A stretch of 42,932 bases of DNA from Actinomycetes bacterium. Lineage in GTDB: Bacteria; Actinomycetota; Acidimicrobiia; Acidimicrobiales; JAKAVM01. Shown piece by piece: positions 1-42,932 of the stretch. The stretch covers positions 1 to 42,932 of the forward strand of contig JAKAVM010000085.1 of assembly GCA_021827485.1 (NCBI GenBank). The letters run 5' to 3'. The notes under the pieces were generated by a model. That model was not told the origin of the DNA, made no database searches, and worked only from the letters and a program-made list of their open reading frames with translations. The stretch's first letter is position 1, and each line of letters opens with the position of its first letter. The position numbers were made by a program, and so were the translations under genes.

Positions 1-904
1 TGTGTGGTCCTATCAATGAATTGACGTATAGCAAATCTGAGTAGTTTGGGTTCTTGGTAGATGTTGAGGCCCACAATGGACGCTGCAAATTTGCTCCTGC
101 ACGCTCTAACTTTGACCATCTCTCACCGGAAAACGTCTCTAGGAAAAGCTTGTAAGCCAGTTGTGCTTGGGCCACTGCGGCTTTGCCATAAAGCGCGCTT
201 GCACCTTTTTCAAAGGTGGGATTGCTTTGTGTCATTAGCTCTAGTCGACGATCTACTTCAGTATCAACACGACTAACAAAAAACGAGGCAACCGAGGAGA
301 CAGACGCCACTTCGTTAGGTGTAGCACCCTTTGAGATGTATAACTCAAGTCCTTTCAAATAGGAATCCATCACTTGTGCGTATCGTTCAAGCGAAAAGAT
401 CAATGTCACATTGATTGAGATTCCTTCTGATATCATTTGTTCAATTGCGGGTAATCCCTCAAGCGTGGCTGGGATTTTAACCAAGAGGTTTGGCTTGTTG
501 ATTGAACCATGAAGTTCGCGAGCAGCTCTAATGGTACCGGTCGTATCGTATGCCAAGTGAGGACCTACCTCTATCGAAACAAATCCGTCCGATCCTCCCG
601 AGGATTGATAAAGCGGACCAAGTACATCTAGGGCTTTCGAAATATCCTCTTTGGCCATTTCCCAGTAGGAATCCTCGACGCTTTTCGTGGAAATAAGATC
701 GAAAAACTGTTCGTCATAGTCGCTAGAGTCTTCGATAGCCTTAGCAAATATTGTTGGATTTGAGGTCAGTCCACGAATACCTTGCTCGACCAAGCCAGCA
801 AGTTTGCCAGAGGTGAGATATGAACGCTTGATATTATCGAGCCATGGACTCTGGCCACCAGTCTCGAATAGCTCATTTAGTTTTGTAGTTGTAGTTCCGG
901 TCAT
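1..904 (-). CDS. tal: Transaldolase, C-terminus cut by window edge
   Basis: Transaldolase transfers a dihydroxyacetone unit between sugar phosphates in the non-oxidative pentose phosphate pathway in the cytoplasm. I translated the minus strand from the ATG at 904, which has a GGAG ribosome site just upstream. The frame is open for 301 codons to the left window edge without a stop. The sequence shows the family features: an N-terminal 'GIRGLTSNPTIF' segment, an 'SIEVGPHLAYDT' strand, and 'LLVKIPAT', whose lysine is the expected Schiff-base residue. Length and these motifs fit the longer transaldolase subfamily (about 360-370 residues) found in actinobacteria, so roughly 60-70 residues are missing. 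It starts 41 bases after the tkt stop, so the two are very likely co-transcribed. Confidence 0.93.
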   Translation of the reverse strand, partial: MTGTTTTKLNELFETGGQSPWLDNIKRSYLTSGKLAGLVEQGIRGLTSNPTIFAKAIEDSSDYDEQFFDLISTKSVEDSYWEMAKEDISKALDVLGPLYQSSGGSDGFVSIEVGPHLAYDTTGTIRAARELHGSINKPNLLVKIPATLEGLPAIEQMISEGISINVTLIFSLERYAQVMDSYLKGLELYISKGATPNEVASVSSVASFFVSRVDTEVDRRLELMTQSNPTFEKGASALYGKAAVAQAQLAYKLFLETFSGERWSKLERAGANLQRPLWASTSTKNPNYSDLLYVNSLIGPH

Positions 905-945
905 CTCTGGCGGCTCCTTTCCATAAAGACATCAATAATTGTAAT

Positions 946-2955
946 TTAGCTAATTGGTAAAGCAATTTCTAAGGCTTTCTTAGCAATATTCTCTGGAGTG
1001 AAGCCGAATTTCTCCATGTTGGTAGCACCTGGAGCACTTGCCCCGAATCTATCTATTGAGATTGAAGAGCTGGCGTATCGGTACCAGCCAAAGCTTGCGC
1101 CAGCTTCAACAGAAAGAGTAGGTATGCCTTTGGGCAGCACACTGTGCTGATATTTGAGACCTTGTTGATCGAATAACTCCCACGATGGCATCGAAACCAT
1201 TCTTACATTGTATTTTTCCTGACTGACGAGTTTAGCAGCCTCCAATGACGGACCTACTTCACTTCCAGTAGCGATGATGATTACGTCTGGCTGCCCACCG
1301 CTGCTCCGTCCAAAACTCTCATATAGCGTATATGCGCCAAATCTTACTTTTCCGGTCTCAAGGTCATTTGGTAGATCAAGAATTGGAATGGCCTGTCTGG
1401 AAAGTATCAGTGCTACAGGTCCGTTATGGGTGAGTGAGTAAATCAGTGCCTGGGAGCATTCATTGGCATCCGCAGGTCTAATTACAACTAGGTCAGGTAC
1501 GGCTCTAAGGGCGGCAAGGTGTTCAATTGGTTGGTGAGTAGGTCCATCTTCACCAAGACCTATCGAATCGTGAGTGAAGGAGTAAATAACTGGGGCCTTT
1601 GAAAGCGCGGCCAATCGTATTGCTGGTTTCATGTAGTCTGAGAAAACAAAAAAGGTACCTCCGACGGGCTTTACTCCTCCATGGAGGGCCATGCCATTCA
1701 TTATTGACCCCATTGCATGCTCGCGAATCCCATATGCTATTTGTCGTCCAGCCGGATTGTCTTTGGACTGTAAAGTATCGTTATCGAGAGCAACTCCAGT
1801 ATTGCCGGTTAGGTCAGCTCCACCCGACAAGATAGTAGGATGGATTTGCGCAATTGCATTAAGACATTGTTTCATGGCTTGACGAGTCGCAATACTGCCA
1901 CCCTTGGAAAACTTAGGCATTTCAATCGCTTTACATAGTGAGGAATCTAGACTTTGAGCGATTTCCCACAACTTTGCTTTATCGGGATTTAACTTAGCCC
2001 AATTGCTAACTTGCTGGCGCCACTGAGAGGACCTGGTCGCTGCCTTATCCGCAATTTTGCTACAGTGCTCTATGACCACCTCGGGTACCCAGAAAGTTTT
2101 ATCGGCTGGTAAGCCTAAGATCTCCTTAGTTCGGGCAATTTCTTCTTCTCCGAATGGTTCACCATGAGCTTCTTTAGTATCTGTTCGGTTTGGCGACGGC
2201 CAACCAATGTGGGAACGTAAAATGATGAGAGATGGTTTGTCCGGCACCTCCATTGCTTGTCGTATTGAGATTTCAAGCTTGTCCAAATCATTGGCTGATT
2301 CGCCAATATCATTAACGTGCCACCCATAGGCTTCAAATCTCTCAACACGATTGTCATCATATGCAAGTTCCGTGGGACCATCTATAGTTATATGATTGTC
2401 GTCATATATATAGATCAGTCGTCCTAGCCCTAAGTGGCCCGCTAAGGACGCGGCTTCATGACTTATTCCCTCCTCCATGCAACCATCGCCAGCAATCACG
2501 AAGGTATAGTGGTCGCAAACTTCTGGACTAAATTGATTTCGGAGAAAGCGCTCTGCGATACCCATGCCGACCCCATTAGCAACTCCCTGCCCAAGTGGAC
2601 CTGTGGTAACTTCAACTCCACTCGTATGATGTACCTCTGGGTGTCCGGGTGTCTTGCTTTCCCACTGACGGAAATTCTTAATGTCATCAATGGTGAGCCC
2701 GAAGCCGTAGAGATATAGATAAGAGTACAAGAGGATTGATGCATGACCGGCAGACAAAACAAAACGGTCGCGGTCGGGCCACTGGGGCCAAGCTGGGTCG
2801 TAGCTCATCACGTTGTTGAAAAGAACATACGCTAACGGAGCCAAGGCCATGGCAGTTCCACTGTGGCCAGAGTTGGCTTTTTGTGGGGCATCCATAGCCA
2901 ATCCACGGACGACATTTATTGTTAGTAGATCGATTTGTGCATCTGTTGACTGCAT
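946..2955 (-). CDS. tkt: Transketolase
   Basis: A thiamine-diphosphate enzyme that moves two-carbon ketol units between sugar phosphates and works together with the downstream transaldolase. The 669-residue length is normal for the family. The N-terminal domain has 'KANSGHSGTAMALAPLAY' with catalytic His31, and the ThDP/metal motif GDG at 156-158 with Asn187 at the end of 'YDDNHITIDG'. The pyrimidine domain has 'GIREHAMG', holding the conserved catalytic Glu, and 'GLGEDGPTHQPIEHLAALR'. It ends in a C-terminal domain with 'IIIATGSEVGPSLEAAK'. It begins at an ATG at 2955. The 138 bases between it and the divergent thioesterase gene must hold promoters in both directions, but I could not identify clear -35/-10 pairs. 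Confidence 0.97.
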   Translation of the reverse strand: MQSTDAQIDLLTINVVRGLAMDAPQKANSGHSGTAMALAPLAYVLFNNVMSYDPAWPQWPDRDRFVLSAGHASILLYSYLYLYGFGLTIDDIKNFRQWESKTPGHPEVHHTSGVEVTTGPLGQGVANGVGMGIAERFLRNQFSPEVCDHYTFVIAGDGCMEEGISHEAASLAGHLGLGRLIYIYDDNHITIDGPTELAYDDNRVERFEAYGWHVNDIGESANDLDKLEISIRQAMEVPDKPSLIILRSHIGWPSPNRTDTKEAHGEPFGEEEIARTKEILGLPADKTFWVPEVVIEHCSKIADKAATRSSQWRQQVSNWAKLNPDKAKLWEIAQSLDSSLCKAIEMPKFSKGGSIATRQAMKQCLNAIAQIHPTILSGGADLTGNTGVALDNDTLQSKDNPAGRQIAYGIREHAMGSIMNGMALHGGVKPVGGTFFVFSDYMKPAIRLAALSKAPVIYSFTHDSIGLGEDGPTHQPIEHLAALRAVPDLVVIRPADANECSQALIYSLTHNGPVALILSRQAIPILDLPNDLETGKVRFGAYTLYESFGRSSGGQPDVIIIATGSEVGPSLEAAKLVSQEKYNVRMVSMPSWELFDQQGLKYQHSVLPKGIPTLSVEAGASFGWYRYASSSISIDRFGASAPGATNMEKFGFTPENIAKKALEIALPIS

Positions 2956-3093
2956 TTAGCCAGCCTACTATGAAGCCATCACGCAATACCTGCGAGACTA
3001 CAACTAGGCGTGTCTGCCAATATTATTGTCGATAGTGGATTAGCTGACCTGAGGCGTTCTAAGATTCCTAAAGTGGCTGGAGATTTGGCATAG

Positions 3094-3546
3094 GTGAGCA
3101 AACCTAGTTCTAGTAGCGGGGTCCAGGTCCCCCCAAACTGCGATCTTACGCTTGGAATTATATGTATTGATAAATCTAGTGCAGGTACAAGTGTCTGGAG
3201 GATGAAATGCGATGAGCGATTTGCTAATCCAATAGGTATTATCCAGGGAGGATTCATCTCGGCCATGGCTGATTCGGCAATGGGAGCCTGTTCGATAAGC
3301 TTTGCTCAAAAAGACGGGAAGAAGGTAATTTCAGCAAACGCAGAGATGAAAATCAGCTTTTTCAAACCTGCGAAAGTCGGTTCGACACTTACGTGTACGG
3401 CGCAAGTCGTTTCAGGTGGCAGCAGGGTTACTTTTCTAGAAGCTACTGTCGAGGACGATAACAATACTATTATTGCTAAGGCAACATCCACCTATATAAT
3501 TACTCCCCGCAAACCCGACGAAAGCCAGGATCCTAAGCTCAGATGA
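3094..3546 (+). CDS. PaaI-type hotdog-fold thioesterase
   Basis: Probable acyl-CoA (or aryl-CoA) thioesterase of the hotdog superfamily, cytoplasmic. Residues 51-64 read 'QGGFISAMADSAMG', the PaaI/YbgC-type signature in which the loop and following helix carry the catalytic Asp. This is followed by the expected strands ('KVISANAEMKISFFKPAKVG', then 'GSRVTFLEATVEDDNNTIIAKATSTYII'). The start is a GTG with GGAG at 3079-3082, 11 bases upstream. The first 15 residues are Ser/Pro-rich and may not be part of the fold. The stop overlaps the next gene by an ATGA junction, which suggests translational coupling to a membrane protein. The substrate cannot be told from sequence. Confidence 0.82.
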   Translation: MSKPSSSSGVQVPPNCDLTLGIICIDKSSAGTSVWRMKCDERFANPIGIIQGGFISAMADSAMGACSISFAQKDGKKVISANAEMKISFFKPAKVGSTLTCTAQVVSGGSRVTFLEATVEDDNNTIIAKATSTYIITPRKPDESQDPKLR

Positions 3547-3851
3547 AAGAAGAATTAAGCGAACTATGGGAACTTATTGTCGCATATATCAAGCAAGAAA
3601 CTGTTGTTCCCCTAAAGTCGATTTTGAGATTCCTGGTATATGGATTGGTTGGTTCAATAGTAATGATATTCGGATTTGGTTTTATGGTTTTGGGGGTTCT
3701 CAGGCTTGTCCAAAACGAAACGGGATCTAGTTTTCGAGGGCACCTAAGTTGGATCCCTTATATTGTGGCATTATTTTTTGCGCTTATGTTGGGTGGGCTA
3801 AGTTTCCTTGGAATATCGAGACATAGCAAGTCGAGAGAGCGTAGTGATTAG
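3543..3851 (+). CDS. Small membrane protein, actinobacterial holin-X-like
   Basis: A 102-residue protein with an amphipathic N-terminal helix ('KEELSELWELIVAYIKQE') and two hydrophobic membrane segments, at about residues 30-54 and 68-91, followed by a short basic/acidic tail. This layout resembles the 'putative actinobacterial holin-X / phage holin family' proteins seen in many actinobacterial genomes. Those are not phage holins as such, and their function is unknown. The ATG overlaps the thioesterase stop by four bases. The next two genes are also small membrane proteins, so the three may form one envelope-associated unit. Confidence 0.7.
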   Translation: MKEELSELWELIVAYIKQETVVPLKSILRFLVYGLVGSIVMIFGFGFMVLGVLRLVQNETGSSFRGHLSWIPYIVALFFALMLGGLSFLGISRHSKSRERSD

Positions 3852-3890
3852 TGGGCTTGAAAGATCAACAGAATATGAAGGATGAGTGAA

Positions 3891-4145
3891 ATGGTCAGAG
3901 ATATAGAGGCAGCAACTAACGGAAAGATAGTCGGAAGCGGTATTGATGGCAAAATAACTCGTGACGATATTGCGACTAAATTGCGCTCAATCACAGGAGA
4001 TAGAGGCAATGAGATTAAAAGTGATCCTACTAAATCGCCCATAGTATTAGCACTAGTTGTCGGAGGGGCAATCGTCTGTGCCTATTTGCTAGGCCGTCGT
4101 AAAGGCGGGAAAGGTCGAGCGGTTGTAGAGATTCGAAGAATATAA
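3891..4145 (+). CDS. Small single-pass membrane protein, unknown function
   Basis: About 84 residues. The N-terminal half is soluble and charged ('MVRDIEAATNGKIVGSGIDG', then 'KITRDDIATKLRSITGDRG'), followed by one membrane helix ('PIVLALVVGGAIVCAYLLG') and a basic tail 'RRKGGKGR', which predicts the tail on the cytoplasmic side. I chose the ATG at 3891 because AGGA at 3879-3882 lies 8 bases upstream. An in-frame ATG at 3882 would add three residues but has no good ribosome site. The mix resembles the helix-plus-anchor proteins often found beside holin-X-like genes. No function can be assigned. Confidence 0.6.
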   Translation: MVRDIEAATNGKIVGSGIDGKITRDDIATKLRSITGDRGNEIKSDPTKSPIVLALVVGGAIVCAYLLGRRKGGKGRAVVEIRRI

Positions 4146-4159
4146 GTAAGAAGTAACTG

Positions 4160-4375
4160 TTGGTTTCTAAGTTGATTTTGCGATTACTAAATCGGATCTC
4201 CAAGCGGGCATTTGTTGAAGGCTTCCTAAGAAAAGATGCTTTGTGGGCAGTTCTAGCAGTAGCTGCTTTTTTGTTTAAGCGTTTTCTAAGTTACGACTCA
4301 AGTAAAGTCGTTTTTTCCAAGACTCTCAATAAAGGTGAAGGAGTTGAGATCATCAATCTTGGAAGGCAAAAATAA
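4160..4375 (+). CDS. Small hypothetical membrane protein
   Basis: A 71-residue product from a TTG start 14 bases after the previous stop. It has a basic N-terminus, one hydrophobic segment ('ALWAVLAVAAFLFKRFL', about residues 27-43), and a short tail ending in 'GEGVEIINLGRQK'. Its position in an otherwise gap-free gene run supports a real gene, and the 'GE.V.I..LG' tail looks non-random. Small genes of this type occur in holin-X-like neighbourhoods in actinobacteria. The ribosome site is weak and there is no ATG alternative, so the start is uncertain. Function unknown. Confidence 0.5.
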   Translation: MVSKLILRLLNRISKRAFVEGFLRKDALWAVLAVAAFLFKRFLSYDSSKVVFSKTLNKGEGVEIINLGRQK

Positions 4376-4393
4376 CATGGGTATGTACGCCAA

Positions 4394-5248
4394 GTGGGAT
4401 ACCACCTCGCACAGCTCATTGAAAAATCACGACAAGTGAGTGAGCAAAGTCTGGCTTTACACTTTAGGGTCGGTGATGACGTTCTTCTTGTAGACAAGAA
4501 GAAGCGCAGATACATTTTAAAGCTGAAACCTGGTGGAATCTTTAGTAGTCACCTCGGGGCGATTCCCCACGATAGAGTAATTGGTCAAACTTATGGATCT
4601 CGAATAGAACTTGCCAATGGCAATACTCTAATTGCTCTAAAGCCAACGTTGGCTGAGAATATACTTGAGATGCCTCGTGGCGCGCAGGTCATCTATCCGA
4701 AAGACCTAGGGGCGATATTGATTTACGCTGATGTATTCATGAACGTTTCAGTACTTGAAGCCGGAGTTGGCTCCGGAGCTTTGTCGATGGCATTACTGGG
4801 TTGCGGAGCAACTGTCACTGGATATGAACTTCGTGAAGATTTTGCAAATCGGGCCTTGAAGAATGTCAACGCAAGGCTTGGAGAAAAGTGTAAGTATAGT
4901 ATAGAACTCCGTGATATCTATGAAGGAATAGACGGGAAGTTTGACAGAATCATTTTAGACCTTCCTGAGCCGTGGAAAGTTATAGGACACGCGCAAAGCG
5001 CGCTTGTTCCGGGAGGTATTTTTCTATCATATCTTCCTACGATCAGCCAAGTAGTTGAGCTATATCGTGAATTTGCGAGAATCGGTGCAAGTTGTTTCGA
5101 TATAATTGAAACCTTTGAGGTAATGCAGCGTTATTGGCACGTAGATGGAAGGTCAGTGCGTCCTGAACATCGGATGGTTGGGCATACTGGCTTTATCGTT
5201 AGTGCGCGCTTGGTAAGTGATTCGACTAGTAAGGACCCATCAGAGTGA
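4394..5248 (+). CDS. trmI: tRNA (adenine-58-N1)-methyltransferase TrmI
   Basis: Methylates N1 of A58 in the tRNA T-loop using S-adenosylmethionine; the family is a homotetramer. The N-terminal part is the small beta domain ('FRVGDDVLLVDKKKRRYILK'). The class I Rossmann fold follows, with motif I 'VLEAGVGSGALSMALL' at about 120-135 and the catalytic-side 'DRIILDLPEPW' at about 196. The C-terminal 'RPEHRMVGHTGFIVSAR' is characteristic of TrmI. The start is uncertain: I give the GTG at 4394, but an in-frame GTG at 4436 would begin nearer the conserved domain, and neither has a strong ribosome site. In Mycobacterium trmI also lies next to the proteasome genes, which matches this order. It overlaps the next gene by four bases. 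Confidence 0.92.
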   Translation: MGYHLAQLIEKSRQVSEQSLALHFRVGDDVLLVDKKKRRYILKLKPGGIFSSHLGAIPHDRVIGQTYGSRIELANGNTLIALKPTLAENILEMPRGAQVIYPKDLGAILIYADVFMNVSVLEAGVGSGALSMALLGCGATVTGYELREDFANRALKNVNARLGEKCKYSIELRDIYEGIDGKFDRIILDLPEPWKVIGHAQSALVPGGIFLSYLPTISQVVELYREFARIGASCFDIIETFEVMQRYWHVDGRSVRPEHRMVGHTGFIVSARLVSDSTSKDPSE

Positions 5249-6432
5249 ATATTCTTGATTGGATTATTGTTGTAGTTATGTGTCTGGCAGCCTACGGTGG
5301 TTGGCACATTGGACTCTTGGCTAGGGTCTTCTCCTGGATAGGTATAGGAGTCGGGCTTTATTTTGGGGCAAAACTAGCTTACTTAGCTTTAGTCGCATTG
5401 AAGCTGTCTAACCCAGTTTTGAGCTTGGTTGTCGAAGTCGCGATCATAGCCAGTGTTTGCTTGATTTGTCAGTCAATTGGGATGTTTATTGGATTGAAAC
5501 TTTCCAAAATCGTTGGGCTAGGGCCTCTCAGGTTGCTCGATAAGATCCTTGGAGCGATATTTGGATTCGTTATGATAGTCGCGCTGGTTTGGATACTTAT
5601 CCCTTCGTTAGTAAATGTTAATGGAGTCGTATCTCGCCAGGCGAGAACATCGAAAATTGTTAGTGCAATTGGGAAATATCTACCCGGACAACCCGCTAGC
5701 ATTCGAAATTTTACTCAGTTAGTTGAATCAGGGAATTTCCCAGAAGTTTTTCAAGGTGTTTCATCTTCGCCCTATGCTGGACCCCCTCCAATTTCTAGCC
5801 CAGTTTCAGCACAGACCATATCTATTGCGGAAGCCTCAACCGTGAAGGTAACTGGAACTGCATGTGGCTATGTATTGGATGGTAGCGGATTTAGCGCAAT
5901 AGGCAATAATCTTGTTGTCACAAATGCTCACGTAATTGCCGGAGAAGCTAGAACGACTGTGATAACTCCTAATGGCTATCGGCTCAATGCCGTACCTATC
6001 GCATTTGATGAAAAAATAGACATAGCAATCCTTAGGGTTCCTGGTTTGCAACGCTACGATCCCCAAGAAGTTCCCTTGACGCTTACACCTGCACAAATCG
6101 GTTCGACAGTTGTAGATCTCGGTCATCCCGGTGGGGTGGATCAAATCGTAGTCGCACCAGCCAAGGTTTACTCTGAAGTAACCGCTACTGGTAGGGATCT
6201 GTACAATAGCGCAATTGTCTCACGCGATATTTACATACTCTCGGCTAAAATTATCCAAGGTGACTCGGGATCACCAATTGTCAACTCTTCCGGTCAAGCG
6301 GTCGGGGTGGTCTTTGCTCTAGCGCCCGACCAACCAAGCACGGGCTATGCCCTTGCTCCTAGCGAGGTTAGAAAAGTTGCGAACGAAATTTCACCCAACT
6401 CGGTTAGTACTGGCAGGTGTATAGCTGGCTAA
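5245..6432 (+). CDS. marP: MarP-like membrane-anchored serine protease (CvpA domain plus trypsin-like domain)
   Basis: Predicted periplasm-facing protease related to mycobacterial MarP (Rv3671c), needed there for pH homeostasis in acid. Residues 1-125 form a CvpA/colicin-V-like unit of four membrane helices. After a linker, residues 200-395 form a chymotrypsin-fold domain with triad His229 ('TNAHV'), Asp259 ('KIDIAIL') and Ser341 ('GDSGSP'). Cys207 and Cys392 sit at positions equivalent to the regulatory disulfide of MarP (family knowledge). The 395-residue length matches MarP (397). The GTG start overlaps the trmI stop as GTGA. An acid-protection protease would suit an acidophilic host, but that is inference. 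Confidence 0.9.
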   Translation: MNILDWIIVVVMCLAAYGGWHIGLLARVFSWIGIGVGLYFGAKLAYLALVALKLSNPVLSLVVEVAIIASVCLICQSIGMFIGLKLSKIVGLGPLRLLDKILGAIFGFVMIVALVWILIPSLVNVNGVVSRQARTSKIVSAIGKYLPGQPASIRNFTQLVESGNFPEVFQGVSSSPYAGPPPISSPVSAQTISIAEASTVKVTGTACGYVLDGSGFSAIGNNLVVTNAHVIAGEARTTVITPNGYRLNAVPIAFDEKIDIAILRVPGLQRYDPQEVPLTLTPAQIGSTVVDLGHPGGVDQIVVAPAKVYSEVTATGRDLYNSAIVSRDIYILSAKIIQGDSGSPIVNSSGQAVGVVFALAPDQPSTGYALAPSEVRKVANEISPNSVSTGRCIAG

Positions 6433-6450
6433 CCTGATAACTCTCAGGTT
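6431..6450. terminator. Short inverted repeat between convergent genes, possible bidirectional terminator
   Basis: AACCTGA (6431-6437) and TCAGGTT (6444-6450) form a perfect 7-bp stem with a 6-base loop. It sits exactly between the marP-like stop and the convergent ferredoxin stop. There is no T-run on either side, so it is not a textbook intrinsic terminator. Confidence 0.35.
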
Positions 6451-6452
6451 TA

Positions 6453-6692
<240 letters not shown>

Positions 6693-6832
6693 CTACTATT
6701 GAAACTAATTCTTTCAGGGCTGAATGTCAACTACGCCACTATTTTTGCTGTAAGAGTAGGCTTGAAGGTTTTCGACCCCACGTGTCCCCAACTTTGCTTG
6801 CCTGGGGGTGTATCGTCAGATATAGAGAGTGA

Positions 6833-6840
6833 GGAGGTGA
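6833..6840 (+). promoter_or_regulatory. Strong Shine-Dalgarno site that fixes the mpa start
   Basis: GGAGGTGA at 6833-6840 is a near-perfect anti-16S match, five bases before the ATG at 6846. The reading frame is open upstream to 6699, but those 49 codons look non-coding and lie in the divergent promoter gap. This site therefore places the Mpa start at 6846. Confidence 0.85.
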
Positions 6841-6845
6841 TAATA

Positions 6846-8678
6846 ATGACAGAGCCAACCAAGCCAAAGTTGCCCAATGACAACAAAGTACAAGATCTGG
6901 ATAATACAGGTGACGAAGAGAATTATCTAGAAGTCACCAGTAACCCAGAAACACAATCGACACAATCACAAGAAAGCCAGTTAGAGGAAGTTGAAGCGGA
7001 ACTTGCCTACTTGCGCAAGAAGCTGCAAGAAGCCCCCAAGAGGGTGAGAACGCTTGAAGAGAAATTGCTAGAAGTCAAAGGCCAACTTGCGCATGCTATA
7101 TCGCAAAACGAAAAACTTACCTTTACGCTTAGTCAAGCCAGAGAGCATATCGCAACACTTCGAGAAGAAGTAGATAAGTTATCTCAACCTCCTAGCGCAT
7201 ATGCGACCTTCTTAAATGCCAATGATGATGAAACAGTAGATATCTATGCTTCGGGTCGTAAGATGAGAGTTGCAGTTCATCCTTCTATAAACGTGAAAGA
7301 GCTTGAACGGGGTCAAGAAGTTGCTCTCAACGAATCCTTCAATGTTACTTTGGTTCGTGGACCCGACTTATCGGGGGAGATTGTGACTTTGCGCGAAGTA
7401 ATGGAGGATGGATTGCGTGCAGTAGTTACAGGTAGGGCAGACGAAGAGAGGGTTGCCGAGCTTGGTTCAAGCCTCATTGGTGCTAAGTTGCGCGCTGGCG
7501 ATTGGCTTCGAATGGATTCTCGTACCGGGTTGCTGCTTGAGAAACTTGCCCGTCCTGAAGTTGATGAGCTGATCTTAGAAGAAGTACCCGATATTTCTTA
7601 TGAGGATGTTGGTGGTTTAGATTCTCAGATTGAAGATATAACTGATGCCGTCGAACTTCCATTCTTGCATCGCGAACTATTTGCTCAGTATAAGTTACCG
7701 GCACCCAAAGGCGTTCTTCTTTATGGGCCGCCAGGATGTGGCAAGACTTTAATTGCTAAGGCTGTTGCAAACTCCCTTGCCAAGAAGGTAGCTCAGCTGC
7801 ACGGAACTTCAGGTGGTAAGAGCTATTTTCTAAACGTTAAAGGGCCCGAACTGTTGAATAAATATGTCGGGGAGACTGAGCGCCAAATTAGGTTGGTATT
7901 TCAGAGGGCCAGAGAGAAAGCCGACGAAGGGGTTCCAGTTATTGTGTTCTTCGATGAGATGGATTCACTTTTTCGGACCCGAGGGAGTGGTATCAGCTCT
8001 GACATGGAATCGACCGTTGTCCCCCAGCTATTGGCCGAAATTGATGGTGTTGAAACGCTGCGAAACGTAATAGTTATCGGAGCGTCAAATCGTGAAGACC
8101 TGATTGACCCGGCGATTCTGAGGCCGGGGAGACTTGACGTAAAGATCAAGATAGAACGACCAGGCAAGGAAGCGGCGGCTTCTATATTTAGTCGCTATCT
8201 AACGCCAGACCTTCCTATCGATTCCGATGAGGTGGCAGCCCTTGGAGGAGGCGACTGCGCTAAAGCTTGCCAGGCAATGATCGAATCGGTCGTTGAAGAA
8301 ATGTATCGGGACACAGATGAAAATCGCTTTTTAGAGGTTACTTATCAAAACGGAGACAAGGAGATTCTCTATTTCAAAGACTTTGCTTCAGGTGCAATGA
8401 TTGAGAACATCGTTCGAAGGGCAAAGAAGCTATCAATCAAGAGGGCAATTTCTAATGAAGCCAGTGGGATACGCAAGGCAGACCTTTTTGAGTCGATGAG
8501 GCAAGAGTATAAGGAAAATGAGGATTTGCCCAATACAACCAACCCAGACGACTGGGCGCGGATTTCGGGTAAAAAGGGTGAGAGAATTGTCTACATCAGA
8601 ACGCTTCTGTTTGAAGAGGGCAAAGATGCAAAGGGCGGAAGGTCTATAGAGAAAGTTGGAACCGGCCAGTATCTATAA
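6846..8678 (+). CDS. mpa: Proteasome-associated AAA ATPase (Mpa/ARC)
   Basis: A hexameric ring ATPase that recognises Pup on tagged proteins, unfolds them and feeds them into the 20S proteasome. With the start at 6846 it is 610 residues, normal for the family. Order: an acidic, disordered N-terminus; a coiled coil at about residues 35-110 ('[18 protein letters not shown]' onward) that binds Pup; tandem OB domains; then the AAA module with Walker A 'GPPGCGKT', Walker B '[10 protein letters not shown]' and the arginine-finger region 'LRPGRLD'. The protein ends in 'GTGQYL', the C-terminal Tyr-containing docking tail that inserts in the proteasome alpha-ring pockets. It is the first gene of a plus-strand series through pafA. 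Confidence 0.97.
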
Positions 8679-8736
8679 CATCTGTAAAGACCTAATTACA
8701 AGCAATTGACCCACAAATCGACTAGGGTCATTTGAG

Positions 8737-10239
8737 ATGGCAATACCTAAAATCTTTGGCATTGAAACTGAGTTTGGGATCCAGGGGGTTGGAGGCGGTG
8801 AATCAAATCCGGTTATTGCTTCTTCAATCCTGATAAATGCTTATTCGCAGGAGTCGAACGACCGTGTTAACTGGGACTTTGAAGATGAGACACCAGGCAA
8901 TGACGCTCGGGGTTTCCTCAATGAAGGTGTATTTGCTCCTGAGGTGGAGACTCATTTAGTAAATACAGTCTTGACTAACGGAGGTAGATACTATGTCGAT
9001 CATGCACACCCAGAGTATTCCTCACCAGAGTGTTCTTGCGCCCGCGAAGCAGTTCTCTATGACAGGGCCGGAGAGCAAATCCTAATTCGTTCTATGCGAG
9101 CAGCCGAGAGGTTATTTGGCGAGCAGGGGAGAATCGCTGTTTACAAGAATAATTCAGACCATAAAGGAAATTCTTATGGATGTCATGAGAATTATCTAAT
9201 GGATCGGGAGATTGCCTTTGCGAAGATTGCGAAATTGATAACTGCGCATTTCGTTAGTCGAATCATCTATACGGGCTCAGGCAAAGTTGGAAGCGAGACT
9301 GGAATAAGAAAGGACGAGCGGGGGTTACCAATCGAGTATCAAATTTCACAACGGGCGGAGTTTTTTGAAGAAGAAGTCGGTCTGGAAACTACGTTAAAAC
9401 GTCCAATTGTAAATACTCGTGATGAACCTCATTGTGATCCAAAAAGATATCGTCGATTACATGTTATATGTGGTGATGCCAATATGTCGGAGGTTGCTTG
9501 CTATCTAAAGTTAGGCGTTACAGGAATAATTCTTTCAATGATAGAAGATGGATGGCTGGACAAGACTGACCTTATTCTCAAATCACCTGTCCCGCAGTTT
9601 CACAATCTTTCTACGGATATCTCGCTAAAGGGGACTATGGAGTTGACGTCGGGACGAGCAATTACGGCTCTTGAAATACAGTGGGCCTATTACGAAATTG
9701 CAGAGAAGTACGTACACGAGAATGGTTTTTCTTCAATCGGAGAAGAGAAGACTGGAGCTAATCTGATGGAAAGGTGGCACCAGTGCCTGAGCAATCTCGA
9801 AGCAGATCCGTACTCAGCAAATAAAACCGTGGATTGGGTAGCCAAACTTGAGTTGATTTTGGCATACATGGATAGGCACAATCTGACGTGGGACAGTCAG
9901 AGATTGGTAGCAATGGACCTGCAATATCATGATCTTCGGCCAGAGAAATCTCTATTTACCCGCCTTTCAATGGAGTGCTTATTCGATGATGAACAGGTAA
10001 AACAGGCAATGACCGAACCCCCGCCAGGAACACGGGCCTATTTCCGAGGAAAATGTCTGCAGAAATGGATGGGCGACATAGCGACTGCAAACTGGGATTC
10101 ATTGGTATTTGACCTTGGAGATGAACCGTTGAAGCGAATTCCTACAATGGATCCCTTGAAGGGAACATATTTTCACGTTGGTAAGTTAATTGAGGAATGC
10201 GCCACCCCCCGTCAGTTGTTGGATAAGTTGGAGTCATAG
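8737..10239 (+). CDS. dop: Depupylase/Pup deamidase Dop
   Basis: Removes Pup from tagged proteins and, in organisms whose Pup ends in Gln, deamidates it to Glu. It belongs to the carboxylate-amine/glutamine-synthetase-like fold shared with PafA. Residues: the ATP/Mg-binding N-terminal 'GIETEFGIQG' with Glu10; the Dop-specific loop at about 40-60 ('NWDFEDETPGNDARGF'), absent from PafA; and the nucleophile-type Asp88 in 'YYVDHAHPEYSSPE'. Also present are '[18 protein letters not shown]' and 'NTRDEPH'. The 500-residue length is normal. It lies 58 bases after mpa. Because the Pup here ends in Glu, its main job should be depupylation. Confidence 0.96.
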   Translation: MAIPKIFGIETEFGIQGVGGGESNPVIASSILINAYSQESNDRVNWDFEDETPGNDARGFLNEGVFAPEVETHLVNTVLTNGGRYYVDHAHPEYSSPECSCAREAVLYDRAGEQILIRSMRAAERLFGEQGRIAVYKNNSDHKGNSYGCHENYLMDREIAFAKIAKLITAHFVSRIIYTGSGKVGSETGIRKDERGLPIEYQISQRAEFFEEEVGLETTLKRPIVNTRDEPHCDPKRYRRLHVICGDANMSEVACYLKLGVTGIILSMIEDGWLDKTDLILKSPVPQFHNLSTDISLKGTMELTSGRAITALEIQWAYYEIAEKYVHENGFSSIGEEKTGANLMERWHQCLSNLEADPYSANKTVDWVAKLELILAYMDRHNLTWDSQRLVAMDLQYHDLRPEKSLFTRLSMECLFDDEQVKQAMTEPPPGTRAYFRGKCLQKWMGDIATANWDSLVFDLGDEPLKRIPTMDPLKGTYFHVGKLIEECATPRQLLDKLES

Positions 10240-10349
10240 AATTTCTATATGAAAAACTATGTAGCTCTTTACAATGGATCAAATTACAGATTTGATAGAG
10301 TCCAGTTGTATACAAGTGCGAAAGTGATCATCACGAAAACAGTAGAAAA

Positions 10350-10553
10350 ATGACTGAAAGAGAACTAAAGAAGAAACAGGCTCCACCAAAGAGCGAAGTA
10401 AAAAGCGACGAAGTTGAGGAAACAACTCAACCAAGCGAAAAAGCCCAGGCCTTGAAGGCCGAAATGGACGATCTCTTGGATGAGATCGATGAAGTATTGG
10501 AAGATAATGCGGAGGAGTTCGTACGTAACTATGTTCAGAAAGGTGGAGAGTGA
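10350..10553 (+). CDS. pup: Prokaryotic ubiquitin-like protein Pup, ending in Gly-Gly-Glu
   Basis: A small, disordered protein tag joined by PafA through its C-terminal Glu to lysines of target proteins. 67 residues, rich in Lys/Glu in the first half. The helical Mpa-binding region is 'ALKAEMDDLLDEIDEVLEDN' and the C-terminus is 'FVRNYVQKGGE'. The encoded last residue is Glu, not Gln as in Mycobacterium, so it is ready for ligation without deamidation. The ATG at 10350 has no strong ribosome site. Its stop overlaps the GTG start of prcB (GTGA), which implies coupled translation of tag and protease subunit. Confidence 0.97.
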   Translation: MTERELKKKQAPPKSEVKSDEVEETTQPSEKAQALKAEMDDLLDEIDEVLEDNAEEFVRNYVQKGGE

Positions 10554-11410
10554 ATTTTCCACTTTTCCCAATAGGCCAAGATCCCGGCCCGAATTTCATG
10601 AGATTGCTTGAGCAATCCGGGGTTTCTATCCTAGAGACACACCAAGCTTCTAGTAATCCTCAACTGAATGTTCCTCATGGGACGACGATTATTGCAATAC
10701 GATACCAAGATGGAGTCGTTATGGCTGGAGACCGGAGGGCAACAGAAGGCCATGCTATTGCCCATAGAAGAATTGAGAAGGTTCACCCTGCCGATCTGTA
10801 CTCTGGAGTTGCAATTGCAGGAGCAGCGGGTCCGGCTATGGAGCTGGTGAAATTGTTTCAAACTCAATTGCAACATTACGAGAAAGTTGAAGGCACAAAA
10901 TTAAGCCTTGAAGGTAAGGCAAATCAGCTGTCACATATGGTTCGCTCTAATCTTGCAATGGCAATGCAGGGACTAGTCGTGGTACCCCTTTTCGCTGGGT
11001 ACGACTTGGAGGCCAAACGAGGGCGAATCTACACTTACGATGTTACCGGTGGTCGCTATGAAGAGATTGATTATCAGGCAACTGGATCCGGGGGAAGAGA
11101 TGCTCGCACAACGATAAAATTAGGTTTTAGAGATGATCTTTCAAGAAACGATGTTATTACCCTAGCAATTCAAGCGCTATATGAAGCTGCAGACGAAGAC
11201 TCGGCGACGGGTGGACCAGATATTATTAGGGGGATTTTTCCAACGGTTGCAAGCGTGACGGAGGAAGGTTTTCAGAGAGTGGATGATAACGAGGTATCTG
11301 AGATATTCAACTTGTTAATTGGAAATAGGCAAAGTGCTAGATCGAATCGTCCAATACAAGGCCCAAAGGCAAGGAGTACAAAATCAACATCATCGCGTTC
11401 AAAGACTTAG
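10550..11410 (+). CDS. prcB: 20S proteasome beta subunit
   Basis: Catalytic subunit of the 20S core, present as two central heptameric rings. The 286-residue precursor has a 44-residue propeptide ending at Gly44, with the N-terminal nucleophile Thr45 in 'HGTTIIAI' exposed by self-cleavage. Relative to Thr1, the conserved Asp17 is Asp61 ('AGDRRAT') and Lys33 is Lys77 ('RRIEKV'), exactly at the expected spacing. 'GSGGRDARTT' near 180 is the usual serine/glycine active-site region. The C-terminal 30 residues are Ser/Arg/Lys-rich and disordered. GTG start inside the pup stop. Confidence 0.97.
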   Translation: MNFPLFPIGQDPGPNFMRLLEQSGVSILETHQASSNPQLNVPHGTTIIAIRYQDGVVMAGDRRATEGHAIAHRRIEKVHPADLYSGVAIAGAAGPAMELVKLFQTQLQHYEKVEGTKLSLEGKANQLSHMVRSNLAMAMQGLVVVPLFAGYDLEAKRGRIYTYDVTGGRYEEIDYQATGSGGRDARTTIKLGFRDDLSRNDVITLAIQALYEAADEDSATGGPDIIRGIFPTVASVTEEGFQRVDDNEVSEIFNLLIGNRQSARSNRPIQGPKARSTKSTSSRSKT

Positions 11411-11496
11411 AGTTTTCGAGTTCGGGTGCTTGTTTTGTGAGTTGTCAGTATATTTATTGGATTCACCTTTGATTATTAGAAAGGTTCACTGAATAG

Positions 11497-12171
11497 ATGA
11501 GCGTCCCTTATTATGTTGCCCCCGAACAAGTTCTTCAAGATCGGGCTGACTATGCTCGCAAAGGAATTGCTCGGGGCAAGTCACTCGTGGGCTTGACCTT
11601 CAAGGGAGGCGTACTATTAGTAGCAGAAAACCCTTCAAAATCACTTCATAAGATTAGTGAGATCTATGACCGCATCGCCTTTGCCGGGGTTGGCAAATAT
11701 AACGAATATGACCAGCTCAGAGTAGCCGGGGTAAGGCATGCAGATACCAAAGGGTATACCTATAGCAGAAGTGATGTAGACGCTAGGTCGTTAGCCAATG
11801 TATATGCAAACTATCTTGGATCAGTTTTTGTGCATGAGATGAAGCCACTCGAAGTAGAAATCCTAGTGGCCGAAGTGGGGGCCGATGTAAAGGAAGATGC
11901 ATTGTTCCATATTCTCTACGATGGGACCGTAATGGATGAGGAGAATTTTACGGTGCTTGGTGGCGATTCTGATAGCATCTGGGATCGAATGGAGGAGGCC
12001 TGGAAGCCAAATATGTCGATTGGCGATGCACTAAAGGCAGCAATTAAGACTCTTTCAACGGGAGAGAAAGTGCTCAAAGTAGCGGATCTTGAGGTGGCTG
12101 TTCTAGACCGAGGACTACTTGATCGATCTTTTCGAAGGATTAGTTCACAAGAACTTTCTAAACTGATATAG
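11497..12171 (+). CDS. prcA: 20S proteasome alpha subunit
   Basis: Forms the outer gating rings of the proteasome and provides the pockets for the Mpa C-terminal tail. 224 residues. It begins with the alpha-type N-terminal gate and helix H0 ('[20 protein letters not shown]') followed by '[18 protein letters not shown]', and carries no catalytic Thr. The C-terminal region '[18 protein letters not shown]' matches the alpha-subunit end in actinobacteria. The start is an ATG 86 bases after prcB. The spacing is longer than elsewhere in the locus but I saw no terminator in it. Confidence 0.96.
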
Positions 12172-12181
12172 AACCCTATAC

Positions 12182-13540
12182 GTGGACAAACGAATTTTCG
12201 GACTAGAAAATGAGTACGGTGTTACATGTGCTCTACGAGGTCAGCGCAGGCTTTCACCTGATGAAGTTGCAAGATATCTCTTTAGACGAGTTGTAAGTTG
12301 GGGGAGATCATCCAACGTATTTCTTGAAAATGGTGCTCGCCTATATTTAGATGTTGGAAGCCATCCAGAGTATGCAACCCCAGAGTGTGACTCTGTTGCC
12401 GAATTGGTGGCTCATGATAAAGCAGGCGAAAGGATTCTTGAACAGCTGCTTTTCTCAGCAGACCAACGACTTCGCGAAGAAGGTATTCGAGGGAATGTCT
12501 ATCTGTTCAAGAATAATACGGACTCGGCCGGTAATTCATATGGCTGCCATGAGAATTATCTCACCTTGAGAAGTGATGATATCGGGCGCTGGGCGGAAGT
12601 TCTAATACCTTTTCTAGTGTCTCGCCAGATTTACGCAGGTTCAGGCAAAGTGCTTCAGACTGCAAGGGGGGCAATGTATTGCATGAGTCAGAGAGCAGAG
12701 CATATTTGGGAAGGAGTATCCTCGGCAACAACTAGATCGCGTCCGATAATAAATACCCGTGATGAGCCTCATGCCGATGCCGAAAAGTATCGGAGACTTC
12801 ACGTAATTGTTGGAGACTCTAATATGAGCGAATATGCAACATACCTCAAGGTCGGAGCCGCAAGCATTCTACTGAGAATGATGGAGGATAAAAATATCGT
12901 CTTAAGGGATATGACGCTAGAAAATCCAATTCGGGCAATTAGAGAAATAAGTCACGATATTTCCTGCAGGCGTAAGGTGAAACTGGCCAATGGTCGTGAA
13001 ATAAGCGCGCTTGATATCCAGAAGGAGTATCTTTCTAAGGCCCTAAAGTTTGCAGAGAAAAGAGATCTGGGACCAGTCGAAGTAAAGGCGCTAGAGATGT
13101 GGGAGCATTGTGTTTCGACCATTGAAACAGATCCCTTGCTACTCAATAGGGAATGTGATTGGGTGATCAAGTACCATTTGATAGAGGCATATCGTTCTAA
13201 ACATCAGATTAATCTAAGTCATCCGAAGGTTGCTCTAATCGATTTGCAGTATCACGATGTATCAAAGGAACGAGGTTTATTTTATAGGTTACAAAGCCGT
13301 GGAATGGTTGAAAGAACGTGTAGCGACGAGGATATTGATATCGCAATCGAGTCACCCCCTCAGACAACTCGTGCGAGGCTCAGGGGCGAATTTATCCGTA
13401 AAGCAAAGCAGAGACGTCGAGATTTTACGGTTGATTGGGTGCATCTTAAACTCAATGATCAGGCCCAGAGAACTGTTTTGTGTAAAGATCCATTCAAGTC
13501 TCACGACGACAGGGTTGAGAAGCTGATTGCAAGTTTGTAG
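12182..13540 (+). CDS. pafA: Pup-protein ligase PafA
   Basis: Phosphorylates the C-terminal Glu of Pup with ATP and joins it to target lysines. A paralogue of the Dop at 8737, but with no Dop loop. Residues: the ATP-binding 'FGLENEYGV' with Glu9, the catalytic Asp57 in '[14 protein letters not shown]', then '[18 protein letters not shown]' and '[17 protein letters not shown]'. The C-terminal Pup-binding part contains '[20 protein letters not shown]'. The 452-residue length is typical. The start is a GTG only 10 bases after prcA, so it is co-transcribed with the core subunits. pafBC, which commonly follows pafA, is not present. Confidence 0.96.
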
Positions 13541-13568
13541 TGGGGGATCTTTCGATATTTGAGATACC

Positions 13569-14318
13569 GTGGAAATTTGGGGAAGATTGGTCGTATTTGC
13601 GAGATATAAGCCTGATGGTATTTTGGTGCCAGGATACACTAGGCTATTGCCTGTTGTGCCTCGAAAATCCTTTTTTAGTCTAGAGACCTCTGGCATTGGC
13701 GAAGGAGTAGTTGATACTAGTATCGCTGCTGCCCCGATTTCCTCAGCCAAAAATTCACGAGGAACCTTGAACGCGCAACGGGGCGCCCCTCCCAAGGTTC
13801 TGCGTCGGGGAGTCGAGTGGCTGGTTATTGTCGCGGTTGCGTTGCTGGTCGCTTTCGTAGTCAAAACCTTTGTTTTTCAGGCTTTTTACATACCTTCTGG
13901 TTCAATGGAACCCACCCTTATGATTGGTGATCGGATTTTGGTGGATAAATTATCCTATGACCTCCATCCGGTTCATCGATTCGATATCGTAGTTTTTTCA
14001 AATCCGATGAGGAATGATCCTTCAATTAAGGACTTGGTCAAGCGAGTAATTGGTTTACCTGGGGATACAATTTCCTCCAACGCGCAGGGTGATGTGTTAA
14101 TTAATGGCAAGGTAATTCCTGAACCCTTTTTGCGCCCTGGAATTTCCATGGGTCCGCCAATACATACCCAAACCGTGAAACCGGGCTATATGTTCGTAAT
14201 GGGTGATAATCGAGGCGATTCGGAGGATAGTAGGTACTTTGGCCAGGTTAGGCAGTCATCAATTGTGGGTAGGGTAGTTCTTCGAGTTTGGCCGTTGAGC
14301 GCAATACACTTTTTCTAA
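13569..14318 (+). CDS. lepB: Signal peptidase I
   Basis: Cleaves signal peptides of exported proteins on the outer face of the membrane. One membrane helix (about 83-102, 'WLVIVAVALLVAFVVKTFVF') is followed by the catalytic domain. Ser112 lies in 'IPSGSMEPTLMIGD' and Lys158 in 'VKRVIGLPGD', the Ser-Lys dyad, with the later boxes 'GYMFVMGDNRGDSEDSRYFG'. The first 80 residues are unusually long and poorly conserved. A TTG at 13767, preceded by GAGG, would give a more typical 183-residue protein, so the start is open. It sits between pafA and tatB, so an export function follows the proteasome locus directly. Confidence 0.92.
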   Translation: MEIWGRLVVFARYKPDGILVPGYTRLLPVVPRKSFFSLETSGIGEGVVDTSIAAAPISSAKNSRGTLNAQRGAPPKVLRRGVEWLVIVAVALLVAFVVKTFVFQAFYIPSGSMEPTLMIGDRILVDKLSYDLHPVHRFDIVVFSNPMRNDPSIKDLVKRVIGLPGDTISSNAQGDVLINGKVIPEPFLRPGISMGPPIHTQTVKPGYMFVMGDNRGDSEDSRYFGQVRQSSIVGRVVLRVWPLSAIHFF

Positions 14319-14324
14319 CCTTGC

Positions 14325-14350
14325 TTACGAGCCAGCAAAATAACTCGTAA
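14325..14350 (+). terminator. Inverted repeat after lepB, weak terminator candidate
   Basis: TTACGAG (14325-14331) pairs with CTCGTAA (14344-14350) across a 12-base loop. With one bulged base the stem could extend to TGC/GCA. It lies in the 58-base lepB-tatB gap. No T-run follows, so it could equally be a regulatory stem-loop. Confidence 0.25.
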
Positions 14351-14376
14351 AGCACACATTCAGTTAGAATATTGAT

Positions 14377-15021
14377 GTGCTCTTCAACCTGAGCGTTGCA
14401 AAGATTTTTGTTTTATTAGCCGTGGCCCTGGTGGTCTTGGGACCAGAGAGACTACCCGCGTTATTGCACCAGTTTGGAAAATGGTTGGGCGAGTTAAAAA
14501 AACTCCGTGAAAATTTTGAGTCTGAGATGCGTGATGTAATTGGTGAGTTGCCTTCGATCAGTGACCTGAAGCCTGGAGCGCTCCCGGGGCCATTAGGCAA
14601 TATAGATAACCCATTTGCCGGTCTATCCGAATCGGTTAGCTCAATCGGGGATTCCTTGCGTTCGGTCCTGGGTACAAAATCGCTTAACGATCGCGTCAAT
14701 CCAGCATCTTCTCAATTGGGTCAAGCGAATATTTCAAACCAAGGTACAAGCGTCAGTGGGGCTGGGCAAGCAACAGATCAACAAGTTGGCGTTGACGGGG
14801 CTGGGCAAGCAACAGATCAACAAGTTGGCGTTGACGGGGCTGGGCAAGCAACAGATCAACAAGTTGGCGTTGACGGGGCTGGGCAAGCAACAGATCAACA
14901 AGTAAACCTTAGTGTGTCAGGTACAGTTGAAGGAAGCACAACTAACGAATCGGTTATTGTAAAACGGGCCATTGATTTAGAGGGTGGAAGAACTCTTTCG
15001 TACGATCCAAGCTTGAACTAA
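14377..15021 (+). CDS. tatB: Twin-arginine translocase subunit TatB with internal tandem repeat
   Basis: Substrate-receptor subunit of the Tat export system for folded proteins; works with TatC, the next gene. The N-terminal membrane helix is residues 5-21, followed by the hinge 'LGPERLP' and an amphipathic helix 'LHQFGKWLGELKKLRENFES', as in TatA/TatB. The length (214) and long hydrophilic tail favour TatB. Two oddities: the position usually held by a conserved Glu at the start of the membrane helix is Lys9, and residues 128-176 consist of nearly four identical copies of a 13-residue unit. A GTG start is used. No TatA gene is in the window. Confidence 0.85.
   Translation: MLFNLSVAKIFVLLAVALVVLGPERLPALLHQFGKWLGELKKLRENFESEMRDVIGELPSISDLKPGALPGPLGNIDNPFAGLSESVSSIGDSLRSVLGTKSLNDRVNPASSQLGQANISNQGTSVSGAGQATDQQVGVDGAGQATDQQVGVDGAGQATDQQVGVDGAGQATDQQVNLSVSGTVEGSTTNESVIVKRAIDLEGGRTLSYDPSLN
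14758..14904 (+). repeat. 39-bp perfect tandem repeat inside tatB (about 3.8 copies)
   Basis: Copies start at 14758, 14797, 14836 and 14875 (the last partial). They are identical at DNA level and encode 'GAGQATDQQVGVD' in frame. Exact identity at synonymous sites implies recent expansion by slippage or unequal recombination. The unit length is a multiple of three, so copy-number change keeps the frame. Confidence 0.97.
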
Positions 15022-15025
15022 TCAA

Positions 15026-15775
15026 ATGAAACTTAGATTTAGGCGTAAGGAAAAACCACATCCAGATGAGATGACGTTAATACAACACCTTTCTGAGTTG
15101 CGTAGCCGACTTAGTATTGCAGCACTCGCACTGGTCTTGGGCGGATTTATTGCCTTTCTGCTTTATGGACACATCCTTAGCTTCTTGCGTTCCCCTTACT
15201 GTCATACGGTAGGTCCGCATCACAGCTGTGCACTATATGTAACCGGTCCACTTGATGGATTTTCAATACGACTGAAACTTGCCCTGTACGGTGGAGCGTT
15301 CCTTGGCTCGCCGGTAATCCTCTGGGAAGTTTGGCGGTTTATTACACCCGGCTTGAAAAAGTCCGAAAAGAAATATGCGATTCCTTTCATCATCTCCTCG
15401 ATTTGCCTGTTTGCAGCAGGAGCAGCAGTAGCGTATTTGGTTTTCCCGAAGGCGCTCCATTGGCTTGCTTCAGTTGGCGGACCTGGTTTACGGGAGATTT
15501 ATACTCCGACCAGCTATATAAATCTCATTGTGGTCCTAATGGTTGCTTTTGGAGCAGCTTTTGAATTTCCGGTTGTCTTAGTTTCCCTGGAGTTGGCTGG
15601 GGTCTTGCGCTCCGCCCAGCTCATTAAACACTGGAGAATCTCGGTAGTGGCAATTTTTGCTGCCGCGGCGATTCTGATTCCAAGTTCTGACCCATTTTCC
15701 TTGTTTGGTATGGCAATCCCAATGTGCGTCTTCTACTTTGCAGCCATAATAATTGGAAAAATTGCGGGTAAATAA
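15026..15775 (+). CDS. tatC: Twin-arginine translocase subunit TatC
   Basis: Multi-pass membrane core of the Tat translocon that binds the twin-arginine signal. 249 residues with six predicted membrane segments. The family signature 'MTLIQHLSELRSRL' begins at residue 16, just before the first helix. 'LWEVWRFITPGLKKSEKKYA' (about 100-120) and 'FGAAFEFPVVLVSLELAGV' (about 175-193) are also characteristic. It starts four bases after the tatB stop, so the two are co-translated. Confidence 0.96.
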   Translation: MKLRFRRKEKPHPDEMTLIQHLSELRSRLSIAALALVLGGFIAFLLYGHILSFLRSPYCHTVGPHHSCALYVTGPLDGFSIRLKLALYGGAFLGSPVILWEVWRFITPGLKKSEKKYAIPFIISSICLFAAGAAVAYLVFPKALHWLASVGGPGLREIYTPTSYINLIVVLMVAFGAAFEFPVVLVSLELAGVLRSAQLIKHWRISVVAIFAAAAILIPSSDPFSLFGMAIPMCVFYFAAIIIGKIAGK

Positions 15776-15877
15776 GCCAAGTAAATGAGAAATTTTAAAT
15801 GATGTTGCCTTACCAGGCCAGACGTGATCTGATAATCCCCGCCCAAAGCTCATAGAGGGCGTAATCTTGGCATCACC

Positions 15878-17482
15878 GTGTCTTTCTACGCCACCGAGAC
15901 TTTTACCGAATCAGAAGGAGAAATACTAAAGCGCTATTTCACGAATCTAGATTCACCTGTTTTTGCTTTGGTGAATTTGCCTGAAGTAGTGAAGGGAGCA
16001 CTTTTTGCACGTTACTCGCGATCTTCCAAAAGCTTACGGAGACTTTTCCTTGACGAGTTCGTGGGCGAGCTGGATATGACTGGTGATTTGACCGTCGATG
16101 CTACGATTGGCCTAGAGAGAGCTGAAGCGCTATATGACAAGGTATTTTTCGAGTATGGAGATGATTCCGTCGCTCAATTAGGTGGTGTTCACTTAGCATG
16201 TGAGCAAGCCTCGAATTTATTGACCAAGATCCTTGAATGGGGTAGGTTGGCCGCCTATCTAGAGCAGTCGACTAGATATATTCCCTATGATAGCCGACTT
16301 GAAAATGGAAGGTATCGCTACTATCGCGAAAGATCAATTCTAGACTCACCATTAGGTGCGCGCTACGTATCGGATATGGACTTCATGTTTGACACCTACG
16401 CAGAACTACTTCCTAAGATGCAGTCTTTCTGTGCCAGAAAATTCCCCAAAAGTCCTGAGATCTCTGATTTCGTTTGGAGACGATCAATACAAGCCAAAGC
16501 CCTTGATGCTCTTCGTGGTCTTCTCCCAGCGGGTTCTCTATCCAACGTAGGTATTTACGGTACTGGCCAGACCTATGAGTTGTTGATTATGCGGATGCGA
16601 GCGAGTCATTTACCCGAAGCTCAAGAATATGCCGAACTTATTCTTGCCGAACTTCGAAAGGTGATCCCTTCCTTTCTTAGGCGTTTGGATCTGCCCGAGA
16701 GGGGAGGCGAGTGGGTTGAATATTTCAGACAGACTTCCCGAGATAGCGAGTTGATAGTCAATACGTTGGCTGATGCAACGAAATCTTCCAACTACCCGTC
16801 TGTAGAGCTTACAGATTTTGATCCAGATGGAGAGGATAAAGTCTTGCAAGCCATACTCTATTCACATTCTAATCTTGCAGAACGCAACCTAGTCGAAACA
16901 GTAAAGTCGATGTCCTCGGCACAAAAAGCGTTGCTATTTGAAACTTACATTGGTGAACGACTAAATCGTCGACACAAACCAGGTAGGGCACTGGAAAGGA
17001 CAAACTATCGGTTTGACATAGTTACCGATTATGGAGCATTTAGAGACCTTCAACGTCATCGGATGTTGACGATAGAGTGGCAGAAATTTAATAACGGCCT
17101 TGGTTATCTGGTGCCAGATGAAGTTTGTGAGGCCGGATTGGAGGAAAAGTATCGTGAGGTTATGGAATGCTCCTCTAGTCTTTATGAAGAGTTGCTTGGC
17201 AGCTTCCCCCATTGCGCTCCGTACGCTCTTGCACTGGCATTCAATATTCGCTTTTATATCCAGCTAAATGCCAGAGAGGCCATGCATCTCATCGAACTTC
17301 GTTCCGGGGCCCAAGGGCACCCCAACTATCGAAAAGTGGCCCATGAGATGCATCGATTAATAGACCAGGTTGCAGGTCATCACCTCATTGCAAAGGCAAT
17401 GCGGTTTGTCGATTTCGAAAGCCACGATTTAGAGCGACTTGGCGCCGAAACTCGAATGGAGGTCAAAAGACTTGGCATTTGA
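15878..17482 (+). CDS. Tandem ThyX-like (FAD-dependent thymidylate synthase family) protein
   Basis: A 534-residue protein made of two diverged ThyX-like halves. The first half has 'YGDDSVAQLGGVHLACEQAS' (93-112) and 'LEQSTRYIPYD' (128-138), which match the ThyX 'YGHxS' and 'ExSxRY' elements, but the RHR part is WGR (121-123). The second half has RHR (393-395, 'DLQRHRMLTIEWQKF') but no ExSxRY. ThyX uses both parts of this motif in one active site, so here they are split between the halves. It could be a structural relative with another role, or form composite sites. Single-domain ThyX is about 220-250 residues. GTG start, 102 bases after tatC. Confidence 0.8.
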   Translation: MSFYATETFTESEGEILKRYFTNLDSPVFALVNLPEVVKGALFARYSRSSKSLRRLFLDEFVGELDMTGDLTVDATIGLERAEALYDKVFFEYGDDSVAQLGGVHLACEQASNLLTKILEWGRLAAYLEQSTRYIPYDSRLENGRYRYYRERSILDSPLGARYVSDMDFMFDTYAELLPKMQSFCARKFPKSPEISDFVWRRSIQAKALDALRGLLPAGSLSNVGIYGTGQTYELLIMRMRASHLPEAQEYAELILAELRKVIPSFLRRLDLPERGGEWVEYFRQTSRDSELIVNTLADATKSSNYPSVELTDFDPDGEDKVLQAILYSHSNLAERNLVETVKSMSSAQKALLFETYIGERLNRRHKPGRALERTNYRFDIVTDYGAFRDLQRHRMLTIEWQKFNNGLGYLVPDEVCEAGLEEKYREVMECSSSLYEELLGSFPHCAPYALALAFNIRFYIQLNAREAMHLIELRSGAQGHPNYRKVAHEMHRLIDQVAGHHLIAKAMRFVDFESHDLERLGAETRMEVKRLGI

Positions 17483-17785
17483 GAGTAGATACTTGTGTTG
17501 GCTTGGTGGATCGAATAGCATCTTGACGCTTTAGCTGTTGTGAGAGCGATTAGGTCAACAGACGAAGCTTTTTGCCATTCTTCCAGGGTCGGAGGGAATA
17601 TTCGACTTATGGAGCTTGTTAGATTGGTAAATACAGATAGGTACAAGTGGAAATCCTGTCTGGTATTACACATTTTGGGTGATATTAGCGCTATAGTCCC
17701 TGCATCAAAATATTACAGGGGATAGTTTATTCTCACCCGACATGAAGAAAGAGCTAGAAAGTACTGGATCCGCTAAGGAATACAG
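17483..17785. other. 303-base intergenic region, no gene seen
   Basis: Lies between the ThyX-like gene and the acidic DUF4193 gene, both on the plus strand. A 61-codon open frame at 17540-17725 has no ribosome site and no recognisable content. I searched by eye for tRNA features and strong hairpins and found none. It is probably the leader/promoter region of the next gene. AAGGA about 6-8 bases before the ATG at 17786 is a good ribosome site. Confidence 0.5.
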
Positions 17786-18313
17786 ATGGAGCCAATATTG
17801 AGTAACGAGATTGACATAGACGATGACGAAGAACCCGAGGAACCAGAGCTTGAGGACCTCGACGACGTTGAGCTGTTGGATGAAGATCTAGATGATGTAG
17901 TTGCCCTCGATGATGAGATCGGACTTGTAGATGATGATGTAGAAGTTGAGCTTGATGATGATATCGTCGAAGTAGACCTGGTAGCAGATCCACCGCTAAC
18001 TTCTGTCACAACTGATAGAAAACGTCGAATTTCATCTGATGATGACGATGATGATGAAGATGATGACGAGCTAGAAGATGATGATGTTGAAGCGAGTCTT
18101 GATGAGATTCTAAAAGAACGCTTAGTGGTCGAGGAGCAAGACGACGAGGAAGAGGAAGAAGAGCTGGTCGGTGACCTCGATGATCGGTTAGAAGGCTCAG
18201 TCCAGGTTTTACCAAAGCAACCAGGTGAGTTTGTCTGTTCATCGTGCTATTTGGTGAAAAACTTGACCCAATTGGCCGACGAAACCAATAACTTGTGCCG
18301 CGATTGCGTTTAG
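17786..18313 (+). CDS. Very acidic DUF4193-family zinc-ribbon protein
   Basis: 175 residues, of which about half are Asp or Glu across residues 1-140, followed by a conserved C-terminal module 'QVLPKQPGEFVCSSCYLVKN'. Four cysteines (Cys151, Cys154, Cys171, Cys174; C-x2-C ... C-x2-C) form a zinc ribbon. This C-terminus is the hallmark of the actinobacterial DUF4193 family, which is usually about 100 residues; here the acidic part is much expanded. The function is unknown. A GATGAT-rich stretch encodes the acid runs and causes open Ser/His-rich frames on the other strand that are not genes. It lies 59 bases before the next gene. Confidence 0.85.
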   Translation: MEPILSNEIDIDDDEEPEEPELEDLDDVELLDEDLDDVVALDDEIGLVDDDVEVELDDDIVEVDLVADPPLTSVTTDRKRRISSDDDDDDEDDDELEDDDVEASLDEILKERLVVEEQDDEEEEEELVGDLDDRLEGSVQVLPKQPGEFVCSSCYLVKNLTQLADETNNLCRDCV

Positions 18314-18372
18314 CATGTGACGAGACAAGGGGAGAGGGGATATTATTTTCATCAGGAGAGGATTTATAATTT

Positions 18373-18942
18373 ATGCCTGAGAAGAAGAAGCTACAAGACA
18401 AGTTTGCTGACGCTGGTGTTTATTTCCCTGTCGGGCTTTATTTACTTGGCAAGCAGGAGATACCTAAGATTACCGAGAAAGGTCGGTCCTTTGTCTCCAA
18501 CCAGTTGACTATGGCTAAGACGATTGGTGAGTTCGCGGTTACTTTTGGGAGTGGCGAAGCAGAGAAGCGTCTATTGGCTCAAGTTCGCAAGTTGGGAATC
18601 AGGTGGGGAGACCATCCAAAGACTGCTTCAGGTTCGTCTCAGGAGTCAAAATTAAGCGTAAATGACCTATCGAGTGATGGCGCTGGCACGAACTCTAGCG
18701 GTGAGTCACCTTCGTTTGTGGAGAACGGGAAGCACGTAGTCTCAGGCAATGGTAAGCAGATTTCCAAAGCGAGTGCGCAAGAGTTGGCAATTCCAGGCTA
18801 CGACTCTCTTTCAGCGTCGCAGGTGGTGCAAAGGCTCGAAGGCTTGTCCAAGAATGACCTTACCGCTCTGATTGAATATGAGAAGGCAACCAGGGCTCGG
18901 AGCACGATTCTCAACAAGGCGATTGCTTTATCGAGCAATTAA
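18373..18942 (+). CDS. Actinobacterial hypothetical protein with C-terminal 'GYDxLS' helical module
   Basis: 189 residues. The N-terminal 65 residues are mildly hydrophobic/amphipathic ('KFADAGVYFPVGLYLLGKQE'). A Ser/Gly-rich linker follows (about 80-135), and then a short conserved-looking helical module 'IPGYDSLSASQVVQRLEGLS' and 'LTALIEYEKATRARSTILNK' at about 140-184. This C-terminal module recurs in actinobacterial proteins annotated as lipid-droplet-associated or DUF8129-like; I recognise the pattern but cannot confirm the family. AGGAGAGG lies just upstream of the ATG. The function is unknown. Confidence 0.65.
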   Translation: MPEKKKLQDKFADAGVYFPVGLYLLGKQEIPKITEKGRSFVSNQLTMAKTIGEFAVTFGSGEAEKRLLAQVRKLGIRWGDHPKTASGSSQESKLSVNDLSSDGAGTNSSGESPSFVENGKHVVSGNGKQISKASAQELAIPGYDSLSASQVVQRLEGLSKNDLTALIEYEKATRARSTILNKAIALSSN

Positions 18943-18954
18943 ACTGGCTATAAA

Positions 18955-19488
18955 TTGAATTCAGAGTCGGGTAAACCTTCAAACGAATCACTTCATGTGA
19001 TAACTGTGAGAAAAGCCAACGCCCAAGATATCAAGCCAATTGTAAGACTTTTTGAAATTGCGATTGAAGAGATGGAGTCACATCGTGGCGGGAAACAACT
19101 CATCAACGATCTCTCAGGATTTGCCGGGATAAACTTGTTGGTTCATGCAGGTCGTTGGAAAGTTGTTACTGAGGCAATCGCTCAACCCACTCCGACATTT
19201 TGGCTTGCCCAACAGGACGGTATTCCTTGTGGATTTTCTTGGGGCCGAGTTGCTCAACACTGTGATTTTGGCCCCCTGCTCGGCGTAGTTGACTTTTTGT
19301 ATGTAGTATCTGATGCTAGAAGACAAAGAGTCGGAGAGGCGTTGATCGACGAGATGAAGAGCTATTTCAAGAGTCAAGGTTGTAATGCAATGGATGCCAA
19401 TGCGCTGCCTGGAGATAGATTCTCTAAAGGGTTTTTTGAAGAAGCCGGCTTTAAGGCGCGACTGCTTGTAATGAATACTTCAATTTAG
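18955..19488 (+). CDS. GNAT-family N-acetyltransferase
   Basis: Acetyl-CoA-dependent transferase of unknown substrate. The N-terminal strand/helix is 'ITVRKANAQDIKPIVRLFE'. Motif A is 'VDFLYVVSDARRQRVGEALI' (about 119-138), whose R-x2-R-V-G-x-A loop binds the pyrophosphate of acetyl-CoA. Then 'AMDANALPGDRFSKGFFEEA' and 'GFKARLLVM' complete the fold. The start is uncertain: TTG at 18955 is given, but an in-frame GTG at 18997 directly before 'ITVRKAN' would suit a normal GNAT N-terminus. It is 12 bases after the upstream gene and one base before the Nudix gene. Confidence 0.85.
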   Translation: MNSESGKPSNESLHVITVRKANAQDIKPIVRLFEIAIEEMESHRGGKQLINDLSGFAGINLLVHAGRWKVVTEAIAQPTPTFWLAQQDGIPCGFSWGRVAQHCDFGPLLGVVDFLYVVSDARRQRVGEALIDEMKSYFKSQGCNAMDANALPGDRFSKGFFEEAGFKARLLVMNTSI

Positions 19489-19489
19489 G

Positions 19490-19903
19490 TTGGTTACATT
19501 GACGCCTTGCATAAGCGTTAGTGCCATCGCAATCTATGACGATCAGATATTAATGATAAGGAGAGGTCATGGACCCGCCCAGGGGAAATGGTCCGTTCCC
19601 GGCGGGAAGGTAAGATTTGGCGAGACTCTTGCGGAGGCTTTAGTGAGAGAACTCTTGGAGGAGACTGGTCTACAGGGTATATGCGGGGAATTTGTCGGAA
19701 TATGCGAAAAAATTGATGACGAGGACCATTATGTGATCATTGCACATTTGGCTGAATTGATAGATGAATATGAAGATCCGATTGCCGGAGATGACGCACA
19801 AGAAGTACGGTGGATCGCAACCTCAGAGCTTTCTGATTATGATATCGTAGACGGACTGTTAGAGTTCTTACATGACAACGAACTTGTTGAAATAATTACC
19901 TAG
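19490..19903 (+). CDS. Nudix hydrolase
   Basis: Hydrolyses a nucleoside diphosphate linked to another moiety. A complete Nudix box is at residues 39-61: Gly39, Glu45, then 'RELLEETGL' with Arg53, Glu54, Glu57 and Glu58 in the G-x5-E-x7-R-E-x2-E-E-x-G pattern that binds Mg2+. The preceding 'GKWSVPGGKV' is typical of ADP-ribose or MutT-like members, but the substrate is open. 137 residues, TTG start (a second TTG at 19499 is possible). It ends the plus-strand run and converges with the enoyl-CoA hydratase gene. Confidence 0.88.
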   Translation: MVTLTPCISVSAIAIYDDQILMIRRGHGPAQGKWSVPGGKVRFGETLAEALVRELLEETGLQGICGEFVGICEKIDDEDHYVIIAHLAELIDEYEDPIAGDDAQEVRWIATSELSDYDIVDGLLEFLHDNELVEIIT

Positions 19904-19908
19904 TCAAC

Positions 19909-19934
19909 AGGTCGCCAGCCAAAGCGCGCGACCT
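19909..19934. terminator. Inverted repeat between convergent genes, likely bidirectional terminator
   Basis: AGGTCGC (19909-19915) and GCGACCT (19928-19934) form a perfect 7-bp G+C-rich stem with a 12-base loop, in the 45-base gap between two convergent stops. No long T-run follows. Position makes a terminator role more likely than chance. Confidence 0.45.
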
Positions 19935-19948
19935 CTAGGTAAGTTGGG

Positions 19949-20725
19949 CTACTTGCCCTTCCAAACCGGAGCTCGCTTTTCGATGAACGCTAGTGGCCCT
20001 TCCATAAAGTCTTGCGTAGAGACCATTTTTGCCATACCAAGCCCACTCAGTTTCCAAAGCTCTTCCGAATTTGCCGAAAATGTCTCAAGTACAATCTTAC
20101 GGCTCTCACGAACGGCCAGTGGTGCATTAACACAGATTGATTGTGCAAGCTCTTTTGCCATTTCCAATGCTTGCCCTTCGTCGGCTATTTTATTTACAAG
20201 GCCAAAGAGATAAGCACGGTCTGCGCTAATAGGTTCTCCGGTCAGTGCCATTTCCATAGCAATGTTCTTTGGAAGTGATTGTGGAAGGCGAAATAGTCCT
20301 CCGGCTGCTGCAACTAGGGCTCTCTTTACTTCTGGTATCCCAAATCTTGCAGCACTTGAGGCTACAACTAGATCGCATGCCAACACAATCTCGCATCCTC
20401 CTGCTAGAGCGGGTCCATCAACGGCTGCTATAACCGGCTTGGAGCGTTCCCTCTTGACGAACCCTGCAAAACCACCTTTAGGCGTAGTGATGGAAGCAAC
20501 TTGTCCCGAAGAAATTGCTTTTAGGTCGGCCCCTGCACAGAAAACTGGTCCATTCCCGGTAAGGACAGTTACCCAGATCGAATCATCTTCTTCAATCTTG
20601 TCCATTGCAGATTCCATTGCTTGCGCAACGTCGCCATTTATAGCATTGCGGGCTTCAGGTCTATTTAATGTAATTATCGCGATATGATCTTCAATTGATA
20701 CTATCACTAATTCGTCATCGGACAT
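19949..20725 (-). CDS. Enoyl-CoA hydratase/isomerase (crotonase) family protein
   Basis: Crotonase-fold enzyme acting on an acyl-CoA, most likely hydrating enoyl-CoA in fatty-acid or amino-acid breakdown. 258 residues is the normal length. The oxyanion-hole segments are 'FCAGADLKA' (62-70) and 'ALAGGCE' (106-112). The two catalytic glutamates of true hydratases correspond to Glu112 and Glu132 ('FGIPEVKRAL'), both present. Substrate specificity cannot be assigned. It is read from an ATG at 20725, 39 bases downstream of the unknown 440-residue protein, and shares its direction. Confidence 0.9.
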   Translation of the reverse strand: MSDDELVIVSIEDHIAIITLNRPEARNAINGDVAQAMESAMDKIEEDDSIWVTVLTGNGPVFCAGADLKAISSGQVASITTPKGGFAGFVKRERSKPVIAAVDGPALAGGCEIVLACDLVVASSAARFGIPEVKRALVAAAGGLFRLPQSLPKNIAMEMALTGEPISADRAYLFGLVNKIADEGQALEMAKELAQSICVNAPLAVRESRKIVLETFSANSEELWKLSGLGMAKMVSTQDFMEGPLAFIEKRAPVWKGK

Positions 20726-20764
20726 TGTTCATTCTCCTTGCTATGGGTTTTATTAATAGATCTG

Positions 20765-22087
20765 TTAGCTCTTAGTCGGCAAAGCAGATGTTTTCGGCAA
20801 TGGTATTGGCGGAGGTGGCAAAGTGATTCCTAGCATTCGCGCAAGAGCTGGAATTCTTCCAGCAAGTTTCTTTGCCGTACGAATTAATTCTTCGTCCGCG
20901 TCTACAGGCAATCCCGCAGGGCGAACGTTAATCCTGACCGATGAACTCGCTGCAGCTTCAAGCAAAAGCGCCCATCTCTGAGGCGGTACCTGGGAGTTCA
21001 TAGCTTGTGAGGTAGCATGGGCAAGACTAGTCGCAAGTTCGCCTGGTAGACGAGCCGCGTTATCTGGCAGATTAGAAGATAGCTTGAGAGCTCGGATTAT
21101 TTGGCCTTCCTTCAGAAGATCCCGAATACTGTTCTCCCAGTTGTTGCGCGCTTGGAGCAATTTTGCATTTAGTGCATCTCGTAGTTTTGAAACCAGTTCG
21201 CCACCAACGGAATCACGCTGCGCAGCTTCCGATGAGCTTATCAAGTTGCGTAAGTCTAGCGCTGGAATATCGTTTATGGCCTTGAGAGCGCCTTGAGCGC
21301 GATCGCACCATGTAGCGACTTTGAGCTTTGGTAACAAACCTTCTGCCATTTGAATAATTGGTTCTTCGGGAACTTTTGGCAGATTGGACGTCATTGCGGT
21401 CCTATTCTGTTCCTCGATTGCTTTGCGAACTGCCGGTAGGCCACCTGCTACTAATTTATCCGCTATTGCTCGTTGTTCGAGGGATAGAGAGTCTAAGAAT
21501 GCTTTCTTATAGAAATCATCTATTTTATTTAAGGTCACGGATCGACGATTGTTTGATGAACGACTTTGCGAATTCCTAGATAGGCCAGTTCCTTTACGCA
21601 ATTCGTGAGATTTGATTGCAGGATTTTCTTCGCCGCCTTTATCGGGTCGGCCTTGCCCGCCTTTATCGAGTCGATCTTTTCGAGATACTCTGGACGTCAG
21701 TGAACTAGCAGATTTACTAACCCTGGGGGACTTGCTCTTAGTGTGTGAGGGTCGTTCGTTGCGCCCTTTGAGGGAGGTATCCAAACGGCCTGACGTTGCG
21801 TAAGTTGTTGTAACAAGTGGAAACTCCAATCCTGAGTTCAACCCGCCCCTGGGAATGATCTCCGACTCTTTGTTCAAAGTTGTTTCCTTAGGTAGCAAGA
21901 CATTAGCAATGGAGATACCGTCCATGTATATCTCTGCCTCGACTCTTAGTAGATCACCAATCTTGGAACCAGCTGGAAGCAAGCTAGAGTCGACCACACC
22001 TTTTGGTTGGCGAGCACCTTTGACCCGCCAGGTCCACAACCCATCACTGCGTTTGCTGGTAAGCTCAATATCTAATCTGTTTGCCAT
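20765..22087 (-). CDS. Uncharacterised protein with N-terminal OB/TRAM-like region and basic linker
   Basis: 440 residues from the ATG at 22087 (a TTG at 22105 would add six). I do not recognise it with confidence. Residues 1-65 ('LDIELTSKRSDGLWTWRVKG', then 'GDLLRVEAEIYMDGISIANV') look like a small all-beta domain of the OB/TRAM kind. About 70-180 is a disordered, Lys/Arg/Ser/Gly-rich linker ('DKGGQGRPDKGG'). From about 180 to the end it is helical ('FYKKAFLDSLSLEQRAIADK' and later), ending in a Pro-rich tail. The basic linker next to a beta domain could suggest nucleic-acid binding, which is inference only. It lies 104 bases after the che operon's last gene on the same strand and may or may not belong to it. 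Confidence 0.55.
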   Translation of the reverse strand: MANRLDIELTSKRSDGLWTWRVKGARQPKGVVDSSLLPAGSKIGDLLRVEAEIYMDGISIANVLLPKETTLNKESEIIPRGGLNSGLEFPLVTTTYATSGRLDTSLKGRNERPSHTKSKSPRVSKSASSLTSRVSRKDRLDKGGQGRPDKGGEENPAIKSHELRKGTGLSRNSQSRSSNNRRSVTLNKIDDFYKKAFLDSLSLEQRAIADKLVAGGLPAVRKAIEEQNRTAMTSNLPKVPEEPIIQMAEGLLPKLKVATWCDRAQGALKAINDIPALDLRNLISSSEAAQRDSVGGELVSKLRDALNAKLLQARNNWENSIRDLLKEGQIIRALKLSSNLPDNAARLPGELATSLAHATSQAMNSQVPPQRWALLLEAAASSSVRINVRPAGLPVDADEELIRTAKKLAGRIPALARMLGITLPPPPIPLPKTSALPTKS

Positions 22088-22191
22088 CTTTGTATAAGCT
22101 ACCAAGTAAGATGGATATTGGTCTAAATAGACGAGCGCTTTTTGGTTCCCGAGAGGGCTTCTTGGATCAGCGTAGCACCTTGATCTGTTTT

Positions 22192-23652
22192 CTAGTGAAG
22201 TTGTCCTATGAAATCTTCAGGATCTTCGATCAGTTCAGTGATCTGCGCCCCTAGTCGCCTCCCCATGCGTACGGCCTTGACGGTTGCAAGTGGGCGATTT
22301 CTTGCCGTAAGCATAAGTTTCGAACCGCGCTGAGCACCCAGTGGTATAACGAACCCTTCTTTGTAATTTGCCACTTCTTCCATCATTTGAGTAATTGAAG
22401 GGAAGTGGACTGATAAGTCCACTTGCAAATTGGGAACGGATTCTGAAATATCTGGTTCTGTACCTGCGCCATGAACACCGTGCGCTGCATCTTCAGCCAT
22501 GGCGAATAAAACAGGCTGGAGTGGAACTACTGGGAAGCAAATTGATGCATCAAAGGTACTTCCAGCTACTGTTACTGCCATCCACGCTACAATCCAGGTT
22601 AATGAGATTGTCACGCCTTCCATCATAAACTTCTCTGTGACATGTCTTACGATATGTGGTCGTACCGGATAGTGCTGCGAAATCGAATCTGATAGTTCTT
22701 CAACTACTGCGTTGATCACGGGGCCAAGCAACGTTACATCAAGATCCGTAAGGGTTCTGCGTATTGTGGTTGGCAATTCCGATCCACTGAGACGACTATC
22801 TAGACACTTTGCGGAAAGTCCGGGCGAAAAGGTTACAACGAACTGACTGGCAAGCGGATCCAGACGAAACGTCGTTATAAATGCATTGCTATCAATATTG
22901 GTTGAATAGTCATCCCAGCCCTGATGGTGTAGCTGAACTAGTTTAATATGAACTGGAGATTGGAGTATCTCGGTCATAGCTGCAGCAGCACCCTTGGTAA
23001 ATATATTCAGATTGGATCGCAATGCGTTAAGCTGGTTACGCTCTACTCCTTTAGGTTTGTGGAAGTCGTAGAGTCGTATAAGCTTTCCATCAACAAACTG
23101 GAGATCTCGTGCCGCTGCTTCTGCGCCGGTTGACATAACCATGTCTATTAATTCTTCTTCACCTGGTACATCGAGTAGAGCCATCGTGGCACTTCCAGCT
23201 TGAAAGCCCTCTACCTCGATTGCATAGCTCACCATGGGAATATGTGCATGTTGAAGCCGGCTCCAAACTGGAAGGTCAACGTTCTGAACGCTGTGCAGCA
23301 AGACCCGAGGATAAGCCTTGCCAGCAAAGAGAACATTCATGACATTGGAAACTTCTTTGTAATTATCCCAGAGATCCAGATCAAGGCTGCCTTTATAGAT
23401 TGCGTCATCACTCTCGCGAGGACTCTGTCCGGCTAACGCTACAGACATTACGGCTGTGAAATTCAAATCAGCTGCAACCGCTCCTATCGGTGATCCATTG
23501 GGGTCAACATGGAGAGATAACGAGTAGGCCGAGGTCTTGGAGCTGTCTTCCTGTCTAGTTACTTCAACCGGAACGCCGAGAAGAGTTTGAAACATCTCTG
23601 CAACCTGTCGTTCGCTGGGCAATTGCCCCATGGCATTTGCGTTGCTTGCCAT
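22192..23652 (-). CDS. FliM/FliN-like switch protein fused to a CheX-like phosphatase domain
   Basis: 486 residues with three parts. Residues 10-170 resemble CheC/CheX, with an E-x2-N motif at Glu100-Asn103 ('DNYKEVSNVMNVLF') typical of CheY-P phosphatases. Residues about 190-390 match the FliM middle domain: 'KLIRLYDFHKPKGVERNQLN', then 'SPVHIKLVQLHHQGWDDY', 'FSPGLSAKCLDSRLSG', and a 'CFPVVPLQPVL' end. Residues 405-478 match the SpoA/FliN C-terminal domain ('LQVDLSVHFPSITQMMEEV' to 'LGAQITELIED'). The usual FliM N-terminal CheY-binding peptide (EIDALL-like) is not visible. FliY of Bacillus combines CheC-like and SpoA parts, but this order is different. It abuts cheY, being the last clear gene of the che operon, yet no other flagellar gene is in the window. 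Confidence 0.8.
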   Translation of the reverse strand: MASNANAMGQLPSERQVAEMFQTLLGVPVEVTRQEDSSKTSAYSLSLHVDPNGSPIGAVAADLNFTAVMSVALAGQSPRESDDAIYKGSLDLDLWDNYKEVSNVMNVLFAGKAYPRVLLHSVQNVDLPVWSRLQHAHIPMVSYAIEVEGFQAGSATMALLDVPGEEELIDMVMSTGAEAAARDLQFVDGKLIRLYDFHKPKGVERNQLNALRSNLNIFTKGAAAAMTEILQSPVHIKLVQLHHQGWDDYSTNIDSNAFITTFRLDPLASQFVVTFSPGLSAKCLDSRLSGSELPTTIRRTLTDLDVTLLGPVINAVVEELSDSISQHYPVRPHIVRHVTEKFMMEGVTISLTWIVAWMAVTVAGSTFDASICFPVVPLQPVLFAMAEDAAHGVHGAGTEPDISESVPNLQVDLSVHFPSITQMMEEVANYKEGFVIPLGAQRGSKLMLTARNRPLATVKAVRMGRRLGAQITELIEDPEDFIGQLH

Positions 23653-24012
23653 TTAGATCATGCCATCAAGTGCTTTAGTTAGAATCTCGGGAGTAAAGGG
23701 TTTGGTTACAAAACAGCTTGCGCCTGCTTCGGCAGCCTTGACTTTCATCTCTTCACTAGCCTCAGTTGTGATGAACCCATACTGGCCATTATATCCCATA
23801 GCTTTGAGTTCCAAGAACAGTTCATATCCTGTCATGCCAGGCATATTCCAGTCAGCAAGAATGAGATCAGGGGTAAATCCTTCGACTACCTTGATTGCTT
23901 CCATACCTGTGCCCGCCTCTTCAAGTACTAGGTCGGCTATTCCAATTTGACGCAAGGAGCGCGTAACTATCATCCGCATGGCTTTGGAATCATCTACGAC
24001 CAACACCTTCAT
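23653..24012 (-). CDS. cheY: CheY-like single-domain response regulator
   Basis: A stand-alone receiver domain of 119 residues, phosphorylated by CheA. Acid pocket Asp7-Asp8, phosphoacceptor Asp54 ('ILADWNMPGMTG'), switch Thr at 'ITTEAS' and Lys104 ('FVTKPF') are all present. The ATG at 24012 has AGGAGG at 24022-24027, 9 bases upstream, the best ribosome site in the operon, so high expression is likely. A small stem-loop (24028-24040) lies directly upstream of that site. It directly abuts the FliM-like gene, whose CheX-like domain could act on its phosphate. Confidence 0.93.
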   Translation of the reverse strand: MKVLVVDDSKAMRMIVTRSLRQIGIADLVLEEAGTGMEAIKVVEGFTPDLILADWNMPGMTGYELFLELKAMGYNGQYGFITTEASEEMKVKAAEAGASCFVTKPFTPEILTKALDGMI

Positions 24013-24021
24013 GCGTTTGGA

Positions 24022-24027
24022 CCTCCT
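24022..24027 (-). promoter_or_regulatory. Strong Shine-Dalgarno of cheY
   Basis: AGGAGG on the minus strand, 9 bases before the ATG at 24012. A 5-bp hairpin (GCTGC-TTG-GCAGC, 24028-24040) ends immediately upstream of it and could affect ribosome access. Confidence 0.6.
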
Positions 24028-24090
24028 GCTGCTTGGCAGCTATTAGCTTTTGATATTTGATTATGTGAATTGTGCATGGATCTTGAACGG

Positions 24091-24576
24091 CTATTGTTTG
24101 TTTTCCCAAAGCCCAACAATGAGGGGTTCTCCTTGCCAAATCAGATGTGCTTCGGCTACAAGGCTCTCTTCCAGCTTACCTTCGAGTCCTGGGGGGAGAT
24201 CATCTTTGAAACTTCCTATACCAGCAACTCCCGGTAAGGAAAGGTTGCAGGGCGCAGGAAAAAGTGCCTTAATATTTCCCCCAACAATATTAGTGAACTC
24301 TCCTACTGCATCGGAAAGTTCATCATCTTGAACCTCACTAGCGCTTTTCCCAAACATTCCGGCAGCGATATGTTTTGCAATTCTAACTGATGAAGAAATT
24401 CGAACTGAACCATGCCAGTTACCATTGATCTCGATAAAAGCTAACACTGCTATGGTTGGCTTAGCCGATATTTCAGCTTCGAGAAGCAGTTCTCCAGCAT
24501 CTTCTAATACCGATGACCAGACTTCTTGGGTAATGTCCGCAATAGTCTTTGTCGAAGGAATTAGTACCTCACTCAT
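24091..24576 (-). CDS. cheX: CheX-like chemotaxis phosphatase
   Basis: Predicted CheY-P phosphatase of the CheX/CheC/FliY group, returning the response regulators to the unphosphorylated state. 161 residues. The diagnostic helix is 'LSDAVGEFTNIVGGNIKALF' with Glu93 and Asn96 (E-x2-N) as the catalytic pair, after a beta-rich N-terminal half ('IAVLAFIEINGNWHGSVRIS'). It overlaps the upstream response-regulator stop by one base (TAATG). The operon therefore has two separate phosphatase-type domains, this one and that in the FliM-like protein, for at least two receivers. Confidence 0.88.
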   Translation of the reverse strand: MSEVLIPSTKTIADITQEVWSSVLEDAGELLLEAEISAKPTIAVLAFIEINGNWHGSVRISSSVRIAKHIAAGMFGKSASEVQDDELSDAVGEFTNIVGGNIKALFPAPCNLSLPGVAGIGSFKDDLPPGLEGKLEESLVAEAHLIWQGEPLIVGLWENKQ

Positions 24577-24980
24577 TATAAATCTCCTTGAATAGGTTGC
24601 GAAAAATGTTTTAGTACAGAAATCCCTAAAAGTTCCAACTTTTCTCCTACTGCTTCTCTGGTAAAGGGTTTCATGATGTATTCGTTTGCGCCAGCGGCGA
24701 GTGCTTGGACAATATGGTGACTATCACTCTCGGTGCTTACCATCATAATCGCCATTGGGCGCCACTCCGGGCGTCTACGTACTGCAGATACAAATTGGAG
24801 GCCGTCCATTACAGGCATGTGCCAGTCTACTAAGGCAATATCAGGTAACGATCCACTCTCCAATATTCCGAGGGCAGTTCTTCCGTCACCCGCTTCAGTA
24901 ACTTCTGCTCCAAGTTCTCTTAATATCCTTGATAATATCGATCGCATTGACCGTGAATCATCAACTACAAGAGCCTTCAT
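24576..24980 (-). CDS. Single-domain response regulator (CheY-like)
   Basis: 134-residue receiver: Asp7-Asp8, phosphoacceptor Asp52 ('ALVDWHMPVMDG'), Ser/Thr at 'MVSTES', and Lys104 ('YIMKPF'). A short C-terminal extension of about 15 residues ends in 'FSQPIQGDL'. It differs clearly from the second CheY-like protein at 23653, so the two may have different outputs, one a phosphate sink or pilus-linked and one for the switch-like protein. Start and stop each overlap a neighbour by one base (TAATG), so it is fully embedded in the operon. Confidence 0.92.
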   Translation of the reverse strand: MKALVVDDSRSMRSILSRILRELGAEVTEAGDGRTALGILESGSLPDIALVDWHMPVMDGLQFVSAVRRRPEWRPMAIMMVSTESDSHHIVQALAAGANEYIMKPFTREAVGEKLELLGISVLKHFSQPIQGDL

Positions 24981-25807
24981 TAATTGCCTCTCTTTTGGTA
25001 ATAGGTAGCACCACTACTCTGCACCGGAACTATGTGGTCTGCGATACCAATCGTTGTCTCTGTCGAACCAAGCAATAGGTAACCACCATCATTTAGTTTT
25101 GACCAAATCGCTTCGAGGACCTGTCTCTTGGTCGGCGTGTCAAAATAAATTAGGACATTGCGTAGCAGAATAATGTCAAACTTACTTGGTGGAAGCCAGT
25201 CGTGAACAAGGTTCAAGGTTTGGAAACGAGTCCGCTTCCGAATCTCTTCAGATATTTGAAATGAGGCTTCACGCCGAGTGAAGTACTGTGCAAGCATCAT
25301 TGCTGGGAGCCCGCGGTTCATCTCCAACGTGCTAAAAATTCCGAGTTTTGCACGAGAGATTGCTGACTCGCAAAGATCCGTACCGAGTAAACGGACATCC
25401 CACTCGTTAGTTTCAGGGAAGAAATAGTCAAGCATCATCGCTACCGAGTAAAGTTCTTGTCCGGTTGAGCTTGCTGCGCTCCATACCGATAAAGACTGCT
25501 GGTCTGCTTTTCGCGAAATCAGTTCCGGCAGCATCAAGTCCTTGAGTAGGTCGAATGGGTGAATATCTCTATACCAGGAGGTTTCTCCAGTGGCCATTGC
25601 CTCCACTATCTTGACCTGTAGCCCATCATCCCCGGATTCAATGGCATGGCGGATCAATCCATCGCCTGTTGTAAATCCCAGTTCGCGAGCCATACCACCA
25701 AGTCGTGCTTCTACCAAATACTCTTGCTCGCTTGTAAGCACTATTCCAGAGCGTTTAAAGACTAAGTCTCTCAACTGAGTGAAGAAGCTAGTTGTTATTG
25801 GAGTCAT
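24980..25807 (-). CDS. cheR: Chemoreceptor methyltransferase CheR
   Basis: Methylates glutamates on methyl-accepting chemotaxis proteins with S-adenosylmethionine, for adaptation. 275 residues. The helical N-terminal domain ('LRDLVFKRSGIVLTSEQEYL') precedes a catalytic Rossmann domain with 'LSVWSAASSTGQELYSVAMM' (SAM site), 'LLGTDLCESAISRAKLGIF', and 'FDIILLRNVLIYFDTPTKRQ'. The usual 'FR' after 'TSW' reads 'YRD' ('ETSWYRDIHPF'), a mild variation. It overlaps cheB by four bases. Confidence 0.95.
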   Translation of the reverse strand: MTPITTSFFTQLRDLVFKRSGIVLTSEQEYLVEARLGGMARELGFTTGDGLIRHAIESGDDGLQVKIVEAMATGETSWYRDIHPFDLLKDLMLPELISRKADQQSLSVWSAASSTGQELYSVAMMLDYFFPETNEWDVRLLGTDLCESAISRAKLGIFSTLEMNRGLPAMMLAQYFTRREASFQISEEIRKRTRFQTLNLVHDWLPPSKFDIILLRNVLIYFDTPTKRQVLEAIWSKLNDGGYLLLGSTETTIGIADHIVPVQSSGATYYQKRGN

Positions 25808-26949
25808 GAACTTGCTCTACGCCTTGATGCGATATGTACAAGGCGAGTTATGGCGCCAGCAATATCGGCCAGCGGAAGAATCTCACTTGCAAGGCCAGCT
25901 TTGGCAATGGAACCCGGCATCCCCCACACCAATGAGCTTTGGCTATCTTGAACAATTACGCCCCCTCCAGCCTCGACTAATGCTTTAGATCCAGAAAGTC
26001 CATCCTCGCCCATTCCTGTTAGAATAACTCCGAGTATTGCACCTCCCCAAAGTGAAATTGCACTTCGAAAGAGAACATCGACAGCAGGCTTGACCGAATG
26101 CTCGGGCGGATCATCTAGGGCTACTGTGAATACCTCTGCCCCGACCCTTTTTACGCCTAAGTGCATACCTCCGGCAGCGATATATACACTTCCAGCCTTG
26201 ACAAGCATTCCCGAACTTGCTTCCACTACACGCAAAGGCGATCTTGTCTCTAGGCGGTCAGCAAGCATTTGAGTAAATACTGGAGGCATATGTTGGACCA
26301 CCAAAACTGGAACTTCCAGATCCTCAGGAAGGAGTGGTATTACGTCGGCTAGAGCATTAGGTCCGCCGGTTGAAGCTCCAATAACAACGGCATCGATACG
26401 ATTTATTTTCGAAGATCTTGGCTTAGGAATGACGGTTTCAACTGGTGATTCAATAGTGGTAGCAGTAGGAGTTGAATTAGGGGCGTACCTAACTTTATGT
26501 ACACTAGGTCGAGCCAGCAATCTAATCTGAGGTATCAAGCGCGTCGTGACCGCTTCCATCGCCGCTTCACGCCCTCCCTCTTTATGAGGCTTTGTCACAT
26601 AGTCAGTTGCGCCCAGAGCAAGCGCTTCTAAGGTTACGGCAGCACTTTTCTCGGTAACGGTAGAGAACATGATTACTGGCAATTCATGATACTTCTTACG
26701 AATTGCCTTCAACGTCTCAATCCCATCCATTTCAGGCATTTCAACATCTAAAAGTATGACATCCGGCTTTATTGAGTCGATCCGTTCAATCGCCTGTATG
26801 CCGTTATGTGCCGACCCAGCCACCTTCATGCCATCCTGCTCGTCAATAATTGATTGGACCATCCAGCGGGTAACAGCTGAATCATCTACAATCATGACTC
26901 TTATGGAAGCATCAATGTCTTCTTTGCCTTTAGTCGCTTCAAGAGGCAC
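25804..26949 (-). CDS. cheB: Chemotaxis response regulator/protein-glutamate methylesterase CheB
   Basis: Demethylates chemoreceptors when phosphorylated by CheA, opposing CheR. 381 residues. The receiver domain (17-130) has phosphoacceptor Asp68 ('VILLDVEMPEMDG'). After a linker of about 50 residues, the esterase domain (185-375) carries the triad Ser193 ('IGASTGGP'), His220 ('VVQHMPP') and Asp316 ('TGMGEDG'). The ATG lies 11 bases inside the end of cheW, so the two are translationally coupled. Confidence 0.96.
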   Translation of the reverse strand: MPLEATKGKEDIDASIRVMIVDDSAVTRWMVQSIIDEQDGMKVAGSAHNGIQAIERIDSIKPDVILLDVEMPEMDGIETLKAIRKKYHELPVIMFSTVTEKSAAVTLEALALGATDYVTKPHKEGGREAAMEAVTTRLIPQIRLLARPSVHKVRYAPNSTPTATTIESPVETVIPKPRSSKINRIDAVVIGASTGGPNALADVIPLLPEDLEVPVLVVQHMPPVFTQMLADRLETRSPLRVVEASSGMLVKAGSVYIAAGGMHLGVKRVGAEVFTVALDDPPEHSVKPAVDVLFRSAISLWGGAILGVILTGMGEDGLSGSKALVEAGGGVIVQDSQSSLVWGMPGSIAKAGLASEILPLADIAGAITRLVHIASRRRASS

Positions 26950-27478
26950 TTAAATCTACCACTTTATCCGTATCCAATATTAATAAAAGCCTACCCGAAA
27001 GTTTAAAGGTACCGGTACAAAGCTTGCGTATTTGAGGAGCTACGGTAGCGGGTACTGGTTCAAAAGATTCTGGAGATGGCTCGACAACATCTCTGGTACG
27101 ATCAACCAAAAGACTTATAACTTCATCATTGTGGCGAATCACCGCGTTCATCGCAGACGCACCTGCAGGCCGTGGTTCTAAGCCAAATCTAGATCGCAAG
27201 TCCAACGCTGTAACAATTTGCCCTCGTAAGTTTATGAGCCCCCTTACACCCTTTGAGGCAAGAGGAACGAAGGTCATTTGCTGGTTACGAAGGACTTCCT
27301 GAACAATTCCAACTTCAATACCTACTAAGAGATCGACAATTTCAAAGGTACAGTACTGTATGTTATGGCCGGAATCTAGAGCGTGATTTGATATAGGGAA
27401 TTCCACAGTAGCCAAGTTTCTGGGAGAGTCCATGGTAGTCCCATTTGATTGAATCTTTCCGTTACGATCTGATGTCAT
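26939..27478 (-). CDS. cheW: Chemotaxis coupling protein CheW
   Basis: Links chemoreceptors to CheA. 179 residues. A disordered start of about 38 residues precedes the double SH3-like CheW fold ('YCTFEIVDLLVGIEVGIVQE' through 'LVDRTRDVVEPSPESFEPVP' and 'FKLSGRLLLILDTDKVV'). The conserved 'RGLINLRGQIVTALDLRSRFG' region is present. The ATG is at 27478, 20 bases downstream of cheA. The long N-terminal tail is unusual for CheW, and a later start cannot be excluded. Confidence 0.93.
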   Translation of the reverse strand: MTSDRNGKIQSNGTTMDSPRNLATVEFPISNHALDSGHNIQYCTFEIVDLLVGIEVGIVQEVLRNQQMTFVPLASKGVRGLINLRGQIVTALDLRSRFGLEPRPAGASAMNAVIRHNDEVISLLVDRTRDVVEPSPESFEPVPATVAPQIRKLCTGTFKLSGRLLLILDTDKVVDLSAS

Positions 27479-27497
27479 GGCCTATGAAATATCCCCC

Positions 27498-29795
27498 TCA
27501 CCGAGCCTCCGCAAAAAATCCTTCTCTTTGCATCCATAAGATTGCTGCTTCTAAGTCCAGAACATCTGTTACGCGTCCATGGAGCACTACTGCACCGGCA
27601 AGTCCATAACCCGAGTCAACGTCCATAAGATCTACCACATCTTCCAGGACGTCGACCATGTCTGCTACAACAAATCCAATAGGGCCATGGTCAGATTCGT
27701 GCACAACTACTTTCAATGACTGATCAGGCGTCGTCGCGTGGCCTAATATCCCAAGGACCTCGTGCAATCTTACCAATCTCATTAATGAACCGCGATACTG
27801 TACAACGTCAATTTCTCCAGACTTTTCAACGTCGGAAGCTTCAATTTCCTCTAGACGAGCGATTTGCTCAACCGGGATAGCTACTGTTCGATTCTCACCT
27901 ACCCGCAAGATAACAAATGCTGACTTACTACCTTCGTCGATTTGATCCTCTGAGACCGAGTGGGCCTCGGATGCGAGCCTAGCAGTCGTGTCCTTTATCC
28001 CACCAAGCACTGCTAGACCCACAACGTCCAATATCAAAGCTACCGAACCGTCGCCTAAAATAGTTGCACCTGCGAATGCCTGGATCTGTTTGACTAAAGA
28101 TCCGAGTGGCTTGACAACTATCTCTTGGGTCTCATACACCTCATCGAAAATTAAGCCAAACTTCAAGTCGTCTGCTTGGAGGACGGCAACAGTTGCAGGA
28201 CCATTTGTTGGCCTGCCATCACTAGGAAATCCCAGGATTGAACTTAGGCTGACTAGAGGGAGCAACGCCCCCCGTAGTCTAAAGACGCTAGCATCTCCAA
28301 TGCGCTCAACAACCGTTGGAGACGCTTGAGTACCAATATGGAGCATCTCAACTAAATTAGGCTGGGGAATTGCAAATCGTTGATCTCTTGCTCCAATGAG
28401 CAGAGCCGGAATAATTGCCAACGTTAGAGGAATCTTTATTCGAAAGGTAGTTCCTCGATCTGGTTCACTAAAAACATCGACGGTTCCACCAATGGACTCT
28501 ATGTTGGAACGCACAACGTCCATCCCAACACCTCGACCCGATACACTTGTTATCTCTTGAGCAGTGGAAAAACCTGGAGCAAAAATCAACTCCATTATAT
28601 CTCTTGATGATATGGTCTCTAATTGATCTTGTGTTATTAGACCCATTTCGACCGCTTTAGCACCAACTCTCTCCAGGTCTATACCTTTACCATCATCTAA
28701 AGTCTCTAACACGACTTGGCCACCTTCGTGATAGGCCCTAACGATAAGCTGACCTGTTGGCTGCTTTCCCTTCTTCATTCGCACGTCAGGATCTTCTATG
28801 CCATGATCTAAGGAGTTACGGATAAGATGCGTGAATGGCCCACGGATTGCTTCTAGTATTGTGCGATCAAGTTCGGTCTCCCCACCTTCCATCTCCAGGT
28901 TTACCTTCTTGTTGAACTGACTCGAAAGATCCCTTACAAGTCGAGGTAACGTTGACCACAAATGAGCTAGTGGTTGCATTCGCGTCTTCATAACGCCTTC
29001 TTGCAACTCGCTCACGATGGAGGATAACCTTTGAACGGTTTGCGTCAACGAGACATCTTCTAGTATATCGGCTGAGGAGATAACCTCATTACGGGCAAGT
29101 ACGAGTTCTCCGACTTGACGCATTAGTGTGTCAAGTAGTTCAACATCCACTCGGACAGTTCTATCGGATACTTGCTTAGTGGCCTGATGGGCTGGCTGGT
29201 TGTCGGTTGTTTCGGATACTTGCTTAGTGGCCTGATGGGCTGGCTGGTTGTCGGGGAGGGGTGAAATCTCAGCAGTGGAGTTTTCAACCGGGGTCGAACT
29301 TGGAGTTTCGGAACTCTGGTCTTGAGGAGATTGGGACTGGGGAGCTTGGGACTGAGGAGCTTCGGACTGGGGAGCTTGGTCTGGCTCGGAGTCATTGAGG
29401 GCCTGGGCGAGTGTTGCTACAATCTCATCTACCGAGATATCAGGTTCGGCACCGGTTTGTTCGATGACTCTTAGAATTGAGCGAATAATGTCTCCAGAAC
29501 GCAGGAGGGCGTTTGTTCGGAAGGTATTTAGCTGCAACTCCCCATCACGCAGCTTCGACAAGAGGGTTTCAGCACCGTGCGTGATCTCTTCGAGCAGGGG
29601 AAAACCGAGAAAACCACAGGTGCCCTTTATGGTGTGAAAGATCCTAAATGCGGAGCTCAAGTTGTTATGAGAAGTCGGGTCAGACTCTAACTGAACAATG
29701 TCGCGGTCAAATTGGTCGAGTCCTTCGGTTGACTCTGCTAGAAACTCGAGAACGATCTCATCCATTGATTCGTCGATCACAGGTCTTTTGCTCAC
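27498..29795 (-). CDS. cheA: Chemotaxis histidine kinase CheA with two CheW-like domains and no P2 domain
   Basis: Autophosphorylates on His54 ('RIFHTIKGTCGFLGF') in the P1/HPt domain (1-125) and passes phosphate to CheB and the CheY-like proteins. A Gln/Pro/Ser-rich linker (132-210) with two copies of a 16-residue repeat stands where P2 usually is. P3 dimerisation is about 212-275. P4 kinase is 280-455 with N box Asn327 ('LIRNSLDHGIED'), G1 'DDGKG' (367-371) and G2 'GRGVGMD' (420-426). P5 is 460-600. A second CheW-like domain, 624-757, ends the protein. Total 765 residues. The GTG start diverges from the chemoreceptor gene across 115 bases. Confidence 0.95.
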   Translation of the reverse strand: MSKRPVIDESMDEIVLEFLAESTEGLDQFDRDIVQLESDPTSHNNLSSAFRIFHTIKGTCGFLGFPLLEEITHGAETLLSKLRDGELQLNTFRTNALLRSGDIIRSILRVIEQTGAEPDISVDEIVATLAQALNDSEPDQAPQSEAPQSQAPQSQSPQDQSSETPSSTPVENSTAEISPLPDNQPAHQATKQVSETTDNQPAHQATKQVSDRTVRVDVELLDTLMRQVGELVLARNEVISSADILEDVSLTQTVQRLSSIVSELQEGVMKTRMQPLAHLWSTLPRLVRDLSSQFNKKVNLEMEGGETELDRTILEAIRGPFTHLIRNSLDHGIEDPDVRMKKGKQPTGQLIVRAYHEGGQVVLETLDDGKGIDLERVGAKAVEMGLITQDQLETISSRDIMELIFAPGFSTAQEITSVSGRGVGMDVVRSNIESIGGTVDVFSEPDRGTTFRIKIPLTLAIIPALLIGARDQRFAIPQPNLVEMLHIGTQASPTVVERIGDASVFRLRGALLPLVSLSSILGFPSDGRPTNGPATVAVLQADDLKFGLIFDEVYETQEIVVKPLGSLVKQIQAFAGATILGDGSVALILDVVGLAVLGGIKDTTARLASEAHSVSEDQIDEGSKSAFVILRVGENRTVAIPVEQIARLEEIEASDVEKSGEIDVVQYRGSLMRLVRLHEVLGILGHATTPDQSLKVVVHESDHGPIGFVVADMVDVLEDVVDLMDVDSGYGLAGAVVLHGRVTDVLDLEAAILWMQREGFFAEAR
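29164..29254 (-). repeat. 48-bp direct repeat in the cheA linker (two copies)
   Basis: Copies at 29164-29206 and 29212-29254 are identical over 43 bases with a 48-base period. They encode two 'TDNQPAHQATKQVS' units in the disordered region between P1 and P3. In-frame length changes here should be tolerated. Confidence 0.9.
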
Positions 29796-29849
29796 ATGTA
29801 AATGTTAGTATTTCATAGCAGCGCCGTCGCACTCAAAGTAGAGTTTTAA

Positions 29850-29878
29850 TTGCTTAGTCAAATTACGCGATAGATTAT
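29850..29878 (+). promoter_or_regulatory. Candidate promoter for the chemoreceptor gene
   Basis: TTGCTT (29850-29855), 17 bases, then GATTAT (29873-29878). The matches to -35 and -10 are 3/6 and 4/6 with ideal spacing, in the divergent cheA/chemoreceptor gap. This is weak on its own. Confidence 0.22.
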
Positions 29879-29910
29879 TCGAAAATGGCGGATCTAGGAG
29901 GATAAAAAGA

Positions 29911-31839
29911 ATGCTGGGAAAATTGGGCAGATTAGTAGTTAGGCCAATGTCGGCGCTTGCCGGTAACGTACAGATGGGGGCCAAGGTTGGATTAGTCCTG
30001 GTCTTGGTGTTAGTACCGCTAGGCATTGTCCTAAACGACTATGTAGGCCAGCAGTCAACTCGAATCGCTACTGCAAAAGCCCAGCAAAGGGGTATAGAAT
30101 ACTTAGGCTCCGTCTTGGCATTGGATCGACAAGTGTTGGTTGCCAGGCAGGATGCGCAGTCGGGAAACACAGCAGGAAGTTCTCTGAGTTCAGCCCTATC
30201 GTCGGTCGATTCACAGGATACATCCAATGCTCAAGCCCTTGGGTTGAGTTCAATTTGGCAGAGTACGAGATCATCCATAGTTTCAGCTGAGTCGGCAACA
30301 GGTTCGCCAAATCAGATAGTTGCGTCTTGGAACAGTGCCCAATCCTCAATTGAATCGTTTATCTCTAAGATTGCCGATAGCTCTGAGCTGGGTAGCGAAC
30401 CCACAACCGGATTAACGTATTTGAACGACATACTTACCAATGTCTTAGTGAACTATTCCGACTATGCAAGCCAGGAACTGTCCAATTCAAGCAACACCGT
30501 GACTGGACAGAACCAAGTTGAAATTGCTCAACTTGCTAAAATTGAGTTGGCTAAGTTAAATTCTGATTTTTCAAAAGTCGCATCTTCACAAGACACTGCT
30601 TCACTTGCAGCGCAGCTAGCCGGTCCGATCGGCTCCTTGAGCGTAGGTTCATCAACTACTCTGGCTCAGATGATTCAAAATGTGGCAAGTATTGAAAGCC
30701 AAGGGACGAGTCAGTTTAATCTGATAATTTCACAGAACATTTCCTCGTTGAATGCTGGTGAGGCAAGGAACGAAGTTCTTGCGATTGTTATGGCCGTACT
30801 GGCGATCTGGTTAGCTTGTGGGATTATTGTTCAAGTACGTGACTCTTCTCACTTACTCATGGAAGCAATGCAGAAAGTTGCTCAGGGCGATGTAACTATT
30901 CAAGCTGAGTTGCAAAGTGATGATGAATTCGGAATGTTTGCGAAACATTTGAACGCTGCCCTTGTGAAAATTAGGGAGTCTCTACAGGTAATACATCAAA
31001 AAATGAACTCAGTGTCAGCATCGTCAAAGGATCTGTCCTCGGTTTCATCGACTATGTCGTCGACCGCAATTGCTACCTCGGAACGAGCTGCCGCAGTGTC
31101 TTCGGCGAGCGAACAGGTCAATACCAACGTTACGGTTGTTGCGGCTGCAATTGAAGAGATGGTTGCTAGCGTGAAAGAAATAGCATCAAACGCATCTAAG
31201 GCTTCAGAAGTTGCTGTACGTGCCTCTGAGATTGCGACAATTGCTGGAGAGAATATCGATAAATTAGAGACAAGCTCAATTGAGATTTCCAATGTTGTTT
31301 CGCTCATTACTTCAATAGCCGAACAAACTAATCTTCTTGCTCTAAATGCGACGATTGAAGCAGCCCGGGCAGGAGAGATGGGTAAGGGATTTGCAGTTGT
31401 CGCAAATGAAGTCAAGGATCTGGCCGCGAAGACGACCAAAGCAACCGAGGATATATCGCACAGGATCGAAGCAATTCAGGCTAACACTCAGGGAGCGACG
31501 GAGTCGGTCTCACAGATCAGGCAGATTGTTGGTGAAATTAACGACATCCAAGGATCAATTGCTTCATCTGTTGAAGAGCAAGCAGCTGCGGTATCGGAGG
31601 TGGGGAGAAGTGTTTCTGAAGCGGCTGGATCAACTGCCGCAATCGTTGACAACATAACCGGTGTCGCCAAGTCCGCTCAGGAAACTAGTGAAGGCGCAAA
31701 TAGGAATCAATACTCTGCCGAGCAAGTTTCAGAAGTATCTATCGAACTTCAGCAATTAATTGGAAATCTTCTTGGTCAGTTTCAATTTGGCAATGGTAAG
31801 ACAGAGAGCACTTTACAGAATAAGTTAGGTTCAAACTAA
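29911..31839 (+). CDS. Methyl-accepting chemotaxis protein
   Basis: Membrane chemoreceptor that controls CheA. 642 residues. Membrane helix 1 is about 25-43. An extracytoplasmic, Ser/Gln/Ala-rich helical sensor region of about 240 residues follows (no family recognised), and then membrane helix 2 at about 286-308 ('[20 protein letters not shown]'). HAMP comes next, then the signalling domain with the hairpin tip '[20 protein letters not shown]' starting at 471. The C-terminus ('QNKLGSN') lacks an NWETF-type CheR tether. AGGAGG at 29896-29901 precedes the ATG by 9 bases, so it is well translated. It is divergent from cheA, so it is the natural input for this array. Confidence 0.95.
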
Positions 31840-31852
31840 TCGGACGTACAAG

Positions 31853-32779
31853 ATGAATGGTCGTATTGAGTCATTTGCAGTTGACGAACTACTTGAGTTT
31901 TTAATCGGTTCAGCTAAATCCGGTGTGCTTGAGGTTTTTATAGACGCCCCTGTAACAAATGGAGGCGGTGACGCGATCAGCGAAGTAGTCACTACCAGCG
32001 GTGTAGAAGTGCTCAATGAGCCTACCGTTAGATCCCTTGGGTCAACTAGTAAGCTATGGCTAAATAGGGGATCTCTCATCGGTTGGCACAGTGAGGTCTA
32101 TGAAGATTTTAACGAGTTTATAATGTCGCTTTTTGACGTTGACCATGGAAGATTCGAATTTGAGCAAAGCGAGCCTGTGGATAACCCTGCACAATCGGTC
32201 GATATCAGAGGGCATCTAGAGTTTTGGCGACAAAATAGAGTGCACGAAGAAGATCTTGATGGTACTTTAGCGTTCTTATCCATAGCTGGATCTCACGATT
32301 TTGAACTCTCACCGCTTGAGTGGAATACGATTTGTCTACTGCTAGCTTCTGGTCACGATACCGAAGTGAACAGGATCCGAATTGGTGAGATTGCCTCCCA
32401 GCTTGAAGTAGAACCTTCGACTGTCGAAATGGCGCTTAGAAGATTGATCGAGGGGGGATTGCTGAGCATATCTTCAAGTGATGGAGAGGGTAATCAGGCC
32501 GTTGAACATTCCATGTTTTCACCTGCTGCTATCAACCTTGCATTTGAGCTAAGAAAGTTTCAATTCACTGGGCCAGTCCCACCTCCAGGGCCACCAACTT
32601 TTAGGCAATCACAACTGTCTGAAGCTGCTCCAGATAATATACATCAACCTATTCAATTGTCTGACGCTGGCGAGGAAGACATACATCAAGATTCGGGGGC
32701 CGAGCTTTCCGATTCATCAAGTAATTTGCAAGGAGCCGAAGATAAAGACCTGCTCAAATGGTTTCTTCGCAGTTCGTAG
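31853..32779 (+). CDS. PATAN-domain (DUF4388) protein with winged-helix-like region
   Basis: 308 residues. The N-terminal about 115 residues begin 'GRIESFAVDELLEFLIGSAK' and 'SGVLEV', matching the PATAN/DUF4388 pattern, and close with 'LFDVDHGRFEFEQ'. PATAN proteins are linked to two-component and type IV pilus motility control in several bacteria (family knowledge). Residues about 150-215 ('RIGEIASQLEVEPSTVEMAL' then 'RRLIEGGLLSI') look like a winged helix. The tail is Pro-rich, then acidic, ending 'KDLLKWFLRSS'. It starts 13 bases after the chemoreceptor gene, so is co-transcribed with it and precedes pilB. It could connect the array to the pilus; that is inference. Confidence 0.75.
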   Translation: MNGRIESFAVDELLEFLIGSAKSGVLEVFIDAPVTNGGGDAISEVVTTSGVEVLNEPTVRSLGSTSKLWLNRGSLIGWHSEVYEDFNEFIMSLFDVDHGRFEFEQSEPVDNPAQSVDIRGHLEFWRQNRVHEEDLDGTLAFLSIAGSHDFELSPLEWNTICLLLASGHDTEVNRIRIGEIASQLEVEPSTVEMALRRLIEGGLLSISSSDGEGNQAVEHSMFSPAAINLAFELRKFQFTGPVPPPGPPTFRQSQLSEAAPDNIHQPIQLSDAGEEDIHQDSGAELSDSSSNLQGAEDKDLLKWFLRSS

Positions 32780-32979
32780 GGCAAATGTAGCTGACTGTTT
32801 GGTGGGAATTCTCGGCCGGAATATGAACTTTGCAGACTTTGATGCGAAAGTTACATCAGGAAGCCCTAGATTATCTTTTTGAGCAATCTATTTTATTTGA
32901 AGATTTTACTGCTAGAATAGTCAAATAGCAGGTAGAAGGAAGCTTCGGTGATGTATAGACAGGGTTATATAAATCTAGA

Positions 32980-32997
32980 GTTGCCACGGAAGGCAAC
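32980..32997 (+). other. Inverted repeat in the pilB leader
   Basis: GTTGCC (32980-32985) and GGCAAC (32992-32997) form a perfect 6-bp stem with a 6-base loop, 33 bases before the pilB start at 33031. The rest of the 251-base gap (32780-33030) is A+T-rich and holds no gene. No T-run follows, so this is more likely a leader structure or protein site than a terminator. Confidence 0.35.
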
Positions 32998-33030
32998 AGT
33001 GCCCTTGAGTGGTATTTTGTGGGAGCAACT

Positions 33031-34725
33031 ATGGTAATGATAAGGGGAAATGAGGACCTCCTCAAGACTCTTTTGATTCAAAATGGACTGTTGACTCAGG
33101 ACCAAGTTAACTATGCGGTCTCGATACAAGGTTCGTCGGGGCGAGCTTTCAGTCGAGTGCTGCTTGATGAGTCAATGATCAGCGAGAACGACCTTGTTAG
33201 GGTACTGGCTCAACAAGCTGGCTATACATTTATTGAGCTGGAAGACTACCATACCGATCCCTCAGCGGTTTCTATGATTGGATCTCCTCTTGCAAATAGG
33301 TATGGGCTGATGCCAATTGCCTGGGACGGCAACCGATTGGTTGTGGCCATGTCGGATCCCAACGACATAGTTGCAATTGATGACTTACGCGCGGTCACAG
33401 GATGTGAGATATCTGTAGTTGTTGCTACCCCTTCTGCATTGCAAAGTGCAATTGAATCCCACTACCGCCATGATCAGATGGTTCTAGACATATCGGAACA
33501 AGCTGCTGAGACATTTCAAGGTGAAGACCTTAGCCACCTTAGAGAAGCAATTGAAGATGCCCCTTTAGTAAAGCTTATGAATCTAATGATCTCGCAAGCG
33601 GTTACAGATCGAGCGTCTGATATTCACTTTGAACCAACCGAGCATGAGGTTCGAGTCCGATACAGGATAGATGGTGTTCTCTATGAAGTGATGCATCTGC
33701 GCAAGAATATTCAAAATGGAATTACTTCGCGAATCAAAATCATGGCAGATATGGATATTGCCGAGCATAGGCTTCCACAAGACGGAAGAATGACGGCTGA
33801 TGTGAATGGTAGGACAATTGACCTGAGAGTCGTTTCATTTCCAATTGCTTGGGGCGAGAAAGTGGTCATGCGTATTTTGGACCACTCTAAAGCACTATAT
33901 CGACTAGACGAACTTGGATTTATGCCAGAAGCCTTAGCAAGATACGAGGATTGCTACAGAAGGTCGCATGGTACGATATTGGTTACCGGACCAACGGGTT
34001 CAGGCAAGACGACTACGTTGTACGCAACATTGAATGTTTTGAACGAGGAGTCCAAGAATATTCTTACGGCTGAAGATCCGGTAGAATATAGAATTCCAGG
34101 GATTAATCAGATTCAAGTCAACTATAAAACTGGTTTGACATTTCCATTTGCCCTAAAGGCGATGATGAGAGGCGATCCTGATATCATTCTGGTGGGGGAA
34201 ATCCGTGATCAAGATACTGCCCGGATGGCCACAGAAGCTGCGCTAACAGGGCACCTCGTGCTCTCAACTTTACATACCAACGATGCAGCTTCAACTACAT
34301 TGCGTCTAACGGAGATGGGGGTAGAACCTTTTCTTGTATCTTCGGCGGTTACTTGCGTAGTTGCTCAACGGCTTGCTCGACAGCTTTGTGATAGGTGCAA
34401 AGAACCTTTCTACCTTTCGCCAGGCCAATCGAAGTTGGCAGATCGCCTTGGGTTGTTCCCAGAGGGTTGGGACCAACCTTTAACCCTTTACAGGCCAGTC
34501 GGTTGTAATATCTGCTCTAAGACTGGTTTCAGGGGCAGAATGGCCATATATGAAGTTCTGGTCATCAGTGAGGAGATAGGCCAGCAAATAGTGGAAGGTG
34601 CACACACAGAAGACATTCGCAGGTTGGCACTAGAGCAAGGCATGGAGTCTCTTCTCCAATCTGGAATGCACCATATTCGCCAAGGTACCACAACCGTTGA
34701 AGAAGTTCTAAGGGTTATCAGTTGA
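33031..34725 (+). CDS. pilB: Type IV pilus assembly ATPase PilB
   Basis: Hexameric motor that drives pilus extension from the cytoplasmic face. An N-terminal MshE/GspE-N region (about 5-150, 'LLKTLLIQNGLLTQDQVNYA' then 'ISENDLVRVLAQQAGYTF') may bind c-di-GMP in some relatives. The ATPase has Walker A 'GPTGSGKTTT' (about 320), Walker B 'DPDIILVGEIRD' (about 382), and the zinc-binding four-cysteine part Cys453/Cys456 and Cys492/Cys495, typical of PilB and absent from PilT. I start at the ATG at 33031 because GGGAG lies five bases before it; a GTG at 33019 would add four residues. 564 residues. Confidence 0.94.
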   Translation: MVMIRGNEDLLKTLLIQNGLLTQDQVNYAVSIQGSSGRAFSRVLLDESMISENDLVRVLAQQAGYTFIELEDYHTDPSAVSMIGSPLANRYGLMPIAWDGNRLVVAMSDPNDIVAIDDLRAVTGCEISVVVATPSALQSAIESHYRHDQMVLDISEQAAETFQGEDLSHLREAIEDAPLVKLMNLMISQAVTDRASDIHFEPTEHEVRVRYRIDGVLYEVMHLRKNIQNGITSRIKIMADMDIAEHRLPQDGRMTADVNGRTIDLRVVSFPIAWGEKVVMRILDHSKALYRLDELGFMPEALARYEDCYRRSHGTILVTGPTGSGKTTTLYATLNVLNEESKNILTAEDPVEYRIPGINQIQVNYKTGLTFPFALKAMMRGDPDIILVGEIRDQDTARMATEAALTGHLVLSTLHTNDAASTTLRLTEMGVEPFLVSSAVTCVVAQRLARQLCDRCKEPFYLSPGQSKLADRLGLFPEGWDQPLTLYRPVGCNICSKTGFRGRMAIYEVLVISEEIGQQIVEGAHTEDIRRLALEQGMESLLQSGMHHIRQGTTTVEEVLRVIS

Positions 34726-34771
34726 GCATGAATACTTATAAGTTTACAATTAGAGGGATTAGCTAAGTAAA

Positions 34772-36349
34772 ATGCAGAGTGCTTCGCGTCAATTAGGAGA
34801 ATTACTCATTGAGCGGAAAGTACTTTCGCGCGATACGTTAGAACAGTTGCTCACACGCGAAGAGGCGGATGGTGTTCCTCTTATAAAGCTTTTGACTGCG
34901 GAAGGTCTGGTCTCTGAAAAAGACTTAGCAGCGGCTATCGCCCAGAAAGCAGGATATGAGTTCGTTGACTTCAATGAGATAAATCTCAACCCCAAAGTGG
35001 ACGGGCTTATTCCGCCAGACATGGCAGCTCACTATAGGGCCGTGGCAATTGATATCGTTGATGATTTCTTGAGAGTTGCATTGATGGATCCATCGGATGC
35101 GGCAACCATATCCGAACTAGAGAAAGTAACAGGATTTTCGATCAAGCCTGTTATGGCAGATAAACATGATCTTGAGAGGATACTTAGAGCACTTCTTGGC
35201 GACCAACTTGTTGCCGGTCCCGGCATCGAAGGTGCTGAAACGGATGGGTCCGGAGGTGATCTGGACTTTCAGGTTATCAAGGGAGAACTCCATATAAATG
35301 AACTGCTGACAAAGGTAGTTGAGTTTGGGGGTTCGGACCTACATCTGACGGTTGGAATTCATCCCACGATGCGTTTGCATGGGGAGATGCTGCCGATGAC
35401 CGAATATCCCAAGCTATCTGGATCGGAGACTCGAAGGCTGATTTTCGCAATTCTTACGCAACGCCAAAGAGAGCGTTTTGAGACCGATAAAGAGTTAGAT
35501 ACGGCTCACGCTGTACCAGCATGTGGAAGATTCAGGGTGAATGTATTTTATCAGCGGGATTCTGTTGGTGGTGTCATGAGGTCCATTCCTTATGAAATTG
35601 TGCCTCTGGACTCACTGGGGCTGCCTCCAGCTGTGTCGCAGTTTGCCGATCTGCCTAGAGGCCTAGTGCTGGTAACAGGTCCTACTGGATCGGGGAAGTC
35701 GACAACCCTTGCTTCCTTGGTGGACATCATAAATACGAACAAGAAATGTCACATTATAACCGTTGAAGATCCAATTGAATTTCTACATAGACACAAGGCA
35801 GCCGTTGTTAATCAGAGGGAAGTAGGAGAAGATACGCATTCTTTCTCTGAAGCGCTGAAACACGCCTTGCGCCAGGACCCCGATGTCATTCTGGTTGGAG
35901 AAATGAGGGACCTTGAAACGATTTCTACGGCACTTACAGCCGCAGAAACTGGTCACTTAGTTTTTGCAACGCTCCACACTCAAGACGCTCCTCAGTCGAT
36001 TGATAGGGTGATTGATGTTTTCCCTGCTCACCAGCAGCAACAGATCCGTACGATGCTAGCTAGTGCACTCCAAGGGGTAGTAACGCAGCAACTCTTGCCA
36101 CTGGCTGGCAGACCAGGTCGTGCTGTTGCTTCAGAGGTGTTAGTTTGTACTCCTGCTGTAAGGAATCTCATTCGAGAGGGAAAGACACACCAAATTTACT
36201 CTGCTATGCAGGCGGGAGGAAAGTATGGCATGCAGACAATGGACATGTCTCTTGCAACATTAGTTCGTCGTAATGAGATATCTCTAACGATGGCGGTAGA
36301 TCGCTGTTCCAATGAAGAAGATTTGAAGAGATTGGCTGGAGTCGCATGA
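34772..36349 (+). CDS. pilT: Type IV pilus retraction ATPase PilT with an N-terminal MshE-type domain
   Basis: Powers pilus retraction and thus twitching. 525 residues, versus about 345-375 for ordinary PilT. Residues 1-145 are a PilB/MshE-type N-terminal domain ('RQLGELLIERKVLSRDTLEQ', 'GLVSEKDLAAAIAQKAGYEF'). Residues 175-525 are PilT: 'ELLTKVVEFGGSDLHLTVG', Walker A 'GPTGSGKST' (303-311), Walker B 'DPDVILVGEMRD', the His box 'GHLVFATLHT', and the PilT-specific 'PAVRNLIRE' (461-469). No tetracysteine site is present, unlike PilB. It lies 46 bases after pilB and 27 before pilC. Confidence 0.93.
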   Translation: MQSASRQLGELLIERKVLSRDTLEQLLTREEADGVPLIKLLTAEGLVSEKDLAAAIAQKAGYEFVDFNEINLNPKVDGLIPPDMAAHYRAVAIDIVDDFLRVALMDPSDAATISELEKVTGFSIKPVMADKHDLERILRALLGDQLVAGPGIEGAETDGSGGDLDFQVIKGELHINELLTKVVEFGGSDLHLTVGIHPTMRLHGEMLPMTEYPKLSGSETRRLIFAILTQRQRERFETDKELDTAHAVPACGRFRVNVFYQRDSVGGVMRSIPYEIVPLDSLGLPPAVSQFADLPRGLVLVTGPTGSGKSTTLASLVDIINTNKKCHIITVEDPIEFLHRHKAAVVNQREVGEDTHSFSEALKHALRQDPDVILVGEMRDLETISTALTAAETGHLVFATLHTQDAPQSIDRVIDVFPAHQQQQIRTMLASALQGVVTQQLLPLAGRPGRAVASEVLVCTPAVRNLIREGKTHQIYSAMQAGGKYGMQTMDMSLATLVRRNEISLTMAVDRCSNEEDLKRLAGVA

Positions 36350-36376
36350 ACGAGATTTCAATGAGGACAATTTACA

Positions 36377-37627
36377 ATGCCTGACACGTACGTATACAAA
36401 GCGCGCGATAAAGCAGGTAAAACTGTCGAAGGCTCTATCGAAGGTGACAGTTCTGTACTTGTCGCAAATCGCCTGCGTCAGCTTGGCTACACGCCCCTTG
36501 CCATTTCCAAGAAGGATCAGCCCAAGGGTCTAAAGACAGAGATCAACATTCCCTTTTTGGCCAATCGAGTCAAGCTTGAGGATGTATCTGTATTCTCAAG
36601 ACAGTTTGCAACGATGATCAATTCAGGCTTGACCCTGATTCGAGCATTGAATATTCTAACAATACAGACCGAAAGTCCTGGTTTGAAGAAAATCATTGCC
36701 GAAATTCGCCAGGATGTTGAAGGTGGTATAGCGCTTGCGGCCGCACTTGCTAAACATCCTAAGGCCTTTGACCGCCTTTATACTGCAATGGTTAGAGCAG
36801 GTGAGACTGCTGGTAATCTCGATGCCGTGCTACTTAACTTGGCTGAGAGTTTGGAAAAGCGAGTTACCCTGCGGAGAGAAATCAAGTCAGCGATGACGTA
36901 TCCGGTCATAGTTATGTGTTTCATCTTGATTATCTTGACTGCAATGTTGATATTCATTGTGCCGCAGTTTCAGACTATGTATAAGAGCTTAGGAGGCAAG
37001 TTACCTCTGCCTACACAGATTCTTATTGATGTATCCCATATCATGGTGCATTTCTTTGTGCCGGTTGCGGCAGTTATCGCTCTGACTATATGGGCAATCC
37101 GAAGATGGATAACTAAGACTGTGCGTGGAAGAAGAACGTGGGATTCGGTTAAGCTGAAGGCACCAGTTTTTGGGCCGCTTGTCAAGAAAATTGCGCTGAC
37201 CAGGTTTGCAGAGAACCTAGCAACACTTCTTCGATCTGGTGTTCCAATCCTTGAGTCGCTTGAAATTACCAAGGATACGATCGGCAATGTCCACTATGCA
37301 GATACTCTCAGTGATGCACAAGTTGGTGTAAAGGGTGGTGAACCGATCGTTGGACGTCTTTCTAAGTACGATCTATATCCTCCTATGGTCTATCACATGG
37401 TTGGAGTCGGAGAGGAAACTGGTACCGTCGATACCATGCTTAGTAAGATCGCAGAGTTCTTCAACCAGGAAGTTGAAGCTATGGTTGCATCGTTGACTTC
37501 AATTATGGAACCTGTTTTGATTATGATCATGGGGGTTAGCGTTGGAGCGATGGTTATTTCTTTATATATTCCAATGTTCAAGATTGATACGCTTATCAAC
37601 TCTGGCAGCGGCGGTTCAGGAGGCTAA
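36377..37627 (+). CDS. pilC: Type IV pilus inner-membrane platform protein PilC
   Basis: Membrane platform that couples PilB/PilT rotation to pilin insertion. 416 residues. After a short N-terminal beta part ('TYVYKARDKAGKTVEGSIEG'), there are two GspF-type repeats at about 66-190 and 268-395, with the conserved 'FSRQFATMINSGLTLIRALN' and 'RFAENLATLLRSGVPILESL'. Three membrane segments lie at about 172-195, 215-240 and 378-400. The ATG at 36377 is 27 bases after pilT. pilMNO and pilin genes are not in the window, so the pilus locus is split or incomplete here. Confidence 0.95.
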   Translation: MPDTYVYKARDKAGKTVEGSIEGDSSVLVANRLRQLGYTPLAISKKDQPKGLKTEINIPFLANRVKLEDVSVFSRQFATMINSGLTLIRALNILTIQTESPGLKKIIAEIRQDVEGGIALAAALAKHPKAFDRLYTAMVRAGETAGNLDAVLLNLAESLEKRVTLRREIKSAMTYPVIVMCFILIILTAMLIFIVPQFQTMYKSLGGKLPLPTQILIDVSHIMVHFFVPVAAVIALTIWAIRRWITKTVRGRRTWDSVKLKAPVFGPLVKKIALTRFAENLATLLRSGVPILESLEITKDTIGNVHYADTLSDAQVGVKGGEPIVGRLSKYDLYPPMVYHMVGVGEETGTVDTMLSKIAEFFNQEVEAMVASLTSIMEPVLIMIMGVSVGAMVISLYIPMFKIDTLINSGSGGSGG

Positions 37628-37674
37628 GTCTCGTCAATTTGGCTAAGTTCTAGTGTTCTAGAGACTTGAATAAA

Positions 37675-38919
37675 ATGAGCACATTACCGGTTGGAAGTAA
37701 CACCTCAATGCAAGCTAGGAATATATACTTTGGGCGAGATTCCAATAGAAGGTTGCCAAAGGTAGTCCTAAAGCTTTTAGAACTTGATTTAATACTGCTA
37801 ATGGCGACCATACTTATGGCAATCCTAGGGGTTGTTATGGTTTTCTCGGCGACTCGTAACGGTCTTCGATTAGCTGGTATTAGCCAATACTATTGGACGA
37901 AGCGAGATATGGAATTCTTAGCAGTTGGGTTCTTGATAATGATGATACTTGCATTTAGTGATTATCACAGACTTGAGAGGATTTGGAGGCTTATAGTTGG
38001 GGGATTGCTGTTTTCTCTGCTCATCGTGATGATTCCCCATGTGGGCCAGCAGAAGCTTGGTTCCCAGAGATGGTTGCAGCTAGGTCCATTGCAGTTTCAG
38101 CCATCGGCATTTGCAGGGATATGCATAGCAATAGCAGGTGCAGCAATGCTGGCAAATAAGGATAAGGGGCTTAGCTGGATTGATATTGCAAAAGTTCTTG
38201 CTCTCACAGCCTTGGTGATGGTTATAGTTGCTAAGCAGCCAGACTTAGGTAGTGCAATAGTCGTCGGAGTTCTGATGGCAATTATGATTGTGGTGGCAGG
38301 CGCGAGAGTTCGCCAACTGATTATCTTGGCAGTACTTTCAACTGCTTGTGTGGTATTGATAATTAAACTTGGATTATTGCATGGATACCAGATGCAGCGT
38401 TTGACCTCGTTTTTGCATCCGCACAAAGGAACTAATTCGGTCAATTATAACCTGACGCAATCAAAGATCGATATTGGCTCGGGAGGGCTCTTCGGCAAGG
38501 GGCTATTCAAGGACCAACAAACTAATCTGCAGTACGTGCCAGAGCAACAGACGGATTTCATCTTTACCGCCATAGGCGGTCAGCTTGGGTTTGTTGGGGG
38601 AGCGTCTGTCATTGCCCTATATTGGGTAATTGCCCTGAGATTATTGGCGGCTGCGCGACGATCAATTGATCGATTCGGAATGCTAATAGCTACTGCCGCC
38701 TTTGCGCTGTTCACGTTTTCTGCATTTGAAAATGCCGGTATGACTATTGGGATAATGCCCATCACAGGGATTCCTTTACCTCTGATCAGCTATGGCGGGT
38801 CTGCCGATTTCGCCTTCCTTATTGCAATTGGATTGTCGCTAAGTGTCTCACGGATATCGAGGGTTCAAGGTCAGACGAGTAGTAGCGCCAATCTAATCTC
38901 GGGGGTTCGAATCGGATGA
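37675..38919 (+). CDS. SEDS-family peptidoglycan polymerase (FtsW/RodA-like) in the pil run
   Basis: Ten-helix membrane glycosyltransferase that polymerises lipid II. 414 residues from the ATG at 37675 (a TTG at 37666 adds three). Family features: 'GSQRWLQLGPLQFQPSAFAG', 'VAKQPDLGSAIVVGVLMAI' with the catalytic Asp, 'GKGLFKDQQTNLQYVPEQQT' then 'DFIFTAIGGQLGFVGG', and the terminal 'PLPLISYGGSADFAFLIAIG'. It follows pilC by 47 bases with no obvious terminator and precedes a DUF151 gene by 16, so the three may be co-transcribed. FtsW versus RodA cannot be decided; the penicillin-binding partner is not visible nearby. Confidence 0.9.
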   Translation: MSTLPVGSNTSMQARNIYFGRDSNRRLPKVVLKLLELDLILLMATILMAILGVVMVFSATRNGLRLAGISQYYWTKRDMEFLAVGFLIMMILAFSDYHRLERIWRLIVGGLLFSLLIVMIPHVGQQKLGSQRWLQLGPLQFQPSAFAGICIAIAGAAMLANKDKGLSWIDIAKVLALTALVMVIVAKQPDLGSAIVVGVLMAIMIVVAGARVRQLIILAVLSTACVVLIIKLGLLHGYQMQRLTSFLHPHKGTNSVNYNLTQSKIDIGSGGLFGKGLFKDQQTNLQYVPEQQTDFIFTAIGGQLGFVGGASVIALYWVIALRLLAAARRSIDRFGMLIATAAFALFTFSAFENAGMTIGIMPITGIPLPLISYGGSADFAFLIAIGLSLSVSRISRVQGQTSSSANLISGVRIG

Positions 38920-38935
38920 TAGGAAAATCTAAGAT

Positions 38936-39349
38936 ATGGGGGATCTAAAGGTAGTAACTTTCCTTGGAATACATGTAGATCTCCCGTCCCCTTATCCGCA
39001 AGTAACCTTACGGGAGGTAGCCACACCTTGGAGAGAGTTGAGAATTGAAATTGGATTTCCTGAAGCGATCTCGATTTCACGAGCGTGGAAGCGTATAGAT
39101 TCTCCAAGGCCACTTACCCATGACTTATGGGCTCAAATGCTTAAGAGACTAAATATAATGGTTGAAGTAGTAAGAATTATCGATTACAAGGAAGGTATTT
39201 TTTACGCTGAAATCGAATTGCAAACTCGTGACGGATCTCTGAAAATGCAGTGCCGTCCTAGTGATGCTTTCGGACTTGCATTGCGCCAGGATTTAACTGT
39301 GCCGATTTTAGTAGAAGATTTCATTTTTGATATCGCCAAACGTAACTGA
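38936..39349 (+). CDS. Bifunctional nuclease (DUF151/BFN) domain protein
   Basis: 137 residues matching the BFN/DUF151 fold, a family reported to have DNase/RNase activity in plants and Thermotoga structures, though its role in most bacteria is unknown. Visible features: the second half has 'RPLTHDLWAQMLKRLNIMVE', 'VVRIIDYKEGIFYAEIELQ', and 'CRPSDAFGLALRQDLTVPIL'. The N-terminal strand is atypical ('KVVTFLGIHVDLPSPYPQVT'). ATG start 16 bases after the SEDS gene. It converges with the second SEDS gene at a 15-base gap. Confidence 0.82.
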   Translation: MGDLKVVTFLGIHVDLPSPYPQVTLREVATPWRELRIEIGFPEAISISRAWKRIDSPRPLTHDLWAQMLKRLNIMVEVVRIIDYKEGIFYAEIELQTRDGSLKMQCRPSDAFGLALRQDLTVPILVEDFIFDIAKRN

Positions 39350-39364
39350 TGAACTTACCTGATT

Positions 39365-40783
39365 TCAGGCACGCGTTTCATCAGATATTCGCATTAGTAA
39401 CGCTATAAGAATGTAGTTGGCAATCAATGATGAACCGCCATAGGCCACAAAAGGAAGCGCCAAACCGGTAAATGGTAGGATTCTTACCACACCAGCCATG
39501 ATGAAAAATGATTCCAGCGAAATTGTAAATGTAAGCCCTGCTGCTAACAAGCTTGCAAATTGTGATTTAGCTCTTAGTGCGATACGAATACCTGAGCCTA
39601 AAATCATCATAAAAGCAACTACAATAATTGTTGTTCCGATAAGCCCCAACTCTTCGCCAAAAGCTGAAAAGATATAATCACTAACTGCTACTGGAACATA
39701 ACCAGGATGACCAAGTCCTAGTCCCGTTCCTGAAAGTCCTCCTGACCCTAAAGCATATTCGGCCTGAATCGCCTGGTATCCAGTGGTCGATGCGTGGGAC
39801 CACGGATTTATCCAGGTGGAAATGCGTTCATTTACTTGTGGGAATAGATGCGCTGCAATGAAAGCTCCAAGCACTAAGAGTAGAGCAAAGACAGCCAAGA
39901 ATAACTTCCTTCCAGTGGCCATCCAAAGCATTGCTACAAACATCGAAAAAACTAAGGCTGAAAAGCCGATATCTCTTTCTGCACCCATGATTAGAAGTGA
40001 CCCCAACCAGGTTACGATGACAGGTCCAAATGGTCGCGGGTCGGTTATCAGCCGGTTACCGACTCTAGCGGTAGGGGTTTTCATCATCTCTTGCTTTTCT
40101 ACTAAGTAAGAAGCAAAAAATATAGCTAGAGCAATTTTCCCGAATTCGACTGGCTGGAAGGTTACGGGTCCCAGCCGGACCCAAAGTCGTGCGCCGTTTA
40201 TATCTTGGCCAAAATGGGGAAGAAGGGGAGTAAGCATCAAAGCCCCTCCAGCGAGTGCCAGAAGATAGCGGTACCTATCCAAATCATTTGACCGCCGTAT
40301 AAGGACTAATATGACTATGTAAGCAAAGGCTCCAATTGCCGACCAGACCGCCTGAAGACTCGCCAGGTGAGGATCTATTCTTGCGATCATGACATAGCCA
40401 AGTCCATTTAGTAGAGCGACAATTGGTAGCAGTACAGGATCGGCTTGCTTTGCAAATTTCCTATTGGCTAAGTGACAGCAAAGTGAAAGTCCAAAGATGA
40501 CAATTAGGAATGGAGCTAGATTGCCTGGAATCGAGTCCGAGTGGCCGAGAGATGCAAGTGTGTAGGCAAAGCCGACGCTAATGTCGGCTAATAGCAACAG
40601 GCCTAGTTCAACTCGCCTACGCGAAGATCCGAAATTGGCGGATTGACTTGGCGCGCCGGATCGCTCAGTCAATTTACTTGAAAGTAATGATTTAGCAGTA
40701 CTGCCCACTTCAGTTAATATAGCCCTTTTGAGTCCGTGAGAGATAACAAACTCGGCTTTTATATTAGTATATGATAGTTTCAA
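39365..40783 (-). CDS. Second SEDS-family protein (RodA/FtsW-like)
   Basis: A multi-pass membrane protein of up to 472 residues. Motifs: 'GARLWVRLGPVTFQPVEFGK', 'MGAERDIGFSALVFSMFVAM' with the conserved catalytic Asp, 'GLGHPGYVPVAVSDYIFSAF', and the terminal 'FTGLALPFVAYGGSSLIANY'. It is clearly a different paralogue from that at 37675 and nearer to actinobacterial RodA-type members. Start uncertain: the TTG at 40783 has no ribosome site and lies 7 bases from the divergent ppk start. A GTG at 40708 would leave room for promoters and still include the whole membrane domain. Confidence 0.88.
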   Translation of the reverse strand: MKLSYTNIKAEFVISHGLKRAILTEVGSTAKSLLSSKLTERSGAPSQSANFGSSRRRVELGLLLLADISVGFAYTLASLGHSDSIPGNLAPFLIVIFGLSLCCHLANRKFAKQADPVLLPIVALLNGLGYVMIARIDPHLASLQAVWSAIGAFAYIVILVLIRRSNDLDRYRYLLALAGGALMLTPLLPHFGQDINGARLWVRLGPVTFQPVEFGKIALAIFFASYLVEKQEMMKTPTARVGNRLITDPRPFGPVIVTWLGSLLIMGAERDIGFSALVFSMFVAMLWMATGRKLFLAVFALLLVLGAFIAAHLFPQVNERISTWINPWSHASTTGYQAIQAEYALGSGGLSGTGLGLGHPGYVPVAVSDYIFSAFGEELGLIGTTIIVVAFMMILGSGIRIALRAKSQFASLLAAGLTFTISLESFFIMAGVVRILPFTGLALPFVAYGGSSLIANYILIALLMRISDETRA

Positions 40784-40790
40784 CTAGGAT

Positions 40791-42884
40791 ATGCTATTGA
40801 CCGATTCCCTCTCTGCAAATAAAGACTCTCAAGGCTTTGGGCTGGAAAAACTCTATTTCAATAGGGAGTTGTCGTGGCTGGACTTTGCAAATAGGCTACT
40901 GGATCTAGCTTGTGATTCTAACTTGGCTCTCCTTGAACGAACTAAATTTCTTGCGATATTTTCCCAGGGAATTGATGAGTTTTTTCAGGTGAGGGTAGCT
41001 GGATTGAAAGATCAGTTAGCTGCTGGAGTTGGTATAAAATCTCCAGATGGAGCTTCGCCAAGGGAGCAATTGGGCTGGATACGCGAAAAGGTAAACGTAT
41101 TATTAGCGCGCCAAGATAGAATATACAACGAGGAGATTGTTCCCGAGCTTTCGTCTAACGGCATTGTAATCTCTAGCTTCGATGGTCTTGATAGCGTCCA
41201 GAAATCTTTATTGCTCAAGACGTTTGAAGAGACAATCTTTCCTGTATTGACACCACTTGCGGTGGACCCAGGCCATCCTTTCCCTTATATTTCAGCTTTA
41301 TCACTGAATCTAGCGGTGTCCGTCAAGGATACTTCAACTGGAAGTGTCCGATTTTCAAGAGTGAAAGTTCCACCAATTCTTGATCGGTATTTGCGGGTTA
41401 CGGAGTCGAAAGCTCAGGTAATCTTTGTTCCTATCGAAGAAGTAATTGCTCACCATTTGTCTAGTTTGTTTCCGGGAATGGAGATCGGTGAGCATTACTG
41501 CTTCAGGGTGACTCGAAATGTTGACCTATCGCTAGATGAGGACGAAGCGGAAGACCTTCTGGCGGCTGTTGAAGTAGAACTGCAAAGAAGGCGTCGCGGT
41601 CGAGCTGTCCGATTAGAAATTGAAGCGCGTATGGAATCGAAGATAGCAGATTTACTTGTACGAGAACTCGAATTGGATGGTGGCGATATTTATAGGGTTG
41701 CATCTGCACTAGATTTGTCAGGGCTCTGGGAGATCTTCAAGCTTGAGCGCGAAGACCTAAAAGTTAGCAAATGGGTTCCAGTTACTCCGCGTGCTTTTGA
41801 ATCTCACGAGGGCGATGAACTTGATATCTTTAGAGTCATTTCCCGCAGAGATCATCTGGTGCACCATCCCTATGAGTCTTTTCCGGGGACGGTAGAGGAG
41901 TTCATTGATTTTGCGAGTAGAGACCCTCAAGTACTTGCTATTAAGCAAACCCTTTATAGAACCTCCCGAGACAGTCCTATAGTAAAGAGTTTGATAAAAG
42001 CTGCTGAATCTGGCAAGCAAGTCGCAGTCTTAGTTGAGCTGAAAGCTCGATTCGATGAAGAACGCAATATTGAATGGGCTAGAGCGCTCGAGAAAGCTGG
42101 CGTTCATGTCGTCTATGGGCTAGTCGGACTCAAGACGCATGCAAAGACTGCTTTAGTTATTCGTGCTGAAGAGGGTGCTATACGACGTTACTGCCATATC
42201 GGCAGTGGTAATTACAATCCGTCAACTGCGCAAATGTATGAAGATGTTGGGTTATTGTCTTCCTCTGACGAGTTGGGATCAGATTTAGGAGAACTGTTTA
42301 ATTTTCTGACCGGTTATTCAAAAAGAGACTGGTACAAGAAGATAATTGTGGCGCCAAATATGCTCAAAAATAAGCTAATTGAATTGATTCGCCAACAATC
42401 AGCGCTAGGAGATCAAGGATATATAGCTATCAAGGTAAATGGTTTGAGTCACCCAGAAGTTATTGACGAACTCTACTTAGCTTCTCGAAATAAGGTTCAA
42501 GTTAATCTAATTGTTCGCGGTATATGTACTTTGCGACCAGGAGTTGCTGATCTATCTGAGACAATCCATGTTCGTTCAATAGTAGGAAGATTCTTAGAGC
42601 ATTCGCGTATTTTTTGTTTCGGTCAGCCAGATCCGCAAAAAGCACAGGTTTACATTGGCTCAGCCGATCTAATGGAACGAAATCTTGAACACCGGGTAGA
42701 AGTTGTTACACCAATTGAGGATATAAGTATCAAGGAAAGATTGCTTGATATTCTGCAAAGAGCTCTTCGCGACGATATGTTTTCTTGGGAACTTTCTAGC
42801 TCTGGTCAGTGGAACCGTAACAATGTTACAAAGGGATTTTCAAGCCAAGGTTCGCTAATGGAAACTGCGCGGGAGAATTGCTAG
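40791..42884 (+). CDS. ppk1: Polyphosphate kinase 1
   Basis: Makes polyphosphate from ATP at the membrane. 697 residues, normal for PPK1. N domain: 'YFNRELSWLDFANRLLDLA' and 'FSQGIDEFFQVRVAGLKDQ'. Middle: 'PVLTPLAVDPGHPFPYISAL'. The phospholipase-D-like catalytic halves contain His450 ('LKTHAK') and His469 ('RRYCHIGSGNYN'), spaced 19 apart as in E. coli His435/His454, the phosphorylated residue being His450-type. 'AVLVELKARFDEERNIEWAR' and 'YIGSADLMERNLEHRVEV' complete the signature. The ATG at 40791 is 7 bases from the divergent SEDS frame. The 48 bases after the stop hold no gene. Confidence 0.96.
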   Translation: MLLTDSLSANKDSQGFGLEKLYFNRELSWLDFANRLLDLACDSNLALLERTKFLAIFSQGIDEFFQVRVAGLKDQLAAGVGIKSPDGASPREQLGWIREKVNVLLARQDRIYNEEIVPELSSNGIVISSFDGLDSVQKSLLLKTFEETIFPVLTPLAVDPGHPFPYISALSLNLAVSVKDTSTGSVRFSRVKVPPILDRYLRVTESKAQVIFVPIEEVIAHHLSSLFPGMEIGEHYCFRVTRNVDLSLDEDEAEDLLAAVEVELQRRRRGRAVRLEIEARMESKIADLLVRELELDGGDIYRVASALDLSGLWEIFKLEREDLKVSKWVPVTPRAFESHEGDELDIFRVISRRDHLVHHPYESFPGTVEEFIDFASRDPQVLAIKQTLYRTSRDSPIVKSLIKAAESGKQVAVLVELKARFDEERNIEWARALEKAGVHVVYGLVGLKTHAKTALVIRAEEGAIRRYCHIGSGNYNPSTAQMYEDVGLLSSSDELGSDLGELFNFLTGYSKRDWYKKIIVAPNMLKNKLIELIRQQSALGDQGYIAIKVNGLSHPEVIDELYLASRNKVQVNLIVRGICTLRPGVADLSETIHVRSIVGRFLEHSRIFCFGQPDPQKAQVYIGSADLMERNLEHRVEVVTPIEDISIKERLLDILQRALRDDMFSWELSSSGQWNRNNVTKGFSSQGSLMETARENC

Positions 42885-42932
42885 AATGGAACTTTACGAC
42901 CTAAGCCAAAGAGCTTTAGCGGGCTAAGATCG

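Follow-up and report, generated by a model that had tools for sequence, protein, structure and literature searches.

A CheX-like domain joined to a second FliM at the end of an actinobacterial chemotaxis operon

In a large group of actinobacteria the FliM of the flagellar motor has no standard CheY-binding peptide, and the route by which the phosphorylated response regulator CheY (CheY-P) reaches the motor is in question. The question is raised here by the last gene of a chemotaxis operon in a stretch of 42,932 nucleotides (the window), which encodes the parts of a flagellar switch protein behind a chemotaxis-type domain. The hybrid gene occupies positions 22192–23652 on the minus strand, starts with ATG, and encodes 486 residues. 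A preliminary description had proposed that a CheX/CheC-like domain, a FliM middle domain, and a SpoA domain follow one another in this protein, and this order is borne out by Pfam for the latter two domains and by hhalign for the first. The FliM middle domain (PF02154; residues 195–382, positions 22507–23070, minus strand) scored an E-value of 1.4e-16 and 61.4 bits against a cut-off of 27, and matched the FliM crystal structures 4gc8 and 4fq0 in a PDB search; the FliM middle-domain segment LYDFHKPKGVERNQLNALR corresponds to residues 194–212. The SpoA, or FliN C-terminal, domain (PF01052, FliMN_C; residues 407–475, positions 22228–22434, minus strand) scored 1.3e-9 and 38.3 bits against a cut-off of 23.8. 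With 94.8 bits the hybrid fell below the cut-off of 219.6 bits of the TIGR01397 equivalog model for full-length FliM and, as had been proposed, inspection of its sequence revealed no EIDALL-type CheY-binding peptide.

The front domain spans residues 1–186 (positions 23095–23652, minus strand). Residues 1–190 gave no Pfam match above cut-off, and a PDB search with an 18-row profile of the front domain returned nothing meaningful, so that its homology was judged by comparison with the CheX encoded in the same operon. An alignment of 44 front-domain sequences matched this CheX family in hhalign with a probability of 83.5% and an E-value of 8.4e-6, the E-x2-N signature of the one falling on the E-x2-N signature of the other; a shallower alignment gave 2.9e-4, and eleven control che and fli families gave E-values of 0.13 to 0.64. 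Comparison of the front domain with the FliM middle domain (E 0.13) was uninformative, since CheX compared with FliM likewise gave an E-value of 0.2. One member of the family matched the Pfam CheX model (PF13690) at 8.7e-6 and 26.2 bits, under the cut-off of 27. The CheC/CheX signature suggested at Glu100 and Asn103 was read intact as E100-V-S-N103 (positions 23344–23355, minus strand), with the Glu kept in 43 and the Asn in 41 of the 44 members, placing both among the most conserved positions. From these alignments we conclude that the front domain is a predicted CheX-family domain, diverged in sequence, with its catalytic signature intact. AlphaFold models made with a three-row alignment only had a mean pLDDT of 30.5 for the whole hybrid and 33.5 for the front domain alone.

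The hybrid gene closes a che operon, as the preliminary description had stated, and this operon is complete. From 5' to 3' on the minus strand, the order is cheA (27498–29795), cheW (26939–27478; PF01584, 6.2e-26), cheB (25804–26949; PF01339, 5.1e-61), cheR (24980–25807; PF01739, 4.4e-53), cheY1 (24576–24980; PF00072, 6.9e-26), cheX (24091–24576; PF13690, 2.3e-16), cheY2 (23653–24012; PF00072, 4.5e-25), and the hybrid gene, with the TAA stop codon of cheY2 abutting the ATG of the hybrid without a gap. CheY1 and CheY2 each consist of a single receiver domain, and CheX, a separate phosphatase-family protein, also carries E-x2-N. A gene for a methyl-accepting chemotaxis protein (29911–31839, plus strand; PF00015, 2.5e-31) diverges from cheA. 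A CheA with an extra CheW domain and the gene order AW..BR are features of the F5 chemosensory class, as are 38H chemoreceptors; the class is described for flagellated Acidimicrobiia, Nitriliruptoria, and Actinomycetia, and is the dominant flagellar class of these actinobacteria (PMC10746217). The CheA encoded here contains two CheW-like stretches and the order is AW..BR; judged on these two features, the operon appears to match the F5 class.

Several other genes of the window may be recorded here. Directly downstream of the hybrid gene lies a gene for a 446-residue protein with no Pfam or NCBIfam match (20765–22105, minus strand), and genes of 420 and 451 codons with no Pfam match follow the hybrid genes of two related genomes (L005:13135–14397 in G001 and L006:3818–5173 in G002). 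Two ThyX (Thy1) stretches are found in one chain of 534 residues (15878–17482, plus strand). Type IV pilus ATPase genes (PilB- and PilT-like) and a PilC-like gene occupy 33019–37627, confirming that pilus motor genes lie about 10 kb from the hybrid. They include two consecutive PilB-like ATPases with MshEN domains (33019–36349, plus strand); in the second of these the T2SSE match is confined to the center of the model. Between the chemoreceptor and pilus genes, a gene at 31853–32779 (plus strand) encodes a protein that weakly matches DUF4388 and contains a helix-turn-helix-like stretch. Beyond the pilus genes, two convergent genes of the FtsW/RodA/SpoVE family (37666–38919, plus strand, and 39365–40783, minus strand) enclose a gene with a bifunctional-nuclease domain.

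The scan of window proteins, which covered all but part of the left third, turned up no further flagellar gene, and to this extent the preliminary description was correct. The output of the operon, which it had left open, is very probably flagellar, however. A flagellar cluster that looks complete lies on contig C46 of this genome's assembly (2.78 Mb, 92% complete) and comprises flhB, fliO, fliN, an ordinary fliM (342 codons), fliL, motB, motA, fliH, and fliG, among others, and the CheA of the window operon is the only one found in the genome. Because a flagellar cluster with an ordinary FliM is present elsewhere, the hybrid is an extra FliM and not the sole switch protein; it is a second, paralogous FliM in a genome with a flagellar gene set and one chemotaxis system. 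In the open frame of the ordinary FliM, at most about 19 residues precede YDF and there is no EIDALL motif, and no stretch of DNA coding for E-I-[D/N]-A-L-L was found in the 92% complete assembly. The earlier proposal that a phosphatase-like domain had replaced the CheY peptide is thus correct in that the hybrid lacks the peptide, but the peptide is missing from the ordinary FliM as well, indicating that the fusion does not simply replace it within one protein.

Within one Acidimicrobiales family (f1) the fusion was found in each of the four genomes sampled, these being the genome of the window (G000), a second genome of the same genus (G001), and representatives of two further genera (G002 and G003). 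Hybrids in two other assemblies are 79% and 59% identical to that of the window, the former in the metagenome-assembled genome 'Acidimicrobiales bacterium isolate clean4' (L005), which is close to the window organism. An assembly artefact was rejected on this basis, the fusion architecture being identical in the other assemblies. Neither the phylum sample of 396 genomes nor the class sample of 395 genomes contained a fusion of the front domain to FliM outside this family, and the ordinary FliMs of related genomes do not have this architecture. The claim that the domain order differs from that of the usual FliM and FliY therefore survived the search of other genomes, the order being restricted to family f1 among the genomes sampled.

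The hybrid of G003 differs from the other three. Its halves lie on two contigs (L031:1–783, minus strand, and L030:2–973, plus strand), the ends of which share a 13-base overlap in frame, and we take this as probably one gene broken by assembly. The protein is highly diverged (34–40% identity), has a longer, acidic linker, is encoded outside any che operon, and carries Ser at the position of the catalytic Asn; neither CheA nor CheW was detected in this genome, which is 81% complete. These features would fit retention of the catalytic site only alongside chemotaxis, as seen in a single incomplete genome.

We examined the origin of the FliM part and the constraint upon it by comparison with ordinary FliMs. 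In a tree of 74 FliM sequences the four hybrids formed one clade (support 100/99) within the Acidimicrobiales FliM clade (97/96), indicating that the FliM part of the hybrid is a duplicated Acidimicrobiales FliM. In G000, G001, and G002 the middle domain of the hybrid is conserved to the same degree as that of the ordinary copy: between G000 and G002 it is 77% identical in the hybrid and 74% identical in the ordinary FliM. The SpoA domain is 42% identical in the hybrid compared to 70% in the ordinary FliM, and the front domain is 53% identical. The GGxG loop of FliM contacts FliG. This loop is degraded in the hybrids, which read SGSE or SGPD, and GGEF in G003; the ordinary copy reads SGSG. The comparisons show a strongly constrained middle domain, as packing into the ring would need, and a SpoA domain and GGxG loop that have drifted. 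The degraded loop and the less conserved SpoA domain make incorporation of the hybrid into the C ring uncertain.

The front domain belongs to an actinobacterial family whose members outside family f1 are mostly standalone proteins, some 160 residues long, with genes that close che operons; most of these genes directly follow cheY2, and those of family f32 follow cheY2 and cheX. Five genomes from four families encode, in a single open frame, a CheY receiver with the front domain at its C-terminus (G018, L152; G681, L156; G649, L155/L189; G710, L145; G052, L150), and the receiver domains of these proteins were confirmed. The fusion of G649 adjoins motA/motB in a flagellar cluster, approximately 12 kb from fliM. 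With CheY as its partner in some lineages and FliM in family f1, the domain is subject to the classical fusion argument, by which CheY, the domain, and FliM act together. The two types of fusion suggest, without proving, a link between CheY-P and the switch. FliN-like genes were also seen near members of this family. A FliN/FliY-like gene of G454 (L183:2658–3728, minus strand) separates cheR from cheX within the che operon, while a second FliN is encoded in the flagellar cluster nearby; it is another case of a switch protein drawn into a che operon; a similar FliN-like gene in G500 (L185:7083–7946) overlaps the frame of the front-domain gene.

The distribution of the front domain was compared with those of fliM, the EIDALL peptide, and CheA. 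In the phylum sample, fliM was present in 15 of 15 domain carriers and the domain in none of the 336 genomes without fliM. In the class sample, fliM was found in 24 of the 26 carriers checked, remaining undetected in G500 and G528. The two sets, which have G034 in common, together with G001 comprise 41 distinct domain-bearing genomes, 39 of which have fliM. No EIDALL was present in the FliMs read from domain-bearing genomes. Genomes with both FliM and CheA divided into 25 with EIDALL and no domain, 14 with the domain and no EIDALL, 8 with neither, and none with both. Among the 8 with neither, G061, G176, G272, and G388 carry a variant of EIDALL, and G184, G243, G289, and G345 have neither EIDALL, nor a variant, nor a detectable front domain. 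When EIDALL was absent, the domain was found in 14 of 22 genomes with CheA compared to 1 of 12 without CheA. These counts are structured by ancestry and do not represent independent events. Counted by independent pairs, the link between CheA and the domain stands at about 5 to 0, all in the expected direction; the exclusion between EIDALL and the domain comes to two independent pairs, essentially one or two evolutionary transitions, too few for a clean evolutionary test. The pattern of EIDALL, domain, and CheA agrees with the published switch of chemosensory class from F1 to F5 (PMC10746217).

These data suggest that the fusion provides an alternative route for the chemotaxis signal to the flagellar motor. 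In the reading that we favor, and which we regard as having an even chance of being correct, the hybrid is a second, signal-receiving FliM in the C ring that captures CheY-P and probably hydrolyses it. A duplicated FliM gene would have been joined to the front-domain gene with which che operons end in these bacteria. The middle and SpoA domains of FliM would seat the hybrid in the C ring beside the ordinary FliM and FliN, and the CheX-like front domain would stand in for the usual EIDALL peptide of FliM. There it may capture phosphorylated CheY, probably the CheY2 encoded immediately upstream, and so bias rotation; the Glu-x2-Asn site would then probably hydrolyse the phosphoryl group, so that the signal is ended at the place of its reading. 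Related actinobacteria would divide this job between a standalone front-domain protein and a FliM without the peptide. A broader form of the proposal, which we advance tentatively, is that in F5 actinobacteria FliM lost its CheY peptide and a CheX-like protein of the che operon links CheY-P to the switch, docking and dephosphorylating it, the hybrid and the CheY fusions being covalent halves of this arrangement.

The main rival to a signal-receiving FliM is a phosphatase-only role like that of FliY in Bacillus, in which the hybrid would be a motor-tethered CheY-P phosphatase that terminates the signal but does not receive it, and CheY-P would act through the FliM middle domain, FliN, or another surface. 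The strong conservation of E-x2-N in the front-domain family, the presence of standalone front-domain proteins among the che genes, and the pairing of a CheC-type phosphatase domain with SpoA in FliY (PMC6946799) speak for this explanation. We nevertheless consider it unlikely, as the operon already has a dedicated CheX, the FliMs here are without the usual CheY-docking peptide and a receiver is needed, and the domain-CheY fusions of five genomes fit docking or relay as well as a phosphatase.

A decayed FliM duplicate might instead act in the cytoplasm, outside the C ring, as a soluble decoy or regulator with its FliM part a mere scaffold. The degraded GGxG loop, the reduced conservation of SpoA relative to the ordinary FliM, and the strong divergence of the G003 hybrid (34–40% identity) point in that direction, but the middle domain is conserved like the ordinary copy in the other three genomes, SpoA remains above the Pfam cut-off, and the hybrid is retained in 4 of 4 sampled genomes of the family, making such a role quite improbable. 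Control of type IV pili by the operon and hybrid is the least credible explanation and was largely rejected. The nearby pilus genes are the reason for raising it; against it, FliM and SpoA domains are parts of the flagellar C ring, a flagellar cluster and only one CheA are found in the genome, the two CheW domains of CheA and the gene order AW..BR match F5, the dominant flagellar class of these actinobacteria (PMC10746217), and the front-domain family tracks fliM across the phylum.

The hybrid and its front-domain family thus offer a concrete, testable candidate for the route of CheY-P to a motor with a peptide-less FliM. If a signal-receiving FliM is the correct reading, it would give the bacterial flagellar switch a second signal-transfer route and would stand alongside FliY as a second lineage whose switch protein has incorporated a CheC/CheX-family domain. 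In the open-access literature searched, we found neither this architecture nor any fusion of a CheX-type domain with FliM or CheY described.

Like FliM (PF02154 and PF01052, TIGR01397), the hybrid has the middle and SpoA domains in that order and is nested among actinobacterial FliMs; unlike FliM, it has a CheX-like domain of approximately 186 residues at the position of the EIDALL peptide, and is encoded in a che operon, the ordinary FliM being encoded elsewhere in the genome. It resembles FliY as a C-ring-type protein with a CheC/CheX-family domain that would be fit to terminate CheY-P signaling at the motor. In FliY, however, a single CheC-type domain directly precedes SpoA, whereas the hybrid has a full FliM middle domain between the two and derives from FliM by duplication. 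To the CheX/CheC phosphatases of CheY-P (PF13690, PF04509) the front domain is related by its profile similarity to CheX and the aligned E-x2-N, but the front domain of the window is too diverged for Pfam, and some lineages have the family fused to FliM or CheY. Archaeal DUF439 proteins (later CheF), which link Che and the archaellum, embody the same concept, an adaptor that connects CheY to a motor without the FliM peptide (PMC2666748); here a CheX-like domain is fused into a bacterial switch protein, and no sequence relation is claimed. In the Campylobacter C ring (FliM, FliY, and FliN), paralogous switch proteins likewise share one ring (PMC6946799), but there a FliN-like protein was duplicated, whereas here it was FliM, which moved to the che operon and was fused to a che protein. 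The parts of the hybrid are of known kinds; their combination, and the recurring link of CheY, a CheX-like domain, and FliM, are new.
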